A program made the translations under genes and the position numbers. 64,000 nt of DNA, from the NCBI RefSeq assembly GCF_023638055.1, contig NZ_JAKRVY010000002.1, positions 1 through 64,000 on the forward strand. The letters run 5' to 3'. Below, one piece after another: positions 1 through 64,000 of the stretch (its first letter is position 1; every line of letters starts with the position of its first letter). The DNA comes from Natranaeroarchaeum aerophilus (GTDB taxonomy: Archaea; Halobacteriota; Halobacteria; Halobacteriales; Natronoarchaeaceae). The notes under the pieces were generated by a model. The model was not told the DNA's origin, made no database searches, and saw only the letters and a program-made list of their open reading frames with translations.

Positions 1-134
1 GAATCACTTTGAAAACGCACCGCCTCACTTTTCAATCCTTATCTGAACACCGCCGAATCGGGTGGACCAGCCGCCAGAACGGGGCAACCAACGACTCCTC
101 TGTAGCGATAGATGACGCTCGCAAGCCGAATATG
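1..134. other. window edge, no gene recognised
   Basis: This stretch lies downstream of the minus-strand thiolase gene. I see no convincing coding frame, RNA gene or repeat in it. A gene entering from the left edge could end here, but nothing in the sequence shows it. Confidence 0.4.
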
Positions 135-1310
135 TTATAGCCGCTCGACGATCGTCGCGATCCCCTGTCCGAAGCCGATACACATCGTCGAGAGGCCGAC
201 GTCGTTTCCAGTCCGGTCGAGTTCGTGGACGAGTTTCGTCAGCAGGGCCGCGCCGGTCGCGCCAAGTGGGTGGCCGTGTGCGATCGCACCGCCGTTGACG
301 TTGGTGTCTGCCCAGTCTGCGCCGATCTCGTCGAGCCACGCGAGCACAACAGAGGCAAACGCCTCGTTGACCTCGAACAGGTCGATATCGTCGACCGTCA
401 TCCCGGCGTCGTCGAGTACCTGTTCGGTCGCCGGAATTGGCCCCGTGAGCATCGTGACTGGATCGACGCCGACGACTGCTGTCTCGACGATCCGGGCCAT
501 CGGATCCCAGCCGTGTCTCTCGTCGGCAGCATCGCTCGTCACCAGGAGGGCACTTGCCCCGTCGACGATTCCCGAGGAGTTGCCAGCGTGGTGGATCCCA
601 TCACCCTCCTCGCGGAAGGCAAGCGGGAGCTCGGCGAGGTCGTCCGCGGTCGTTCCCGGTCGGGGGTGTTCGTCGCGCTCTACCCGGATCGGCTCGCCCT
701 CGAGCGTCGTCTCTACGGGCGTGATCTGGTCGTCGTACCGCCCCGCTTCCCACGCCTCGGCCCACCGACGCTGGGAGTCGGCGGCGAGTTCGTCTACATC
801 CTGTCTGCTGAATCCGTACTCCTCAGCGATCCGCTCGGCACCCTCACCCTGCGAGGTCGCTTCCTCGAAGTGCTGGAAGTACGAGTCGGTCAGTGCGTGC
901 TTATCGACGACACCGTGCTCGGCGTTCCCGTCGCTCCCCATCGGCACTCTGCTCATGTGCTCGACGCCACCCGCGACGAGCACGTCGTGAAACTCCGCTC
1001 CCACCGACGAGGCTGCCCAGTTGACCGCCTGCTGCCCGGAGCCACACATCCGATTCAACTGGACGCCGGGGACCCCTTCGCCCCACCCCGCCACCATCGG
1101 TGCGATCCGGCCGATGTTCAGCCCTTGCTCGCCCACCGGCGTCACGCAGCCATACACCACGTCCTCGACGACTGCGGGATCGAACCCGACGCGTTCTTCG
1201 AGCGCGGCGAGCGGTTCGGCCGCAAGATCCTGTGGATGTGTGTCACGAAACGCGCCGTCGCGTTTTCCAAAGGGTGTTCTGACCGCGTCGACGATGACAG
1301 CATCAGTCAT
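135..1310 (-). CDS. acetyl-CoA C-acyltransferase (thiolase)
   Basis: A 391-residue thiolase that condenses two acyl-CoA units or cleaves 3-ketoacyl-CoA, in the cytoplasm. The nucleophilic Cys lies at about residue 89 in NRMCGSGQQAV. The conserved His is near residue 347 in GGAIAHGHPLGATG, and the second catalytic Cys is near residue 377 in STMCIGFGQG. Length and motif order are normal for the degradative/biosynthetic thiolase family. The ATG opens MTDAVIVDAVRTPFG, the usual start of the family. It stands alone: no hydroxyacyl-CoA dehydrogenase or OB-fold DUF35 partner lies beside it, so beta-oxidation versus acetoacetyl-CoA synthesis cannot be decided here. Confidence 0.95.
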   Translation of the reverse strand: MTDAVIVDAVRTPFGKRDGAFRDTHPQDLAAEPLAALEERVGFDPAVVEDVVYGCVTPVGEQGLNIGRIAPMVAGWGEGVPGVQLNRMCGSGQQAVNWAASSVGAEFHDVLVAGGVEHMSRVPMGSDGNAEHGVVDKHALTDSYFQHFEEATSQGEGAERIAEEYGFSRQDVDELAADSQRRWAEAWEAGRYDDQITPVETTLEGEPIRVERDEHPRPGTTADDLAELPLAFREEGDGIHHAGNSSGIVDGASALLVTSDAADERHGWDPMARIVETAVVGVDPVTMLTGPIPATEQVLDDAGMTVDDIDLFEVNEAFASVVLAWLDEIGADWADTNVNGGAIAHGHPLGATGAALLTKLVHELDRTGNDVGLSTMCIGFGQGIATIVERL

Positions 1311-1394
1311 ACCAGATCACGTAGTTTCTGGCGGAGGACAATAACGGTAGGTGTCCACAACAGAGAGGCACGTCAGTTCAGGCTCCGCTCCCGA

Positions 1395-1760
1395 TCAGCC
1401 GCGGCGACGAAACTGCTCTTGTACCCGATCCATCCGGCATTCGATACAGAGGTCGTCTGCAAAACACGCCACGTTGTCGTGTGGACAGTCGTACTCTTCG
1501 ATATCGACCGAGAGACTACGTTTCGCACGTTGCCACTCACGTTCCCAGTCCTCGATGTCCATCTCTCGTGACGTAAAGACGATATCGTCGTCCCGGTCGA
1601 CGATCTTCGCGACCGTGACGGTGTCCGTGTGAGTTTTCACCGCTTCGATCGCTTCCCGGAACGACGAACAGGCGAGTTCGTCGATGCCTTCATGATCGTC
1701 GAGAAGTCGAACCGTCACAGTACCGTCGTACTTCTCAGTGGGATCCAGTCTGTCAGCCAT
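1395..1760 (-). CDS. small haloarchaeal protein of unknown function with C-terminal Cys/His cluster
   Basis: A 121-residue acidic protein that I do not recognise as a named family. The first about 85 residues look like a compact alpha/beta domain. The last 35 carry a possible metal site: CPHDN, then CFADD, then CIECRMD, giving four Cys and one His in short order. There is no signal peptide or membrane segment. The ATG opens MADRLDPTEKYDG. It lies between the thiolase and the ribose-bisphosphate isomerase on the same strand, but gaps of over 80 bases on each side argue against an operon. The reading frame is convincing; any function would be a guess. Confidence 0.75.
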   Translation of the reverse strand: MADRLDPTEKYDGTVTVRLLDDHEGIDELACSSFREAIEAVKTHTDTVTVAKIVDRDDDIVFTSREMDIEDWEREWQRAKRSLSVDIEEYDCPHDNVACFADDLCIECRMDRVQEQFRRRG

Positions 1761-1871
1761 AGTTCGTACTGCTTGGACGCACTACAAAAACGTACTACCC
1801 GAATACAACGAATCCCGCTGGGGCGGCAACCGATCGTGAACTCGGTATAGAACGAGATGACCTCGCTCCGC

Positions 1872-2723
1872 TCAGAACTGTATTATACCGTCTTCCGTGA
1901 CGACCTGATCAAGCAAGCGCGTCGGCGTGCGATCGTACAGCGGGTTCTCGATGTCAAAGCCCTCCGTCGGTTCGAGCATCACTTCGCTGCCCGACCGGTA
2001 GGTCTGCTGGAACTCGAAGCCGTCGCCGATGAACTTCGAGGAGGAGCCGACGATCGTCATCGGCACGTCCAGATCAGCAGCGGTGGCGGCGATCGGGTAC
2101 GTTCCCACGCGGTTGTAGACTTCGTCTCCGATGAGACAGTTCATGCCGACAATCACCCGGTCACAGTCAGGGAGGGCTGTCCCCATCGCGCTGTCGACGA
2201 TCAGCCGCACGTCGACGTTCTCGTCGTCGGCGAACTGGCGAGCCGTCAGCCGACCGAAGAAGTTCGGCCGCGTTTCAGTGACGTACAGTGTGAACTCCGT
2301 TCCGGCATCGCTTGCGTATTCGAGAGCCAGCGTCGCCGTCGAGGAGTTCGAGTGGGTGAGAATCGTGTCACCATCCTCGATGAGACTTGCTGCTCGCGAG
2401 GCTGCACCCTCTTTGCTCTCCTCGACTTCCGTGATCACCTCGTCGACGGCCCGCTCCAGTTCCGTCTTCGCGTCGGCGACGGTCTCCAGGTTCGCATCCG
2501 AGACAGCGGTGATAATCCGCCGTTGAGTGGTGTTAAGTGGTGCGTGTGACCGGTTAGCGCCTTTCAACACCCGGCTGTTGCGTTCGAGATCCTGCTGGAA
2601 CTCCTCTGTCGAGCGATACTCTCGATCGAGCAATTCGAGCAGCGCCTCTGCCGCCCGGACCGTGATGTGCGAGGCGCTACGAGTCTGCATCTCTGTGATT
2701 TCTCTGACGGTTTCGTCGATCAT
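1872..2723 (-). CDS. ribose 1,5-bisphosphate isomerase (eIF-2B-like family)
   Basis: A member of the eIF-2B/MtnA/ribose-1,5-bisphosphate isomerase superfamily. In archaea this enzyme converts ribose 1,5-bisphosphate to ribulose 1,5-bisphosphate in the nucleoside/AMP salvage route. Visible family features are the N-terminal helical part and the Rossmann-like half with ILTHSNSSTATLAL, the ETRPNFFGRLTA segment, and GMNCLIGDEVYNRVGTYPIA with the catalytic Cys and Asp. I chose the ATG opening MIDETVREI because homologues start there. An ATG ten codons upstream (2753) is also open. It lies about 90 bases downstream of the fructose-bisphosphatase on the same strand, which suggests linked sugar-phosphate metabolism. 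RuBisCO is not in the window. Confidence 0.88.
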   Translation of the reverse strand: MIDETVREITEMQTRSASHITVRAAEALLELLDREYRSTEEFQQDLERNSRVLKGANRSHAPLNTTQRRIITAVSDANLETVADAKTELERAVDEVITEVEESKEGAASRAASLIEDGDTILTHSNSSTATLALEYASDAGTEFTLYVTETRPNFFGRLTARQFADDENVDVRLIVDSAMGTALPDCDRVIVGMNCLIGDEVYNRVGTYPIAATAADLDVPMTIVGSSSKFIGDGFEFQQTYRSGSEVMLEPTEGFDIENPLYDRTPTRLLDQVVTEDGIIQF

Positions 2724-2824
2724 ATTATTTCCATTCGCCTCCTGTCGCGTCATCTATTGTCATTCGAGCAATTGCTACTGAAATTTCGGTGACTGCGGGC
2801 TGATCCCTGCCTGCTCACGAACCG

Positions 2825-3667
2825 TCACCCATGTGCGCCTCGACCCGATCGATCAGGTCCTCGTTGCCAAGTGAACGTCGGCGTCCGCGCGTGGAGTCCG
2901 TCTGGTTCCACATCGAGTAACGATTGCGTGCCGTCCGTCGATCGTCCGCCGATTTCCTCTACCAGATAGGCAAGCGGCACTGCTTCGTAATAGACTCTGA
3001 GTTTGCCGTCGGGGTACTCTGTAGTCGCCGGATAGCCAAACAGCCCGCCATACTCCAGCACCTGTGCGAGGTCCGCGACTGTTGCGCCGCCATACCGTGG
3101 TTTCAGGTGCTGTTCGAGCTCTTTGGCGAGCTCGTTGAACCCCTCCGAGCGGGCGTACTTCTTTCCGGCGAGGCCGATGACCTTCGGATCGTCCGGGAGC
3201 GAGAACTCCCCCCAGCGCTCGCTGAAGCCGTCGCGCAGTAGATATTCCTGAACGGTTTCCCTGTCATCTCGGGCGACCGTCATCGTGGTGTAGGGGCCGT
3301 ACAGAACCATCATTGCGGCGGAAAGTTCCCTGCCGGTGGCCGGGAGCTCCGTGTCGTAGACGCCGATGATCGTCCCGACTGAGTTGTTCGAGGCCAGGTT
3401 CGAGGAGCCATCGAGCGGATCGATGGTGATGACGTAGCCCTCGCCACAGTCGATCGCCGCGTCACGCTCCTCGCTGACGTAGCTCCCGACAGCATCGAGT
3501 GCCGAGAGCTTGTCGAAAAACAGGTGATCAGCCCAGACATCAGCGTCCGTCTGTTTATCACCGCTTGCGTTCACGCTGACTCGTGATTGAGCGTGGTTGG
3601 GAAGGTTCGTGTTCACGTAGTGAGCCGTCTGTTGGATCGTCTGTACGATCTGGTCCATCGCTTTCAT
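2825..3667 (-). CDS. fructose-1,6-bisphosphatase (class I type), C-terminal end frameshifted
   Basis: Gluconeogenic fructose-1,6-bisphosphatase, about 280 residues. The metal-binding signature of the inositol-phosphatase fold is present ([16 protein letters not shown]), followed by [18 protein letters not shown] and [15 protein letters not shown]. The last 15 or so residues do not fit the family: after HARTPTF the frame reads [10 protein letters not shown]. Skipping one base near 2872 restores [15 protein letters not shown] and ends at 2815, which is what I expect for haloarchaeal homologues. This is either a true recent frameshift or a sequencing/assembly error. The catalytic core is upstream of the shift. 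MKAMDQIV has two in-frame ATGs; the second (3658) may be the real start. Confidence 0.9.
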
Positions 3668-4151
3668 AGTTCTCTCTGGCTGCAGCCCTCGGTTCTGATA
3701 CCCATGCTAACTATGCATAGGTCGTGCCAGTTTATCATACTAGTTGATAACAATTGACATTCCAACGCGCAACACGACCTGATACGGGTTGCTAGCCAAT
3801 GGAGCCCGCGTTCCGGGGTGGTCCCAAACAGCTACGGAGCGACAGAAATGATCGCTACGGCGTCACCGATCGTCACATTCCTCGCGAACGGGGATCACGA
3901 CGAAATCGTCGGTTTCCATCTCGAAGGAGCGTTCCGCGGAGGCACTCCGGCTGGCAGGGTCTGCCCCGTGTGGTGACGACAGCCGCCGTCGAACCCGGGT
4001 CAATAGCCACATACTCCAGAACGGGAGTACATCGACTTAATGATCAGTCAGACAACTGTCCGCTCTTCGCAAGACAACTATGAGACACTGTGTGTACGTG
4101 GCGTGGGAAACTGGATAGGCGTGATAGCGTGCTGAAGCGCGGAACAGCCGC
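3668..4151. other. intergenic region of about 480 bases, no firm gene
   Basis: It holds the promoter side of the fructose-bisphosphatase gene, including a short inverted repeat near 3732-3750, and the 3' side of the deaminase gene. Frames on both strands are short and mostly arginine-rich shadows. The only frame with some protein character is a possible 49-codon one on the minus strand (3863-4012) whose end reads SFEMETDDFVVIPVREE. I cannot support it as a gene. Confidence 0.5.
3732..3750. promoter_or_regulatory. inverted repeat upstream of fructose-bisphosphatase
   Basis: The arms TTATCA and TGATAA are separated by seven bases. The site lies about 65-80 bases upstream of the fructose-bisphosphatase start, in an AT-rich patch that also holds the best TATA-like sequence on the minus strand. 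It could be an operator for a sugar-responsive regulator or an ordinary feature of an AT-rich promoter. No regulator binding site was recognised. Confidence 0.3.
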
Positions 4152-4616
4152 TCACCATCCGTACGCTTCGTGTACCTCCCGGCCTGCCTCGTTACATATG
4201 GGTCCGACGACGGCCGTGATGTCCTCGAGGATTACCGCGGAACGGACCGGCGGACTGTCCCCACCGAGTTCGTCGAGTTCGTCGCCCCCGACACTGTATC
4301 GGACCTGTGCGAACCCGGCCTTTCGCATCCCACCGGCGCACATCGGACACGGCTCCGTGCTCGTATACATCACTGTCTCGGCGCGTTCTCCGGGCGTCAG
4401 CTCCCGGCAGGCCCGATAGGCCAGATGTAGCTCCGGGTGGCGACGTCGGTCGTTCTCCGTATTGATCCGGTTCGATTCGGCCATGATCACCTCGTCGTCC
4501 CGGACGAGCACGGAACCGAAGGGCTCGTCGCCGCGGGCGGCCGCCTCGCGGGCAAGTGAGAGCGCCTCGCGCATGTGTGCGTCGTGATCGAACTCGTCGA
4601 AAGCGTGGTCAGTCAT
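4152..4616 (-). CDS. cytidine/guanine-type nucleoside deaminase
   Basis: A 154-residue zinc-dependent deaminase of the CMP/dCMP-deaminase fold, closest in look to guanine deaminase or the tRNA-adenosine-deaminase-like group. The zinc and catalytic motif is the HPE triplet in RRHPELHLAYRA together with TSTEPCPMCAGGM, which supplies the two Cys ligands. The N-terminal half has GDEPFGSVLVRDDEVI, the usual substrate-pocket strand. The frame stays open far upstream, but that part is antisense to the next gene. The ATG opening MTDHAFDEFDHDAHM gives the normal family length. The substrate cannot be fixed from sequence alone. Confidence 0.9.
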   Translation of the reverse strand: MTDHAFDEFDHDAHMREALSLAREAAARGDEPFGSVLVRDDEVIMAESNRINTENDRRRHPELHLAYRACRELTPGERAETVMYTSTEPCPMCAGGMRKAGFAQVRYSVGGDELDELGGDSPPVRSAVILEDITAVVGPICNEAGREVHEAYGW

Positions 4617-4675
4617 TGTTCGATGGTAGGTAGGTCCGCAAATAAATGCTCGGGCAGTGAGTGGGTCAGCACTGA

Positions 4676-5968
4676 TCAGGAATCGAGCCGCATCGGCTGG
4701 CGTGACCCGTAGGTGAGCGTTCGCCAGAGCCACTCGACGGGACCGAACCGGAACCTGTTCAACCAGGCGATAGACAGCGGGATCTGTATCGCCCAGATCA
4801 GGAGTACAACTCCGAGCAGTTCGAGGCGGCTCAGAGTCGCAAAGAGCCCCAGTCCGTGGCCGTAGAAGAGCGTCGTCGCGACCACTGTCTGGAACAGGTA
4901 GTTCGAGAACGCGGTGCGTCCGACTGCGGAGAGTGCCGTCGTGATACGCCCACCCGCTGCAGCCCGGCACAGCAACATGATTGCTGCGACGTAGCCGAGT
5001 GCCAGCAGCAGGGAGCCGACGTAGTTGAGTTGCCGGGCAAACAGGAGAACGTAGCCGGTCTCCCAGCTGACGAGCTCGCGATACCACACGCCTGTGAGGA
5101 TCAGCGCCAGTCCCGGGACGCCCCCGGCGACGAGCAGTCGTCGGTAAAACGACGTGCTCCGCTCGTTCGAGAGGATACCCCACTTGTACAGCGACATCCC
5201 GATGAGCATCAGCCCGCCGACTGTCCAGAACAACTCGGTAGCGAATCCGAGCGTCTGTCCGAGGAAGACCTCCGGCGCTCGGTATTCGACCTGTCCAGTC
5301 CAGCCCCCCTGATACGCAGCGATCTCCTCTTCGATCGCGCCGGGATCGGCTCCGAATCCGGCCAGGATACTCTCCTCGATCTCGGCCTGCGTCCCGGCGT
5401 CCGCTGCCGTGTAGCCGACCCCACCGAGCAGGTACAACGCTGTGGGGAGCATGAACAGAATCAGGCCGAGGACGAGGAGCCGCTTTGGCCGCCAGTTACG
5501 CGCAAAGACGACGACAAATCCACAGAGTGCGTATGTGACGAGGATATCGCCGTGCCACAGCAGGTAGGCGTGGGCGAGACCGATCACAAGGAGCCAGAAC
5601 GTCCGCCTGAAATGCAATCGCCGGGCAGGCTGTCCCTTTCGCTCTTTGGACTCGGTAAACAGGACGATTCCCGCACCGAAGAGGAAGGTAAACAGCGTGA
5701 TAAACTTCTGTTCGAAGAACACGTGGCTGACGAGCCAGGCGACGTAGTTGCCACCTGAAAAGTCGCCGTAGAGTGACGGATTGATCCATCCGATCGTCGG
5801 AAGCGCAAACAACCAGATGTTGATGACGAGAATCCCGAGCAGTGCGAACCCCCTGAGCACGTCGAGACTGACGATTCGATCCTCTGGCTCAGTCGGTCCG
5901 CGGTCGGTATCGTCGTCGGATCCGACGGGAGTTTGTGCTGGTTCGACTGGTCGTGAACGGGGACTCAT
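4676..5968 (-). CDS. DUF418 (YeiB-type) integral membrane protein
   Basis: A polytopic membrane protein of about 430 residues. It starts with a soluble acidic segment, then RIVSLDVLRGFALLGILVIN, which is the typical opening of YeiB/DUF418 proteins. Many hydrophobic helices follow, and the C-terminal DUF418 hallmark FGPVEWLWRTLTYG is present. The family is related to acyltransferase-3-like membrane proteins; its biochemical role is not settled. I chose the ATG opening MSPRSRPVEP. An ATG 16 codons upstream is possible but would place a hydrophobic stretch oddly at the front. It lies 59 bases upstream of the deaminase on the same strand. Confidence 0.88.
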   Translation of the reverse strand: MSPRSRPVEPAQTPVGSDDDTDRGPTEPEDRIVSLDVLRGFALLGILVINIWLFALPTIGWINPSLYGDFSGGNYVAWLVSHVFFEQKFITLFTFLFGAGIVLFTESKERKGQPARRLHFRRTFWLLVIGLAHAYLLWHGDILVTYALCGFVVVFARNWRPKRLLVLGLILFMLPTALYLLGGVGYTAADAGTQAEIEESILAGFGADPGAIEEEIAAYQGGWTGQVEYRAPEVFLGQTLGFATELFWTVGGLMLIGMSLYKWGILSNERSTSFYRRLLVAGGVPGLALILTGVWYRELVSWETGYVLLFARQLNYVGSLLLALGYVAAIMLLCRAAAGGRITTALSAVGRTAFSNYLFQTVVATTLFYGHGLGLFATLSRLELLGVVLLIWAIQIPLSIAWLNRFRFGPVEWLWRTLTYGSRQPMRLDS

Positions 5969-6088
5969 CGTGGCAGGTGTAACATGTTTGGAGCTGAGTA
6001 TATAGCTTCGGAACATCGAGTGTCGATGGCAACGGCTGGACTGGACGTTGCATAACAGCTATTTGACTTCCGTTAATAGATCCGTACA

Positions 6089-7165
6089 GTGACCGAAGTT
6101 CCCCATGGAAACGTGGATCTGGACGCGCTCACCGCAGCGCAGCACCGTGCGCTCCTTGAGTATGCGTCCGACGTGATCACCATCGTCGACGCCGAGGGGA
6201 AGATCAGGTATCAGTCTCCCAACTCCGAACGAATCAAAGGATGGGCTCCCGAAACGCTGGTCGGTGAGAACATCCTCGATTACGTTCACCCCGAGGACAG
6301 AGACCAGGTCATCGAACAGTTTTCCGGTCTGGTCGAAGGCAGCGGCGTGATCAAGGAGACGACCGAGTTTCGGTTTCGGACGAAAGAGCGGGGCTACATC
6401 TGGCTGTCAGTGACCGGCACGGCACCCGGCGAGGAGATCCCGATCGATGGCTACGTGACGATGAGCCGGGACGTCAGTCGGCGCAAGGCATACGAACAGC
6501 GTATCCGTGAGCAGCGCGACGATCTCGAAACGCTCAACGAGGTCCTCCGCCACGATATCCGAAACGATCTCCAGTTGATCAAGGGGGCCGCGGAGACGCT
6601 CGACGAACACGTCGACGAGGAGGGCCGCGAGTTCCTCGCAACAGTGCGTGAAAGCGCCGACAACGCCGTGTCGCTCACGGAGTCCGCCGGGGATCTGGCC
6701 GAAGTGATGCTCCAGTCGGATGGAGAGATTGGGTCCGTGTCGCTGGATCGAATACTCTCCGAGCAGATCGATGCGCTCCGGGCGACGTCGCCGGAGGCGG
6801 CGGTGACCGTCGACGATGTGCCACAGGTCGATGTCCGCGCGGGGGAGTTGCTGGCCTCGGTGTTCAAAAACCTCCTGACGAACGCAGTCCAGCACAACCA
6901 TACGGCCGAGCCCAGAATCAGGATCTCGGCCGAACAGGACGACGAACACGTGCGAGTGCACGTCGCCGACAACGGCCCCGGGGTTCGTGACGAGTTGAAA
7001 GACGAGATCTTTGGCAAGGGCGAGAAGGGGTTAGAGAGCGCGGGCACCGGGATTGGGCTGTATCTGGTCCGGACGCTGGTCGAGAGCTACGGCGGCGAGG
7101 TCTGGGTCGAGGACAACGAGCCCGACGGAGCGGTCTTCGTGGTGGAGCTCCTCAAAGCCGAGTGA
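6089..7165 (+). CDS. PAS-domain sensor histidine kinase
   Basis: A 358-residue soluble sensor kinase. Residues about 15-135 form a PAS domain (ASDVITIVDAEGKIRYQSPN through YVTMSRDVSRRK). The HisKA helix carries the phospho-acceptor His in EVLRHDIRNDLQLIKG. The HATPase_c part has an N-box (NLLTNAVQHN), a G1 box (DNGPGV) and a G2 box (GTGIGLYLVRTLVE). There are no membrane segments, so it should sense an intracellular or redox-type signal. The start is GTG; upstream there is no in-frame ATG that would keep the PAS boundary. No response regulator is adjacent, which is common for haloarchaeal orphan kinases. Confidence 0.93.
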   Translation: MTEVPHGNVDLDALTAAQHRALLEYASDVITIVDAEGKIRYQSPNSERIKGWAPETLVGENILDYVHPEDRDQVIEQFSGLVEGSGVIKETTEFRFRTKERGYIWLSVTGTAPGEEIPIDGYVTMSRDVSRRKAYEQRIREQRDDLETLNEVLRHDIRNDLQLIKGAAETLDEHVDEEGREFLATVRESADNAVSLTESAGDLAEVMLQSDGEIGSVSLDRILSEQIDALRATSPEAAVTVDDVPQVDVRAGELLASVFKNLLTNAVQHNHTAEPRIRISAEQDDEHVRVHVADNGPGVRDELKDEIFGKGEKGLESAGTGIGLYLVRTLVESYGGEVWVEDNEPDGAVFVVELLKAE

Positions 7166-7189
7166 GCCGCTGTCCGAGAGCGAACAGGC

Positions 7190-7846
7190 CTAGCTACAGA
7201 TCCGGTGCAGATCCTCCAGCGACTGGATGTCCCACGTCGGCCAGACGTTGAGTTCCCAGTTGGTCCGGTGCGGGCGACGAATAAAGGCCGAATCGATCCC
7301 CGCGTTTTCAGCGGCTCTGATATCGGATTCGTTGTCGCCCACGAACAGCGCCGAGTCAGCATCGAGATCGGCTAGCGCACGATCTAGATAGTGGGAGTTG
7401 GGCTTGCGCAGGTTCAGACTCTCGATCGTCGGCTCGCGCCCGTAGGCCGCGCCAAACCGATGGCGGATGTCGTTGTAATCGAGTACGAAATCGACCGTCT
7501 CCTGCTGGTTCGAGCTGACGATCCCCATCGAGACGTCGAGGGTAGCCAGTGTGTCGATGTCGTCGTACAGCGTCTTCCGGCCCGCTCGGACCTCGTCTTT
7601 CTGGACTGCGGCGAGGGCGTCCTCCCGTGCGCGCCAGAACTTGTCGGGAACCAGGTCGTACTGGCCACAGATGTACTCAACGTCCGCGGGGGTCGCCCCA
7701 ACGGTCATGTCGTCAACGTGGTCGGCGTCCATGTCGGTCACACCGAACTGCGAGAAGGTTTCGTGGGTCGCGTCCCGAAGCACCTCGAAGCTCGTTCGCT
7801 CGACGAGGACACCGTCGTTATCGAAGACGACGGTATCGTAGGTCAT
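7190..7846 (-). CDS. HAD-superfamily phosphatase
   Basis: A 218-residue HAD hydrolase with the nucleophile motif DNDGVLV at residues 9-15 (first Asp nucleophile, second Asp acid/base), a helical cap, the motif II serine in GIVSSNQQ, a lysine in RKPNSHYL, and the Mg-binding motif FVGDNESDIRAA. This is the pattern of phosphoglycolate-phosphatase-like enzymes, but the substrate is not determinable. The ATG opens MTYDTVVFDNDG. It converges with the histidine kinase, with about 25 bases between the stops, and is divergent from kptA. Confidence 0.92.
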   Translation of the reverse strand: MTYDTVVFDNDGVLVERTSFEVLRDATHETFSQFGVTDMDADHVDDMTVGATPADVEYICGQYDLVPDKFWRAREDALAAVQKDEVRAGRKTLYDDIDTLATLDVSMGIVSSNQQETVDFVLDYNDIRHRFGAAYGREPTIESLNLRKPNSHYLDRALADLDADSALFVGDNESDIRAAENAGIDSAFIRRPHRTNWELNVWPTWDIQSLEDLHRICS

Positions 7847-7921
7847 GTATGGATTTGAGCCGTCGGCGACATAAACCTTTCACCGAGGCATGGAAATACA
7901 TCGCACTGTTATTTTCCGTGA

Positions 7922-8602
7922 ATGAGTAACCTTGGTATCTGTAATCGCCACGGCTACGTCTCGGGGACGTCCTGCCCGGACTGCGGAGACGCTGTCGACG
8001 TGGTGCTTGCGAGCGGTCGCCGGACACAGCTCTCGAAGTTCCTCAGCGGCGCGCTCAGACACTTTCCCGATGACGCTGGGCTGGTGCTAGACGAGCGAGG
8101 CTGGACGACCTTCGATTCGGTCGTCGACGTGGTCACTGATCGGTACGACTGGGCGACGCGTGAGCACGTCGAAGCGGTCGTTCTCACCGATCCGAAAGGG
8201 CGCTTCGAGCGGGACACGGGCAGTGAAGACAGCTACGCTGCGGGTCGGATCCGGGCCGCGTACGGCCATTCGGTCGACGTCAATCTCGATCCGGGGGAGA
8301 CGCCGGTCCCGGACACGCTCTATCACGGTACTGCGCCGCGACACGTCGATGCAATCCTGGCGGAAGGGCTCAAACCGATGAGCCGCCAGAAAGTCCACCT
8401 CTCGGGAACGCGGGAGTCCGCGCTGTCGGTGGGTGAACGTCACGCCGATGACCCGGTCCTGTTGGTCGTCGATGCCAGACGTCTGCAAGCGGACGGCCAG
8501 CGGATCCTCAAGCGGGGCGAAGACGTCTACACGACCGATCGGATCTCGGCGGAGTATCTGGAGCCCGTGGAGCCCGACGATGTCGGCGGAAGCGTGTCGT
8601 GA
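7922..8602 (+). CDS. kptA: RNA 2'-phosphotransferase (Tpt1/KptA family)
   Basis: A 226-residue enzyme that moves a 2'-phosphate from RNA to NAD, forming ADP-ribose 1'',2''-cyclic phosphate. An N-terminal zinc-knuckle-like extension has CNRHGYVSGTSCPDCG. The winged-helix half follows (LSKFLSGALRHFPDDAGL, with the conserved R and H). The ADP-ribosyl-transferase half has LYHGTAPRHVDAILAEGL and KVHLSGTRESALSVGERH. The R-H-R-R catalytic set appears intact. The extension with four potential ligands (Cys/His) is typical of archaeal versions. Its 3' end is only about 30 bases from the first origin repeat. Confidence 0.93.
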   Translation: MSNLGICNRHGYVSGTSCPDCGDAVDVVLASGRRTQLSKFLSGALRHFPDDAGLVLDERGWTTFDSVVDVVTDRYDWATREHVEAVVLTDPKGRFERDTGSEDSYAAGRIRAAYGHSVDVNLDPGETPVPDTLYHGTAPRHVDAILAEGLKPMSRQKVHLSGTRESALSVGERHADDPVLLVVDARRLQADGQRILKRGEDVYTTDRISAEYLEPVEPDDVGGSVS

Positions 8603-8634
8603 GGACAGGGATGGGTGGTTCGTTGGGAGGACAG

Positions 8635-8655
8635 ACACACCGGATTTCCGGTGGA
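8635..8655 (-). repeat. ORB-like repeat 1
   Basis: Read on the minus strand it gives TCCACCGGAAATCCGGTGTG, matching the other five copies at the CACCGGAAA core and the trailing GGTGTG. It is the outermost left element of the origin and faces right-hand copies in opposite orientation. Confidence 0.72.
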
Positions 8656-8714
8656 GTGGGGTGGATGGGACGAGCCAGCTACATCAACAAACATCAACTA
8701 ACAATCACGTGGGT

Positions 8715-8736
8715 ACACACCGTATTTCCGATGAAA
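8715..8736 (-). repeat. ORB-like repeat 2
   Basis: Read on the minus strand it gives TTTCATCGGAAATACGGTGT. It shares the TCATCGGAAAT variant with repeat 5 downstream of the cdc6 gene. It lies 80 bases from repeat 1 and borders the AT-rich central part. Confidence 0.7.
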
Positions 8737-9020
8737 TATGGTGGAGAACGGAGGGTGATAACTGATATAGAAACAACGTCCCGTCATAACTATCAGCATA
8801 GAGTGCATAGATTTATACGATGGTGTCGAGTACCGGCCATTGCCTAAATCGCCGATCGATACATGGAACGACGAGCAGTCGTTCTGTGACCGGAACGAAT
8901 CGGAGTTGAGCCGGGCGGAAAGGATGTCTTGTTCTTCTTCGATCGCCATTCTACTCGCTCTACTGCCGGACCAGCCCGCCACTTCTTATTTCAGACCAGC
9001 CCCTACTCCCGCTACCCTAT

Positions 9021-9042
9021 TTTCACCGGAAATCCGGTGTGT
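9021..9042 (+). repeat. ORB-like repeat 3
   Basis: Reads TTTCACCGGAAATCCGGTGT then GT on the plus strand. It is the inner right-hand element of the origin, 57 bases from repeat 4. Confidence 0.72.
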
Positions 9043-9077
9043 CTCTCTCACACGTCTGTCCCGAAAACGGAAGCTAC

Positions 9078-9099
9078 TTTCACCGGAAACACGGTGTGG
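9078..9099 (+). repeat. ORB-like repeat 4, abutting the cdc6 start
   Basis: Reads TTTCACCGGAAACACGGTGT then GG on the plus strand. Its end is only five bases before the preferred ATG of the cdc6 gene at 9105. A protein bound here would therefore also cover the transcription or translation start of its own gene. Confidence 0.72.
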
Positions 9100-9104
9100 T
9101 GCGT

Positions 9105-10301
9105 ATGGATGCAGACGACGAGTTGTTCACCCGGGAGGATCCGATCTTCGCCAACAAGGAGTTACTGGAGATCAACCACCTCCCCGAGAAGAACCGGATC
9201 GTCGGCCGCGACGACGAGATCCAGTCGCTGGCCAACGCCGTCAATCCCGCTATCTTCGGGCAAAGCCCGAGTAACCTGCTGATTTACGGGAAGACGGGGA
9301 CCGGAAAGTCCCTCTGTGCGAAGCACGTCTCCGGACGGCTGATAGAGACGGCTGACCAGGAAGGCGTGACCATTACATACGCGTACATCGACTGTTCGCA
9401 GGATACGACCGAAACGCAGGCAGTCCAGTCGCTCGCAGCGTCGATCAACGACCCCGAGAAAACTGGCGTCTCGATCCCGGACAAGGGAATCAGCACGGCG
9501 ACCTACTACAAACGCCTCTGGTCGATTCTCGACGCCCAGTACGATGTCGTGCTCGTGATTCTCGATGAAATCGACAAGCTCGAATCGGACTCGATCCTGA
9601 TGCAGCTCTCGCGGGCGGGCGAAGCAGGCAAGATCGACGACTGCAAGATCGGTGCGATCGGTATCAGCAACAAGATCAAGTACAAAGACCGGATGGACGA
9701 GCGTGTCAAGAGCAGCCTCTGTGAACGGGAGTTCGTCTTCCCGCCGTACGACGCAAACCAGCTCCGGTCGATTATGAACGCGCGGAAGGACGCATTCCGC
9801 GACGGCGTGCTTGAATCCGGCGTCATTCCACGGGCCGCCGCACTGGCGGCTCAGGAACACGGAGATGCCCGGAAGGCAATCGATATGTTGCGATATGCCG
9901 GTGAGATCGCACAGGCGAACAACGCCGACACGGTTCGTGAGGAGTTCGTCACCGACGCCCGCGAGAAGGCCGAGACCGACCGGTTCCGCGAGCTGATCCG
10001 CGGTGCGACGCCACACTCGCGGTACGTCCTGCAGGCGCTGACCCACCTCTCAGTCAACGAGCCTGAACAGGACGGCTTCCGGACGACTGCGATCTACGAT
10101 GTCTACGAACGACTCTGTGAGGATGTCGGCTCGGACCCACTCTCGCTACGCCGGGTCCGCGACCTGCTGAAAGAACACGCGTTCCTCGATGTTCTCGAAC
10201 AGTCCCGACACTCCGGCGGGAGCGCGGAAGGCAACTTCACGAAACACCGACTGCTAGAGGACCCCGACGTCGTCCGCGACGTCCTCGTGAACATCGAGTG
10301 A
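9105..10301 (+). CDS. cdc6: Orc1/Cdc6-type replication initiator
   Basis: An AAA+ origin-binding initiator of 398 residues from the chosen start. Walker A is IYGKTGTGKS near residue 60, Walker B is VLVILDEIDKL, sensor 1 lies around GAIGISNKI, and the C-terminal winged-helix domain starts near LIRGATPHSRYVLQAL. The frame is open from 9039, but translation from there would run through origin repeat 4; MDADDELFTREDPIF resembles family N-termini, so I start at 9105. The gene is flanked by origin repeats on both sides, so it should recognise these boxes and may repress itself. It is one of probably several paralogues in the genome. Confidence 0.95.
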   Translation: MDADDELFTREDPIFANKELLEINHLPEKNRIVGRDDEIQSLANAVNPAIFGQSPSNLLIYGKTGTGKSLCAKHVSGRLIETADQEGVTITYAYIDCSQDTTETQAVQSLAASINDPEKTGVSIPDKGISTATYYKRLWSILDAQYDVVLVILDEIDKLESDSILMQLSRAGEAGKIDDCKIGAIGISNKIKYKDRMDERVKSSLCEREFVFPPYDANQLRSIMNARKDAFRDGVLESGVIPRAAALAAQEHGDARKAIDMLRYAGEIAQANNADTVREEFVTDAREKAETDRFRELIRGATPHSRYVLQALTHLSVNEPEQDGFRTTAIYDVYERLCEDVGSDPLSLRRVRDLLKEHAFLDVLEQSRHSGGSAEGNFTKHRLLEDPDVVRDVLVNIE

Positions 10302-10364
10302 TGCGGACCGCTCTCTCCGCGGAGCCGCCCTAACACCCGTTTTGTCGCCGCCCCTCCATACGCA

Positions 10365-10386
10365 TTTCATCGGAAATGCGGTGTAT
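10365..10386 (+). repeat. ORB-like repeat 5
   Basis: Reads TTTCATCGGAAATGCGGTGT then AT. It lies about 60 bases after the cdc6 stop codon and has the same orientation as repeats 3, 4 and 6. Confidence 0.68.
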
Positions 10387-10419
10387 ACTGGATATCTGTG
10401 AAGTACACGCAGAGCAAGT

Positions 10420-10442
10420 GTTCCACCGGAAACCTGGTGTGT
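10420..10442 (+). repeat. ORB-like repeat 6
   Basis: Reads GTTCCACCGGAAACCTGGTG then TGT. It is the copy closest to the canonical haloarchaeal ORB core (TTCCACCGGAAAC) and lies 55 bases from repeat 5, almost the same spacing as repeats 3 and 4. Confidence 0.7.
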
Positions 10443-10767
10443 CTCTCTGTCAGGGCCGAACCTGCAAACTCCGAGTCCAGATGGACAGGAGGGTACGGCT
10501 GTCTGGGCCAGCCATCGGTTCGGCCGTTCGAGTAACTTCCCCACCGTTGTGGTACAGTTCGGGAAGCCCGGTCATCGTCGGACTTTGCCCGAATGCTTGC
10601 GGGATCTCCGAACCCTCCCTGTTAACGACGGGATGGGGTCATCGGGGCACTGCATATTGCCGGTCTATTGGCGCTGCTTGTTCAACCACCAAACAATATA
10701 TTATCTATAACGACAGTTTAATTTACCAAGGTTCCAATTGCTTCATAATCACCATAGTGATCCATTG

Positions 10768-11715
10768 ATGGATGTCTTCCACGACTCCGACACCGTAGTG
10801 CACCGACGACAGATGACCGATATGAATACTCCTACTATCGCTGTGCCGCCTGACACAGCCTGCAAGACCTGTCATGAGTGTGGGGGTGAAGTACGCCATA
10901 CAGACGACGAACGGATCTGTACGGAGTGTGGGCTGGTACTGGTGCGAGACAGGATCGACCGCGGACCCGACTGGCGATGCCTCGACGATACTGGGCAGCG
11001 GCGAACCGGCGCGCCGGTCGATCGGACCCGTCACGACGGCGGGATATCGACATGCATCGGCTACGGGGAGGGGACCGATATCACAGAAGCGCGGGCACAG
11101 CAACTGATTCGAATCCGAACCCTCCACAACCGCTCTCGCTTCGAATCGAAGGCAGAGCGCAACAGAGCATACGGATTCACCGAGATCAAGCGGATCGTCT
11201 CGTCCCGATCGCTGTCGAGATCGATCGAAGAGCAGGCCTGCTCGCTGTTCGAGTCAGCCCAGTCGGAGGGACTGTTGAGTGGTCGGTCGATCGAAGGGTT
11301 CTCCGCGGGGGCGGTGTATGCCGTCTGTCGTGTCCAGTCGATCCCCCGGACGATCGAGGAGATCGTCGCCGTGGCCCGGGCGGATCGGGACGAACTCGGT
11401 GTCGCATACGACGCGCTCAACCGTGAACTCGGCCTACCGACCGGCCCGATCTCGCCTTTGACGTATCTCCCCCGGTATGCCAGCGAACTGGAACTGGCAA
11501 ACGACATCGAGATGCGTGCACGGGAGTACGTCGATGCCATCGTTACGGCCGGTAAGCTCGGTGGAAAGAACCCGAGTGGCGTCGCAGCAGCCTGCCTGTA
11601 CATGGCTGCGTACGATTTCGGCGTCGACGTCACCCAGACCGCGGCCGCGGACGTTGCCGGCGTCTCCCGGATGACGATTCGGTCGCGGATCACGGAGCTG
11701 AAGGAACTCGATTGA
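10768..11715 (+). CDS. tfb: transcription initiation factor IIB (TFB) homologue
   Basis: Archaeal general transcription factor that bridges TBP-bound promoters and RNA polymerase. The N-terminal zinc ribbon is CHECGGEV ... CTECGLVL. The B-reader/linker is short (PDWRCLDDTGQRRTGAP, then DGGISTCIGYGEG). Two cyclin repeats follow, the first from LSRSIEEQACSLFESA and the second from YASELELANDIEMRAREYVDAI to the end. Start choice is uncertain: ATG at 10768 and ATG at 10813 are both open, and a TATA-like AT-rich patch lies just upstream. Haloarchaea carry many TFB paralogues; the divergent linker suggests an alternative rather than the housekeeping copy. Confidence 0.9.
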   Translation: MDVFHDSDTVVHRRQMTDMNTPTIAVPPDTACKTCHECGGEVRHTDDERICTECGLVLVRDRIDRGPDWRCLDDTGQRRTGAPVDRTRHDGGISTCIGYGEGTDITEARAQQLIRIRTLHNRSRFESKAERNRAYGFTEIKRIVSSRSLSRSIEEQACSLFESAQSEGLLSGRSIEGFSAGAVYAVCRVQSIPRTIEEIVAVARADRDELGVAYDALNRELGLPTGPISPLTYLPRYASELELANDIEMRAREYVDAIVTAGKLGGKNPSGVAAACLYMAAYDFGVDVTQTAAADVAGVSRMTIRSRITELKELD

Positions 11716-11784
11716 GTATTTCAGCCACATATCAACTTTCCCGTAGCTGTCTAAGTTCAAAAGTGATGGCGCAGCAATAAGGAC

Positions 11785-13074
11785 ATGATCGCAATTACAG
11801 GTGCGAAAGGTGGCTGTGGAAAATCGACCGTAACGGTCGGGCTTGCGCGTGCGTTCGCCCGGTCAGAGACATCTGCGATTACGGTCGACGCCGACAGACA
11901 GCTCCCGAACCTGCACGTAATGACCGGTCTCGACCGTGAGCCGACCCTCGCGGAACTCAAGCGAGGGCAGTCGCTCGATACGATCGCACAGACCGATCCC
12001 GAATCGCCGACTGTCGGCGTCGTCCCTGCGCCAAAACCCTCCCAGCCCTTCGAGTTCGAGCCCCATCGCGAGGCGTTTGATACCGACGGCACACAGTTGC
12101 TGGTCGATTGTCCGTCCGGAGCCGGGCCCGATGTCGTCGAGCCGGTTCGACAGGCCGACGGCGTGATCGTCGTTGCGACCGACACCGACCGCGGGCTCGA
12201 CGCCGCCGAAACGTCGATCGAACTGGCACGCCGACTCGACGTACCGGTCTACGGTGCCGTACTGAACCAGTGTTCGGAGGTTCCGACCCAGGCCAACCGC
12301 TGGGAGGGCGTTCCGTTGCTGGGCTGTGTTCCCGACCGGCCCTCCCCCCTGCTGAACCAGACCGTCGAGGAATCGTTCGACGAGATCGTCACGCGACTGT
12401 CGGCACAGTCGGCCGCCGACCGCTCCCTGCCCGAATACGGCGGGGACCGGCTCCCGGTCGGAACGCCGGAACTCGACGATCAACTCGATGGGGGCGTCCC
12501 ACCGGGATCGATCGTTGCACTGGTCGGAGAGCCCTCCAGTCAGGCAGAGCAGCTTCTCTACTCTGCGACCGATGTCCGCGGCACTCTATATATATCGACT
12601 CTCCAGCCCCGCGGAGCCGTCAGGCAGTCGATCGATACGACCGGGCTGCCGACCGGCAATCCCACCATCAGGGAAGTCGGTGGCGAGACGCCGATCGAGG
12701 ACGCCACAGAGCTCATCGAGAAGCTCCCGAACGCGGCGAACCTGATCATCGACGGCACGGACCCCCTCGAACAACAGGATCGATCCACGTATCTGTCCTT
12801 TCTCGGGACGCTCAAGGAGCGACTCGTGGATACTGACAGCATCGGACTGCTCCACTGTCTCGGTGACAGCTCGCATCGGCGAACCGCAACGTTACGCGCT
12901 GCCGATATCGTACTCGAGTTCGAAACGATCCGGCCGGGTATCGAGGGCGATGCGGCCCACTACGTGACGATCCCGAAGTATCGCCCGGCAGATACGGCCA
13001 CCGAGCCGGTTACCCTGACGTTCGCTACTGACTCGCGAACCGGGCCGATCGAGTCTCCAACGGGATCAAACTGA
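11785..13074 (+). CDS. ParA/MinD-type ATPase fused to a degenerate KaiC/RecA-like domain
   Basis: A 429-residue two-domain protein. Residues 1-215 are a deviant-Walker ATPase: TGAKGGCGKST at the start, LLVDCPSGAGPD as the switch II/Walker B region, and GAVLNQCSE. Residues about 225-400 resemble a KaiC/RecA-like domain, opening PVGTPELDDQLDGGVPPGS. There the expected P-loop is replaced by VGEPSSQAEQLL with no GK[S/T], while a Walker B-like LIIDGTDPL remains. The second domain is thus probably a non-hydrolysing scaffold or regulator. It is the first gene of a five-gene operon with RCK_C-like membrane proteins and a second MinD, which suggests spatial control at the membrane. Confidence 0.85.
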   Translation: MIAITGAKGGCGKSTVTVGLARAFARSETSAITVDADRQLPNLHVMTGLDREPTLAELKRGQSLDTIAQTDPESPTVGVVPAPKPSQPFEFEPHREAFDTDGTQLLVDCPSGAGPDVVEPVRQADGVIVVATDTDRGLDAAETSIELARRLDVPVYGAVLNQCSEVPTQANRWEGVPLLGCVPDRPSPLLNQTVEESFDEIVTRLSAQSAADRSLPEYGGDRLPVGTPELDDQLDGGVPPGSIVALVGEPSSQAEQLLYSATDVRGTLYISTLQPRGAVRQSIDTTGLPTGNPTIREVGGETPIEDATELIEKLPNAANLIIDGTDPLEQQDRSTYLSFLGTLKERLVDTDSIGLLHCLGDSSHRRTATLRAADIVLEFETIRPGIEGDAAHYVTIPKYRPADTATEPVTLTFATDSRTGPIESPTGSN

Positions 13075-13086
13075 GAGGGACCGACG

Positions 13087-14190
13087 ATGCTCGACCTACC
13101 AAACGAGGCCTTGCTGGGTATCGCGTACGGACTGCTAACTGGCTTCGTTCCCGCCCTGTTCGTCGGCTTCGCGGCGATCGGAGCCGTTATCGGCTGGGAC
13201 GAGGAACTGCCACCACTTGCTGGTGGCGCTGTCGCGGTACCATTCGCGGTCGGCACCGGCACGATGCTCGGCGTGTTTGTGCCGACCGACGGTCCCGCTG
13301 CGGTTCCGCGGATGCTACTGGGGGGTGGTGTCGTGATGACGCTGGGGGTCGTGGCGACGACCCACGGCACGACCGTAGCACGCAACCTTCCCCAGGACCG
13401 AGCCGCTGTAACGGTCAGAGGCGCGAGTCTCGGACAGGATGCCATCGATGCAGTCGATGCTGCCGGACAGGTGACGATTCGATCGAGTGGACAGATCCGT
13501 ACGTTCGACGGCTGTCCGTCGCCCTCACCGGCACTCCGAGAGCGTCTGGAGGCTGCGCGGTGGCGATTCCCTGCTGACCTGCAGCTCGCGGAAATCGAAC
13601 GCCGACTCGCAGTACGGCTGGAACACGAACACGATCTCTCGCTTGTCGATGTTTCGGTTGATGGACGGGGGATCGCGACGCTCACTGTTGCCCCGTCGGT
13701 CAAGGGCGTGGCATCGACGCTCGACGATGGCCGCCGGGCAGTGACCGTTACCGGACTCGTCCCGACCGGGATCGAACCGGGGGACCGCGTTATGCTTGGC
13801 ACCTCCGCGGACCCAGTCAAGGGTGATGTACTCGCCGTGGGTGAACGGGGCCATTCAGTCGGCGACGCTGGTCCCGGCGTGGCAGTCGCCGAACGACCGC
13901 TCACTGTGGCGGTAGATACGGCCGATGCACGACTGTTGCTAGACGATGTGACCTACCGCATTGCCGTTGTCCCGAGCGGGGAGAACCACGAGTTCGAGGT
14001 CACAACGCTGCTCGAAGAAACAGGTAATCCGGTTCGGATAACTGAGGGTGAGAGGGATCACAACTCGGGTATCGAACCAATCGCCGTCAGAGGAGAGGAT
14101 GACCAATGGCAGTTCTCTCCAGACGAGATCGATTCCCCTGCTCGGCAGGCGTTCGTCGCCGAACCGCAGCAGGGAGGTGGGACGGAATGA
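13087..14190 (+). CDS. membrane protein with TrkA-C/RCK_C-like domain (A)
   Basis: A 367-residue protein with three hydrophobic segments in the first 105 residues (from LLGIAYGLLTGFVPALFVGF, PPLAGGAVAVPFAVGTG and MLLGGGVVMTLGVV). The rest is a long soluble part. Its middle has the pattern of an RCK_C (TrkA C-terminal) ligand-binding domain: VKGVASTLDDGRRAVTVTG followed by GIEPGDRVMLGTS. There is no ion-channel pore signature, so calling it a potassium transporter would be unjustified. It starts 12 bases after the ParA-KaiC gene and overlaps the next gene by four bases. The function is inferred only as membrane-anchored ligand sensing. Confidence 0.82.
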   Translation: MLDLPNEALLGIAYGLLTGFVPALFVGFAAIGAVIGWDEELPPLAGGAVAVPFAVGTGTMLGVFVPTDGPAAVPRMLLGGGVVMTLGVVATTHGTTVARNLPQDRAAVTVRGASLGQDAIDAVDAAGQVTIRSSGQIRTFDGCPSPSPALRERLEAARWRFPADLQLAEIERRLAVRLEHEHDLSLVDVSVDGRGIATLTVAPSVKGVASTLDDGRRAVTVTGLVPTGIEPGDRVMLGTSADPVKGDVLAVGERGHSVGDAGPGVAVAERPLTVAVDTADARLLLDDVTYRIAVVPSGENHEFEVTTLLEETGNPVRITEGERDHNSGIEPIAVRGEDDQWQFSPDEIDSPARQAFVAEPQQGGGTE

Positions 14191-15332
14191 TCGGCAGCTT
14201 TACTCCGGAACTCGCCCGCGAGATTGCAGTCGGTGTCGTGGGAATGGCACTGTTGGCCGGTACTGTCGGGCTCCTTCTCGGGCTCGCGTACCGCTGGGTG
14301 ACGATGCGTGCCCCGCCCACCGGGACGACCCCAGTTGCTGGACTGACGGCAGTCGCACTCTACCTGACCGGCAGTGCATTCAACACCCGCCACCTGTTGG
14401 CCGACCTCCCTCTCGATCACCACCTTACCGCCGGGTATCTTCTCGGAACCTTTCTGGCCGCCGGGCTGATCACCGTATGGGCTGGCGAGATCGGCGATCG
14501 GATCGGCTGTCAGGCTATCGGTCTCTCTCCGATCGATGCTGACGGCGATGCGGCCGAGACGATCCGCTCGTCCCGGCTCGGGATGGCACTCGATCTACCA
14601 GGGGATATCGGTAGCGTGGAGGGATACCGGGCGGTCGACGACGCGACCCGTCGTGCGATCGCTGGCTCGACCGTCACGCTCCCGATTGACCTCTCGATCG
14701 AACGGCGGCGAGACCGACTTGAGCGACACATCGAGCTCGAGTACGACATCGATATCGTCGATGTCCGGATGACCGACCAGGGCCTCGTCGATCGGGTACA
14801 GGTCGGTCGTCGGCCGACCGGGCTCGGATCGATGCTCCCGCCCGGTCGTGTCGCGGTCGCGATTCGCGCGGAGATGACACCTGACGCCAGTCTCGGCGAT
14901 CCGATCGAGATCCGGTCGCCGGAGGACGATGGGCGACTCATCACTACCGGAACACTTCGGGGGACTGATGGGCGGATAGCGACGGTCATCGTCGACGAGG
15001 AGTGGGCGGATATCGACGAGGAGCGGACCTACCGGCTGGTGACACGTCCCGACGATCCGACGGACAGCCACGAGTTTGCAGCGGCGCTCCGCCGAGTCGA
15101 CGAGACCGTTGAGACGCTCACCGTCAGTGCCGACGGCCCGGCCGCCGGCGAGTTCGTCGGCTGGCTGCCCGGCCGGGCGTTGCTGATCGACCGGGACGGC
15201 GAGTTGCTCCCACTACCGGACGACAACGAGACCCTGGAGGCCGACGATGATGTCTGGATACTCGGTTCGCCCGACGAACTACCACCGTCCAATCCGCCAG
15301 CCAACGAGCAACTGGCTGGTGAGCAGCGATGA
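14187..15332 (+). CDS. membrane protein with TrkA-C/RCK_C-like domain (B)
   Basis: A 381-residue paralogue-like partner of the preceding gene. The N-terminal hydrophobic segments include IAVGVVGMALLAGTVGLLLG, VAGLTAVALYLTG and LLGTFLAAGLITVWAGEIG. The soluble part repeats the layout of the upstream protein: a helical stretch with LERHIELEYDIDIVDVRMTD, then an RCK_C-like segment PTGLGSMLPPGRVAVAIR, and a C-terminal beta-rich end. The start ATG overlaps the upstream stop (ATGA), so translation is probably coupled. The frame is open further upstream, but that part is out of place for a membrane N-terminus. The two related membrane subunits could form a heteromer. Confidence 0.82.
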   Translation: MIGSFTPELAREIAVGVVGMALLAGTVGLLLGLAYRWVTMRAPPTGTTPVAGLTAVALYLTGSAFNTRHLLADLPLDHHLTAGYLLGTFLAAGLITVWAGEIGDRIGCQAIGLSPIDADGDAAETIRSSRLGMALDLPGDIGSVEGYRAVDDATRRAIAGSTVTLPIDLSIERRRDRLERHIELEYDIDIVDVRMTDQGLVDRVQVGRRPTGLGSMLPPGRVAVAIRAEMTPDASLGDPIEIRSPEDDGRLITTGTLRGTDGRIATVIVDEEWADIDEERTYRLVTRPDDPTDSHEFAAALRRVDETVETLTVSADGPAAGEFVGWLPGRALLIDRDGELLPLPDDNETLEADDDVWILGSPDELPPSNPPANEQLAGEQR

Positions 15333-15697
15333 ACGGCCCCCGGACACACGTCGAGCGGGCGGGCGGCGTGACAACGGTCCGTGTGATCCTGACCAACGAC
15401 CGCTCGACACCACAGACCGTCAGACTCCGAAGCGAACTGGATGGCCCGGTCTGGCCACCACAGCGCAACGGCGTCGTCGATGCCCACTGGACGGACGGTG
15501 TCTGGGAGGCGACGATCCAGCCCGGCCGGAATCGCGGGGTCGGGTTCGCCAGTCCGGCACCACCGGTTGATCCACCCGTGTCGGTCGTCGCAACCGAACG
15601 CCACGACGCCGACGCGCCGGATCGATCACCCGACGCCGTGCTTGCGGATCTCGACGACTGGCGACCGACCTCGGAGGTGCTCGACAACGAGCCATGA
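15329..15697 (+). CDS. small hypothetical protein in the ParA/RCK_C operon
   Basis: A 122-residue soluble protein I do not recognise with certainty. The first about 90 residues look like a beta-sandwich-type domain (TTVRVILTNDRSTPQTVRLR ... WPPQRNGVVDAHWTDGVWEA ... GVGFASPAPP). The tail is acidic. It has no signal peptide or cysteines. The start overlaps the upstream stop by four bases and the stop overlaps the MinD start by four bases, so it is certainly part of the operon. The strict coupling suggests a stoichiometric partner of its neighbours. Confidence 0.78.
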   Translation: MNGPRTHVERAGGVTTVRVILTNDRSTPQTVRLRSELDGPVWPPQRNGVVDAHWTDGVWEATIQPGRNRGVGFASPAPPVDPPVSVVATERHDADAPDRSPDAVLADLDDWRPTSEVLDNEP

Positions 15698-16392
15698 TCG
15701 TCGCAGTCTCCGGTGGCAAGGGCGGGGTTGGCAAGTCCACGACGGCCTGGAATCTCGGCCGTGAACTGGACGCCGTCGTCGTCGATGCCGACCTGTCGAC
15801 CGCGGACTTGCCCCCCGGTAGTGGCCCGGATCTGCACGACGTGCTCGCCGGACGCGTCGAGCCGGTCGACGCCGTCGAAACTGTCGGCGAGGTTCCGATT
15901 CTCCCCTGTGGCCGCACCCTCTCCGGTGCTCGTGCGGCCGAGCTCGATCGCTTCGGTGACATCATCGAGCGCGTCGAGCGCAAGTGGGGCCGCGTCGTCG
16001 TCGACTGCCCTGCCGGGCTGGCCCGTGACGTCGGCGTCGAACTCCGAACTGCCGATCTGGCGGTCCTCGTAACGACGCCGCACAAACCCGCGCTGGTCGA
16101 CGCGTATCGCACGCACGACCTGGCGGACGATCTCGATACACCAGTCGCCAGCGTCGTGGTCAATCGCATCGAAAGCGACCGGGATCGCGAGATAGCGGAC
16201 CGACTCGGCCGCGAACTCGGCGTCGACATCACGACGATCGAGAGCCAGTCCGCGCTGGCCGAGGCACAGGCCGGCTGGGTCCCGATCCGTGACTACGAGC
16301 CCGAGGCGAGCGCGGCGACAGCCTACGAGTCGCTTGCCGATCGACTGGAACGCGCGGACGAACGGCTCTCCGATCGCGCCGAATCGCTCTGA
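15694..16392 (+). CDS. MinD/ParA-family ATPase
   Basis: A 232-residue deviant-Walker ATPase. The P-loop is SGGKGGVGKSTT at residues 5-16 with the signature lysine, followed by VVDADLSTADLPPG and VVVDCPAGLARDV. It lacks a clear C-terminal amphipathic membrane-targeting helix; the end is acidic and helical (YESLADRLERADERLSDR). Proteins of this group position cell structures or partition DNA through ATP-driven dimer cycling; in haloarchaea a MinD homologue is known to affect placement of archaella and chemoreceptors. It is the last gene of the five-gene operon and converges with the surface-protein gene, with 25 bases between stops. Confidence 0.92.
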   Translation: MIVAVSGGKGGVGKSTTAWNLGRELDAVVVDADLSTADLPPGSGPDLHDVLAGRVEPVDAVETVGEVPILPCGRTLSGARAAELDRFGDIIERVERKWGRVVVDCPAGLARDVGVELRTADLAVLVTTPHKPALVDAYRTHDLADDLDTPVASVVVNRIESDRDREIADRLGRELGVDITTIESQSALAEAQAGWVPIRDYEPEASAATAYESLADRLERADERLSDRAESL

Positions 16393-16417
16393 AAAACAAT
16401 CTGGTTTCTGAAGTCGG

Positions 16418-18712
16418 TTACTCCCGACGAGCCACAGCTCCGAGGGTTACCAGGACGGCGACCAGTCCTGCCACGACGGTAAAGCCAGGCAAGCCGTCAT
16501 CGTCGTCGGATTCGTCCGTGCTCTCGCCCTCGTCGCCGCCATCGACTGTCATCGACTGGGCAATCTCGTCGTCGGGTGAACTGACCACGAGCTCCACATC
16601 GCCCGCGTCGTCGAATGTGGCGTCGAACTCAACAGTCGTGTCCTCGTTCCGATCGAGCGTCACAGCCTGCGTGTCGACTTCCTCGCCATCAAGTGCGAGC
16701 GCGATCTCGGCGTCGTCGATGCCGCCGCCGACGTTGCGAACTGTCACGCCAACTGTCTCGGTGTCGCCCTGTTCGACGGTCTCGGGAACTTCTAGGTCCT
16801 CAAGCTCGAAGTCAGCAGGTGGCAGCACCTCGACGGTGCCGGTTTCGGTCTGGTCGTAGTGTTCGACAACGTGCGTGGTCGTGCCGTCCTCGTCGTGGAC
16901 GTACTCGATCGGCTCGACCGTCCCGTCCTCCCGTACCTCGAACTCGTCTTCGAGGACGCGATCGCCGTCAACGCGAAGTTCGAGAGTGGTCCAGACGCTC
17001 GTGTCGAGATCAGTCTCGAAGACCGGTTCGATCTCGTACTCTCGGTCTTGCGTTGCCTCCTCGGGCAGTTCGACCGACTGGAGTGAGACGTTTGCCGGCT
17101 CGACGACTTGCAACTCGCCCAATTCTTCATCGTCGCCGAGCGAAACCGTTCCTGATCGATCAGCTGACCAGGTAATCGTCTCGGTCGTTTCCTCGTCGGC
17201 GTCGAGTTGGAACGTCGTGATGCTTGCCTGCTCGTCGCCGACTGCCACGGAGACTGTTTCCGAGCCGGGCCCACCAGTATTCTCGTAGGTGGCGCTAACC
17301 TTCGCGGTGGTTCCTTCGACGACAGTTTCGGTGTCTAATTCAGCGTCGACGAACTCGATGCTCGGGGGTTCGAGCACTTCGACACTCACTGTGTCGGACT
17401 GACCAGCGACGGTTGCGGTGATGTCAGTCTGGCCGATCGAGTTCGCTTCGACAGAGCCGTCTTCGACTGAGGCGATGGCTTCTTCGGTGTCGTAGTCTGC
17501 AACTTCGCTGGCGGTAACAGTCGATCCGTCGTGTAGTGTCAATTCGACGGTTGCACTGGTGGATTCGCCTTCACCGATCGTCGACTGTGTTACCGAGAGA
17601 TCGACCTCCTCGACCTGCCACTGCAGGATCGGGTACTCGTCAGTGGTCGTCCAGTACTCGCCGAAGTCCAGATCCATGTTCTCCTCGGCTGCTGCACCGG
17701 TCATCTCGCTCGTTCGGAGCCCTGTTGCGTGCTCGTCATCGTTGCCGATTCCTACGTCAGTCTCCGAACTATCGACATCCCAGTAGGCGGTCGACGGAGC
17801 AGCCCCGTTGTTAGGGATGAATCCGGCGAACCCATAGGGATCTTCCTCACTGGCATCGACAGCGCCGGTCGAGTACACGCCGATCGAGGGTTCGTCGTGT
17901 GATCCGAAGGCTCCACCGACACCGATGGGTGCACTGACATCCGCGGAGCTGTACGCCTGTGTGACAACCGCGTCCGAGGCGTGGTGGCCAACGACTCCGC
18001 CAGCAACTGCGTCCTCACTGTGGACGGTCCCAGCTGATGACACCTCTGTTATTTCCGAAAAGGTAGTTCCGATAACACCTCCGGCGTGTGACTCACCACT
18101 ACGCACAGTTGCGTCGACAGAAGCCCGTTCGACAGTGCCTTCGCTTACTCGCCCGGCGATGCCACCGATGTCCCCTTCTTTACTCTCGACGGTTCCAGTG
18201 ACAGTGACGTACCGGACTTCGCCGGTCGTGTAACCGACGACACCACCCACATTTGTGTTACCCTGCATATCTACGTCCTCGAACGTCACGTTCTCGATGG
18301 TTCCAGAAGAACCACCAAAGGGACCAACATAATCGGACCCGGGACGCTCGATGGTTAGCCCTGTAACCGTATGTCCCTGTCCGTCGAAGCTTCCGCTAAA
18401 CAACGTGGTACTCCGGTCACCACTGACACGGTCGCCGATAGGAACGAATCCTTGACCAGCATCCCACGCGTCAGTCTCGCTCGCATCGATATCATTGCCG
18501 AGCACGTAGTGTGCTTCGAGGTCTTGGTTCATCGCCTGGAGCTCTTCGACGGTGGTGATAACGTATGGGTTTGCTTCCGTTCCTTCGCCGGCCAGCTCGT
18601 CAAGGTCGGCTGCCTCGTCGGCTGCTGCCGGACCGATGGCGAGCCCGGAGACAGCGAGAACTGTCAAGAGTACTCCAGCGAAAGCAAGTATTCGATATCG
18701 TCTCGTGCTCAT
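16418..18712 (-). CDS. GLUG-repeat surface protein with PGF-CTERM anchor (copy 1)
   Basis: A 764-residue secreted protein. It opens with a Sec-type signal (RRYRILAFAGVLLTVLAVSG, then AAADEA). Residues about 45-340 hold repeated GLUG-type units (for example GNTNVGGVVGYTTGEV, GGIAGRVSEGTV, GGVVGHHASDAV), predicted to form a beta-helix. An Ig-like BIG2-type segment follows (SIGQTDITATVAGQSDTVSV), then several CARDB-like domains. It ends with DDGLPGFTVVAGLVAVL and a basic tail, the PGF-CTERM signal for archaeosortase processing and lipid anchoring. The C-terminal half is nearly identical to the neighbouring copy while the GLUG half differs. It has its own TATA-like promoter. Confidence 0.9.
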   Translation of the reverse strand: MSTRRYRILAFAGVLLTVLAVSGLAIGPAAADEAADLDELAGEGTEANPYVITTVEELQAMNQDLEAHYVLGNDIDASETDAWDAGQGFVPIGDRVSGDRSTTLFSGSFDGQGHTVTGLTIERPGSDYVGPFGGSSGTIENVTFEDVDMQGNTNVGGVVGYTTGEVRYVTVTGTVESKEGDIGGIAGRVSEGTVERASVDATVRSGESHAGGVIGTTFSEITEVSSAGTVHSEDAVAGGVVGHHASDAVVTQAYSSADVSAPIGVGGAFGSHDEPSIGVYSTGAVDASEEDPYGFAGFIPNNGAAPSTAYWDVDSSETDVGIGNDDEHATGLRTSEMTGAAAEENMDLDFGEYWTTTDEYPILQWQVEEVDLSVTQSTIGEGESTSATVELTLHDGSTVTASEVADYDTEEAIASVEDGSVEANSIGQTDITATVAGQSDTVSVEVLEPPSIEFVDAELDTETVVEGTTAKVSATYENTGGPGSETVSVAVGDEQASITTFQLDADEETTETITWSADRSGTVSLGDDEELGELQVVEPANVSLQSVELPEEATQDREYEIEPVFETDLDTSVWTTLELRVDGDRVLEDEFEVREDGTVEPIEYVHDEDGTTTHVVEHYDQTETGTVEVLPPADFELEDLEVPETVEQGDTETVGVTVRNVGGGIDDAEIALALDGEEVDTQAVTLDRNEDTTVEFDATFDDAGDVELVVSSPDDEIAQSMTVDGGDEGESTDESDDDDGLPGFTVVAGLVAVLVTLGAVARRE

Positions 18713-18719
18713 ACTCTGG

Positions 18720-18729
18720 TTGGCTCGTC
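18720..18729 (-). promoter_or_regulatory. shared promoter box upstream of GLUG protein copy 1
   Basis: Ten bases, read on the plus strand as TTGGCTCGTC, lie eight bases from the start codon. The identical ten bases occur at exactly the same distance before the pilin-like gene at 21594. A TATA-like TTTAAA lies just beyond at about 18735-18742, roughly 27 bases before the ATG, so the transcript is probably leaderless. Confidence 0.5.
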
Positions 18730-18808
18730 CTGCTTTTTAAATTTAGACAACAACAAGACAATGAATCACGTGGGACAACACCGGTCTCGATTGGAAAAGA
18801 GTGCTGGA

Positions 18809-21091
18809 CTAGCGGCGACGAGCGATGGAACCGGCCGTCAGTAGGACGGCCAACAGCCCAGCAACTGCGGTAAAGCCAGGCAGACCGTCATCGTCGGCTT
18901 CGTCATCCCCGTTTCTTTCCCCAGCTTCGACGGTCACTGACTGGGTCATCTCGTCGTCGGGCGAACTCACGGTGAGGTCTACGTCATCTGCATCGTCGAA
19001 CGCGGCGTCGAGTTCAATCGTCGTGTCCTCGTTGCGGTCGAGAGTGACTGCTTGCGTGTCGACCTCCTCGCCGTCGAGTGCGAGCGTGATGTCGGCGTCG
19101 TCGATGCCGCCGCCGACGTTGCGTACTGTAACACTCACCGTCTCGGTGTCACCTTGTTCGACTGCCTCGGAGACTTCTAGGTCGTCAAGCTCGAAGTCAG
19201 CAGGTGGGAGAACCTCGACGGTCCCAGTCTGGGTCTCGTCATAGTGTTCGACGACGTGAGTGGTTGTACCGTCCTCGTCGTGAGCGTACTTGATGGAATC
19301 AACCGCTCCGTCCTCGCTCACCTCGAACTCGTCTTCGAGGACCCGGTCGCCGTCAACGCGGAGTTCGAGGGTGGTCCAGACACTCGTGTCGAGATCAGTC
19401 TCGAAGACCGGTTCGATCTCGTACTCACGATCCTGCGTCGCTTCCTCGTGCAGCTCGACTGATTGAAGAGTGACGTTTGCCGGATCGACGACTTCCAACT
19501 CGGCCAACTCTTCATCGTCGAGCGAGACCATTCCTTCATCGTCGGCCGACCAGGTGATCGTCTCGGCCGTTTCCTCGTCAGCGTCGAGTTGGAACGTCGT
19601 GATGCTCGCCTGTTCGTCAGCAACCGCCACGGAGACCGTTTCCGATCCTGGCCCACCAGTGTTCTCGTAGGTTGTGCTGACCTGCGCGGTGGTCCCTTCA
19701 ACGACAGTTTCCGTGTCCAGTTGTGCGTCGAGGAACTCGATGCTCGGCGGTTCCAGCACTTCGACACTCACTGTATCGGACTGACCAGCAACGGTTGCGG
19801 TGATGTCGGTCTGGCCGATCGAATTCGCTTCGACAGAGCCATCATCGACTGAGGCAATGGCCGTTTCGCTGTCGTAGTCCGCAACTTCGCTGGCGGTGAC
19901 AGTCGATCCGTCGTGCAGGACCAACTCGACGGTTGCACTGGTGGATTCGCCTTCACCGATCGTCGACTGGGTTACCGAGAGATCCACGTCTTCGACCTGC
20001 CACTGCAAGATCGGGTACTCGTCAGTGGTTGTCCAGTACTCCTCGAAGTTGAGGTTCATGTTCTGTTCGGCTGCTGCACCGGTCATCTCGGCTTGCCCGA
20101 GTCCAGTACTATACTCTTGTGCTGGTTCTTCCCCAGTATTCATTACGCTGGTTCCTGTGGTGGTGCCCGAACTGTCTATACTCCAGTACGTGTCAGAGGG
20201 GGATGGCGAATCGACGTGAACCTCTCCAGCAAATCCGCCAACTTCTTCAGTTCCATCGACTGGTCCAGAAGCGTACGTACTGGCTACTGGTGCATCCACG
20301 TGGCCTGCAACACCGCCAACGGTGTCTCCGACCACCTCGGCGGAACTGTACGAGTTTCGGATCTGACTCGAGCCAATATGGTAGCCGACGATGCCACCTG
20401 CACGGCCATCAGTAGCTCGTACAGTGCCTGTCGAATACGATTGCGAAATCGTGGCACCGCCACTCCCCACGATAATGCCTGCGCGACCCTCACCGGAGAC
20501 ATCGATATCTGCCGACACGCGCGTAATAACGCCTTCCGAGCTACGAGCAACGACCCCACCGACGGGTTCGTCGGAGGACTCGACCTGCCCCGTGACGGCG
20601 ACTGACCGGACCTCTCCGGTGAGATGTCCGACTGCACTGCCGGCATACCTGTTGCCGGATACTTCAACATCTTCGAGTTTCGTATTTTTCACCGTCCCTG
20701 ACAGGCCACTAAACAGACCAGTATACTGCTCGCCAGGACGGTTAATTACGAGTCCGGAGATCGTATGTCCCTGTCCGTCAAGCGTCCCGCTGAAGGCTGG
20801 GCCGCTACCGCTTCCAATGGTGTCCTCTGCAATCGGGTCGAATCCTGCCCCTGCATTCCAGTTGTCGGTTGAAGTTGCGTCGATATCATTCCCGAGTACG
20901 TAGTGTGCTTCGAGGTCCTGCTCCATTGCCTGGAGCTCCTCGGCTGTGGTGATGACGTAGGGATCGGCTTCTGTTCCTTCGCCGTCCAGCTCAAATGATG
21001 ATGTTGAACTGTCACCTACTACGGCAACAGGACTAATTAATAGAGCTAGTGAGGCAACCAGTAAACAGACGCAAATTAATTTTTTTGCCAT
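18809..21091 (-). CDS. GLUG-repeat surface protein with PGF-CTERM anchor (copy 2)
   Basis: About 760 residues with the same layout as its downstream neighbour: a signal peptide (AKKLICVCLLVASLALLISP), GLUG-type repeats (GGVVARSSEGVI, GGIVGYHIGSSQ, GGFAGEV), a BIG2-like segment, CARDB-like domains and a C-terminal PGF motif (DDGLPGFTAVAGLLAVLL) before an arginine end. From TGAAAEQNMNLNF onward it is almost the same protein as copy 1. A GTG at 21100 overlaps the stop of the pilin-like gene (TAGTG) and would add three residues; the ATG at 21091 is the simpler start. It is likely co-transcribed with the upstream pilin-like gene. Confidence 0.9.
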   Translation of the reverse strand: MAKKLICVCLLVASLALLISPVAVVGDSSTSSFELDGEGTEADPYVITTAEELQAMEQDLEAHYVLGNDIDATSTDNWNAGAGFDPIAEDTIGSGSGPAFSGTLDGQGHTISGLVINRPGEQYTGLFSGLSGTVKNTKLEDVEVSGNRYAGSAVGHLTGEVRSVAVTGQVESSDEPVGGVVARSSEGVITRVSADIDVSGEGRAGIIVGSGGATISQSYSTGTVRATDGRAGGIVGYHIGSSQIRNSYSSAEVVGDTVGGVAGHVDAPVASTYASGPVDGTEEVGGFAGEVHVDSPSPSDTYWSIDSSGTTTGTSVMNTGEEPAQEYSTGLGQAEMTGAAAEQNMNLNFEEYWTTTDEYPILQWQVEDVDLSVTQSTIGEGESTSATVELVLHDGSTVTASEVADYDSETAIASVDDGSVEANSIGQTDITATVAGQSDTVSVEVLEPPSIEFLDAQLDTETVVEGTTAQVSTTYENTGGPGSETVSVAVADEQASITTFQLDADEETAETITWSADDEGMVSLDDEELAELEVVDPANVTLQSVELHEEATQDREYEIEPVFETDLDTSVWTTLELRVDGDRVLEDEFEVSEDGAVDSIKYAHDEDGTTTHVVEHYDETQTGTVEVLPPADFELDDLEVSEAVEQGDTETVSVTVRNVGGGIDDADITLALDGEEVDTQAVTLDRNEDTTIELDAAFDDADDVDLTVSSPDDEMTQSVTVEAGERNGDDEADDDGLPGFTAVAGLLAVLLTAGSIARRR

Positions 21092-21099
21092 ACCGTTCA

Positions 21100-21594
21100 C
21101 TAACTTTCGATTACCAGCAATTTATTATTTGGTTCCTCATCCGCCCAGTTTGAGTCGGCTGGTGGCTGAACGATAAACTCTATTTCGCCAGTCGACTGAT
21201 CCGGGGGAAGTTCCATATTGGCATCCCTGCCGAATGCAAAGGTTACAGAGTTGTCATCAGGGCCCGTTTGGGCGGACAACGCATTATCCATCCGGACGCT
21301 ACCTGCCTCTGCGACAACTACGGCATCAGTTACTTCGTTTCCGTCTTCGTCAACGACATTGACCGTCACGTCGTTTTCACCCTCCTCAATAGATGGGTCC
21401 TCAAATTCTACATCCACCTCGGTATCGGTCTCGAACGTTCCGACGCCGCCCAGGATCTGCAGCATGATCCCGAGCGAGGCGACGCCGATGACCAGCGCGA
21501 TGACGAGTCTGATCGGCAGTCCCTCGATCGCCCGTTCGTCCCCGAGGAACGAACGGTCCGATTCTGTCGTGTCCTGCGGTCGTTTCGACTTCAT
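21100..21594 (-). CDS. pilin-like protein with N-terminal membrane helix
   Basis: A 164-residue protein. A basic/acidic leader of about 26 residues ends at GLPIRLVIALVIGVASLGIM, a pilin-like hydrophobic helix preceded by a glycine where a type IV prepilin peptidase could cut. The rest is an acidic beta-rich ectodomain with DEDGNEVTDAVVVAEAG, resembling an Ig- or carboxypeptidase-regulatory-like fold. The gene ends by overlapping the possible GTG start of GLUG copy 2. Divergent to it lies the HerA-like ATPase of the filament cluster. I infer a structural or minor pilin-type subunit; the exact family is not confirmed. Confidence 0.8.
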   Translation of the reverse strand: MKSKRPQDTTESDRSFLGDERAIEGLPIRLVIALVIGVASLGIMLQILGGVGTFETDTEVDVEFEDPSIEEGENDVTVNVVDEDGNEVTDAVVVAEAGSVRMDNALSAQTGPDDNSVTFAFGRDANMELPPDQSTGEIEFIVQPPADSNWADEEPNNKLLVIES

Positions 21595-21601
21595 ACCCCG
21601 A

Positions 21602-21611
21602 TTGGCTCGTC
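21602..21611 (-). promoter_or_regulatory. shared promoter box upstream of pilin-like gene
   Basis: The same ten bases as before GLUG copy 1 (TTGGCTCGTC on the plus strand), again eight bases from the ATG. Identical sequence and spacing suggest co-regulation or a promoter duplicated together with the gene. Confidence 0.5.
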
Positions 21612-21618
21612 TTGTAAC

Positions 21619-21642
21619 TTAAACTTTGACTCAAAAGTTTAA
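21619..21642. promoter_or_regulatory. divergent TATA boxes forming a 9-base inverted repeat
   Basis: TTAAACTTT and its exact complement AAAGTTTAA are separated by six bases. Each arm lies close to 27 bases before a start codon: the right arm before the HerA-like gene (21668) and the left arm before the pilin-like gene (21594). The repeat is therefore best read as two back-to-back TATA boxes driving leaderless transcripts. Binding at one arm could exclude the other, or a repressor could cover both. Confidence 0.6.
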
Positions 21643-21667
21643 ATCCGATACCGGGACAAATATTAGC

Positions 21668-22723
21668 ATGAGCTTCGTTATCGGTCGCGGCAACGATGCC
21701 GATCCCGAGCAAGCGGGCTATCTTGGGCGGTATCGCGCACTCGACGGCAGTGAGGGGGCAAAGCTACACGTGGATCTCGACGGCCCGCACGCGATGTTGA
21801 TCGTGGGAAAACGCGGCTACGGGAAGTCGTTTACGATGGGCGTCGTCGCCGAAGAACTGGCGCGGGCACCCGGCGTCGCACCGGTCGTCATCGACCCGAT
21901 GGGCGTCTTCGGGACGCTTGGAGACGGGGCAGATGGCGAGCCGGTACCGGTCGAGGTGCTGGACGCCCCGGCGGTCTCCGCGGACACGCTCGATCCGCGG
22001 TCGTGGTGTTCACTGCTCGGGCTGTCGCCCGAAAGCGGGGCCGGTGGGCTGGTCTGGCAGGCCGCCCAGGAGTCGAGCACGCTCTCGGGGATGCGCCGAC
22101 ACGTCGAGGCCAGCGATGCGCCGGCCAACGACGTCCGCGCGGCAGTGAACCACATCGACCTCGCGGACTCGTGGGGCGTCTTCGATCCCGATGGGCTCGA
22201 CGCCGCGGCACTCTCGGGCACGGAAATTTCTGTACTGGACATATCGGGGCTGGACGCCGCGCCGATGAACGCCGTCTGTCGGGGCGTGGGCGAGGCACTG
22301 TACCGGGCGCGCATCGACGAGTCGATCGACCGACTGCCGTGGCTGCTGATCGACGAGGCCCACACCTTCTTCGGCGGCGTCGGCCAGCCCGCGCTGCATA
22401 CGATCCTCACACGCGGGCGCGCACCGGGCGTGAGCCTCGTGCTGGCGACACAACGGCCCAGCGCGGTGTCGGATACCGCGATCTCCCAGTCCGACGTGTT
22501 GATCTCCCACCGGCTGACCGCCGAAGCCGACCTGGAGGCGCTGACCGCCGCCCAGCCGACGTACATGAACGAGTCGCTTGACGAACGCCTCCCCACCGAG
22601 CCGGGCGAAGTCGTCGTAATCGACGACGCGACGGAGACGATCCACGCCGCCCAGGTCCGGTTTCGGGATACCCCACACGGCGGTGGCAGTCCGAGTGCGC
22701 GCGAAGTCGCCGAACTGGACTGA
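21668..22723 (+). CDS. HerA/VirB4-like ATP-binding protein of filament cluster
   Basis: A 351-residue P-loop ATPase. Walker A is IVGKRGYGKSFT near residues 45-56, Walker B is WLLIDEAHTFF near residue 222, and the downstream LATQRPSAVSDT with a following VLISHRL is typical of the HerA/FtsK-type conjugation and pumping ATPases. There is no membrane segment. The frame is open 14 codons upstream, but TATA placement points to the ATG at 21668 as a leaderless start. It is the first gene of a co-directional block with PilB and PilC homologues, where it may act as a second motor or a quality-control ATPase. Confidence 0.85.
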   Translation: MSFVIGRGNDADPEQAGYLGRYRALDGSEGAKLHVDLDGPHAMLIVGKRGYGKSFTMGVVAEELARAPGVAPVVIDPMGVFGTLGDGADGEPVPVEVLDAPAVSADTLDPRSWCSLLGLSPESGAGGLVWQAAQESSTLSGMRRHVEASDAPANDVRAAVNHIDLADSWGVFDPDGLDAAALSGTEISVLDISGLDAAPMNAVCRGVGEALYRARIDESIDRLPWLLIDEAHTFFGGVGQPALHTILTRGRAPGVSLVLATQRPSAVSDTAISQSDVLISHRLTAEADLEALTAAQPTYMNESLDERLPTEPGEVVVIDDATETIHAAQVRFRDTPHGGGSPSAREVAELD

Positions 22724-22756
22724 TCGTCGTACTACTATCGACGGAGACTGTAGAAA

Positions 22757-22764
22757 TTTAAATA
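22757..22764 (+). promoter_or_regulatory. TATA-like box for coiled-coil gene
   Basis: TTTAAATA centred about 26 bases before the ATG at 22786, the expected distance for a leaderless haloarchaeal transcript. Confidence 0.5.
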
Positions 22765-22785
22765 CGATCGGGGCGCAAACGGGAT

Positions 22786-23406
22786 ATGACTGATATCGAT
22801 CGGCTCGACCAGCGACTCTCGGCGGTCGAACGCGTCGTCGTCGATGGCGACGTTTCGCTCGACGAGCTATCCGAGCTGACGGAGCTGGCAGAGACCGTGG
22901 CGGAGCTCGAGAACCGGGTCAAAGAACAGGAACAGCGAATTGCGGAACTCGAAGCGACGGCCCAGTCGATCGAGGGCTACGTCGGCAACGTCGAGTCGGT
23001 CAACGAGGAGGTCGAACGGCAGGCGGCGACGGCCGTCGCGACGGTCGATCGCCTCGAACGTCAGCTGGATGCGATCGAGGTCGAACTCGACGACCTGCGG
23101 GGTGGCGTCCTGCTGGAGGACGAGGGCGACGCGGACGCCTCGAACGAGGACGAGGAGCCGGGCGACGAAGCCGACGACGACAGCGAGTTCGTCTTTCTCC
23201 AGGACGAACCGACGCCCGAGCGGGCGATCGACGGTATCGTCGACGAGGAACCGACGGCAACGGTCGACGACGGGATGGACCGGCCGGTCTCCACTGCCGA
23301 CCAGGAAACCGTCGACACTGCGGTCAGCGAGGAGCCGGCCACCACGGCGACCGGCGATGAAGAGGATGACGGACTCTTTACTTCGTTGCGATCGAAGTTC
23401 GGATGA
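22786..23406 (+). CDS. coiled-coil protein of filament cluster
   Basis: A 206-residue acidic protein. Residues about 1-105 are a long coiled coil with regular leucines (LDELSELTELAETVAELENR, KEQEQRIAELEATAQ, VDRLERQLDAIEVELDDLRG). The rest is a disordered Asp/Glu/Thr-rich tail ending in a short conserved-looking GLFTSLRSKFG. From memory it fits the haloarchaeal DUF7310 coiled-coil family found beside secretion ATPases, but I could not check this. It overlaps the next gene by four bases and has its own TATA box. A scaffold or adaptor role is likely. Confidence 0.8.
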   Translation: MTDIDRLDQRLSAVERVVVDGDVSLDELSELTELAETVAELENRVKEQEQRIAELEATAQSIEGYVGNVESVNEEVERQAATAVATVDRLERQLDAIEVELDDLRGGVLLEDEGDADASNEDEEPGDEADDDSEFVFLQDEPTPERAIDGIVDEEPTATVDDGMDRPVSTADQETVDTAVSEEPATTATGDEEDDGLFTSLRSKFG

Positions 23407-23963
23407 TCCGGTACGTGCTGGCGGCGCTGTTGACGGTGGCGATCCTGGGGATGGCTGTCATCGCCATCGATGCCACGGCGGTCGACAACACCGAAAGCCA
23501 GCTTCTCAGTACCGCTTCGGAGATCCAAGCGGCGGCAGTCGATCTCGCAGAAACCGAGCAGACGACGCCGGAGACACATCCGAACCCCAGCCGGGTCGTG
23601 GAGGTGACGATACCGGAGGCGTCGTTGACGACCGTCGGCGTCGACCACTTCGAGATCGAACCGTTACCCGAGGCTGACGCGAGCGTCGTCCGGTACACGC
23701 TCGAGGACGGGACGACCGGCCGTGAACTCCTCGACGAGCGGATCGTCTACCACGAGCCCACGGAAAACCGAACGACGCGGGTCGGGACGTCCGGAACGCA
23801 GGTGCTGACCCTCGAACTCCGCCGGGACGGCTCAGGTGATCCGGTTGTCGTCGCCAATCCCCCGCCACGCGAGGCACCGGGTCGCGTCGCTGCCCCGGTC
23901 GACGTACCGGAGAGGGAAGCCACGTCTGTCGCACGACCGACCGTCACCGTCGGGTACTGGTGA
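23403..23963 (+). CDS. membrane-anchored protein of filament cluster
   Basis: A 186-residue protein with an N-terminal hydrophobic helix (MIRYVLAALLTVAILGMAVI) and an extracytoplasmic part. The helix start and following DNTESQLLSTASEIQAAAVDL resemble pilin-like anchoring with an amphipathic continuation. From memory it resembles the DUF7311 family; this is not verified. Its start overlaps the coiled-coil gene by four bases, so the two are translated together. It probably sits in the membrane beside the filament apparatus as a pseudopilin or assembly factor. Confidence 0.78.
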   Translation: MIRYVLAALLTVAILGMAVIAIDATAVDNTESQLLSTASEIQAAAVDLAETEQTTPETHPNPSRVVEVTIPEASLTTVGVDHFEIEPLPEADASVVRYTLEDGTTGRELLDERIVYHEPTENRTTRVGTSGTQVLTLELRRDGSGDPVVVANPPPREAPGRVAAPVDVPEREATSVARPTVTVGYW

Positions 23964-24012
23964 TTCACACCGGGCGATCGAGGCGCGGGGGCCTGTCGTT
24001 GCAGTGTATAAT

Positions 24013-24019
24013 TTTAAAT
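24013..24019 (+). promoter_or_regulatory. TATA-like box for the secretion ATPase gene
   Basis: TTTAAAT about 26 bases before the ATG at 24042, with the same core as the promoters of the two upstream transcription units. It suggests a separate leaderless start for the ATPase-membrane protein pair. Confidence 0.5.
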
Positions 24020-24041
24020 CAAATGCCGAGCCAGATACGAC

Positions 24042-25958
24042 ATGTCTACGGACGGAGTCGAGCATACGGTCCGGGGGTGGCTCTCCGAACTCGGCCTCGA
24101 GGGCCTGCTCGACGAGTCGACAGAGTCCCACTGTGGCTGTAGCCTGCAGTTCGAGGATCGCACGCTCGTCGTCGAGGCGGACGACTGTAGCGGCGACCTC
24201 GCAACGTCACCCGCGTGTCGCCATTCCGTCGTCGAGGAACTCGCGACGCGGGACGCCGAGGCGATCGTCGTCTACTCGGAGGGATTGAAACATCGCTACG
24301 ACAGTGCCGGCACCGGCTTTTTCGGGGCTGCTGGACGGTTCGTCGAGCTGCTCGGCGATCGCGACGACGTGCTGGCCCGTGACGTGGCCCGGGATCCGAT
24401 CGGTGCCGGCACCCAACTGGAGACCAGGGTCGATGCTATCGGCGACGTGGCGCTCGAATCCGGGCTCCTCGACGCCATCGCGGGGGTCGATACGTATGCG
24501 GACGTGTTCGCCCCGCGCGTGGGACTGGAGATCGCGTACTACTACGTCGACCGCTCGATCGACGACTCCGCACGGCTCCAGGACGTCCGGGAACTGGAAA
24601 CCGGGAGTACGGCACGGATCTACGAGCGCGAGGACCGGTTGCCGCTGTACGCCCTCGACATCGTGGATCTCTCGCTATCGCCGGAGGAACGTGACCTCGT
24701 CGTGGGGGGCTACGAGGCGATCGCGGAAGGCTGGGTCGAGGGGGATCGTGCCCCCTCCCGGGCGATCGAGTTCGTCTCCGACGACCCCGTCGACCCGAAG
24801 CTGACGACCGTCCTCGAAAAGCATACCGAGGGGTACGGGATCCTCGAGGATCTGTTTTCCGACCCGGCAGTTACGGACGTGTACGTCACCTCGCCGGTGA
24901 CGAACAACCCGCTTCGCGTAGAACTCGACGGCGAGGCCATGGAGACGAACGTCCATCTCACCGAGCGGGGCGCGAAGGCACTTGCCTCGCGAGTGCGCCG
25001 GACCAGTGGCCGGGCCTTCTCGCGAGCGAAGCCGACGATCGATGCGACTGCCTCGCTTGCAAACGGTCGCGGCCTGCGGATCGCGGGCGTCACTGACCCG
25101 GTAGCAGACGGCATCGGCTTCGCGTTCCGCGAGCAGTCCGACGACCGGTTTACGATTCCCGGCCTGGTCGCAAACGGGACGATGCCCGCCGAGGTCGCAG
25201 GCTTCCTGTCGACCGCGATCGAGCGCAACGCGGCCACGATGATCGCGGGGACGCGCGGCTCCGGGAAGACCACACTGCTCGGGACCCTGCTCTACGAGGT
25301 AACGCCAGAAACCCGGACGGTCGTAATCGAGGATACGCCGGAGCTTCCGGTTGGGCCGCTCCAGTCGGTCGGCCGTGACGTGCAGGCGTTACGGACTGGG
25401 ACGGGCGACGGACCGGAGATTTCGCCCGCCGACGCTCTGCGGACCGCGCTACGTCTCGGCGATGGTGCGCTGGTCGTCGGAGAGATCCGGGGCGACGAAG
25501 CCCAGGTGCTCTACGAGGCGATGCGCGTCGGCGCGAACGCCAACGCAGTGCTCGGGACGATCCACGGCGACGGGGGCGATGAGGTGTACGAGCGGGTCGT
25601 CTCCGATCTTAACGTCGAGCCGTCCTCGTTCGGTGCGACCGACCTTGTCGTCACGGTGCAAGCGTACGGGACAGAAGATGGGCGGAGTCGGCGGGTCGCC
25701 CGGATCGAGGAGGTGCTGGGCGATGGCGACGAGATCTGGTTCGAGCCGCTGTACGAACTCGACGGCGAGACGGCAGCAGCGACCGGACGGATCGATCGGG
25801 GGGAGAGTCGCTTTGTCAACGAGATGGCCGGACCGACCGAGGAGTACGCCGATGTCCGTGCGGCGATCGCCGAGCGGACCGAACGGATCGAACGACTGGC
25901 CGCCGACGGCCGGCTCTCGCCGGAGGAGGTAGCATCGGCGTATATGGATCGAGGGTGA
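24042..25958 (+). CDS. pilB: type II/IV secretion-system ATPase (PilB/TadA type)
   Basis: A 638-residue hexameric motor ATPase of the archaeal filament family. The N-terminal third is a haloarchaeal extension with a Cys pair (ESHCGCSLQF) and a later Cys (SPACRHS). The core has Walker A AGTRGSGKTTLLG near residue 400, the Asp box VIEDTPELPVG, Walker B ALVVGEIRGDEA near residue 474 and the His box GTIHGDGGDE. It powers assembly of type-IV-like pili. The stop overlaps the start of the membrane partner by four bases. It is not the archaellum FlaI: no fla genes are nearby. Confidence 0.94.
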   Translation: MSTDGVEHTVRGWLSELGLEGLLDESTESHCGCSLQFEDRTLVVEADDCSGDLATSPACRHSVVEELATRDAEAIVVYSEGLKHRYDSAGTGFFGAAGRFVELLGDRDDVLARDVARDPIGAGTQLETRVDAIGDVALESGLLDAIAGVDTYADVFAPRVGLEIAYYYVDRSIDDSARLQDVRELETGSTARIYEREDRLPLYALDIVDLSLSPEERDLVVGGYEAIAEGWVEGDRAPSRAIEFVSDDPVDPKLTTVLEKHTEGYGILEDLFSDPAVTDVYVTSPVTNNPLRVELDGEAMETNVHLTERGAKALASRVRRTSGRAFSRAKPTIDATASLANGRGLRIAGVTDPVADGIGFAFREQSDDRFTIPGLVANGTMPAEVAGFLSTAIERNAATMIAGTRGSGKTTLLGTLLYEVTPETRTVVIEDTPELPVGPLQSVGRDVQALRTGTGDGPEISPADALRTALRLGDGALVVGEIRGDEAQVLYEAMRVGANANAVLGTIHGDGGDEVYERVVSDLNVEPSSFGATDLVVTVQAYGTEDGRSRRVARIEEVLGDGDEIWFEPLYELDGETAAATGRIDRGESRFVNEMAGPTEEYADVRAAIAERTERIERLAADGRLSPEEVASAYMDRG

Positions 25959-27691
25959 CGATGCACGTGAAACACACGGGGTTGCGGGGACTGGCCACGC
26001 TGTATCCCTACGAGGTCGACGCTAGCGAGGAACTGGTCGACTCGGTGCGATTTATCGACGCGCCGTACGACGCGGAGACGGTAGTCCGTGCGGGCTATGG
26101 TGCGGGGGTCCTCGGCGGACTGGCACCGTTACCGCTCGTACTGTTCGATATTCCGTTCCTCTTCGTGGGTGTGTTCGTCGTAACGTGCGCGCTCGCGGCG
26201 GTTCACGGTGTCCACTCGTGGCCCCACCTCGCCGCGGCGTTTCGGCGGACCGAGGCACTCGGCGAGACGCCGAACCTCATCGGGCGGACGGTCCTGCGGA
26301 TGCAGATCCAACCCTCTCTGGAGAACGCAGTCAGGTTCGCGGCCGACACTGGCGACGGGCCGCTCTCGCGGAGCCTCGGGGCTCACTTCAAACGATCGAA
26401 GGGGACGCCCCACGCCGGATTGCTCTCCTTTTCGGACGAGTGGTCGGAGTACTTTCCGGCACTCCGGCGCTCCTCGACGCTGCTGTCGACGGCACAGGAT
26501 GCCCCTGAGGGCGAGCGTGCCCGCACGCTCGATCGATCGCTATCGGCGATCCTCAACGGCACGAGAAGTCAGATGGCGGAGTTTACTGCCTCGATCCGCG
26601 CGCCGACGACGATGTTGTTCGCGTTTGGCATCCTGCTTCCATTATCCCTGATTGCGCTGGTGCCTGCCGCGCCGATGGCTGGCATCTCACTCAATATCTG
26701 GATCTTCGTCCTGCTGTACAACGTGGTGTTACCGTTGTCGCTGATCGCCGCGTCGCTGTGGCTACTGGTGCGCCGTCCGGTGGCATTCCCGCCGCCGCAG
26801 ATCAGCCGCGATCATCCCGATCTTCCGGATCGACTCTGGATCCGGGCCGGCTGGGGTGTTTTCGTTGCGGTCTGTGCGTACCTCGTCATCGAAGCCGTCG
26901 GTCCGGGCTATCTCTCGCTGATTGGTGCACTCGGTATCGGAACTGGTGTCGCCCTACTGGCGATCTACAGCCCCGTCCTGACGCTTCGCAATCACGTTCG
27001 GGACGTTGAGGAGCATCTTACCGACGCGCTGTATATCGTCGGTCGACAGGTATCGGAGGGCGAGTCAGTCGAATCGGCGATCGATCTCGCCGCCGAACGC
27101 GTCCCCGCCGAGACCGGCGATGTCTTCGATCATGCGGCTGGCGTCCAGCGACGACTCCACACCGGCGTCGAGGAGGCGTTTCTCGGCACCTACGGCGCGC
27201 TCCGGGACGTCCCGAGTCAGCGAGCGCGGAGCATGGCTGCCCTGCTCGCCATCGCTGGCGAGGAAGGCAAGCCTGCGGGACGCGCAATCGTCTCGATGGC
27301 CGACCATCTCGAAGAGCTAGAGGAGGTCGAGGCCGAGACGAAACGCGAGCTCGTCCAGGTCACCAGCACGCTGGACAACACTGCCGCGTACTTCGGGCCG
27401 ATGGTCGGCGGCGCGACGGTCGGCATGGCCGAAATGCTCAGTGCCGAGGACTTCGAGATGGCTCAGGGACTCGGTGATGCGACGACGCTGGCTATCGAGA
27501 ACCTTGGCGTGGTTGTGGCTATCTATCTGATCATGCTTGCGTTCATTATGACGCCGCTGTCGTACGCGCTCCGATACGGGATGGACCGAACGCTGTTCGC
27601 GTATCATATCGGGCGAACGCTGCTGTCGTCGATGGTCCTGTTCGTGCTGACTGTCGGGTTGATCGACGTGGTGCTCGTTGGTCCGATGTGA
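25955..27691 (+). CDS. pilC: type IV pilus/secretion platform membrane protein (PilC/TadC type)
   Basis: A 578-residue integral membrane protein, the platform on which the PilB-type ATPase acts. Two T2SSF-like halves are visible. Membrane segments occur around residues 45-90, 210-275 and 295-345, and again near 500-530 and 550-578. Cytoplasmic helical loops lie between them (RTVLRMQIQPSLENAVRFAA in the first half; ALYIVGRQVSEGESVESAID in the second). This duplicated form is typical for haloarchaeal PilC. It is translationally coupled to the ATPase by a four-base overlap. Confidence 0.93.
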   Translation: MTMHVKHTGLRGLATLYPYEVDASEELVDSVRFIDAPYDAETVVRAGYGAGVLGGLAPLPLVLFDIPFLFVGVFVVTCALAAVHGVHSWPHLAAAFRRTEALGETPNLIGRTVLRMQIQPSLENAVRFAADTGDGPLSRSLGAHFKRSKGTPHAGLLSFSDEWSEYFPALRRSSTLLSTAQDAPEGERARTLDRSLSAILNGTRSQMAEFTASIRAPTTMLFAFGILLPLSLIALVPAAPMAGISLNIWIFVLLYNVVLPLSLIAASLWLLVRRPVAFPPPQISRDHPDLPDRLWIRAGWGVFVAVCAYLVIEAVGPGYLSLIGALGIGTGVALLAIYSPVLTLRNHVRDVEEHLTDALYIVGRQVSEGESVESAIDLAAERVPAETGDVFDHAAGVQRRLHTGVEEAFLGTYGALRDVPSQRARSMAALLAIAGEEGKPAGRAIVSMADHLEELEEVEAETKRELVQVTSTLDNTAAYFGPMVGGATVGMAEMLSAEDFEMAQGLGDATTLAIENLGVVVAIYLIMLAFIMTPLSYALRYGMDRTLFAYHIGRTLLSSMVLFVLTVGLIDVVLVGPM

Positions 27692-27744
27692 GACTGACAG
27701 GATAAATTATTTCTACTATTTCCACATAAGTTCATTTCTATATC

Positions 27745-27756
27745 AAAATATAAATA
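27745..27756 (+). promoter_or_regulatory. TATA-like box for the ectodomain gene set
   Basis: AAAATATAAATA centred about 27 bases before the ATG at 27778, within an 85-base AT-rich gap. It is the most AT-rich promoter in the cluster and probably drives the four following genes as one unit. Confidence 0.55.
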
Positions 27757-27777
27757 TCGGCGTTCAGTACAGGCGGT

Positions 27778-28857
27778 ATGGACTTCGAGGCTCCGGTCGA
27801 CGCCTGGTACGTCTTCATTGCGGTCGGGATCGTGAGCGTCGCGCTTGCGGGACTGGCACTGGGGGTCTCGACTGGTGTTCCACCTGACGCTCAGGAGGGA
27901 GCTAACGCCATCGAAGGTGCGACCAGCGCCGAGTACACCGCAAGTGCAAGCCACGAGCACGACGCGGAGACAGTGATCGTCGAACGTAGCACGATCACCA
28001 TGGAGAACGAACACGGTGAGGCACACGCATCGTTCTCCTACGGCACGGTCGTCGCGGTGAACGGGGACGAGCGGCTGGAGGATATCGTCAACGGCCAGTC
28101 AGTCGAGGCGGCCTACGAGGACGAGTTCGCCGACCCCCACACCGATGCCACAGCGGAGCTTTTCGCCGATATCCAGGCTGCCGATGCAGACAACACGGGT
28201 GACCCGATCGCCTCAAACGGGGAACTGCAGGCCAGAACGATCCCCGTTGAAGAGGACTCGACAGCCGGTATTCGTGTGCGGACGACCAACAACGACGAGT
28301 TCGTGCGTAACCTCGCCGACGAATCCGACGAGTTCAGCGCGCACGAAGTCTCGCTGCCGGAACGGCTGGAACTCGACGTGACCGGGGAGCAGTCGGATAT
28401 CGAGGTTACCGTCGAGGGAGAACAGTTCGTCGATGCTGTCGAGGTTGAGACGATCGACGGGTTCTGGTCGAACCTGTTCAACAGTGTTTCGTGTACGATC
28501 ACACGGGGATACTGGTGTGATGAACCACCGGAGGTGGTCCCGAACCACCAGACTACGGACCAGTTCGACGCCGGGGAGTTCTACGGTGCGCCCGACCCTG
28601 TCGAAGTCAACCTGTCGACGATCGACTTCGACGACGTTGAGGAGGCTGACCAGGATACGGTCGAAATCTGGGGCGGGACGTACGACCTCGACGTCGAGGT
28701 CGAAGGATCCGGGTTCGAGAACTGTTCGGGAACGGTCACGCATTCAAACGACTGGACCGAGCTCTGTGGCCCTGACCTGACGCTCGATGCGTTCGACGAC
28801 CCACACTGGCACGATGACCGCGGAGGTGTTCATTATGTCACGCTGGTCGAAGTCTAG
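27778..28857 (+). CDS. anchored extracytoplasmic protein of filament cluster (DUF7283-like)
   Basis: A 359-residue protein. A membrane helix at about residues 9-29 (WYVFIAVGIVSVALAGLALG) is preceded by the short MDFEAPVDA. The rest is an acidic ectodomain with Cys residues late in the chain (NSVSCTITRGYWCDEPP and NCSGTVTHSNDWTELCG), which could pair as disulfides outside the cell. From memory the opening matches haloarchaeal DUF7283; this is not verified. It is the first of four overlapping genes for anchored or pilin-like proteins. Its end overlaps the next gene by 23 bases. Confidence 0.82.
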   Translation: MDFEAPVDAWYVFIAVGIVSVALAGLALGVSTGVPPDAQEGANAIEGATSAEYTASASHEHDAETVIVERSTITMENEHGEAHASFSYGTVVAVNGDERLEDIVNGQSVEAAYEDEFADPHTDATAELFADIQAADADNTGDPIASNGELQARTIPVEEDSTAGIRVRTTNNDEFVRNLADESDEFSAHEVSLPERLELDVTGEQSDIEVTVEGEQFVDAVEVETIDGFWSNLFNSVSCTITRGYWCDEPPEVVPNHQTTDQFDAGEFYGAPDPVEVNLSTIDFDDVEEADQDTVEIWGGTYDLDVEVEGSGFENCSGTVTHSNDWTELCGPDLTLDAFDDPHWHDDRGGVHYVTLVEV

Positions 28858-29332
28858 GGCCCAGACCGAGCCGTTCGCGGCGATCATCTCCGTGGGGATG
28901 CTGGTGATCGGCATCGGGATCTTCGCAGTGTACATGGGCGGACTGGTGCCCAACAGCGGCCAGTCCGCGACAGCCGACCAGACGATCGATCTGGTCTGGA
29001 ACGATATCGAGGAGGACGGAACCTTCTACGGCCACGACGACGGTGAGCAGGTGCTGACTGACTCGGTTACGGCGGACGCGCTCCCGGCCGGTGCCACGGT
29101 GTACGTTCGTGTCACCGCCATCGACGAGGACGGCCAGGAGTACGAGGCGTCGGCCGGGTTCCCGTCGGGCTATCCGGACGATACGAGCGTGCTGGACGTG
29201 TGGACGCTGGAAGATGACGTCGAATCCGAGGGGATCCCCGAGCGCGCGTCGGTCGCGACCAGAACGATCCCGATCACCGTCGAGAACCGGGCCAACACCC
29301 GAACCGGCACGCTGGAGGTCGCTGTATGGTGA
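28835..29332 (+). CDS. pilin-like protein of filament cluster (DUF7285-like)
   Basis: A 165-residue protein starting SRWSKSRAQTEPFAAIISVG, where the basic leader, a QTEPFAA turn and the following hydrophobic helix (to about residue 35) resemble archaeal pilin-type N-termini. The ectodomain is acidic and beta-rich, with no Cys. I chose the ATG at 28835 because it places the helix at the N-terminus; the frame is open 16 codons upstream inside the preceding gene. It overlaps the next gene by seven bases. It may be a major or minor subunit. Confidence 0.82.
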   Translation: MSRWSKSRAQTEPFAAIISVGMLVIGIGIFAVYMGGLVPNSGQSATADQTIDLVWNDIEEDGTFYGHDDGEQVLTDSVTADALPAGATVYVRVTAIDEDGQEYEASAGFPSGYPDDTSVLDVWTLEDDVESEGIPERASVATRTIPITVENRANTRTGTLEVAVW

Positions 29333-30381
29333 GCCGACGCGGTATCTCGACCGTGATGGACATCGCGCTGGCGCTGTTGCTGATCAGCGCATCGGTCCTG
29401 CTGATCGGAACCTTCCTCGCGGCCGACGAGGAGTCGATCGACGACGACCGTGGCGAACGGGCGCTCCAGAGTCTGATGGGATCGACGACGACGATCACCT
29501 ACGACGTGAGCGCGCCCAACGAGAACGGCCACGCCGCGACCGACAGCGACAACTTCGAGCTGCCGGAGAATATCGACGACAGCGACGTCGAAGAGCTACA
29601 CGAGATCACCACCTACGGCTCGTCGACGGCGCTTTTGTCCGAGGCTGCGCTGACGAATCTGGAGATCGAGGACACGGAGCTGTTCGCGTACGGCCACGAC
29701 GTCGAACGTTCGGTTGAGAGCGCCATTCAGGGCCAGCACGTCGGCACCGAGGGGACAGTGTACGTGGTCGCAACGTGGGAACCCTACGAGGGGTCGTCGA
29801 TCGGGGGCACCGCGACGGTCGGCGATCCGCCGCGGAGTTCGGTCGACACGTCGACCGCGACAATGGAGGCGTCGAGTCCGACAGGGGCAGTCGATCCGGA
29901 TCTGCTCGCCGAGCAGTTCCGCGAAGGTGAGGAAGGAACACACGACAGAGGCGGCGTGGATGACGGCTTCGATGCGATCGGCGGTGCGATCGGCGACCAA
30001 ATGGTCGAGGGGTACTTCCCGCCGGAACAGACCCAGTACACCCTCGAATCAACGCTCAGCGAGAACGCGGTGACGCTATACAACTATCGACAGATGGCCG
30101 ACGTTGCGGGCGTCGAGATCGAGGATGAAATCACCGAATCGCCACCGAACGCCACCGAAGCCAACGAGGTGCTGGTCGGTGACTTTGGCGACGCCGGGAT
30201 GGGAGCGGTGATCGCCGAGGATCTCCGTGACAGCGACGCCGGTGACCGCATCCAGGCGACGTACGACGAGATGGATCAAGAGGACGTGAGTGAGAGCGAA
30301 CGGGACGAAGCGCTCGCGCAAACGATCGAGGAGACCGTCTCGACGGGGACGATCGATATCACGGTACAGACCTGGGAGTAA
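29326..30381 (+). CDS. pilin-like protein with long ectodomain (DUF7284-like)
   Basis: A 351-residue protein. VSRRGISTVMDIALALLLIS opens it; the basic RRG followed by ISTV and a hydrophobic helix is the classic archaeal pilin/pseudopilin pattern. The ectodomain is acidic and contains a helical middle (LLSEAALTNLEIEDTELFAY) and a flexible linker around residues 170-210. The final base of its stop codon is the first base of the next gene's ATG (TAATG). An ectodomain of over 300 residues is far longer than in ordinary pilins, which suggests a tip or adhesion role or an assembly subunit. Confidence 0.82.
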   Translation: MVSRRGISTVMDIALALLLISASVLLIGTFLAADEESIDDDRGERALQSLMGSTTTITYDVSAPNENGHAATDSDNFELPENIDDSDVEELHEITTYGSSTALLSEAALTNLEIEDTELFAYGHDVERSVESAIQGQHVGTEGTVYVVATWEPYEGSSIGGTATVGDPPRSSVDTSTATMEASSPTGAVDPDLLAEQFREGEEGTHDRGGVDDGFDAIGGAIGDQMVEGYFPPEQTQYTLESTLSENAVTLYNYRQMADVAGVEIEDEITESPPNATEANEVLVGDFGDAGMGAVIAEDLRDSDAGDRIQATYDEMDQEDVSESERDEALAQTIEETVSTGTIDITVQTWE

Positions 30382-33300
30382 TGACACGAGACACATCGGA
30401 GCGACGAACGGTATCGTTTGCGGACGACCAGCGAGCACGTATTCCCTTCGCGATGATCGGGCTGTTACTGCTCGTCGGCAGTGTCGGGATCGTCGCGACG
30501 CTCGAACAGCGATCGGATCCGACGATCGATCAGGACGCCGATCTGGTGATGGACCAGACCCAGACCGCGGCACAGAGCGAGCTGCGGACTGCTGTCCTCG
30601 ATGCGACACAGACCGCCGGTAGTTCCCCGATCAACAGCACCACAGCTAGCGATGTCGACGCGATCGACGATGCGGACACACAGGAGGAGGCGTTCAGACA
30701 GTACGTCAAGCTACTCGTTTACGTGGAGGCGGTCGATCGGCTCCCCGAAGCGGGACAGAGCCTCGACGACGATGCACAGTCGGACGTCTCGCTCGAACCG
30801 GTGACGATCAACGGCAGTGCCAGCCATATCGACGCCGGGTCGGCGGTGACCTCGGACGAAGCGATCGACAGGGTGTCTCTCGAGATCGGCCAGCACGACC
30901 ACAGTGTCGAAGAGGGCGTTGTCAACGCCGAAATAGAGGGCGTCGAGATCGATGCGACCGTCGACGGGACGGCGTTACCGACCGAGGAACGGTCGGTCAG
31001 TGTCAGCGTGGGGACGCCGGTGTTCGAGCTCAACGAGCAGATGAACGAGTACGAGTCCGAACTCAACATGGGCTTTTTTGACGGAGACGGTCCCGATCCG
31101 TCGGACCCGGACGGGCTTGGCCAGGAGATGGCGTTGCGGCTGTATCCGACCTCCTACATGAAAGCCAGCTGGGACCGGTTCGCTGAGAACACCAAGTCGC
31201 CGGACGATCACAACTTCGAGGAGGTGATCGACACCGATCATACGGAGGTGCTCGTCAACCACGCCATCTTCTCCGTTCAGGAAGACACGTTCGGTACGCG
31301 GGATCCGTACGCCGACCGGACGATGCGCCCACAGTACCTGTGCATGGCGATCGACTTCGGGTCGACGGCAGGGGATGTCGATACCACGATCGATGCGGAC
31401 GATGTCGACGAGCTCATTCCGGCTGAAAACGTCACGCTGACCCAGGACTACGAGAACCTGGAAAAAGCCGAGGACGGCGAGGTCGTGATCGTCGACGACG
31501 CGGAGGTCGATGTCGAAGAGGAGCTCTGTGGCGACGACGGGGTGATCAACGAGTGGGTCTTCGGCGACGAAGCGACGGGCGAACTGCCCGAGGTCCCGCC
31601 GCTTTCCGAGCTGCTGTCTGGGGGGATCGACAGTATGGGCGCAGGCGAAGTCGAGGTCGAAGTGCCGGCCGATACGCTGGGGACGGCGACGTACGTCGAT
31701 TTCAAGACGACCAACAGCACGGAGCCGTCCGAGATTCTCGAATCGAACACCGACGATCTCGAATCGGACATCGGTGAGGACCGCGATGTTGGCCTCGATC
31801 CCGACATCAGTGACGGACCCGAACGCGGCCCCGAGGCCATCATCGACGACCTGTACGAGGTCGGGGTGACGAGCGATACGGACAGCGACACCAGCGGGTT
31901 CCCGAGTGCCGAGCCGCCGGAGAACGAAACGGCGTACACGTACGACGCGACGAATTCGACGAGACGGGTAACGAGCGTGGATTCGGTCGCTGTCAGTCAC
32001 ACACCAAAACCTGACGGAACAGGTTCGAGCTACAGCGGCGAGATCCACGAGGTCACGGTCGATGCGGACGTCGACGTCGAACGCGTCGACAGCTGGGAGG
32101 CCAGAAACAAGACGCAGACGAGTCCGAACTTCACCGAAACGACGACTAACGGAACAGTCGACGTGGATGCGGACCTGTCGGTCGATGGCGAGTACAGTGT
32201 CGGCCACCTCGGTGCCCACTACGATTTCGACTACCCGGTCGCAGACCATGAGGTCCTCACCGACTTCGGCGAGGACCCCGACGCCGTGACGTTCCATCGG
32301 GCGTTCGAGGACGGACTCGTCGAAGTGACGGGTGTCGACGAGTACGACTCGGTCGAAAGCGATCTAAAGAGCGAGGTGTCCAGTGCGCTCTCATCGAGCA
32401 GCACTGGTACACTCGGTAGCTCCGCAGAGAGTGCGCTCGTCTCGACCAGCTCCACGACGCTCGACAGTGACGACGTGCTCACCGACGCCGAGCGTTCGAA
32501 GCTAATCGGGGAACTGGACGAAGAACTCGAGGCTGTCCACGGTGAGTTCGTTGGGAACTACAGTGATGAGCCCTACACAGTCCAGCTCAACGAGCTGACC
32601 GACGATACACCGCCACACGAGGCCAGAGACTACATCAAAGACGAGTTCGAGCAGGAGCTGACCTACCGCGACGCCCAGTACGCGACCCCGGAGGAGAAAG
32701 CGAAGATCCAGCAGCGTCGGGCCTACTTCGATCGGCTCCACTACTGGCTCGACGAGTTCGGCGACGACTACGACGATGAGTTGGATGAAGTGGACGATTC
32801 CGTCGACCTCGATATCCTTGACGAGTCGCTTGGCTTCGTACAGGGCTTTGCGAACGCCGATTTCGACCCGGAGCCGATGGATCTCGACGGCTCGCCGGTG
32901 CTCGATGACGCCCAGTACGAGGTGTCCGGGTCCCCGACCTATCTGACAGCGACAACTGTCGAACGGGACCAAGAGCCGGCGATCAGGGCCGCCGACGAGA
33001 CCGCAACCGACTTCGACTCCGACGGGGATGTCGACCACGATCCGCTGGCCATCAAGACTGACAACCGGACGCCCTGGCCCGGCGTCCCGATCGTCCCCCT
33101 GGTGCCGAGCAAATGGTACGCCACCGTCAACACGTGGGACGTCACGGTGAAAGGCGAGTACTCGCGATTCGAGGTCAGTTCGACGGTCGGCGATCCGGCC
33201 GGCAGTGACCGCCTCACGTACGTCGCCGAGGACGCCCCTGTCGAGGTAGAGCTCTCGGACGGTGAGACCGTCGATGTCGGACAGAACGACGCGATCGACT

Positions 33301-33473
33301 TCGAGAGCTCGACCGAGGTCGTCATCATCATGCCCGGTGCGGTCGTCCAGCGTGGAGGTCCAGTTCCCGCTGTCGCCGACACCTCAGATGATGTCCCGGG
33401 AACCGGACTGGTCTTCTGTTCCGATACCTGGGAAGAAGTCGGACCGGACGCCGACTCGTCAGGCTGTGACTGA
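30381..33473 (+). CDS. very large membrane-anchored ectodomain protein (DUF7286-like)
   Basis: A 1,030-residue protein with one N-terminal membrane helix (RIPFAMIGLLLLVGSVGIVA, residues about 20-40) and a huge acidic extracytoplasmic region. It contains long helical parts (EEKAKIQQRRAYFDRLHYWL) and beta-rich parts. There are very few Cys residues, the last in VFCSDTWEE and SSGCD. From memory it matches the large DUF7286 family found with these clusters; this is not verified. It is coupled to the preceding gene by a one-base overlap and ends the cluster. A filament-tip, adhesin or outer-platform role is inferred only from location. Confidence 0.82.
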   Translation: MTRDTSERRTVSFADDQRARIPFAMIGLLLLVGSVGIVATLEQRSDPTIDQDADLVMDQTQTAAQSELRTAVLDATQTAGSSPINSTTASDVDAIDDADTQEEAFRQYVKLLVYVEAVDRLPEAGQSLDDDAQSDVSLEPVTINGSASHIDAGSAVTSDEAIDRVSLEIGQHDHSVEEGVVNAEIEGVEIDATVDGTALPTEERSVSVSVGTPVFELNEQMNEYESELNMGFFDGDGPDPSDPDGLGQEMALRLYPTSYMKASWDRFAENTKSPDDHNFEEVIDTDHTEVLVNHAIFSVQEDTFGTRDPYADRTMRPQYLCMAIDFGSTAGDVDTTIDADDVDELIPAENVTLTQDYENLEKAEDGEVVIVDDAEVDVEEELCGDDGVINEWVFGDEATGELPEVPPLSELLSGGIDSMGAGEVEVEVPADTLGTATYVDFKTTNSTEPSEILESNTDDLESDIGEDRDVGLDPDISDGPERGPEAIIDDLYEVGVTSDTDSDTSGFPSAEPPENETAYTYDATNSTRRVTSVDSVAVSHTPKPDGTGSSYSGEIHEVTVDADVDVERVDSWEARNKTQTSPNFTETTTNGTVDVDADLSVDGEYSVGHLGAHYDFDYPVADHEVLTDFGEDPDAVTFHRAFEDGLVEVTGVDEYDSVESDLKSEVSSALSSSSTGTLGSSAESALVSTSSTTLDSDDVLTDAERSKLIGELDEELEAVHGEFVGNYSDEPYTVQLNELTDDTPPHEARDYIKDEFEQELTYRDAQYATPEEKAKIQQRRAYFDRLHYWLDEFGDDYDDELDEVDDSVDLDILDESLGFVQGFANADFDPEPMDLDGSPVLDDAQYEVSGSPTYLTATTVERDQEPAIRAADETATDFDSDGDVDHDPLAIKTDNRTPWPGVPIVPLVPSKWYATVNTWDVTVKGEYSRFEVSSTVGDPAGSDRLTYVAEDAPVEVELSDGETVDVGQNDAIDFESSTEVVIIMPGAVVQRGGPVPAVADTSDDVPGTGLVFCSDTWEEVGPDADSSGCD

Positions 33474-33522
33474 ACGGGAAAACAGGTTCACCAGTCCCAG
33501 TGCGGGGTAAATATTGGCCCGT

Positions 33523-34734
33523 CTATTCGAATGCGGCCAACCCGTGGTCATCGATCGATGTCAGCACGAGCCCGTCGAGGACGACTGGGGTGGTATGCAT
33601 GACGAACCCCTCGCTTGGAGCCTCTGTCCTCGAGTCGACCGTCATCGAATCGGCATCTATTTTGAACAGATCTGTTCCCTCCAGTACGACCGTTACACCG
33701 AGACCGTAGTACGACCCGCCGGCATGGACGGGTGGCGATGCCAGCCCGGTGTCGTTGTCCCCCACGTCGAGTTGCTCGCCCGTTTCGATGTCGTATCGCT
33801 CCATCGAGATATGTGTAGTCACCATTCCGTCATGGATCGTCGGCCGACTCGAAATGTGCTCGAACTCGACGACCTCCTCCAGATCGCCCGTCGTAGCGTC
33901 GATACGAACGACTGACTCCGATGCGACTGTGTACACTGCCCCCTCGTGGACTGGCATGGTCCGAGCGCGTTTCGTCCCGAGAACGCTTTCGTGCTCGAGT
34001 TCGTGCTCCCAGCGCTCCTCTCCTGTCTCTCTGTCGTATCCGACGAGTGCGTAGCGAAGCTCGTCACGATCGACCAGCGAGCGGACGTAGATCCCGTCAT
34101 CGTCGAGTGCGATCCCATGGACCATAGATCTGGTCTCGAAGGAGAGCTGTTCCTCCCCGTCCGGGTCCAGTACTGCAATCTCATCCTCGAGTCCGACGTA
34201 GAGCTCACCGTCGTAGCTCCGTAACGTCCGCACCGACTCGTGCTCGGTCGTCCAGTGCACGTCGCCGTTCTCCCGATCGAGGGCCTCGACGCCATCACCA
34301 GGAACGTACACCGCGTCCTCGGTAACCGTCGGGACGCCTGTGGTCGGTGTCTCGTGGTCCCAGAGTACGGTACCGTCATGCAGATCGACTGCACTGTATG
34401 TGTCGTCGCCGTGACCGACAAAGGCCACGTCGTCGTAGACGACCGGTGGGTGGACCCACCCTTCGAACTCCGCGAGCCACGCGAGTTCGGGCTCCCCGTC
34501 GATACCGTCGTGCGGCGTCGAAAGCCGGTTGGCCGCGTTGTACCGCACCATCGGCCAGGCACCGAACTCGCCAGTCTCACTCCCGGATGCTTCGGTCTCA
34601 TCGCCGGTCGACGAACCGTCGGAGCCGTTTTCGCCGTCCGACCCGTCCATACAGCCCGCCAGTCCCGCCATCCCCGCCGTCACCACTGCACAGGAGCCAA
34701 TCCAGTCGCGGCGTGTTTGTTCGTCTGGTTGCAT
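33523..34734 (-). CDS. PQQ-binding-like beta-propeller lipoprotein
   Basis: A 403-residue protein. The N-terminus has a twin-arginine-like TRRDWIGSCAVV and a lipobox AGLAGC with Cys near residue 28, so it should be exported by Tat and lipid-anchored. A disordered Asp/Gly/Ser linker follows. The mature part has repeated propeller blades with the usual pattern, for example AVDLHDGTVLWDHETPTTG, ALDRENGDVHWTTEHES and GYDRETGEERWEHELEHES. Many such haloarchaeal proteins have no known cofactor or substrate. It converges with the end of the filament cluster, with about 50 bases between the stops. Confidence 0.9.
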   Translation of the reverse strand: MQPDEQTRRDWIGSCAVVTAGMAGLAGCMDGSDGENGSDGSSTGDETEASGSETGEFGAWPMVRYNAANRLSTPHDGIDGEPELAWLAEFEGWVHPPVVYDDVAFVGHGDDTYSAVDLHDGTVLWDHETPTTGVPTVTEDAVYVPGDGVEALDRENGDVHWTTEHESVRTLRSYDGELYVGLEDEIAVLDPDGEEQLSFETRSMVHGIALDDDGIYVRSLVDRDELRYALVGYDRETGEERWEHELEHESVLGTKRARTMPVHEGAVYTVASESVVRIDATTGDLEEVVEFEHISSRPTIHDGMVTTHISMERYDIETGEQLDVGDNDTGLASPPVHAGGSYYGLGVTVVLEGTDLFKIDADSMTVDSRTEAPSEGFVMHTTPVVLDGLVLTSIDDHGLAAFE

Positions 34735-34874
34735 CTACTGGTTGTATTATCGGTACGGGTAATGAAATGTTTGGTCCGATCGCACCCGGTATCGAGTGGT
34801 AACGGGTGTCGGGTGGTGATGGAGGGTGGGTCCCAGCTGAACCGGCTCACGCACGGTGGAGAAACCCGAACAGC

Positions 34875-35633
34875 TCAGTCCGACCTGATGACTTCGATCT
34901 CGTGGCCGTCGACGGTCTTCGTGAACGCGTAGCGGTCGTTACAGGATTCGGGGTCGCGGTAGTCCTCCGCGCCGCGTTCCAGCAGTGTGTCCCAGTCGCC
35001 GTGGAGGTCGTCGGCCCGGACGGCGAGATGGCCCCAGGCGTCGCCCAGCTCGTAGCTGCGGCCGTCGTAGTTGTAGGTCAACTCGACGGACATCGCCTCG
35101 TCGGGTGCGTCCTCGGGCTTCATGAAGTACAGTGCAAAGGAGCTGTGTTCCGAACGGCGGAACAGATCGTACTCCAGCTTCCGGGCGTACCAGCCGATGG
35201 CGGCATCGGCATCTTCGACCCGAACCATCGTGTGGTCGAGGCTCCAGCGCGCGCCGTGGTCTCGCTCGACGATCTCGATCTCGTGGCCGTCCGGGTCCTT
35301 GACGAAGGCGTAGCTCCCGCCACAGGAGTCGGGATCGCGGTAGTCCTCGACACCCGCGTCCATCAGCTCCTCGTAGGCCTCGTAGACGTCCTCGACGCGG
35401 ACCGCGATGTGGCCCCAGGCGTCACCCATCGTGTAGCTTCGCCCGTCGTGGTTGTAGGTGAGTTCGAGCGTCGCGCCGTCCTCGTGCATATCCTCTGGAC
35501 CGAGGTGGACGTTGGTGAAGGTGTCGGCGTCCCAGCGGCCCTTCTCCTCGTAGCCGAAGTGCGTCTGGTAGAACTCCAGCGCGGCATCCAGGTCCTCGGT
35601 GCGCATCATCACGTGGTCGAGTGTTCCGTCCAT
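34875..35633 (-). CDS. tandem VOC-family (glyoxalase/dioxygenase-like) protein
   Basis: A 252-residue protein made of two similar VOC domains. The first runs about 1-120 from LDHVMMRTEDLDAALEFYQ; the second runs about 125-252 from LDHTMVRVEDADAAIGWYAR. Each ends in a matching block (DPDGHEIEIVERDHG and TVDGHEIEVIRSD). The paired His and Glu residues fit a metal site as in glyoxalase I. The ATG at 35633 opens the first domain directly; an upstream start at 35660 would add nine residues. The substrate is unknown; methylglyoxal detoxification is possible. A TATA-like TATAAAAT lies about 60 bases upstream. Confidence 0.9.
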   Translation of the reverse strand: MDGTLDHVMMRTEDLDAALEFYQTHFGYEEKGRWDADTFTNVHLGPEDMHEDGATLELTYNHDGRSYTMGDAWGHIAVRVEDVYEAYEELMDAGVEDYRDPDSCGGSYAFVKDPDGHEIEIVERDHGARWSLDHTMVRVEDADAAIGWYARKLEYDLFRRSEHSSFALYFMKPEDAPDEAMSVELTYNYDGRSYELGDAWGHLAVRADDLHGDWDTLLERGAEDYRDPESCNDRYAFTKTVDGHEIEVIRSD

Positions 35634-35744
35634 ACCCACGATTTTGTGGTCGACCGTCAATAACGTACTGGATCCGGATCTGGCCTGCCGGTATAAAATC
35701 GCCGACGGAAGGTACTGCCCCCCGCGAGACCAATGCTACAATTA

Positions 35745-35763
35745 TCGAAGTATAATACTTCGA
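35745..35763. promoter_or_regulatory. 19-base perfect palindrome, probable operator
   Basis: TCGAAGTAT, a central A, then ATACTTCGA: nine-base perfect arms. It lies between the divergent VOC and protease genes, with a further similar half-site (CGAAAAGTAT) directly after it at 35761-35770. It is about 70 bases upstream of the protease start and 110 bases upstream of the VOC start. Such symmetry is usual for a dimeric winged-helix repressor; I cannot name which one. Confidence 0.5.
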
Positions 35764-35834
35764 AAAGTATAGCGGCGATCTGACGCGTCGACCGGGCAGT
35801 AAGCTAAAGTTACCGTACTCCTTCCATCGGAGCA

Positions 35835-38012
35835 GTGAACTGGCGAACGTTTCTCCTGATTGCAGTAATCGCGGTCACGCTTTCGGCTGGCGGCGTGGCC
35901 GTCGCAGCCGCGGGCGGTTCGGGTATCGAGACGACTGCAGGCGACCACGCCCACAGTGTCGAGACCAGCGAGTCACTCACCACCGAAACACACACCGATC
36001 CCCCTGCTGACGCCGTTCTGGCACACGGCGAGGACGTCGACGGCCTCGACGACGATTCGATTGATGGCGTCGCCAACCACGCCGCGGCCGAGACGGTACA
36101 GGGCGAGCCTACTGATGGAATCGAACTCGACGTCGAACTCTCACAGCGTTCCGACCGGCCCGGCGAGGTCGGTGTGGAACTCCAGTATCGGGTTCCGGAC
36201 CGACTCGCTTCGCTCGACCTCCGGATTTTCGACGAGGCGAACGTCGAGGAGGCCGACGGGTTCACCGAGGACGAGGACGGCCGATACGTCTGGGACGGGA
36301 GCACCGAGCGTCCGACGATCAGATACACCATGTCGGTCAATCAGCAACTGGAGCAGGATGGCCCGATCGCCGGGCCGGGCACCTACATCTTCGCCAACAC
36401 CGAAGACTGGACGGTGATGGCCCAGCCACGCCTCTCCCACAGCTGGGGCTGGCGCGGCGGCGGTCCCGTAGGGCTCGAACGCTCGACGAGCATCGACGGC
36501 CCCGGCGCGTCCGGTGACCGGATCGCGTTCCTCGGCGAGCAGACGACCCATACCCACGAGGCACACGGACAGCGCTTCGACCTTGTCGTCCCCGAGGCCG
36601 CCGAACTCGCGGAGTCGCCCGACGAGATCTTTGACTCAGTCAGCCACGCCAGCGAAGCGATGCAGGTCGGGAGCCGCGACGACGAGGTGTTCATGCTGGC
36701 GGTGCCGACCGGCGAGGTCCGGTGGGGCGTCCGCGGCCTCCAGACCGGAGCCGCAGATCTGTGGGTGCGGGACAACGAGGTCCTCGACACGGCCGATAAC
36801 GTCTGGGTTCACGAGTACGTCCACACCCGTCAGGGCTACCAGACCGACCGCGATGCGCGGTGGTTCACCGAGGCGACGGCAACGTACTACGCTGCCTTGC
36901 TCACCCTCGAAGAGGACCGCATCGAGTTCTCCGAGTTCCAGGCGCGGCTCGACGCCGGCACACGCGACCGCCACGCTGACGCCGTCCTCGCCGATCCCGA
37001 TAGCTGGGCCAGAGGCACCGATTACAACAAGGGCGCGCTGGCCGCGGGTGAGATCGACCGACAGCTCAGGCTCGAAACCGACGGCGGTGCGAGCCTGCAG
37101 GAGCCGTTCGGCCGGATGAACGAGGCCGCTGACTCGGTCGACAGCGACGACTTCCTCGACTACGTCGAATCGGCTGGCGGTGAGGAGCCACGCGAGGCCG
37201 CCCGGCGGCTGACGACGACGAGCGAGACTGCGGCCGTCTGGTCGGCCGATGAACACGCCGCCGCCTTCGGTACCTCGCCTGCACGGATCGGCTACTCGCT
37301 ACCCGACGACGCCGACGGACTCCGTGTCGACGGCGACTACCGGGAGCGATCGATCGGCCACGAAGACCCGATCACTGTCGTTACGGGCGAGCGTCTGACG
37401 ATCGACGGTATCGTCGAGAACACCGGCGATAGCGCTGGCAACTACGAGGCACGGCTTCGCGTCGACGGCCAGGTGGTTGACCGGAGGACCGGTCGGCTCG
37501 ATCCGGGCGACCGCACGACTACGACGGTATCTCACCAGCTCGAGGAGCCGGGCGAGCGGATCGTCGCGTTCGGCGACGACCAGCGCCGCGTGATCGTCGA
37601 GGAGCCCGCAACGGCCAGAGTGACCGACGTGACACGCTCACACGGTCGCGTCGCTCCCGGCGAGGACGTGACCGTTTCGGCGACCGTGACCAACGATAAT
37701 CCGCTCCCTGGGCGGGCAGACGTCCAGATTCGTACGGGCGGCGAGACCATCGAGGAAACGACCGTGTATCTCGACGCCGACGGTGAAACGACCGTCGTGG
37801 CGACTCATCGCTTCGACGAAACGGGTACTCAGCGCATCACCGTCGACGACGGCACCGGAGCGCAGACGGTGAGCGTCCGGGTCACAGCGGGTGGCGTTGC
37901 AGGACTGATCGCCGAGCTGGGTGACGGTTCGCTCGGTGTCGGCGTCCTTTCCGTACTCGTGGTGTTTGCACTGCTCGGCGCATCGAGCTACGTCTTCCGT
38001 GCTGGCCGGTAG
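35835..38012 (+). CDS. secreted, membrane-anchored gluzincin-like metalloprotease with CARDB domains
   Basis: A 725-residue protein. A signal peptide at the front (NWRTFLLIAVIAVTLSAGGV) is followed by an acidic spacer. The zinc site is HEYVH at residues 326-330, with a downstream Glu near 346 in WFTEATATYYA, the spacing style of M1/M61 gluzincins. After the catalytic part come about two CARDB-like Ig domains (TVVTGERLTIDGIVENTGDS and HGRVAPGEDVTVSATVTND). A C-terminal membrane helix (LGVGVLSVLVVFALLGASSY) ends in a short basic tail. The start is GTG. It is probably anchored on the cell surface and degrades peptides; the substrate is unknown. Confidence 0.87.
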   Translation: MNWRTFLLIAVIAVTLSAGGVAVAAAGGSGIETTAGDHAHSVETSESLTTETHTDPPADAVLAHGEDVDGLDDDSIDGVANHAAAETVQGEPTDGIELDVELSQRSDRPGEVGVELQYRVPDRLASLDLRIFDEANVEEADGFTEDEDGRYVWDGSTERPTIRYTMSVNQQLEQDGPIAGPGTYIFANTEDWTVMAQPRLSHSWGWRGGGPVGLERSTSIDGPGASGDRIAFLGEQTTHTHEAHGQRFDLVVPEAAELAESPDEIFDSVSHASEAMQVGSRDDEVFMLAVPTGEVRWGVRGLQTGAADLWVRDNEVLDTADNVWVHEYVHTRQGYQTDRDARWFTEATATYYAALLTLEEDRIEFSEFQARLDAGTRDRHADAVLADPDSWARGTDYNKGALAAGEIDRQLRLETDGGASLQEPFGRMNEAADSVDSDDFLDYVESAGGEEPREAARRLTTTSETAAVWSADEHAAAFGTSPARIGYSLPDDADGLRVDGDYRERSIGHEDPITVVTGERLTIDGIVENTGDSAGNYEARLRVDGQVVDRRTGRLDPGDRTTTTVSHQLEEPGERIVAFGDDQRRVIVEEPATARVTDVTRSHGRVAPGEDVTVSATVTNDNPLPGRADVQIRTGGETIEETTVYLDADGETTVVATHRFDETGTQRITVDDGTGAQTVSVRVTAGGVAGLIAELGDGSLGVGVLSVLVVFALLGASSYVFRAGR

Positions 38013-38141
38013 CGACATGACAAAAACTGTCAGTCACCGAAATATATTCACGAATGGGGTCAATATACGGGGTATGAACGGCACCCTCCATCCCGAATTG
38101 CGATCGTGTAGTCCCCGACCACGAGACGATACTCTCCAGAT

Positions 38142-38702
38142 ATGAGTACAGTTGATAGCCTCTGGTATCTCGCGGATCAGGCGACACAGCGCGCAGAACA
38201 GGCCGCTCATGACCTCGACAGCCGGTACGAGCCCACGCTTTGCTACGAGCGCACTCGGACCGTCTCCCGACACCACTTCCGGACCCTCGTCGAGCGGATC
38301 CAGCAGTCAGGAACGCCGTACGGTACACAGACGATCGTGTACCGTCCCGCCGGCGAACTACTGCTGGTGTACCACGAGGATGCCGACAGGTGGGTCCTCC
38401 CGGGTGGCTGTGGCCACCGTGGGGAGCGGTTTCGGGAGACGGCCCGCCGCGAACTTCGCGAGGAAGCCGGGATCGAAGCGTCGTACGACGGGCTAGCGCT
38501 TCGGGCCGACGTGACGGTTCGCTGTGGGACGACCGAGACGTGGGGTGTGTTGCCGATCTTTGCCGCACAGGCTGAGACGACGAGTATTGACATCGACGAC
38601 CCGGACGGGGAGATCAGCGACGCGCGCTGGTTCGACGAACTGCCGTCGGATACACGGGACCGGGGAGAGATCCTCGCGTGGCGCGACCGGGTGCTCTCCT
38701 GA
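38142..38702 (+). CDS. NUDIX hydrolase
   Basis: A 186-residue protein with a helical N-terminal extension of about 60 residues and a NUDIX domain. The NUDIX box is GGCGHRGERFRETA continuing as RRELREEAGIEA, fitting the GX5EX7REUXEEXGU pattern. It hydrolyses a nucleoside diphosphate linked to another group; the exact substrate is unknown. The ATG opens MSTVDSLWYLADQATQRAEQ. The gene is 129 bases from the protease stop, with a TATA-like AATATATT at about 38041. It converges with the small HTH gene, with only eight bases between the stops. Confidence 0.92.
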   Translation: MSTVDSLWYLADQATQRAEQAAHDLDSRYEPTLCYERTRTVSRHHFRTLVERIQQSGTPYGTQTIVYRPAGELLLVYHEDADRWVLPGGCGHRGERFRETARRELREEAGIEASYDGLALRADVTVRCGTTETWGVLPIFAAQAETTSIDIDDPDGEISDARWFDELPSDTRDRGEILAWRDRVLS

Positions 38703-38710
38703 CCGTTCGA

Positions 38711-39106
38711 TCACCCTCGATACTCCACCAGCGACCTGACGAGCTGTCGTTCGACTTCGCCAAGTCGTCGCGAGACTTCCGAGGGACTGACATCGAGTTC
38801 GTCCGCGAGCGTGTCGAGACTGACGGACTTTGGCCGGTCGTAGTAGCCACGCTCGACCGCAAGTCGGGCGGCGCGCAACTGGGGCTCGGTCACGTCATCC
38901 GCGGCCGGAGCCGTCGTACAGAACACCGGATCCGACTGGACATCCTCCGCCCACCGCACGGTGTATCGGTCCGGTTCGCCGAGACAGTCCGTGAGATGCC
39001 CCAGCACGTCCCTGGCCCGTTCCCCATCCACGACGGACACGTAGAAGCTAACGTGTGCTGTCGACGGCTCGACGGCGGTCCCGGCGGTGGAGCGTTGGTG
39101 TGACAT
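38711..39106 (-). CDS. HTH_10-type (bacterioopsin-activator-like) regulator, short form
   Basis: A 131-residue protein. The C-terminal half is an HTH_10 domain: LRAARLAVERGYYDRPKSVS then LDTLADELDVSPSEVSRRLG. The N-terminal half is a short beta-rich domain with SFYVSVVDGERARDVLGHL. It lies two bases from the TorD-like chaperone gene and is the last gene of the anaerobic-respiration operon. A similar but larger regulator sits upstream of the operon. It is probably an operon-specific regulator responding to oxygen, electron acceptor or cofactor state; none of these is shown by sequence. Confidence 0.88.
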   Translation of the reverse strand: MSHQRSTAGTAVEPSTAHVSFYVSVVDGERARDVLGHLTDCLGEPDRYTVRWAEDVQSDPVFCTTAPAADDVTEPQLRAARLAVERGYYDRPKSVSLDTLADELDVSPSEVSRRLGEVERQLVRSLVEYRG

Positions 39107-39108
39107 CG

Positions 39109-39831
39109 TTATTCGACGTGGGTGCTCGCTCTGTCGACCTGTTCGTCGATCTGCTCCGGCTCCGGAGCGGGCAGCCGTTGCCGCCGTCTGGCGGTGGCGA
39201 CGGTCTCACAGACGGCGACGACACAGTATCTGTGGAACGGGGCATCCGCAGCAGCGTCGTCGACGAGGCGGCGGAGCGCCGGTAGCCAGTCGAGATGCTG
39301 GTCGACGAACGTTCGGTAGGCGGCGTCCGCTCCGGACTGCAGGAGTGCAGCCGCATACTCCAGGAGGAGTGCGAGATGGTCGGCTTCGTAAGCGTCGGGA
39401 ATCGACACGCCTGCGGCATCGTATCGGTCCCGCATGTCGCTTGCCGCCGGTCCCGACAGCAGCCCGTCGCTCGACCAGCCGGCCCGCCAGGGGCGGTACA
39501 CCGACTCGACCAGTGGTGCGTACGGTGTGGCGAGCCCCTCGAACAGCGCGATGTACTCGCTGTCGAACGCCGCGCGCGTCTCCGGCGCGTGCGTGGGGTC
39601 GCCCGGTTCGACGGGGAGCGGGATATCGAGCTCGTCGGCGTGTCGTGCCAGCTCGTCCGCGAAGCGTTCTTCCCTGACGTCACGATGCAGTCGGTCGTCG
39701 GGGTGTTTTAGCCCCTCTGCGAGCAGCGTGTATATCCCAACCCACGTCTCGCGTCGGTCAGTCAGGTCACCCGCGCTCGCGGCGGGGCGTCGATACGATC
39801 CGTGATCGTCGTTCGAGTATCGTTTGGACAT
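39109..39831 (-). CDS. TorD/DmsD-family redox-enzyme maturation chaperone
   Basis: A 240-residue all-helical protein. The family hallmarks are EYIALFEGLATPYAPLVESV followed by YRPWRAGW and, later, DHLALLLEYAAALLQSG. Such chaperones bind the Tat signal of molybdoenzymes and guard cofactor loading before export. The location fits: its substrate should be the molybdopterin subunit encoded four genes upstream in the same operon. It follows the NrfD gene with 33 bases between. The last helices are charged and end with a polar tail. Confidence 0.92.
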   Translation of the reverse strand: MSKRYSNDDHGSYRRPAASAGDLTDRRETWVGIYTLLAEGLKHPDDRLHRDVREERFADELARHADELDIPLPVEPGDPTHAPETRAAFDSEYIALFEGLATPYAPLVESVYRPWRAGWSSDGLLSGPAASDMRDRYDAAGVSIPDAYEADHLALLLEYAAALLQSGADAAYRTFVDQHLDWLPALRRLVDDAAADAPFHRYCVVAVCETVATARRRQRLPAPEPEQIDEQVDRASTHVE

Positions 39832-39864
39832 GTTTGTGTGGTGAGGATAGTCGAATGTCGATTC

Positions 39865-40965
39865 TCAGGTGGTAAGTGGCGCGTTGTACGCCGCAGCGAT
39901 GATCAGATAGCGCAGTGCTACGCCGCCGAGCACGACGAAGCCGAACTTCATCGTGTAGGCACCGCGGACGAGCCGACCCAGTCGCTCGCTGGTGTGGACG
40001 TCGGCCCGCCGCTCGACGGCGATCAGGGCGACCGAAAGCGCCAGCGGGAGCGCAAGCCCGATCGTGACCACGCCGCCCCAGAAGAGGAGCCCGTACTCCG
40101 CCGTTAGCAACTCGAAGGCCGCGACGGCGCCCGGCCCGCCGGCCGACAGCGTCGCCAGCAGCAAGACGAGGACGAGGACCTCGCCGAGAATGATGACGTC
40201 ATCGGCGATGCTGAACGTCGTCACCTTCGTCCCGTGGATCCCCTCGAACAGGGCCGTCGCCCCGATCGTGGCCGCCAGCCCGATCGAGAGCGCGCTAGCG
40301 AGGAACAGGAACGGAAGCAGGGTTCCGTCCCACAGCGGTACGGTCGCCGAGACGTAGCCGAGTTTGAGGCCCGTGTACGCGACCATCCCGAGCGCGAGCG
40401 CCGAGCCGACGCCCGAAAGGGCCAGACGTCCCGTCCGGCCCGGATTGGTCCAGGCTGCCAGCCGAGCGAGCCACGTATCTACTGGCACGCTAAAGCGCGT
40501 CTCCATCCACGCGGTGAGGCGCCGGGGGAACGCACTCGTGCCGGTGAGTCCCCCGCGAACGCGCCCGGTCGCCGTCAGCCTGTGTGGGTCCCACAGCAAC
40601 CAGAGTGCCTGCAGGACCGCAACGATCGAGAACAGCACGATGATCCAGGTCCCGATCACGAGCCACGAGCCGAAGTTAACGAACAGAACCGGGAACAGCA
40701 TCGCCCGGAGCGGCGCGCCGAGATGGAAAAACAGCAGGAAGAACATGCCCGCTGCGATGGCTCCAAGCGACAGGACGACGCCCCACTGCGTAATCGCACG
40801 CATCGACTGCTCGGTGGCCTCATCGCCCGAGCGCCAGCCGAACAGATCGGCGGCGAAGCCGGTCAGATACGCACCGCCGGCGAGCCCGCTGAAGAACAGG
40901 TACGCGGCGATATACCAGCCGTACTCCTGCTGGGCCATCCAGACGAGTCCGTCCGGACTATCCAT
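39865..40965 (-). CDS. nrfD: NrfD/PsrC-type membrane anchor and quinol-site subunit
   Basis: A 366-residue polytopic protein with about eight to ten membrane helices, beginning QQEYGWYIAAYLFFSGLAGG, the common NrfD opening. It exchanges electrons between menaquinone and the iron-sulfur subunit. I start at the ATG at 40965, which overlaps the end of the iron-sulfur gene by eight bases; the frame is open further upstream but is basic and not NrfD-like. It is the third gene of the operon (catalytic, iron-sulfur, membrane, chaperone, regulator), the usual order in polysulfide/thiosulfate/DMSO-type reductases. Confidence 0.92.
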   Translation of the reverse strand: MDSPDGLVWMAQQEYGWYIAAYLFFSGLAGGAYLTGFAADLFGWRSGDEATEQSMRAITQWGVVLSLGAIAAGMFFLLFFHLGAPLRAMLFPVLFVNFGSWLVIGTWIIVLFSIVAVLQALWLLWDPHRLTATGRVRGGLTGTSAFPRRLTAWMETRFSVPVDTWLARLAAWTNPGRTGRLALSGVGSALALGMVAYTGLKLGYVSATVPLWDGTLLPFLFLASALSIGLAATIGATALFEGIHGTKVTTFSIADDVIILGEVLVLVLLLATLSAGGPGAVAAFELLTAEYGLLFWGGVVTIGLALPLALSVALIAVERRADVHTSERLGRLVRGAYTMKFGFVVLGGVALRYLIIAAAYNAPLTT

Positions 40966-41569
40966 CATCGCCGTCCACCTCCGCAGTGCTCCCGGTCGCG
41001 GGTTCGAGGACGAGCGCCGGCCCGCCATCGTCAGCCTGGAACTCCTCGGCCGCTTCTTCCGAAGCCCCACGGATCAGCTCGTTGATCGGTCCGGCATCGA
41101 GCGCTCCCGTTACACAGTTGTCGACACAGGCGGGCGTCTCACGCGCCGTATCGGACTCCTCCCGGGGCGGGGAGCCGTGCCCGTCGCCGGCCCCGGAGCC
41201 GAGACAGCCGTGGCACTTCTGGACCAGTTCGTTCTCGCCGAACTGCGCTGCACCGTACGGGCAGGCGTACGAACAGTAGTTACAGCCGATACAGCGGTCC
41301 TGATCGACGGTAACGATGCCGTCTTCCTCCCGCTTTTCGAGGGCAAAGGTCGGACAGACGTCCCGACACTCGGGCTCGCCGCAGTGATAACAGCTCATCG
41401 AGATCGAGACCTCCTCGTAGTCCGGGAACTCGCCCTCGCCGACGTGTTCGACCCGTCGCCACGTGACGCCCTCGTCAGGGTCGATATCGTTCCGAACCTG
41501 ACAGGCCTGCGTACAGGCGTGACAGCCGATACACTTGTCGGGGTCGAAGTAAAAGCCCCACTGGCTCAT
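40958..41569 (-). CDS. four-cluster ferredoxin-type subunit (DmsB/PsrB type)
   Basis: A 203-residue electron-transfer protein. Four Cys motifs for [4Fe-4S] clusters are visible: CIGCHACTQACQVRND near residue 14, CYHCGEPECRDVCPT, CIGCNYCSYACPYG, and a fourth formed by CHGC with CVDNCVTGAL. It carries electrons between the NrfD subunit and the molybdopterin enzyme. There is no signal peptide, so it is exported with the Tat-bearing catalytic subunit, as in the family. A glycine/serine-rich insertion lies between the Cys of the fourth site. Both ends overlap neighbouring genes. Confidence 0.94.
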   Translation of the reverse strand: MSQWGFYFDPDKCIGCHACTQACQVRNDIDPDEGVTWRRVEHVGEGEFPDYEEVSISMSCYHCGEPECRDVCPTFALEKREEDGIVTVDQDRCIGCNYCSYACPYGAAQFGENELVQKCHGCLGSGAGDGHGSPPREESDTARETPACVDNCVTGALDAGPINELIRGASEEAAEEFQADDGGPALVLEPATGSTAEVDGDDG

Positions 41570-43848
41570 ACGCCGTCACCTCCGGCGGGCGCGACTTCGA
41601 CCGGATGATTCCGATCGGTCTGTCCGGAGACCGGCTCGACGTGTCGTTCGGTGTTCATCGTCATGATGTTTGCCCCGGCCTGATCGGGGGCGATCGAGTA
41701 CTCGCCGAACCCGGCGGCGGTAAACAGCCAGCCGGGGCGGACGCCCTCGTAGACGTGTGCAACGAGCTCGACCTCGCCGTCGGGGGATTCGACCCGCACT
41801 CGTTCGCCGGTTTCGATGCCGCGAGGCTCTGCATCGACCGGATTGATATGGAGCAAGTTTCCGTCGTACTCCTCGTATCGGAAGCCAAACCGGTCGTGAT
41901 ACTCCTCGACTGCCTCGTCGAGGGCCTGACAGTGGCCACGGGAGAGCTGCTCGACGAAGCCGTCGGTCAGCAACAGGGGGTACTCCTCGTCCCTCGTGTT
42001 CCCGTACTGATCGTCGTCCGGCGGATGCCACTCCGGAGCCGTACTCGCACCGGTCTCCTCGGCGAGTTCGGCGTACTGGTCGACGACATCGAGATCGAAC
42101 TGGAACTTCCCGGTTTCCGTGTCGAAGCCGTCCTCAAGCCACTGCTCGTACCCGACGTCGGAGACGATCTCGTAGCTTTGCTCGGCGACCTCGTCGAACG
42201 ACAGTCCGACACCCGAGAGCTGCTCGTCGTAGAACTCGGCAGCATCTTCCCACGGGAAGTACTCGCCCCAGCCCAGCTCTTCGGCCAGCGCACTGTATAT
42301 CTGGTAGTCGGTCCGGCAGTCGCCGATCGGCTCGATGACGGCGTTCGAGGCGGTCACCCAGCCCGACTCGCTGTACGAGCCGTCCCCACCCGCATCGAGG
42401 AAGGGCTGTTCGAGGGTCGACGCGGCGGGGAACACGACGTCGGCGCGACGGCTGACCCCGCTCCAGAACGCGTCGACGGTGATCACGAGATCCATCGCCT
42501 CCAGCGCCTCGGCCCACGCGTCACTGTTACCGCTTTTGAGTGGGGCCGACCAGTTGTTGACAAAGCCACGGATGTCGCCACGGTCGACCGCCGTGGGGAC
42601 CGCGTTGTGCGAGAGGTCGCGGATGTGACGCTGGTAGGGATAGTCGTCGTACTCTGGCGTGGGCCGATCCTCGTGATTGGCCGGGACGTCGAGTCCCCGC
42701 TCCTCGAACGGATCGGCGAGCGAGAAGCCGGACTGCCAGTGGCGGGTGCCCCCCTCCCGATCGATGTTGCCGACCAGCCCGTTGAGCGCGTGGACGTTCT
42801 GGCAGTTCTTGAAGCCGTTCCCCTGGAACGCGAGGCCGGTCCACGGGAACGCGACCGAACTGGGGGCCGCCTCGGCGAAGCCGACGGCGAGTTGTCTGAT
42901 GACCTCGGCGTCGACATCGGTGATCTCCGCGGCCCACTCTGGCGTCTTGTCGGCGACGGCATCGCGGTAGGCATCGAAGCCGTAGGTCCACTCCTCGACG
43001 AACGCCTCGTCGTAGAGCTCGTCTTCGATAATGACGTGGCCCATCGCGAGCGCGAGCGCCCCGTCGGTCCGCGGTTCGATCGGGATCCACACGTCGGCGA
43101 TTTCGGCCGTCTTCGTGTACCGTGGATCGATGCAGACGAGCGTTGCGTCGTTTTCCTCGATCGTCTCCATGATCGCTTTCGGCTCCCACTGACCGCGGAA
43201 CGATTCCATCGGGTTCCGGCCCCACGCGATCATAAACTCCGAGTTCTTCCAGTCGGGCCACTCGCGGCCGTAGCCGGCCATCCACTCCCAGGAATCAGAA
43301 AAGGGGCCGTGACAGGTCGTTTTGCGGCCGACCTGCAGCGGCGCGCCGTACAGGTCCCGGAAGAGCAGGTCGTGGAAATCGCCGCCAAGGGGATAGCCCT
43401 GGTAGCGGAGGAGTTTCTCCGGACCGTGCTCCTCACTGAACGTTTCGAGTTGCGCTGCGGCGTACGTGATCGCCTCGTCCCAGTCGGCGGCGCGCAAGTC
43501 ACCGTCCTCGCGGATATACGGGCGGGTGATCCGGTTGGGGTTGTACGTCTTATCGAGCTGGGCGAGCCCTTTCGAGCACAGCGTTCCCTCGGTCCCGGCC
43601 CCGGCGCTGGCCTTCGGGTGACCATCCACGCCGGTGAGATCGACAGCCTCGCCGTCTTCGAGGACGACCTCCTGCCCGCAGCTCGCCCGACAGATCCAGC
43701 AGTTGTTGTGGACCGTCTGTCGGTTCGCTGCCGTGGCGGACTCCTCGTCTCCACGGCCGACACAGCCAGCGACCGCGGCTGCGAGCGCTCCGGCAGAGCC
43801 CTTGAGGAACGTCCGCCGCCGTACTGAGTTCGATTCCCCCTCGCTCAT
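41566..43848 (-). CDS. molybdopterin oxidoreductase catalytic subunit (Psr/Phs/Dms-like)
   Basis: A 760-residue DMSO-reductase-family enzyme. A Tat signal (RRRTFLKGSAGALAAA) opens it. The [4Fe-4S] site is C50-C53-C57-C91 (NNCWICRASCGQE, then LCSKG). The probable Mo ligand is a Cys near residue 179 in KTTCHGPFSDSW, which suits the polysulfide/thiosulfate reductase branch better than Ser-type DMSO reductase. Later, LVITVDAFWSGVSRRADVVF and GERVRVESPDGEVEL are standard family parts. The acceptor is not determinable: polysulfide, thiosulfate, arsenate or another compound remain possible. It is the first gene of the operon and is upstream-regulated. Confidence 0.93.
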   Translation of the reverse strand: MSEGESNSVRRRTFLKGSAGALAAAVAGCVGRGDEESATAANRQTVHNNCWICRASCGQEVVLEDGEAVDLTGVDGHPKASAGAGTEGTLCSKGLAQLDKTYNPNRITRPYIREDGDLRAADWDEAITYAAAQLETFSEEHGPEKLLRYQGYPLGGDFHDLLFRDLYGAPLQVGRKTTCHGPFSDSWEWMAGYGREWPDWKNSEFMIAWGRNPMESFRGQWEPKAIMETIEENDATLVCIDPRYTKTAEIADVWIPIEPRTDGALALAMGHVIIEDELYDEAFVEEWTYGFDAYRDAVADKTPEWAAEITDVDAEVIRQLAVGFAEAAPSSVAFPWTGLAFQGNGFKNCQNVHALNGLVGNIDREGGTRHWQSGFSLADPFEERGLDVPANHEDRPTPEYDDYPYQRHIRDLSHNAVPTAVDRGDIRGFVNNWSAPLKSGNSDAWAEALEAMDLVITVDAFWSGVSRRADVVFPAASTLEQPFLDAGGDGSYSESGWVTASNAVIEPIGDCRTDYQIYSALAEELGWGEYFPWEDAAEFYDEQLSGVGLSFDEVAEQSYEIVSDVGYEQWLEDGFDTETGKFQFDLDVVDQYAELAEETGASTAPEWHPPDDDQYGNTRDEEYPLLLTDGFVEQLSRGHCQALDEAVEEYHDRFGFRYEEYDGNLLHINPVDAEPRGIETGERVRVESPDGEVELVAHVYEGVRPGWLFTAAGFGEYSIAPDQAGANIMTMNTERHVEPVSGQTDRNHPVEVAPAGGDGV

Positions 43849-43894
43849 CTACTGCCACCTCGGTTCATGATTTCCCTCGGTAGTATGTAACAAC

Positions 43895-43914
43895 GTGACT
43901 ACCCAGAGGGTCAC
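43895..43914. promoter_or_regulatory. imperfect palindrome before the molybdoenzyme operon
   Basis: GTGACTACCCAGAGGGTCAC has outer arms GTGAC and GTCAC and an inner CCC-AGA-GGG. It lies about 50 bases upstream of the catalytic-subunit start and close to the end of the adjacent HTH_10 regulator gene. It is a candidate operator for one of the two HTH_10 proteins. Confidence 0.35.
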
Positions 43915-43932
43915 TCCTAACTGTGAGGCTCT

Positions 43933-44577
43933 TTAAGTCCCCTCGGCAAAACTATCGCAGGCCGCCTCCAGAACGAGTTTTCGCTCGGCCGATCGCAGCC
44001 GCTGGGAGAGGGTCCCTTTCGAGATATCGAACTGCTCGGCCAGTTCCTCCAGGGATGTCGTCCGGGGCTGGTCGTAGTAGCCGTCTGCGACCGCTCGCTG
44101 TAGCGTCTGCTGCTCTAACTCGGTGAGAATGCCGAAATCGATCGTTCGCAGGTCGGACAGCTCGGCGTCGGTCCCGTGCTGGGCCAACTTCTGGACCGTG
44201 ACATCACCGATCGCCGAGAGGTCTTCGACGATCTCCGTCAGTATCGTGCGGGACCGAACGTGTGCCTCCACCCGAACACCGGTTTCGGTGACGGCCGCAA
44301 TCTCGGCACTGAACCCATCACGATCGAGGAGTTCGTAGTAACACTGCCCCTCGTGGCAGGGCTGTTCGACCTGTTCGATTCGCGCCTCGTTTCTGTCACT
44401 GGGTGCTCCCTCGACCGTTAGCGAGCATCTGTTCCCGTCGCTACGGCGGGAAACGGAGTCGAGCGTATCCTCCTGAGAACCGAGCTTCCGCATCGCACAC
44501 GGATGCGTGCCGGGGAGGCCGAGTTCCAGCTCGACGTAGAGATCGAGCGTTTCAGCACCCGGAAAGAGCGAACTCAT
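43933..44577 (-). CDS. HTH_10-type regulator upstream of the molybdoenzyme operon
   Basis: A 214-residue regulator. The N-terminal 150 residues are a sensor-like domain with two Cys-containing spots (HPCAMRK and PCHEGQCYYELL). The C-terminal HTH_10 part reads LTELEQQTLQRAVADGYYDQ followed by LEELAEQFDISKGTLSQRLR. It is co-directional with the operon, 84 bases upstream of it, and has the layout of DmsR-like haloarchaeal regulators. The Cys pattern could bind iron-sulfur or sense redox, which is inference only. A TGATAC/GTATCA repeat lies just before its start codon. Confidence 0.9.
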   Translation of the reverse strand: MSSLFPGAETLDLYVELELGLPGTHPCAMRKLGSQEDTLDSVSRRSDGNRCSLTVEGAPSDRNEARIEQVEQPCHEGQCYYELLDRDGFSAEIAAVTETGVRVEAHVRSRTILTEIVEDLSAIGDVTVQKLAQHGTDAELSDLRTIDFGILTELEQQTLQRAVADGYYDQPRTTSLEELAEQFDISKGTLSQRLRSAERKLVLEAACDSFAEGT

Positions 44578-44658
44578 ATGATACTGTACTGTTCCCCACA
44601 GGGGTATCAGTAAAGCCCCATATTACAGGTGTTTAATAGTGATCGTTCGGTCGGGCAG

Positions 44659-45480
44659 CTACGGCCCGTGACTGACGCCCTCTCGCTCGTCGGCTCGCAT
44701 TCGTCGTAGCGCTGCCCGGGCGTTGCTTGCGTCGTAGCCGAACAGTACCGAGTCGCCGTAGGCGCTCGCGACTTCTGCGGCGTGGATCAGGTTGTCGATA
44801 TCGACGTCGACAGCGTACAGTTCAACGCTAAACGGCGTCTCCAGTAGCGACTCGAAGCCCTTTGCGATCGTCTCCAGCCAGTAAGTCGTCGAATAGGCCA
44901 TGTCGTACAGGGGGATGACGAACTCGTCGACGTGCTCGGCGAGGGCGTCGACGTCGATCCCAGCCCGCTCGTAGAGATGGCCGGGATAGGGGTCGGGATA
45001 CAGCGTCAGATACGTCTTTCCGTCGACGAGTGCCGAAGCCTCCTCGACGAACTCGGTGATGACGTTCGCACGCCACGCGAAGCGGTCCTCGAACTCGCTG
45101 TCGGCGAACAGCCGATCACAGCGCTCGCAGTGACAGTACTCCTCGCGGGGGAAGCCGATATCGTCAAGTCGGACATCGCCCAGCGCCGCGCTCTCCTCGA
45201 TTATCTCCAGCAGCCCTTCCCGGTACTCGGGATGGGTCGGACAGATGTACGCCCAGTCGAAGTAGGGCTGTTCGCGGGTCGCTCGATCGCCGTCCTCACT
45301 AACTGGGACCAGTGACGGTTCGGCGTCCGCGGCAGCGTTGTCGCCGAAACAGGATATCATACTGACCGCATCGGCCACTGGCTCCGCGGCACGGCCGGTA
45401 ACGTCTTTGACCTCGTAGAAGCCCCGGTCGAACTCCGCCCAGTCGAGTTCCTCCTCGTTGCGGGTGACGACGCCGTACAT
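44659..45480 (-). CDS. uncharacterised protein, glycoside-hydrolase-like TIM barrel suspected
   Basis: A protein of about 273 residues. DVRLDDIGFPREEYCHCERC with a following DRLF resembles the strand plus C-x-C-x2-C cluster seen in putative glycoside-hydrolase TIM barrels. The later segments (TYLTLYPDPYPGHLYERAG and EFVIPLYDMAYSTTYWLETI) also fit barrel strands. There is no signal peptide, so it would act in the cytoplasm. ATG at 45480 is chosen; a GTG two codons earlier is possible. I cannot name a substrate and the fold assignment is tentative. It lies alone on its strand after the HTH_10 gene. Confidence 0.72.
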   Translation of the reverse strand: MYGVVTRNEEELDWAEFDRGFYEVKDVTGRAAEPVADAVSMISCFGDNAAADAEPSLVPVSEDGDRATREQPYFDWAYICPTHPEYREGLLEIIEESAALGDVRLDDIGFPREEYCHCERCDRLFADSEFEDRFAWRANVITEFVEEASALVDGKTYLTLYPDPYPGHLYERAGIDVDALAEHVDEFVIPLYDMAYSTTYWLETIAKGFESLLETPFSVELYAVDVDIDNLIHAAEVASAYGDSVLFGYDASNARAALRRMRADEREGVSHGP

Positions 45481-45517
45481 ACTCACGGATGGGCGGCGAG
45501 AAGGGTAAGTGGTTCGT

Positions 45518-45616
45518 TCAGTTGTACTCGATGTCGACTTCCTCTTCGGTAGACAGTAGTTTCCAGAGCGCGGCGACTACGGCGACCACGAGCAGCAGTT
45601 TGATCAGGCGAGACAT
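45518..45616 (-). CDS. 32-residue single-span membrane microprotein
   Basis: A short frame with a basic start (SRLIKLLLVVAVVAALWKLL) and an acidic end (STEEEVDIEY). It has one membrane helix of about 17 residues, positive before and negative after it, a plausible small membrane protein. Its codon use is GC-rich like its neighbours. Its ATG is about 80 bases downstream of the DUF47/PhoU gene, whose transcript may include it. Homologue searching would decide; the length alone makes a chance frame possible. Confidence 0.6.
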   Translation of the reverse strand: MSRLIKLLLVVAVVAALWKLLSTEEEVDIEYN

Positions 45617-45692
45617 AAATGTCACTTCGTCGTAAGGGAATATAATGTTTGCTGATCCAGCAACCCGGTGTCGCCGGACCTGCGAACGTCGA

Positions 45693-46406
45693 CTACTCGT
45701 CGTTCTCGGGTTTCGGTTCCGTGACGATTCCCTGCTCGTTGCTCGCGATGATGATGATCTGGTCGGTGACGTCTTCCATCGTGTTGTGGAGTTCGTCGAG
45801 GAGGATGGCGAACTCGCGGTAGACCAGCGGCTGTTCGATCGCGTCGTCGGCGAAGGCTTGCTCGATCACGCCGTTACGGATGTCGTCACAGATGCTCTCG
45901 ATCTCGCTTACTCGATCGATCCCGTCGACGAGCGAGACCGACGCGTCGGTGGAACAGAGTGCGTGGATGAACTGGGCGACGACCTCTTTGAGGACCGTGA
46001 CCGCCTCAACCGTGTGCTCGGCGAGCTCGTGGAGCCCCTCGAAACACTCGTTGTCGTGCGGCGGGTTGACGATCACGAGTTCGTCGGCGATCCGTTCCGC
46101 GAGATTCGCGACCGTATCGAGGTTCTTGTAGAACTCCAGCAGGGCCGAGGCGTTGTAGTGGATCCGGGAGTTCAACAGCCCCATCTCGCCGGGACCGGCG
46201 TTCGTGATCGCGGCGTTGATATCGTGAATGGTATCGTCACAGTCGCTTTCGAGCGTTTCGATCCGCTCGACGGTTTCGGCCGTCGGTTCGCCGCCGGCGT
46301 ACTGATCGAACAGCTCCGGCAACAGCGTGACACAGTCCTCGAACCGATCGAGGTAGTCGGTGGTATGGGCTTCGAGTTGCTCCCCGAAGTCGACATCTGA
46401 TGGCAT
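45693..46406 (-). CDS. DUF47/PhoU-like phosphate-transport regulator
   Basis: A 237-residue all-helical protein of the DUF47 group (YkaA-like), related to PhoU. Characteristic stretches are ETLESDCDDTIHDINAAITN, LLNSRIHYNASALLEFYKNL with DTVANLAERIADELV, and DDIRNGVIEQAFADD near the end. These proteins usually accompany Pit-type inorganic phosphate permeases and bind metal clusters. No phosphate transporter is adjacent here, so it works in trans or has another partner. The ATG opens MPSDVDFGEQLEAHTTDYLD. Confidence 0.9.
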   Translation of the reverse strand: MPSDVDFGEQLEAHTTDYLDRFEDCVTLLPELFDQYAGGEPTAETVERIETLESDCDDTIHDINAAITNAGPGEMGLLNSRIHYNASALLEFYKNLDTVANLAERIADELVIVNPPHDNECFEGLHELAEHTVEAVTVLKEVVAQFIHALCSTDASVSLVDGIDRVSEIESICDDIRNGVIEQAFADDAIEQPLVYREFAILLDELHNTMEDVTDQIIIIASNEQGIVTEPKPENDE

Positions 46407-46478
46407 CCTGTCGCAGTGTAACCGGTATCGGCACTAATATGTGCCGTCTGTTACCGTCGGGAGGGAATGGATCCCAAC

Positions 46479-47006
46479 TCAGTCGTCGACGCGATACTCG
46501 ACCCCGGGTGCGGTGACGTCGACGCCACACTCGTTCAGCGCCTCGGCGACCGCTGCGAACGGGGACCCACGGGGCACCTCGAACGGATCCGACGGGGACC
46601 AGGCGTGCCGCACAGTCCAGTCGTCGTCGATCACCAGTAGCGCCCGACCGGGGATGTCGCGGTGGCCGTGCCAGTCGTCCAGACTCACGCCGTAGGAGTC
46701 GGCGATCCCGGCGTGAAAGTCGCTGATGACGGGAAAATCAAGTCCGAGTCGGCGTGCTGCCGAGGAGTTCGCAAACAGCGAGTCACCCGTGATCGCCCAC
46801 ACGAGCAGGTCGTCGCGCTCGGCCCACCCTGACTCCCCGAGTGCGCGCAGGTCGTCCTGGCAGACGGGCGCGTGCGCCGAGGGGACAAAGGCGAGCACGA
46901 CAGCCTCGACATCGTCGATGAACTGGTGGAGATCGTAGATCGCGGGGTCGCGGTCGAGGACGCCGGGAAGCGAGAAATCGGGGGCTTTCTGGCCGGGCGA
47001 GATCAT
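46479..47006 (-). CDS. peroxiredoxin/redoxin-domain protein
   Basis: A 175-residue thioredoxin-fold protein of the AhpC/TSA-redoxin type. It opens MISPGQKAPDFSLPGVLDRD. The peroxidatic Cys is near residue 49 in VPSAHAPVCQDDL, a slightly altered version of the usual P-x-x-x-T/S-x-x-C loop. A second Cys is present near residue 160 (LNECGVDVTAP). It reduces peroxides with thiol help in the cytoplasm, or acts as a related redox protein. The frame is open for another 300 residues upstream, but that part is antisense to the next gene. Confidence 0.87.
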   Translation of the reverse strand: MISPGQKAPDFSLPGVLDRDPAIYDLHQFIDDVEAVVLAFVPSAHAPVCQDDLRALGESGWAERDDLLVWAITGDSLFANSSAARRLGLDFPVISDFHAGIADSYGVSLDDWHGHRDIPGRALLVIDDDWTVRHAWSPSDPFEVPRGSPFAAVAEALNECGVDVTAPGVEYRVDD

Positions 47007-47094
47007 ACGGTCATTCCGGCACTGAGCCGAAAAAGCGTGGCGGTCGACCACCGGAACCGGGAGACAAAAGCCGCTCGAACGCCTCCCCAGACAC

Positions 47095-48222
47095 GTGACT
47101 GTTCCGCCGTCGGGCCGTGCACTGATCGCCACCAGAGACGGAGTAGAGCCGTCGACGCCCGCTTTCGAGGAGCACGTCGCCGGGCTCGGATACGAGCCAG
47201 TCGATGTCCTCTGCCAGAACCGGGCCGAACACAACCGGTACAACCTCGGCCCCGGACTCGTCGATCGGATCGCGGACCGGATCGCAACCGACGACATCGA
47301 GTATCTCGCGGTCGACCACCGCGTCCATCCGGGACAGCTCGTCGACCTCGCCGAGCGCCTGCCGCCGGTGCGGCTGCGTGATCGCCGGGGCGTCGTCCGG
47401 GAGGTACTCGCCGACGGCGGCAACCCTGTCGCGACGGTGCTCGGCGAACGACAACGGCGGCGGGTCGAACGCCGCTCCGTCGCCCGCTCACAGCGGGACG
47501 GCGCGACGAACGCACCGGGTGGGACGGACGGTCGCCTCGACGCGCTCGATGCAGAACTCGACCGCCTCGACGAGCGTTGGGAGGACCGGACGGCGACCCA
47601 GCGCCGGCGTATCGAGGACGCGAACACGGGATCCGACAGGTACGTTGCGGTGACGGGGCCGCCCACCGCGCCGATCGTCGAGTGCTGGCGGGCGCTTACC
47701 GGGGAGAACGCAGAGGCGACGACAGTACTTGGCCCAGCTACTCCGAAGACAGCACGCGTCCGGATCGCCAGCCACGATGTCGCGGTCACCGCGACGACAG
47801 CCTTGCTACCGGCTCTCCCCGAGTGGTTCGGAACGACCGTCCCCGGGACGATCAGCGCGCTCTCCCGTGCGGACGTGATCGTCACGGTTGGCACGGGCGA
47901 GACCGACACACTGGCCGCGTCGACCCTCGACCGATTCGACGCGACTCACCTTCGCGCGGACCTGTTCTCGACCGAGGTCAACTCCGTCGAACGCCTGCGC
48001 GAGCGGCTCGGCTCGGCGTTCCCGGTAGAGCGCCACGTCCTCACCCTCCCGATGACCGACGGGGCGATGGGGTTCGTCTCGCGCTGTCACGACGATGGGC
48101 TGGTCGAGTCAGTCGAGTACGGCGAGACCGTGTCGTTGACGATCGCAGCCCCACCGGAACGGATCCCGATGCTAACCGACCAGGTGAACGAGGCGGGAGG
48201 CACGATCGAACGGGATATTTAG
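47095..48222 (+). CDS. degenerate HflX-like protein without P-loop
   Basis: A 375-residue protein laid out like the ribosome-associated GTPase HflX. The N-terminal subdomain has [20 protein letters not shown] and [20 protein letters not shown]; a charged helical linker follows ([20 protein letters not shown]). Where the GTPase P-loop should be, there is [17 protein letters not shown], with no GxxxxGK[S/T]. The position of the DTVGF switch motif is [17 protein letters not shown] binding is thus very unlikely. The order of the degenerate segments still follows HflX, so I infer a former GTPase kept for ribosome binding or another role. The start is GTG. Confidence 0.78.
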
Positions 48223-49202
48223 ACGGTCTGGAGGTACTTCTCGTTGACCTCCCACTCGCCATCGCCGTTCTCGGTCATGTACTCGCCGTAGTATGGCACC
48301 CGGTTTGCCACCGTCTCCCGAAACTGCTTGCGGATCTCCGGTTTCGTCATCTCACCCATCGAGCGCAGGTCGTCGTTCCGGTTGAGACAGCCTTTGAGGT
48401 AGCCGTCGTGGGTCACGCGAACGCGATGACAGTTCCGACAGAACGACTCGTTACCGACTGGATCGACGATCTCGACCATCCCAGCACTTTCCGTTTCGGC
48501 GTCGCCACCCATCCAGTACCGCTTTCGGCCGTGCATCTCACGGACTTCGATGTCGTCGGCCTGCTCGGCGAGCCATTTGTGAACCCGCTCGATCTCGATA
48601 GCCCACTCGGGATGCCCGGCGAGTTCCGGCATATACTCGATCAACTGGAGCTGAAGACCGTCGTTTGCGGCGACGTGCTCGACCATTTCGGGGACGTAGC
48701 CCGCCGTCTTCTCGAAGACGACCATGTTCAGCTTCACCGGGTCGAGCCCGGCATCAAGCGCGGCGTCGACGCCCTCTAGCACCCGATCGAACGCGCCGCT
48801 TTTCGTCACTTCGGCGAAGTCCTCTGCGTCCATCGAGTCCTGTGAGATGTTCACCCGTTCGAGTCCGGCGTCGACGAGATCAGGTGCACGACCGGGCAGG
48901 AAGGTCCCGTTCGTCGTCAGTGAGATTTCCATCTCGTCGGGCGTCCGGCGAATGATCTCTTCGAGGTCCTGCCGGAGCATCGGCTCACCGCCGGTAAACT
49001 TGACCTTCTCCACGTCGAACTTCCGGGCCACCTCCAGAAACCGGACCACGTCGTCGGCGCTCATCTCGTCGTCCTGTGGCTCCATCGGCCCGCGAGTGTC
49101 GCCCAGCCCCTCGTTGTGACAGTAGACGCAATCGAAGTTACAACGGTCGGTCAGCGAGACCCGGACGCCGGAGACCTCCCTGCCGAACCCGTCGGTCAAC
49201 AT
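48219..49202 (-). CDS. moaA: GTP 3',8-cyclase MoaA (molybdopterin biosynthesis)
   Basis: A 327-residue radical-SAM enzyme that starts molybdenum-cofactor synthesis from GTP. The N-terminal cluster site is [12 protein letters not shown] (C21, C25, C28). The second [4Fe-4S] site near the C-terminus is [37 protein letters not shown] and other blocks are normal. It needs MoaC for the next step; no moaC lies in the window. It lies about 4 kb from the molybdopterin oxidoreductase operon whose enzyme depends on this cofactor. Its stop overlaps that of the HflX-like gene by four bases (convergent). Confidence 0.95.
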
Positions 49203-49344
49203 ACGTTCCGCTTCGAGCGGATAGTGCTTAAAACCATTGTCGTTTCCCGGTATACTGTAACTGTTTGTAGTTACTCCAACCGGTACTAACTCCGGGAACG
49301 ACCGTCCGGACGTTCATACGTGATCGGGCGACCAGACGGCCACG

Positions 49345-50586
49345 ATGGAACCGCTGGGAGTACAGCCTGTCCTCGACCCCGAGTTGACGCTGCTCACGCT
49401 CGCGTGTATCGGCGTCGGCTCCGCAATGGGGGCGATCAGCGGGCTGATCCCCGGCCTCCACGCGAACAACTTCGCGCTCGTGCTGGCGTCGTTTGCGCCC
49501 ACTGTTCCCGCGTCGCCGTTGCTGGTCGGCGTGGCGATGCTCTCGGCGGGCGTCGTCCACACGTTTGTCAACGCCGTCCCGGCGCTCGCGCTCGGTGTTC
49601 CCGACGCGGAGACCGCGGTGACGACGCTCCCCGCACACCGGCTTGTCCAGCAGGGCCGCGGCGAGGAGGCGATCCGACTCACGGCGCTCGGCAGTCTACT
49701 GGCAGTATGCTGTGGGGCAGTGCTGGCCATCCCCGTTACTCGCGGTATGGAGGCGAACTATCCGACGATTATGGCCCACATGGAACTACTGCTCGTCGCC
49801 GTCGTCGTGGCGATGATCGTCGCAGAACCGACGCGCCGCGCGCAGATCGGTGGAGCGATCGGGATGGGCACAAGCGCACTACTCGGCGCGGTGACGCTCT
49901 CGATCGATCCGGCGGCACCGCTGGACGCTGGGGGGATGCTCGCGCCGCTGTTTGCGGGACTGTTCGGCGCACCGATCCTGCTAGACGCGATGGCGGGCGG
50001 CGGCATCCCGGACCAGCAGGACCCGAAGATACGATCGACACGCCGGAGAGTGCTGGCGACTGCCGCTGCGGGCGCGCTTGCCGGAGCGGTCGTCGGCTAC
50101 TTGCCGGGGATCTCCGCCGCCATCGCCGCCGTCGCAGTTCTTGCACTCCTGCCGGGCGGTGTCGACGACCGTGGCTACGTCGTCGCGACCAGCGGTGTTG
50201 ACACCGCGAACACGATCTTTGCGCTCTTTGCGCTCTCGGCGATCGGACAGCCACGAACCGGCGTTATGGTCGCGTTTCAGGAGACCGGTGCGCCGGTCGA
50301 CCTCCCCCTGTTGCTGGCCGCAGTCGCGCTCTCGGGGGTCATCGGCTTCCTCATCGTGCTCACCGTGGGTGACTGGTACCTGCAGGTTGTCGGAGGGGCG
50401 GACTACCGGGTACTCTCCGTGAGCGTCATCGCGCTCCTGATCGTCCTCTCCGCGCTGCTTGCCGGGCCGATCGGGATCGCGGCGTTCGGCGTCGCGACGC
50501 TGATAGGCCTCATTCCGCCTCATCTCGGAGCCCGCCGTGTGCACCTGATGGGCGTGTTGATTGGGCCGCTGGTACTGAGCCTCTAG
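49345..50586 (+). CDS. TctA-like (tripartite tricarboxylate type) membrane permease
   Basis: A 413-residue polytopic membrane protein. It opens with [20 protein letters not shown], and a second similar G-x-x-PG-containing segment ([19 protein letters not shown]) begins the other half, the pseudo-symmetric layout of TctA/DUF112 proteins. About ten to twelve hydrophobic helices are seen. No periplasmic TctC or small TctB subunit is adjacent, as in archaeal versions that act alone. The substrate is unknown. The gene starts about 140 bases from the divergent moaA start. Confidence 0.87.
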
Positions 50587-50635
50587 CCGCGCCCAGAAGA
50601 AAACGGTTAAAAGCGGTGACGGGATACAAGGATGT

Positions 50636-50815
50636 ATGAGCAAGTCCCAGAAGGCGCGAGCGCAAAAGTGCGTCTCGTGCGGGATCAACATCGCAGGAAC
50701 GAGCGCTGCGTCGTTCAAGTGCCCGGACTGCGGTGCCCAGATCGTCCGCTGTGCGAAGTGCCGGAAACAGAGCAACCTCTATGAATGCCCGGACTGCGGG
50801 TTCCGAGGGCCGTAA
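50636..50815 (+). CDS. HVO_2753-type double zinc-ribbon microprotein
   Basis: A 59-residue protein with four CxxC knuckles: CVSCGIN, CPDCGAQ, CAKCRKQ and CPDCGFRGP. The length, the order and sequences such as [11 protein letters not shown] match the haloarchaeal zinc-finger microprotein HVO_2753, whose structure and role in swarming/biofilm growth have been described. It is short enough to be missed by automatic gene callers. Its stop lies two bases before the EF-1beta ATG, so the two genes are probably one transcript. Confidence 0.92.
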
Positions 50816-50817
50816 CC

Positions 50818-51084
50818 ATGGGAAAAGTCGCCGCCGCCGTCAAGGTCATGCCCCAGAATCCCGAGATTGACCTGGACGAACTCCAGGACCGTCTGGAAAG
50901 CTCCCTGCCCGAGGGCGCGAAGATCAACGGCGTCGAGCGTGACGACGTCGCGTTCGGTCTCGTTGCGCTCATCCCGACTGTGATCGTTCCCGACGATGCG
51001 GGCGGTACCGAAGCCGTCGAGGAAGCGTTCTCGACTGTTGAGGGCGTCGAAAGCGTCGACGTCCAGAACGTCGGCCGGATCTAG
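50818..51084 (+). CDS. ef1b: translation elongation factor aEF-1beta
   Basis: An 88-residue nucleotide-exchange factor for elongation factor 1-alpha. The family opening [20 protein letters not shown] and the C-terminal half with [20 protein letters not shown] and [14 protein letters not shown] are clear. The small ferredoxin-like fold and length are typical of archaea. It follows the zinc-ribbon microprotein with a two-base gap, a link common in archaea (EF-1beta after a zinc-ribbon protein), suggesting joint function at the ribosome. Confidence 0.96.
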
Positions 51085-51181
51085 GGCGGCACTCGATTTT
51101 CCGACTCCGCTGTAGCTGATAGCGACGTGGTTACTGACCGGGGAACAACCTTTATGACACTGCTATGTGTACACTATTGTC

Positions 51182-51361
51182 ATGGACGAAGCGTCCGCAC
51201 GACTTCTCTGTCCGGAATGTGGTAAAAACTGGCAGTCTGCCGTGAACGGACTTCCACACTCGCGTGACGTCTATCACTGTCCGAACTGTCACGCGAGCCG
51301 TCAGCTTGCGGAGTTTATGCGCACCGATCGGGACCTGGAGACGCTACAACAGTTCGAGTAG
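51182..51361 (+). CDS. small zinc-ribbon protein
   Basis: A 59-residue protein with a two-knuckle zinc ribbon: LLCPECGKNWQSAVNG and YHCPNCHASRQLAEF. A helical tail ends in LETLQQFE. From memory it matches a haloarchaeal DUF7836-type family; this is not verified. ATG at 51182 is preferred; a GTG five codons upstream is also open. A TATA-like CTTTATGA lies about 30 bases before. Its stop codon directly touches the stop codon of the convergent aIF2beta-like gene. Confidence 0.82.
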   Translation: MDEASARLLCPECGKNWQSAVNGLPHSRDVYHCPNCHASRQLAEFMRTDRDLETLQQFE

Positions 51362-51766
51362 CTACTCACCGGTCGGTGAGATCGCGCCACAGGCCTCACA
51401 GCGGAGCACGCGCGCGCCCCGCTCGCGCTCAAACCGGGTGTCTGGAAGCCCACACTCATCACAGAGGACGAACTCCTCGGCATACTCGTCGAGCGCGTCG
51501 GCAATACGTGCGTCACGGAACGACCCAGTGAGCCGGGCGCGGCCACTCTCGTCGATTTCTCCGTTTGTCCCCAGCTCGTTTTGCAGGAACTTGATCACGT
51601 GAGTGTCCTCGCGCCCGAACCGATCGACCGTGGACTGGAAGTTTTCGAACACCGTCGTCGAACCTTCTTCTCGGACGTTGGGATCGGGGATACTGAACCG
51701 GCTCGACTCATCCGTTATGTCGGGAGTCCCTTCGATCGCTCTGTCGAGTTGCTCTTCGTAGTCCAT
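51362..51766 (-). CDS. eif2b: translation initiation factor aIF2 beta-like protein
   Basis: A 134-residue protein. The N-terminal helix opens MDYEEQLDRAIEGTPDI. A core alpha/beta domain follows (VIKFLQNELGTNGEIDESGR), then a C-terminal zinc ribbon (FVLCDECGLPDTRFERERGA and VLRCEACGAIS). This is the order of the archaeal aIF2 beta subunit, which with alpha and gamma carries initiator tRNA to the ribosome. Alpha and gamma are not in the window. Its stop codon abuts that of the zinc-ribbon gene with no spacer. Confidence 0.93.
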   Translation of the reverse strand: MDYEEQLDRAIEGTPDITDESSRFSIPDPNVREEGSTTVFENFQSTVDRFGREDTHVIKFLQNELGTNGEIDESGRARLTGSFRDARIADALDEYAEEFVLCDECGLPDTRFERERGARVLRCEACGAISPTGE

Positions 51767-51962
51767 ATCCGGCCCTAGCTAACAAACGAACATAAACGTT
51801 CAGCACTTCGTACATACTCGACGACGGTAAGTCGAAGTTATGCCTGACTGCGTGGGGGTGAACTGTGCACTCGAATGCTGAGCGTACCGTTCGGCACGAA
51901 GACATGTGGTAACGGCTCTCAGGATAATAATATAACCCTGCACTCTATAGTCGTATGTGCCC

Positions 51963-52196
51963 ATGAAGAAGCAGGAGCTCATTCACCTTCACGGACTGCT
52001 CGCAGAAGTATCAAACAACTACGAGGAGTACAACAAGCTTTCGCTCGATTACTCCGATTACGAGGATCTCGGTGTACGACCGACATCCATCCACAAATCG
52101 AAAACCGATCACAAGGCCGCTGTCTTTGCACTTGCGAACTGTATTACCTCTGACCTCGACGAAGAGACTGAAGCCGTTCCTGCGACCGCGGACTGA
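51963..52196 (+). CDS. UPF0058 family protein (copy 1)
   Basis: A 77-residue protein opening MKKQELIHLHGLLAEVSNNY, then DLGVRPTSIHKSKTDHKAAV. The SIHKSKxDHKxAVFxL block is the UPF0058 signature. It is a small helical protein of unknown function found across haloarchaea and methanogens. The second ATG at 51963 is chosen; an upstream ATG two codons earlier is possible. A second member of the family lies at 61650-61928 in this window. The TATA-like ATAATATAAC lies about 30 bases before the start. Confidence 0.9.
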   Translation: MKKQELIHLHGLLAEVSNNYEEYNKLSLDYSDYEDLGVRPTSIHKSKTDHKAAVFALANCITSDLDEETEAVPATAD

Positions 52197-52311
52197 GATT
52201 TCTTACATTGCGATTCTCCCTGAAGCCCTACTCCCGAAAGCGGTGCGCTCGTCGAACGCTGTGTCAGCAGATGAATAGATCTCGTAGACTACAGAGTTTC
52301 GCGCTGGGCGG

Positions 52312-52818
52312 CTACTCGATCAGGTCCTCAAACTCGGGGAGAACCTCGTCATCGTCGGACGACTCGGCAGCCTGTTGCCCGTCCGCGTCGTCCTCACCAG
52401 TCTGCTGGTTCCCGTCGTTGTCGCCGTCACGTTCGTCCCCGTTCCCGCTATCGGGCTGTTCTTCATCTCCCTCGTCATCTTCCTCGATCGTTTCGATTTC
52501 GATCACTTCCAGCGGGATGTTTTCGAGGCGTTGCCCGATCTCCTTGCGGGCGATCCGCGAGGCGTGTTCTTCGCGTTCGACGTTGAACACGGTCATCTCC
52601 AGTTCGAGGGCAACTAGCGCCTCGTCGGCAGCGATGAAGGCCGGTTCGAGCTCGCCATCGCAGTGCGGACACGCGCGCTCGCCCATGTCGATCTCGACGT
52701 AGTTGAGGTCCGGGTTGAGCATCGCACCCGTTTTCGAGATGGCGATCCGAACCGCCTCGTCGGGCGTTTCCACGTCGTATACCGGCACGGCCGCCTCGAC
52801 GACAACTCTGCAGTTCAT
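52312..52818 (-). CDS. UPF0212/DUF555 family protein
   Basis: A protein of about 168 residues. NCRVVVEAAVPVYDVETPDE opens the conserved part, with a zinc-like CPHCDGELEPAF near residue 55 and a terminal VEREEHASRIARKEIGQRL. The last 50 residues are an acidic disordered tail (DEGDEEQPDSGNGDERD and similar), longer than in most homologues. The function is unknown. Family members start at MNCR, so I use ATG at 52818; an ATG two codons upstream exists. Confidence 0.9.
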   Translation of the reverse strand: MNCRVVVEAAVPVYDVETPDEAVRIAISKTGAMLNPDLNYVEIDMGERACPHCDGELEPAFIAADEALVALELEMTVFNVEREEHASRIARKEIGQRLENIPLEVIEIETIEEDDEGDEEQPDSGNGDERDGDNDGNQQTGEDDADGQQAAESSDDDEVLPEFEDLIE

Positions 52819-52907
52819 GCTCATTTGTGTCCTTCGGATTGAAACAGTATGAAGGTTAGCCCTGCCCCCGCCCTCCTCCGGGACACTCTCTTTGCGAACT
52901 GACCCGG

Positions 52908-53405
52908 TCAGTACCCGTCAGGGACCGGTAGCGACCCGACCGCGTCCTCAACGATCCGGAGCGCGTTGGCCGCGTCATCGTTGTCCACGACCAGCGTGAG
53001 CTCGCCGTCGACACCCGCGGCCGCGGCGAGTTCGATCCCCGCAGCCTGTAGGCGCTGACAGACGCTCCCCAGCGCGCCGGGCGGCACATCACCGGACGCC
53101 GAGATGGCGGTGTAGGGTCCGTCAGGCTCGACGCCGACCTCGCCGAGTCGGAGCAATGCATCGGGATCCGGTGCTTCGGTGATCCCCACTCGACGTTGCA
53201 TCGTCACTGTCGCACGAACCGGTTCCTCGTCGTACGATTCCAGCTCCTCACCGTAGCGCCGAAGCGCGGTCGCGATCGCTTCTTCGTCACCGTCGATCTC
53301 GAGAAACCGGGCGGCAGCAGTATAATTGAGGACATCCGCCCGAAGTGCATCGAAGAGGAACGGTTGCTCGCGGACGGCCGCTCGAGTCTGTTCTGCGAGA
53401 GACAT
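52908..53405 (-). CDS. uncharacterised haloarchaeal protein (DUF7523-like)
   Basis: A 165-residue protein. Residues 1-60 form a helical part with REQPFLFDALRADVLNYTAA then RFLEIDGDEEAIATALRRYG, like a small DNA-binding or winged-helix domain. The rest has an ACT-like look with DGPYTAISASGDVPPGALG and IELAAAAGVDGELTLVVDND. From memory it matches DUF7523, not verified. I chose ATG at 53405 (MSLAEQT). The ORF extends upstream into the divergent cbiX promoter, but that part is not protein-like. It could be a ligand-sensing regulator. Confidence 0.8.
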   Translation of the reverse strand: MSLAEQTRAAVREQPFLFDALRADVLNYTAAARFLEIDGDEEAIATALRRYGEELESYDEEPVRATVTMQRRVGITEAPDPDALLRLGEVGVEPDGPYTAISASGDVPPGALGSVCQRLQAAGIELAAAAGVDGELTLVVDNDDAANALRIVEDAVGSLPVPDGY

Positions 53406-53505
53406 ATCGTCGTGGACGCACTCGGGAAGATTAAGTTGTGGGGCCGTCGTTGCGAGCGATTCCGCAGCCGAAGTCCCTAAGAGAGTTCGGGCCTGAGCGT
53501 GGCCT

Positions 53506-54390
53506 ATGCAAGCGCTGGTCATCGTCGCACACGGTTCACACCTGAATCCGGACTCAAGTACGCCCACCTATGATCACGCGGATCGGATCCGCGAGACAGG
53601 CGCGTTCGACGAGGTCAAAGAGGCCTTCTGGAAGGAAGAACCGAGCTTTCGAGAAGTACTCCGGACCGTCGAGAGCGACGAGGTGTACGTCGTCCCGCTG
53701 TTCATCAGCGAGGGCTATTTCACCGAGCAAGTGATCCCCCGCGAGCTCCGACTGGACGGTTGGGACATCGAGGAGTGGGACTCCGAGGACGGCGTCAGTG
53801 CCACACAGGCCACGCTCGGGGCGGGTGACGTCGAAAAGACGATCCACTACTGCGGCCCGGTCGGCACCCACGAAGCGATGTCGGACGTAATCGTCCAGCG
53901 TGCCGAGTCGGTCACCGCAGACCACGACGCCGACATCGATGACGGGTTCGGGCTCGCAGTCGTTGGCCACGGTACCGAACGCAACGAAAACAGCGCGAAG
54001 GCAATCTACTACCACGCCGACCAGATCCGCGACCGCGGACGCTTCGACGAGGTCCAGTCGGTGTTCATGGACGAAGAGCCGGAGGTCGACGATGTCACCG
54101 ATTTCTTCGAGTCGAGAGATATCGTCGTCGTTCCACTCTTCATTGCGGATGGATTCCACACCCAGGAGGATATTCCCGAGGACATGGGACTGACCGACGA
54201 CTACCGGACCGGCTATCCGGTTCCGGGCGAGGTCGACGGTCACCGCCTCTGGTACTCCGGCGCGGTTGGCACGGAGGCGCTGATGGCCGACGTCGTGCTC
54301 GAACGTGCGGCGGACGCCGGAGCAGATGTCGGGACGGCTATCGAGCAGGTCCGCGAGGCGACGAGCGACGAGCCGGTGGCGGGTGACTGA
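53506..54390 (+). CDS. cbiX: CbiX-type sirohydrochlorin cobaltochelatase
   Basis: A 294-residue protein made of two similar chelatase halves (residues about 1-130 and 145-290). The first opens MQALVIVAHGSHLNPDSSTP, the second has FGLAVVGHGTERNENSAKAI. Each has a metal-binding His (AHGSH and GHGTE). This double form of CbiX inserts cobalt into sirohydrochlorin in anaerobic-type cobalamin synthesis. Its stop overlaps the start of the next gene by one base (TGATG), so the two are coupled. No other cob/cbi genes are in the window. Confidence 0.92.
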   Translation: MQALVIVAHGSHLNPDSSTPTYDHADRIRETGAFDEVKEAFWKEEPSFREVLRTVESDEVYVVPLFISEGYFTEQVIPRELRLDGWDIEEWDSEDGVSATQATLGAGDVEKTIHYCGPVGTHEAMSDVIVQRAESVTADHDADIDDGFGLAVVGHGTERNENSAKAIYYHADQIRDRGRFDEVQSVFMDEEPEVDDVTDFFESRDIVVVPLFIADGFHTQEDIPEDMGLTDDYRTGYPVPGEVDGHRLWYSGAVGTEALMADVVLERAADAGADVGTAIEQVREATSDEPVAGD

Positions 54391-55463
54391 TGAACGCGCC
54401 ACAGTTCGACGCCCTGCTGTCGGCCGCCGAGGATGGGATCGAGTTCGAGGGGCTGCTCGTGGAACAACATGGGGACGAGTATGCCGTTCATATCCTCGAC
54501 GAGGAGTACACCGAACTCGCCGAGAGCGAACTTCACGAAGTTGCCACGGACCACTCCCCGTACGTCACGGACTGGTACTACTGGACCCACGTCGTTGACA
54601 CCACCAAAGCGGACCGACTGGCGTTCCTCCAGTGGCTCGAAGACGCGGACGGACTTTCTCCACCGGAACGATACACCAAACTGGACGATGGGGTCACCTG
54701 TCACTGGGGAGAGCTAGCAATCACGACTACAGTCGACGAGGACGGGATCAGACAGTACGACGTACGACACGTCAACGACATTGACCACGACGCCGCGGAT
54801 CTCGACACCTACGACGACCCGCTTTCCGCCCGTGATCTCACCACCTACGACGATGACGGACGCTATCGGCCCCTCAAAACCGCCCCGACGCTCCAGTCCG
54901 GCTGGACCTTCCCCGCGCTCGACGCGCCGGATCTGCTCCAGACGATCGAGTACATTTATCCTGCAACCGTCCCGAACTGGCAGCGCGAGCGCGAGGGGGA
55001 ACTCGATATCAGCCACTGGCGAGACACTGCAGAACGACAGACGGGCATCTACGAGATTATTGAGGAGATAGACCGCGAGGCGGTCGAGTGGATCGCCGAG
55101 GCCTGCTGTGTCGACTCACAGTGTACCAAACGCCGCGAGTGGCAGTACGCCGAGGACGACCACCTCGCCGCGGACGGCGGCGACGGTGAGTACCCCTGTC
55201 GGGAGCCCTGCTCGCTCGTCGTCGCCGCGGCGCGCAAGTGGACGACACTCGAAAACGAGTCCGAGAAGACCTTTCAGGTCGATCTGACCCTGAGCGAACT
55301 CCGCCAGATCGAGGAGATCATCGACACCGTCGCCGAGGGACGTGTCGACGAGATCCGCGAGGCGGACGTCTACGAGGGTGCCAACCGATATCGAGCGCGC
55401 TATCTGCGAGCCAAACGGTTCGACGAGGACGGCGAGCTAGCGGCCCACGAAGTCGAGGAGTAA
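54390..55463 (+). CDS. DR2241-type iron-sulfur protein of cobalamin synthesis
   Basis: A 357-residue protein of the DR2241 group, which sits beside CbiX in many haloarchaea. Its C-terminal third has a Cys cluster: EACCVDSQCTKRREW, then GEYPCREPCSLVV. These Cys fit a [4Fe-4S] site. Earlier parts have EFEGLLVEQHGDEYAVHILD and HWGELAITTTVDEDGIRQYD. It is coupled to cbiX by a one-base overlap. A role in metal insertion, redox activation or cobalt delivery is likely but not proven. Confidence 0.88.
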   Translation: MNAPQFDALLSAAEDGIEFEGLLVEQHGDEYAVHILDEEYTELAESELHEVATDHSPYVTDWYYWTHVVDTTKADRLAFLQWLEDADGLSPPERYTKLDDGVTCHWGELAITTTVDEDGIRQYDVRHVNDIDHDAADLDTYDDPLSARDLTTYDDDGRYRPLKTAPTLQSGWTFPALDAPDLLQTIEYIYPATVPNWQREREGELDISHWRDTAERQTGIYEIIEEIDREAVEWIAEACCVDSQCTKRREWQYAEDDHLAADGGDGEYPCREPCSLVVAAARKWTTLENESEKTFQVDLTLSELRQIEEIIDTVAEGRVDEIREADVYEGANRYRARYLRAKRFDEDGELAAHEVEE

Positions 55464-55489
55464 CAGTTCAGTCCATCCGTTCTGCGGCG

Positions 55490-56071
55490 CTACGGCCGGA
55501 GCACCGTTGCGATACTTCCAGCGACCGCCAGCACAACCAGTACCACGGCGAGTACGACCACGAGACTGTCGATCAGCGTCGCGGCAACGAGCCCGACCGC
55601 CAACGCGATGACCGCGAGCAAAACAAGCGCGGCCGTTCCGGGATCTAGCTCACGCTTCAGTACCGCGATGAACTCCATCGGATCGGACTCGACCGAACGG
55701 CCACCGTTCGCTCGTTTCGGCGTCGGATCGGCGTCAACGCCGGTCTGCTGGGGTGAGACAACAGAGACCGGGAGCTCGATCCGTGTTTGCCCGTACCCCG
55801 TCGAAATTGTCAGGCTCCCTTCGAGCGGTCGGTGGTCGGTCGTAATGTCGATCCCGAGACGGAGTGTCTCGTTGGTGGGGATAAAGGGGTTCGGCGTCGC
55901 GACCGCACCGCCAGCGGCGAGGTCGCCGTCGAGTCCGATGTTGACATGTGACGCGTCGCCATGGTTCTCGATGACGACCTCGAACCCCTCGGCCACCGCC
56001 AGTGAGGACTCCGCTGGCTCGATGGCGTGGCGTTCGTCGCGGTTCAGGTGGACGCGAAGGTCGTCAGGCAC
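55490..56071 (-). CDS. membrane protein with beta-sandwich N-terminal domain (DUF7524-like)
   Basis: A 193-residue protein. Residues 1-110 form a CARDB/BACON-like beta-sandwich domain with no export signal (EGFEVVIENHGDASHVNIGL; LEGSLTISTGYGQTRIELPV). A linker of about 25 residues follows, then two membrane helices (ELDPGTAALVLLAVIALAVG; LVVVLAVVLVVLAVAGSIA). From memory it matches DUF7524; this is not verified. The beta-sandwich sits before the helices, so which face of the membrane it is on is unclear. It converges with the DR2241 gene, with about 25 bases between. Confidence 0.82.
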   Translation of the reverse strand: MPDDLRVHLNRDERHAIEPAESSLAVAEGFEVVIENHGDASHVNIGLDGDLAAGGAVATPNPFIPTNETLRLGIDITTDHRPLEGSLTISTGYGQTRIELPVSVVSPQQTGVDADPTPKRANGGRSVESDPMEFIAVLKRELDPGTAALVLLAVIALAVGLVAATLIDSLVVVLAVVLVVLAVAGSIATVLRP

Positions 56072-56116
56072 ATCTCACCGGTTGCAGCGAGAGGGTAAAA
56101 AGGTTGACACCGACGC

Positions 56117-56305
56117 TCAGGCCGCTTCGCGCATATCCGGCGGCAGCAGGTTCGGGATCCCGTCCTCGATCGGATAGGTTTCGCCACAGTCGGTGCAGGT
56201 CAGCGAGCCTTCCAGGATTTCTTCGCCCTCTCGCTCGTCGACCTCCAGTTCAAGGTCAGCTTTGTCGAGCGGACAGCAGATGATGTCGAGCAGCGACTCT
56301 TTCAT
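56117..56305 (-). CDS. Trm112-like methyltransferase activator
   Basis: A 62-residue protein of the Trm112/UPF0434 zinc-ribbon type, with CCPLDKADLELEVDERE and CTDCGETYPIEDGIPNLLP. These proteins bind and stabilise several RNA or protein methyltransferases. The four Cys (two per knuckle) are all present. ATG opens MKESLLDIICCPLD. It follows purA in the opposite arrangement: same strand, 45 bases downstream of the purA stop side. Confidence 0.93.
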   Translation of the reverse strand: MKESLLDIICCPLDKADLELEVDEREGEEILEGSLTCTDCGETYPIEDGIPNLLPPDMREAA

Positions 56306-56350
56306 ATCCCTACGGTGGGATGCGAGGGAGAAAAACGTGCGGGTTTGCGC

Positions 56351-57745
56351 TCAGTTTTCGAAGGGGTTCTCGCGGATGACTGTCTCGTCCCGACCCGGTC
56401 CGACACCGATGGCGTACACCGGCGTATCGAGTTCTTCGCTGAGATACTCGAGGTAGGTCTTCGCGTTTTCGGGGACGGCATCGTAGCCCTCCCGGGCAAC
56501 GTCGGCCCAGTCGGCGTCTTCCCAGCCAGCGAACGTCTTCAGATTCGGTTCACAGCGTTCCCAGCGTTCGGTCGTTGCCGGGATCGTATCGATCTCTTCG
56601 CCGTCCAGGGTGTACGTGTGGCCGACGTTGACTTCGTCGAGTCCGGCCAGCACGTCAATGTGGTTGACTGCGAGCCCCGTAAAGCCATTCGCACGCGTGG
56701 CGTGGCGCAACATTGGCATGTCGAGCCAGCCGACGCGTCGTGGACGGCCAGTGACGGTCCCGAACTCGCCTCCTTCTTCGCGGATGTAGGTGGCGAGTTC
56801 GTACTCCTTGCCTTCACCTGTGCCCTCGATCTGTGCGTCTACGTCGCCCAGCTCGGTCGGCAGCGGCCCCGATCCGACCCGGGAGAGATACGCTTTGACG
56901 ATGCCGATAACTTCGCCCTGACCGACGGTCGTGGGTCCGAGACCGGTACCGACTGCCGCACCACCCGCCGTCGGGTTCGAGGACGTGACGTAGGGGTAGT
57001 TCCCGTGGTCGATGTCGATCGAGGTACCCTGTGCGCCCTCGAACATCACTTCGCCCCCCTCGTCGATTGTCTCGGCAAGGAACTCGCCTGCTGCGACGGT
57101 CATGTCTTCCTCGTCGAGGCGTTCGCCGAACCGGCGGTACTGCTCGTAGAGCGCGCTGACGTCGAAGGCGTTCTGCACGTCGACGCCCTCGATCACGTCG
57201 TCCACGTCGGCAAGCGAGACGTTGTAGACGTCCTCGATCAGCGCGCGTTTCTGCGGGACGACGTACTCCAGACGCTTGCGGAGTACCTCGGGATCGAGCA
57301 GGTCGCCGATGCGGATACCGCGGCGTCCCGCCTTGTCCTCGTATGTGGGGCCGATACCGCGGCCGGTCGTGCCAACCTTGATATCTGTGTCACTTTTGAC
57401 GTCCTCCTCGATGTTGTCGAGCACGCGGTGATAGGGGAGAATAGTGTGTGCACGACGCGCGACGCGGACGTCCGGATCGAGTCCCTGCTCGCGGAGGGTA
57501 TCGATCTCGTCGAACAGCGTCTTCGGGTTGACGACACAGCCGTTTCCGAGGACGCCGACCTTTCCACGAACCGCTCCGCTCGGAACGAGCGAGAGCTTGT
57601 ACTTGGTCCCGTCCTCGACCACGGTGTGGCCGGCATTATCGCCGCCCTGATACCGAGCGATTACGTCGGCAGCGTCGCCGTAGAGGTCGACGACGCCGCC
57701 TTTGCCTTCGTCGCCGAGCTGGGACCCGACGATGGTTACGGTCAT
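56351..57745 (-). CDS. purA: adenylosuccinate synthase
   Basis: A 464-residue enzyme that joins IMP and aspartate with GTP in the first committed step to AMP. The P-loop-like glycine motif is GSQLGDEGKGGVVDLYGDA at residues 7-25. GGDNAGHTVVEDGTKYKLSL contains the catalytic His. TTGRGIGPTYEDKAGRRGIR and EGAQGTSIDIDHGNYPYVTS are also family blocks. The frame is open further upstream, but that part is antisense to the halocyanin gene; ATG at 57745 is the normal start. Confidence 0.96.
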   Translation of the reverse strand: MTVTIVGSQLGDEGKGGVVDLYGDAADVIARYQGGDNAGHTVVEDGTKYKLSLVPSGAVRGKVGVLGNGCVVNPKTLFDEIDTLREQGLDPDVRVARRAHTILPYHRVLDNIEEDVKSDTDIKVGTTGRGIGPTYEDKAGRRGIRIGDLLDPEVLRKRLEYVVPQKRALIEDVYNVSLADVDDVIEGVDVQNAFDVSALYEQYRRFGERLDEEDMTVAAGEFLAETIDEGGEVMFEGAQGTSIDIDHGNYPYVTSSNPTAGGAAVGTGLGPTTVGQGEVIGIVKAYLSRVGSGPLPTELGDVDAQIEGTGEGKEYELATYIREEGGEFGTVTGRPRRVGWLDMPMLRHATRANGFTGLAVNHIDVLAGLDEVNVGHTYTLDGEEIDTIPATTERWERCEPNLKTFAGWEDADWADVAREGYDAVPENAKTYLEYLSEELDTPVYAIGVGPGRDETVIRENPFEN

Positions 57746-57773
57746 AACACAGTCGGGTTCTATCGCTCCCGAT

Positions 57774-57789
57774 AAACCGATTACGGTTT
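57774..57789. promoter_or_regulatory. inverted repeat at the purA promoter
   Basis: AAACCG, four bases, then CGGTTT. The left arm overlaps the best TATA-like position for purA (minus strand, about 27 bases from the ATG). It may be an operator for purine control or chance. A second palindrome GCGTGCACGC lies at about 57822-57831. Confidence 0.3.
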
Positions 57790-57855
57790 GCGTGGTTCGA
57801 CCACGGACCACCCGCCGAGCGTGCACGCTTATGTCCTGTGTTAGCATAGCTTCAC

Positions 57856-57860
57856 AGGAG
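57856..57860 (+). promoter_or_regulatory. Shine-Dalgarno-like site for the halocyanin gene
   Basis: AGGAG ends four bases before the ATG pair at 57865. It supports the upstream start of the halocyanin gene over the internal ATG at 57991. Confidence 0.45.
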
Positions 57861-57864
57861 AACG

Positions 57865-58536
57865 ATGATGCCACAACAGCGACTGTCCCGGAGTGACGAC
57901 GTTCCGGGCCAGAGCCACGCCGGGATGACGGCCCTCGGCGTCGAGACGAGAGCAAAGGGCGAGCGGTGCGATGGGGCCGAAACGAGCGGCATGAGTCGGC
58001 GCGCGGTTCTTGGCGGTGGGATCGGCACGTCCACAGCACTTCTCGCACAGCAAGAGGATGGTGAGGAAGAACCTGATGACGCGGAAAACGGCGAGGACGG
58101 AGAAACAGTACCTGTCGAACTCGTCGATTTCGCGTACGAGCCGGGGACCGATAGCCCACTCGTGATCCCGCCAGGGACCACCGTCGAGTTCGTCTGGATC
58201 ACCGATACCCACAACATTGCTGTCGACTCCCAGCCTGACGGGGCCGACTGGGAGGGGCATGATCCGATCGAGGACACCGGATTCGAGTACGAGTTCACAT
58301 TCGAGGTACCGGGGACCTACGAGTTTCACTGTGACCCACACCTCTCTGTCGGGATGGTCGGAACGATCCAGGTGGAGGAAGGAGCAACCACGAACGGTGA
58401 GAACGGTGCTGCCGTACCGGCTCTGCCGGGCGACGCGGTCACGCTGGCAGTCGGGACTATCGGTGCGCTGGTGATCGTCACGTTCATGGCCTACTTTTTC
58501 ATCAAATACGGGGCCGAGTACGAGGAGGAACTCTGA
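57865..58536 (+). CDS. halocyanin-type blue copper protein with C-terminal membrane anchor
   Basis: A 223-residue cupredoxin. After a long N-terminal part of 42 residues comes a twin-arginine-like SGMSRRAVLGGGIGTSTALL, so export by Tat is likely; the internal ATG at 57991 is an alternative start, though the AGGAG supports 57865. The copper ligands are visible as the His in TDTHNIAVDS and CDPHLSVGM (Cys-x2-His-x4-Met). A Thr/Asn/Gly linker leads to a C-terminal membrane helix (DAVTLAVGTIGALVIVTFMA) with a charged end. It probably carries electrons outside the cell near the membrane, for example to a terminal oxidase. Confidence 0.9.
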   Translation: MMPQQRLSRSDDVPGQSHAGMTALGVETRAKGERCDGAETSGMSRRAVLGGGIGTSTALLAQQEDGEEEPDDAENGEDGETVPVELVDFAYEPGTDSPLVIPPGTTVEFVWITDTHNIAVDSQPDGADWEGHDPIEDTGFEYEFTFEVPGTYEFHCDPHLSVGMVGTIQVEEGATTNGENGAAVPALPGDAVTLAVGTIGALVIVTFMAYFFIKYGAEYEEEL

Positions 58537-58646
58537 CCAGTGGAATCGAACGTGTTAACTACCACCACGAGAAAGGTTTCAGTCAGTCGATTTCTCCGAT
58601 TCGGAGGGTAACCTTTAAAACCCGCTACGACAAGTTAACAAATGCC

Positions 58647-58952
58647 ATGATAGACCGGCTTGAGAAAGAAGTGGACATGCTGGAGCGGCATCTGCAGGTA
58701 CTGAAGATGGTCATCGAGAGCGAACCGATCGGAATCGTCAAGATGTCCAACGAAACAGGATACCCGCACCACAAGGTGCGCTACTCCCTGCGCGTGCTCG
58801 AAGAGGAGAACCTCATCGAGCCGTCCAGTCAGGGTGCGATCACGACCGAGCGCACCGCGGAGTTCGTCGACGAACTCGACGCAAAACTCGACGATATCGT
58901 CGACAAACTCGATACGATGAAAATCGACGACGCGGTCGAAGTCCAGAGCTAG
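58647..58952 (+). CDS. small winged-helix transcriptional regulator
   Basis: A 101-residue protein. An initial helix (IDRLEKEVDMLERHLQVLKM) is followed by a winged helix with SEPIGIVKMSNETGYPHHKV then RYSLRVLEEENLIEPSSQGA. The last third is a coiled coil (FVDELDAKLDDIVDKLDTMK). It should bind DNA as a dimer. TATA-like CTTTAAAA lies about 30 bases before the ATG. The stop shares the tetranucleotide CTAG with the stop of the convergent gene for the large coiled-coil protein. Confidence 0.88.
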   Translation: MIDRLEKEVDMLERHLQVLKMVIESEPIGIVKMSNETGYPHHKVRYSLRVLEEENLIEPSSQGAITTERTAEFVDELDAKLDDIVDKLDTMKIDDAVEVQS

Positions 58953-61561
58953 AGCTCCGGTACGTTCAGGTGGAACTCGTCGCCGCGCGCCTCGACGAGA
59001 CAGAGGTGATAGCCCTGTTTTCTGGACTGCTTGACGAAACTCATTCGTGAGTCCCGACTCAGGAAACTCCCGCTTGTCGCCTCGCTCGCCGCTTCGAGCG
59101 CTCCCGGCTCGAAGAACGAGGAGGTCACGAGGAAGGCGGCACTCAACGTCTCCGAACTCTCCTTGACACGGCTCGCATCGGACTCCAGTTCGACGAGCAT
59201 TCGCTCGCCTGCGGGGTCCCGGGAGTCCGAAATATCGGCCACGATCAGGGGCTCGCCCATCCGGTTCCGGAACACGACGTCGAAGGCGGCGACCTCGGTC
59301 ACCTCCTCGCCGTTCTCCGTGTACGTGAGCTCGATTTCCCCCTCGAGCTCGACACGGTCGATCTCCGGGATGGCGTCGTAGAGGTCACTCAGACCGCTCT
59401 GGTTGCCAGTATCCTGAATCTCGTAGAGCAGCGTCTCGACGATCCAGTCGACGAACTGCATCTCCAGCGTCCCGTCGAGGAAGGTGTCGTACGGTTCGCC
59501 CTGTACGGCCACAGAATCTGCCTCGAATGTCGTATGGCGTTCGAGTTGCAGGTTCGCGTTGACGTCCTCCGCGGTTGCCGCACTGTCGTGTGCCGCCTCC
59601 AGCGTCGCCTCGCCTTTCGACCCGTACCGGATGAACAGGTTTGTCCCGGAAATCGCCTGTGTGGGCTGGATCTGCTGGCTCGAATCGTAGGCCGTCTTCC
59701 CGGCGGCTTCGAGAGTCGATTGGAGTTCGTCACGCTCGGACCGGAGCCGTTCGACTTCACGCTCGAGCTGTTCGACCGTGTCTGCAAGCGACTCGTTTTC
59801 GGCCGCTAGCTCGTCGCGTTCGGTTCGGAGTTCCTCGCGGGTCGCATCGAGTTGTTCGATCTTCGCTTCCAGTTCGTCGATCCGTTCCTCACGCTCGGCG
59901 AGCCGTTCTTTCGGAACCGTTTCGGCTGTCGTCTGCTGGTCTCCGGACGGGGGCGTCCGGGTCGAATTGCCAGCCTGAGCGCCCCCCTCGTCGTGACGCT
60001 GCTCTGTGGTCGTACTCTCGCGTCGGTCCGGTGTCGACCTGGTTTGTCGATCGGAGCCAGCCGCCGATCGCTCCTGACTCGTCTGCTCGGGAGCGCTTCG
60101 AGCGGTAGATGTCGAACCGGACGCTTTCCCGGTCGCGTCCTCGGCATCGGGTTCGGGATGTTCCGTATGGACCGGATCGAGCGAGGGGATCACCGTCGTT
60201 TCGCGCCAGTCGGCCTCCGCACCGATGGGATCCTCCGGCGTATCGGCGCTGTCTCCGGATGGCGTATCTGCTCCGGAGGGTGTCTCCGAGACGGTTCGTT
60301 CCGGTGCCGCGACCGCCCCGGTGTCGGCGTCGCTGGTCGTTGGCTCGTCCGGAGCTGTGTCACTTGCTGTCGTCTCACCTGGACCCGTCTCACTGGCCGT
60401 CGCTTTGTCTGTGGTCGTCTCACCGGCGATCGGCGTGTCATCGACGCTGCCCCCGACACGCTCCTCAGTATCCCTGTTCGGTGTGTGTTCCGCGATCTCC
60501 TCCGACTCGTCCGACGGGGGCTCGGCTGTTACACTCCCGTCGACAGGTCGGTCGTCGGACTGCTCCGTGGCCGTTGGATTGTCGATTCTGTCCGCAGTGG
60601 ACTCGTCGTCCGTGCCTCGGTTCTCACCGGCGGTTGCAGATGTGGTCTCATCCGCGACGTCCGAGGGCTGGCCGGAGTTTCCGAGGCTGCCGGATTCCCG
60701 AGTGGCCGCCTCGTCGGACTCAACGGGGTCCGGAGCCGCGTCAGCTGTCGGATCGATACTCTCAACTGTCTCGCTCTCGTTCGTGTACTCTGCCTCCTCT
60801 CCCGGCTGAGCGCTCGTCTGTCCGCCTGTCGAGGCGTCCGGAGCTGTCGTGGACACCTCTTCCGACGCGTCTTCTATCTCCCCCGCCGTCTCGGCAGTCT
60901 CATCCGTCGTCGGGGTGGGGTCGACAGTCGAGGGGTCCGGGGCCGATTCGGACGGTTCCGGGGACGAGTCGAGGCCCTCAGCCGATGTACCGGCGCCCTC
61001 GACAGTCTCCGGTTCGGGATCCGCTTCCGGAATCTCGATGACGTCGACCTCGGCGTCGACGACCTCGTAGATGCCGACCTCGTCGTTTGCCCGCTCGAAC
61101 GCCTCGTCATCGCCCACCAGCTCCTCTCTGGTACCGACGAACGCGGCGCTCATCGAGCGACCGCCGTAGTAGACGACGAAGTAGTCGCCACTGAGGACGT
61201 TTTCGCTCAGTTCGAGGTAGCCGGTGAACGACCCCGAAGTGAGCGTGTTGTCGACCTCGCTGACCGGCGTGTCTTCGGTATAGTACTTCGCCCGCGTCTC
61301 CGTCTCGCCTTCCCACATTGTGAACAACAGTGGGAGTGCGGGCTCGGGAGCAACATGGGCGGTGCCCGATGCGTCCTCGAACGCCTCGATACTGCCATCG
61401 TGGACGCCGATAATCCGGCCGTTGAGCATGAACAACCACGTCCCAGCGGTCTCGACCGCGCCGGTAAACTCCGTTCCGGCGAGATCACGGAGCCCCTCGT
61501 ACCCACCGGAGAAAGGTCGGGACTCCCACCGCTCGACGCGCTCAAGCGTGCGCGTATTCAT
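58949..61561 (-). CDS. large coiled-coil protein with DNA/nucleotide-type terminal domains (DUF7527-like)
   Basis: An 870-residue protein. Residues 1-200 are a folded domain with GTEFTGAVETAGTWLFMLNG and DYFVVYYGGRSMSAAFVGTR. About 350 residues of acidic Ser/Thr/Glu-rich disorder follow. A coiled coil comes next (residues about 595-665; ERIDELEAKIEQLDATREEL). The C-terminal 200 residues are a second domain (TNLFIRYGSKGEATLEAAHD; FRNRMGEPLIVADISDSRDP), reminiscent of a restriction-nuclease-like core, which is only a guess. From memory it resembles DUF7527. ATG at 61561 is chosen; upstream sequence in frame is not protein-like. Confidence 0.82.
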   Translation of the reverse strand: MNTRTLERVERWESRPFSGGYEGLRDLAGTEFTGAVETAGTWLFMLNGRIIGVHDGSIEAFEDASGTAHVAPEPALPLLFTMWEGETETRAKYYTEDTPVSEVDNTLTSGSFTGYLELSENVLSGDYFVVYYGGRSMSAAFVGTREELVGDDEAFERANDEVGIYEVVDAEVDVIEIPEADPEPETVEGAGTSAEGLDSSPEPSESAPDPSTVDPTPTTDETAETAGEIEDASEEVSTTAPDASTGGQTSAQPGEEAEYTNESETVESIDPTADAAPDPVESDEAATRESGSLGNSGQPSDVADETTSATAGENRGTDDESTADRIDNPTATEQSDDRPVDGSVTAEPPSDESEEIAEHTPNRDTEERVGGSVDDTPIAGETTTDKATASETGPGETTASDTAPDEPTTSDADTGAVAAPERTVSETPSGADTPSGDSADTPEDPIGAEADWRETTVIPSLDPVHTEHPEPDAEDATGKASGSTSTARSAPEQTSQERSAAGSDRQTRSTPDRRESTTTEQRHDEGGAQAGNSTRTPPSGDQQTTAETVPKERLAEREERIDELEAKIEQLDATREELRTERDELAAENESLADTVEQLEREVERLRSERDELQSTLEAAGKTAYDSSQQIQPTQAISGTNLFIRYGSKGEATLEAAHDSAATAEDVNANLQLERHTTFEADSVAVQGEPYDTFLDGTLEMQFVDWIVETLLYEIQDTGNQSGLSDLYDAIPEIDRVELEGEIELTYTENGEEVTEVAAFDVVFRNRMGEPLIVADISDSRDPAGERMLVELESDASRVKESSETLSAAFLVTSSFFEPGALEAASEATSGSFLSRDSRMSFVKQSRKQGYHLCLVEARGDEFHLNVPEL

Positions 61562-61649
61562 ACCGAGTACAAGCCACAAGCGAAACAAATACTTTCCGGC
61601 GTCTTCCCCGCAGGCTGGAAATAGGGTCGCCCGGCTCAGGTCGTCCGGC

Positions 61650-61928
61650 TCAGATCTTGCCTTCGGCGTCTTTTGCGAGCTCCTCCATGCGCTTGCCGAT
61701 GCGTCCGGCACTGGAGAACTCGTCGTCGCTCATTGCGTTCGCGAGGGCGTTGCCCAGGACGAAGACGGCGTGTTTGTGCTCGCTTTTGGATTTGTGGACG
61801 TGGGATGGGTCCACTTCGAGTTCATCATAGGGCTCGAACAGCTCGTCGTCGACACCCTCGCGCTCGGCGAAGTTCTCCATGATGATGACCATCTGCTCGT
61901 GAAGCTCCAGAAGCTCGTCTTTGTGCAT
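61650..61928 (-). CDS. UPF0058 family protein (copy 2)
   Basis: A 92-residue small helical protein. HKDELLELHEQMVIIMENFA opens it and VDPSHVHKSKSEHKHAVFVL is the family signature, the same block as in copy 1 at 51963. It carries a longer C-terminal tail (SAGRIGKRMEELAKDAEGK). The function is unknown. The frame is open upstream, but ATG at 61928 gives the usual family start. Confidence 0.9.
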   Translation of the reverse strand: MHKDELLELHEQMVIIMENFAEREGVDDELFEPYDELEVDPSHVHKSKSEHKHAVFVLGNALANAMSDDEFSSAGRIGKRMEELAKDAEGKI

Positions 61929-62011
61929 ACGGACCTGTAGGAACGTCCATGGTTTAAGGATTACTGCCAGCACACCGGAAACGGGTACGAGCGACCTGTT
62001 GCGCCCGATCG

Positions 62012-62650
62012 CTACCGATCCAGTGTGTCGGGTAGTGGCGGCCAGTCGAGTTTCTCCCGGGCGGCGACGGCGGACCAGCCACCGAAGATCAAAGCCCCAA
62101 CGGTTTCGGGGATTGCGAGGCCGGGGATCTGCCCAGTGAGCAGGGCCGCCCAGACGAGCCACGCCACCAGGTGAACGATGCCGAGCCAGATCGTCACGAG
62201 GCCCCAGCGCGTCCGACCAGCGAGGACGCTTCCAGTCCCGTGAGTCCACATGAAGACGATCCCGAGCAGGTAATGTGCGATCGCGACTGCACCATGGGGA
62301 TCGCGTGGGATGTAGTAAACGCCGACCAGCGCGAGCGCGATCAGCGCGCCCGCGAACTGGGCTGCACCGACCCGCTGTAGCGGATGGTCAGCGTCCACCC
62401 AGAGCCGCCAGGCGAACGGCAGGCCGACGAGGCCTGTCAGGATCAGACCCCCGTTGAACAGAGCAAACTGTGGGGTATCGACGAGAAAGGACAGCGTAAC
62501 GGATTCGCCAGCCGGGAGTTCCCCGAGGTTCGAGAGCGCGTCATCTGCCCAGACGAATCCCGGATCCACAAGTGTCGCCGCAAGGATCGTCACCGCCGCG
62601 ATTGCCGGGGCGATCAGACCAGTCGCGGCTGCCGACGTTCGTCTATCCAT
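62012..62650 (-). CDS. DUF998 family membrane protein
   Basis: A 212-residue protein with six membrane helices, opening AATGLIAPAIAAVTILAATL after a short polar start. DALSNLGELPAGESVTLSFL resembles the DUF998 signature (SxLG near the first loop), then FNGGLILTGLVGLPFAWRLW and AHYLLGIVFMWTHGTGSVLA. The family has no fixed function. ATG at 62650 is chosen; the frame is open upstream but not hydrophobic. It lies 62 bases downstream of the ABC ATPase stop on the same strand. Confidence 0.88.
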   Translation of the reverse strand: MDRRTSAAATGLIAPAIAAVTILAATLVDPGFVWADDALSNLGELPAGESVTLSFLVDTPQFALFNGGLILTGLVGLPFAWRLWVDADHPLQRVGAAQFAGALIALALVGVYYIPRDPHGAVAIAHYLLGIVFMWTHGTGSVLAGRTRWGLVTIWLGIVHLVAWLVWAALLTGQIPGLAIPETVGALIFGGWSAVAAREKLDWPPLPDTLDR

Positions 62651-62712
62651 CACACAGACAACTTGTTTATGGTGTATTAAAACTACGGCGCCTGCGGGTA
62701 CTCGAACGCCAC

Positions 62713-63870
62713 CTATCGACTCGGACTCCCTTTCGGGAACCAGACGAGCTCGTGATCGGCCGTGAGGGTCACGGAAACGGGTGTATCCAGATCGAGGGAT
62801 TCGCTGTGGTTGTGCATACACTCGACTGTCTCGCCGCTGTCGAGTTCGACCCGGTAGAGCACCGAGGGGCCGAGATACCGCCGGTAGGTCACTCGACCGT
62901 CTGCCTCTGCTTCCGTCGTCGGATAGGCAAGCACGTCGTCGGGTCGGACGAGTACGTCGATCTCGGTCATATCGTACTGGCTCGCCAGCCCATGGACCTG
63001 GTCGCGATCGATCGACGCCACGGTGGTGTCGACCTCGTCACCCCGTACGTAGCCCGAGAGGAAACTCGCGTGGCCGAGGAAGCCGGCGACGAATCGGGAT
63101 TTCGGCCGCTGGAAGACGGATTCTGGACGGCCGACCTGTTCGAGACGCCCGTCGTGCATCACCGCGACCCGGTCACTGATCGACAGAGCCTCCTCCTGAT
63201 CGTGCGTGACCGAGACGGCGGTAACGCCGGTCTCTTTGAGGATCCGGCGAACCTCCTCGCGCATCTCGACACGGAGGTCAACGTCGAGGTTGGAGAACGG
63301 CTCGTCGAGCAGCAGGATTGTGGGTTCTGGTGCGAGCGAGCGGGCCAGTGCGACGCGCTGTTGCTGACCGCCTGAAAGCTCTTCGGGGCGGGAGTCGCCC
63401 TGCTCGCCGAGGCCGACGAGATCGAGCAACTCCGCGACGCGGCGCTGCTGTTCTGACTCGGGCCAGTCGTCGATGCCGAAGGCGATGTTCTCGGCAGCGG
63501 TCATGTGTGGAAAGAGTGCGAAGTCCTGAAAGACGACACCGATGTCGCGGGCATCCGGCGGAACGAAGGTATTCTCACCTGTCGCGATCGGCCGACCGTC
63601 AACGCGGATTGCGCCCGTATCTGGGCGTTCGAGTCCAGCGATCAGTCGGAGCGTCGTCGTCTTGCCACAGCCGGAGGGGCCAAGCAGAGTTAGCAGTTCC
63701 CCGTCTTCGACGGCCAGTGACAGCTCTTCGACGGCGACTTCCGTGCCGAACGTTTTCGAAATCTCGTCGATTGACAACAGTGGCTCGTCTGCCACCTGTT
63801 GCGGTGCGGTCTCCCGCTGCTGTTCGTGAGCGGCCTGCTCCGTCGTGGTAGTCGTTGATTCAGCTGACAT
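62713..63870 (-). CDS. ABC transporter ATP-binding protein (iron/spermidine-type)
   Basis: A 385-residue ABC ATPase. It has a polar N-terminus of about 28 residues, Walker A LLGPSGCGKTTTLRLIAG near residue 60, the Q-loop VVFQDFALFPHM, the signature LSGGQQQRVALARSL, Walker B ILLLDEPFSNLD and the H-loop VSVTHDQEEALS. The C-terminal 120 residues form a TOBE/OB-like regulatory part (VLVRPDDVLAYPTTEAEADG). It resembles FbpC/PotA-type ATPases; the substrate (iron, thiamine, polyamine, sulfate) is not clear. Its start overlaps the permease stop by 11 bases. Confidence 0.93.
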   Translation of the reverse strand: MSAESTTTTTEQAAHEQQRETAPQQVADEPLLSIDEISKTFGTEVAVEELSLAVEDGELLTLLGPSGCGKTTTLRLIAGLERPDTGAIRVDGRPIATGENTFVPPDARDIGVVFQDFALFPHMTAAENIAFGIDDWPESEQQRRVAELLDLVGLGEQGDSRPEELSGGQQQRVALARSLAPEPTILLLDEPFSNLDVDLRVEMREEVRRILKETGVTAVSVTHDQEEALSISDRVAVMHDGRLEQVGRPESVFQRPKSRFVAGFLGHASFLSGYVRGDEVDTTVASIDRDQVHGLASQYDMTEIDVLVRPDDVLAYPTTEAEADGRVTYRRYLGPSVLYRVELDSGETVECMHNHSESLDLDTPVSVTLTADHELVWFPKGSPSR

Positions 63871-64000
63871 TGTACTTTTCCTGTCGCAACAGTACGATCA
63901 TCGAGAGTCCGGAGATCACGATGAGAATGAGGGCAGGCAGCGCCGCATACCGGTAGTAGACGCTCTCGTGGGCGGCCCAGATGATCGTCACGAGCGTATC
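63860..64000 (-). CDS. ABC transporter permease, C-terminal part (cut by window edge)
   Basis: Only the last 46 codons are in the window. They read as a membrane helix and tail: HESVYYRYAALPALILIVIS, then GLSMIVLLRQEKYNVS and a stop. This matches the end of BPD-type permeases (second permease half) of the iron/sulfate/thiamine transporter group. The gene overlaps the ATPase gene start by 11 bases and is read in the same direction, so they form one operon. The 5' part lies outside the window. Confidence 0.88.
   Translation of the reverse strand, partial: DTLVTIIWAAHESVYYRYAALPALILIVISGLSMIVLLRQEKYNVS

Follow-up and report, generated by a model that had tools for sequence, protein, structure and literature searches.

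Archaeal type IV pilus (T4P) loci recurrently contain genes for MinD, KaiC-like proteins and TFB, according to Makarova et al. 2016 (PMC4858521). In Haloferax volcanii, archaellum placement is affected by MinD4 and MinD2 (PMC11588486), and the KaiC-like ArlH controls ArlI (PMC8978795). Here we describe a five-gene unit that adjoins a T4P locus in Natranaeroarchaeum aerophilus (NZ_JAKRVY010000002.1), and a literature search found no paper describing this combination of genes. An ORF check of the window, the whole stretch of 64,000 nucleotides that was analysed, confirmed the reading frames A to E at 11785-16392 (Table 1).

Table 1. Features of the five-gene unit and of the neighbouring pilus locus.
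Feature	Position	Strand	Length	Basis or remark
TFB (TFIIB-type initiation factor), directly upstream of A, recurrent neighbour	10738..11715	+		Pfam TFIIB 3.6e-31
A: ParA/MinD-type ATPase fused to DUF7125 (KaiC-like)	11785..13074	+	429 aa	
A, ParA/MinD/FleN-like ATPase half (aa 1-215)	11785..12429	+		nearest solved structures
A, DUF7125 half (aa 222-414), KaiC-like	12448..13026	+		Pfam 3.4e-36, alignment
B: membrane protein with three TM helices, beta domains on the cytoplasmic side, an RcpC-like middle and an eroded RCK_C	13087..14190	+	367 aa	
B, three transmembrane helices (aa 4-100), N-out/C-in	13096..13386	+		charge rule
B, beta region (aa 216-295), probable RcpC/CpaB-like domain with approximate limits	13732..13971	+		fold match, Pfam
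C: three-TM membrane protein, C-terminal RCK_C-like domain	14187..15332	+	381 aa	
C, three transmembrane helices (aa 7-110), N-out/C-in	14205..14516	+		charge rule
C, RCK_C (TrkA_C) domain (aa 306-365)	15102..15281	+		sequence and predicted fold
D: DUF7857 protein	15329..15697	+	122 aa	Pfam 1.4e-22
E: archaeal MinD-type ATPase, P-loop GGKGGVGKST intact	15694..16392	+	232 aa	
Surface protein 1, with signal peptide, GLUG and CARDB; repeatedly found near the unit	16418..18712	-		domain scan, neighbourhoods
Surface protein 2, paralogous to the first	18809..21100	-		domain scan
Pilin-like protein (DUF7382)	21100..21594	-		domain scan, neighbourhoods
HerA-like ATPase	21626..22723	+		domain scan; sole locus gene left in congener G006
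Coiled-coil DUF7310 protein	22786..23406	+		Pfam 2e-28
DUF7311 protein	23403..23963	+		Pfam 4.5e-43
PilB-type assembly ATPase (T2SSE), pilus-subtype marker	24042..25958	+		Pfam 1.6e-16, over cut-off
PilC/TadC-type platform protein (T2SSF)	25955..27691	+		T2SSF 1.6e-3, under cut-off; PilC place conserved
DUF7283, DUF7285, DUF7284, DUF7286: pilin-like/structural T4P genes	27778..33473	+		domain scan

The initial annotation had read A to E as a five-gene overlapping operon. Overlaps of exactly 4 bp are present at B/C, C/D and D/E, but A stands outside this chain because 12 bp separate it from B, and an overlap of all five genes is thereby ruled out. A fixed product ratio, proposed on the same grounds, is conjectural, since the C/D overlap is peculiar to the N. 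aerophilus genome (0/24 loci elsewhere). D and E overlap by 4 bp in 42 of 43 loci and are adjacent in all 43; B and C are adjacent in 111/112 loci, and in 61 of 109 they share 4 or 1 bp. The stable units are B-C and D-E, and the order A-B-C-D-E is one of several arrangements. By its domains (T2SSE, T2SSF and pilin-like genes) the neighbouring region, with a core at 21626-33473, is an archaeal T4P locus, in which Pilin_N matched only at 0.096. The pilin-like DUF7382 gene lies immediately before B in most loci.

The link between the unit and this pilus was seen in comparisons of genomes. Of 392 Halobacteria genomes, 57 carry fused A (E<1e-80), 59 carry clade-I PilB and 55 carry both, which leaves six exceptions; these counts ignore phylogeny, kinship being handled only within one genus (g7), where among 21 genomes A, D and PilB were all present in 8 and all absent in 13. 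The exceptions were four PilB-I genomes in which no full-length fused A passed the cut-off (two with a weaker A, one with an interrupted A) and two with the converse. A-E and pilus genes were linked in about 60 neighbourhoods, some of them from named members of the Natrialbaceae and Haloarculaceae, and the whole unit lay far from PilB in three genomes. Pilus-type B/C were absent from about seven PilB-I genomes, so these two proteins may be dispensable. The widespread paralogous pilus, including the second copy of N. aerophilus itself, lacks A-E and HerA. In a congener (G006), the counterparts of 10470-21666 (TFB, A-E, surface proteins and pilin-like gene) and of 22706-34874 (pilus genes) are both lost. 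HerA is retained between the two deletions at 90% identity, so the absence is a loss. A recent horizontal gain by N. aerophilus had been suspected because the locus is missing from relatives in family f1 and because Natrialbaceae homologues are the best matches or tree neighbours of A, C and E; it was dropped for this last step, although an older transfer into the genus is possible.

Phylogenetic trees placed the pilus-linked C proteins apart from stand-alone homologues (support 100/100) and the E proteins in a pilus-specific clade (93/100), split from the clade of a separate DUF7857-MinD pair. It is thus well supported, by co-occurrence, linkage, co-loss and the pilus-specific subfamilies of B/C and E, that A-E belong to this type IV pilus, and linkage, co-occurrence and conserved adjacency rule out a chance neighbourhood. 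The initial annotation was to be abandoned if the genes did not stay together in other genomes; they do, and the data support a unit whose conservation spans Natrialbaceae and Haloarculaceae. Its proposal that the genes may place or gate the neighbouring filament machinery is strongly borne out as far as the pilus link goes, through co-occurrence, linkage and co-loss.

Two ParA/MinD ATPases had also been claimed, which is right for E and for one half of A, but A as a whole is a ParA-pseudoKaiC fusion and not a plain ParA. In family profile searches A matched CbiA/ParA (1e-11 to 4e-13) and DUF7125 (3e-36), and the nearest solved structures to its ParA half were FleN (4e-11) and archaeal MinD (2e-8). 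An alignment of 41 sequences showed the P-loop KGGCGK[ST] to be kept in the ParA half, with both lysines of the deviant Walker A motif KGGxGK[ST] in 39 of them, and lost in the DUF7125 half, which reads GEPSSQAEQ where GxxGxGKT is expected, lacks the Walker A lysine and has an invariant Glu at aa 255. Judged by its residues, this half lacks the P-loop of the KaiC/ArlH family, and we regard it only as a fold-related DUF7125 domain. E matched archaeal MinD at 1.5e-34 and both lysines are kept in 35/37 E sequences; the ParA/MinD Walker A is therefore present in E and in the N-terminal half of A. Inspected by eye, the E C-termini looked helical and acidic, with no obvious hydrophobic membrane-targeting tail.

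As to the two RCK_C-like membrane proteins that had been proposed, C keeps a recognisable RCK_C and B does not. C, for which a longer ORF from 14106 probably does not mark the true start, matched TrkA_C at 1.8e-4, under the Pfam cut-off, and 41 of 42 homologues matched it as well (best 2e-8). The predicted structures had low pTM (0.44 for B and 0.36 for C), and in a PDB fold search that of C resembled the RCK_C of KhtT (8e-4), MthK and BusR; sequence profile matches of this region were MthK (0.06) and TM1088 (0.013). C thus belongs with the RCK domain proteins. RCK_C folds have many ligands, or none. A match of C to SMUBP-2 (1e-3) was set aside, as it spans a single beta region, and a viral fold library gave nothing credible for C. 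B had no family match of its own in the Pfam scan and none in a profile search of the PDB. TrkA_C was matched by 21/40 B proteins overall and by the two stand-alone ones scanned singly, and B carries the RCK_C label because its stand-alone paralogues match (to 1e-16); in the pilus-linked B proteins the domain has eroded. The soluble domains of both proteins are predicted to be cytoplasmic because of the positive-inside topology. The absence of a pore was confirmed: the domain scan of A-E gave no pore or transporter domain, nor did the annotated neighbours of the locus, which by these annotations does not resemble an RCK-gated channel or transporter.

Taken together, we think it probable that A-E form a dedicated accessory module of one haloarchaeal T4P subtype, that of PilB/PilC at 24042-27691, with a positioning or gating mechanism that we infer, and this suggests that the site or timing of pilus building is under cytoplasmic signal control. 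E and the ParA half of A would act as dimers switched by nucleotide, selecting where or when assembly takes place and positioning or licensing the PilB motor, on which the P-loop-less half of A may dock as ArlH does on the archaellum motor ArlI. D and E would be made together by translational coupling, with D as the MinD partner. B and C may form a membrane anchor or receptor for both ATPases, and the cytoplasm-facing RCK_C of C may tune assembly to a small ligand, or to the status of K+ or c-di-AMP in the cytoplasm. A complete checkpoint, in which this domain binds c-di-AMP, K+ or a divalent ion and, through B, frees the MinD/ParA pair or draws it in, thereby setting the place and activity of PilB according to ionic or second-messenger state, is a speculative extension to which we give a rather low probability; if it is true, we know of no earlier RCK-type sensor coupled to ParA/MinD positioning.

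It is unlikely that B and C are instead platform or alignment parts of the pilus, the archaeal counterpart of RcpC/CpaB, with A, D and E as assembly chaperones or motor regulators and the RCK_C of C as a ligandless structural leftover. RcpC (9gzr) was the top PDB fold match of B (2.4e-3), although with a low TM-score and short aligned length, and Pfam RcpC was matched by 12/40 B proteins (best 4.6e-4); the RCK_C signal is gone from all ten pilus-linked B proteins tested, and B/C remain close neighbours of the pilin-like gene and of HerA also in loci whose PilB lies elsewhere (L124-L129). However, RcpC has a single TM helix and sits in the periplasm (PMC12307814), while B and C are predicted to have three with the C-terminus inside, and the B/C fold is not specific to pili, because stand-alone, K+-channel-linked pairs share the architecture.

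An expression switch instead of placement, with A and E as FleN/FlhG-like anti-activators of pilus transcription acting with TFB and with B/C reporting cell state, seems similarly improbable. FleN, an anti-activator, is the nearest structure to the ParA half of A, and TFB, the commonest transcription factor in archaeal T4P loci according to PMC4858521, adjoins A in many loci. Yet TFB is missing from several loci, the FleN likeness is at family level only (45 bits), and the membrane proteins fit less naturally. Regulation of a K+ channel or antiporter in trans by B/C, pilus proximity being incidental or serving pilus-coupled osmotic control, is very unlikely and was rejected as the main reading: stand-alone relatives probably have such a role, 32 of 43 pairs sitting divergently beside a K+ channel gene (with TrkA_N, and without TrkA_C in two examples scanned), and the fold of C resembles the KhtT and MthK gating domains, but the locus has no recognised channel or transporter among its annotated genes, and the pilus-linked B/C are a clade of their own, share the fate of the pilus genes and lie operon-like with ParA/MinD and not transport genes.

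As an accessory module, A-E assign five unstudied haloarchaeal families (the ParA-DUF7125 fusion, B, C, DUF7857 and a MinD clade) to one specific machine. Its pieces were taken over from gene pairs that already existed in haloarchaea, as is clear for B/C and D/E. The choice of where and when archaea build pili thereby becomes open to genetic testing. Haloarchaeal receptors for ion or c-di-AMP state are poorly known, and C offers a candidate.

Among the described systems close to the locus is haloarchaeal T4P subclade 4F (Makarova et al. 2016, PMC4858521), which shares the PilB/TadC pair, an intracellular coiled-coil protein, S-layer-like surface proteins, and TFB and MinD-type genes within T4P loci or close by. 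Membership of the subclade is judged by the place of PilB in the ATPase tree and the arCOG07564 coiled coil; the coiled coil (here DUF7310) and a Cys-containing N-terminus suggest that this PilB falls within it. The main-text passages do not name a TrkA/RCK-type membrane pair, the ParA-DUF7125 fusion or DUF7857. The middle domain of B weakly resembles RcpC/CpaB of Tad pili by fold and sequence (PMC12307814), but B lies on the opposite predicted membrane side, is predicted to have three TM helices and not the single one and periplasmic ring domain, and archaea are not known to have a secretin. The C-terminal domain of C resembles those of KhtT, MthK and BusR, which bind c-di-AMP or Ca2+, by sequence and fold, whereas C has neither RCK_N nor pore but carries three TM helices and additional beta domains. 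Gene A shares with ArlH/FlaH a KaiC-like fold tied to a secretion-type ATPase (PMC8978795), but without a P-loop and fused to a ParA ATPase. Like MinD4 and MinD2, E is an archaeal MinD-type ATPase tied to a T4P-like machine, there the archaellum, and MinD2 shares an operon with a small partner (PMC11588486); the E clade differs in its pairing with DUF7857, its link to a pilus and its putative membrane partners B and C.

We found that the five genes A to E, whose coordinates (11785-16392) were borne out, adjoin a locus that is a type IV pilus (T4P) locus. The overlapping operon of the initial annotation holds for the B/C, C/D and D/E junctions, which overlap by four bases, but 12 bases separate A from B. 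Of its two ParA/MinD ATPases, E is an archaeal MinD and A is ParA-like only N-terminally, as it also carries DUF7125; of its two RCK_C-like membrane proteins, C retains that description by a weak TrkA_C match and B does not.

Genes of the pilus locus and its immediate surroundings.
Feature	Window position	Strand	Description and place
Tpt1/KptA	7922-8602		RNA 2'-phosphotransferase; just upstream of locus, same place in congener G006
Orc1/Cdc6	9039-10301		just upstream of locus, same place in G006
TFB	10738-11715		upstream of A
A	11785-13074		ParA-like N-terminus, DUF7125 C-terminus
B	13087-14190		no TrkA_C match
C	14187-15332		weak TrkA_C match
D	15329-15697		DUF7857
E	15694-16392		archaeal MinD
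Surface protein pair	16418-21100	minus	secreted paralogues in tandem, 764 and 763 aa, GLUG and CARDB domains; downstream of A-E
Pilin-like protein		minus	DUF7382; downstream of A-E, beyond surface proteins
HerA-like ATPase, DUF7310, DUF7311		plus	DUF7310 coiled-coil; in this order after pilin-like gene
PilB, PilC, DUF7283/7285/7284/7286		plus	T2SSE ATPase, T2SSF protein; after DUF7311

The two surface proteins are near-identical in their middle parts, and are probably a recent duplication.

Based on a survey of 392 Halobacteria, fused A (E<1e-80) was present in 57 genomes and clade-I PilB, the type of the window pilus (57-83% identical, one truncated copy counted), in 59, with both in 55 (Fisher p ~1e-59, not corrected for phylogeny). 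Among the exceptions, A was present but weaker in G178 and G267, both halves were present but interrupted in G164, and G284 had a divergent A1-A2 adjoining PilC. As a control for relatedness we used one genus of 21 genomes, where A, D and PilB were all found in 8 and none of the three in 13, with zero exceptions. One of these 13 retains a B/C pair of the pilus type that is probably a relic.

As a further control, a second, more widespread paralogous pilus (PilB identity about 45-56%) was compared, of which the window genome carries a copy on contig C9. DUF7310 is present at its loci and the DUF7283-7286 set mostly so; HerA, pilin-like DUF7382 and A-E were not found near any of them, the C9 copy included. 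A-E are thus genes of one pilus subtype and not general pilus genes. A gene that looks CetZ/tubulin-like on visual inspection of its sequence adjoins the C9 pilus (L164, C9:31500-51400; 7119-8198, minus strand).

Alignment of the congener G006 with the window runs up to position 10469, resumes only between 21667 and 22705, and then again from 34875 on. Two stretches are thus missing from this genome: 10470-21666, with TFB, A-E, the surface proteins and the pilin-like gene, and 22706-34874, with the pilus genes. The simplest reading is that one functional unit was lost. The segment in between is HerA (90% identity), the sole locus gene left; as it is intact between the two deletions (L247:8986-10172), HerA may have a separate role. 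A very recent transfer of the locus into the window genome had been suspected from its absence in other family members, and the G006 pattern argues against it.

Whether the genes stay together in other haloarchaea, as the initial annotation had asked, was determined from about 60 neighbourhoods around A or C homologues in Halobacteria and 50 named loci. The order A-B-C-D-E recurs in ten Natrialbaceae-type genomes, several copies adjoining pilus genes; it is complete in L084-L090 and L186, incomplete in L091, which ends at C, and in L141 part of the ParA half of A was seen and no D or E. Other loci are rearranged, with B-C next to the pilin-like gene and HerA, and A with convergent E-D at the PilC/TFB end (L092-L098, L144-L155), or, in Haloarculaceae, B-C-D-E facing A or followed by it (L099, L104, L122, L190, L194, L195, L197). 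B-C were neighbours in 111/112 loci (overlapping in 61/109) and D-E in all 43, 42 of them with the exact 4-bp overlap; the C-D overlap was seen in the window genome only. One Haloarculaceae genome, G302, has A and D-E in two copies (L105 on C3, L104 on C1), one on a small contig, next to another and divergent set of pilus genes.

In the C tree, the pilus-linked copies (59 rows, of which 57 are labelled) form one clade, in which the window C groups with the collinear Natrialbaceae copies, and the stand-alone copies (43 rows) form another, the split having 100/100 support. The window genome also has a stand-alone B/C pair (C1:81960-84320). Stand-alone B/C have RCK_C and lack RCK_N. A divergently transcribed cluster adjoins them in 32/43 loci (L018:9467-10621, L020:4965-6134 and similar); its two scanned examples, both K+ channels, have Ion_trans_2 and TrkA_N and lack TrkA_C, so that channel and B/C are possibly a gating ring divided between separate proteins. 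A small ThiS/SAMP-like gene follows stand-alone C in 25/43 loci (e.g. L022:7574-7849). Similarly, pilus-locus E forms its own clade (93/100), apart from a widespread DUF7857-MinD pair, and in Haloferacaceae and Halobacteriaceae the halves of A occur elsewhere as adjacent separate genes with one stop between. These subfamilies suggest that three older pairs were combined into the module, which we infer for A and which is better supported for B/C and D/E. With the widespread DUF7857-MinD pair (L024-L053), a 112-aa protein upstream and a roughly 285-aa protein are conserved, and many of its loci have a convergent TFB gene.

The ParA half of A retains KGGCGK[ST], and in the DUF7125 half GEPSSQAEQ, with an invariant Glu, replaces the P-loop of KaiC-type proteins (41 sequences); E keeps KGGVGKST (37 sequences). 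Among solved structures, A was closest to FleN and E to archaeal MinD. AlphaFold models of B (pLDDT 83, pTM 0.44) and C (pLDDT 84, pTM 0.36) have three long helices and beta domains, and charge bias predicts an N-out/C-in topology. The fold of C matched KhtT with c-di-AMP, MthK, TM1088B and BusR, and that of B matched RcpC of the Tad pilus, with some sequence support; TrkA_C was matched in 41/42 C proteins and in 0/10 pilus-linked B proteins.

We propose that A and E would act as switch ATPases placing or licensing the PilB motor, that A probably docks through its KaiC-like half, as ArlH does on ArlI (PMC8978795), and that B/C would form a membrane receptor with the RCK_C domain of C as candidate sensor. 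Both halves of this proposal have precedent, since Haloferax MinD proteins affect archaellum placement (PMC11588486) and c-di-AMP, whose role is probably osmotic, is made by haloarchaea (PMC6741144). In Makarova et al., 2016 (PMC4858521), MinD/FleN, KaiC-like and TFB genes are recurrent T4P partners and the halobacterial 4F system has a coiled-coil protein; TrkA or RCK proteins are not mentioned in its main text. As these partners are already known in T4P loci, but no paper in the open-access literature (main texts) was found to join these elements, we consider the combination a new variation on a known theme.
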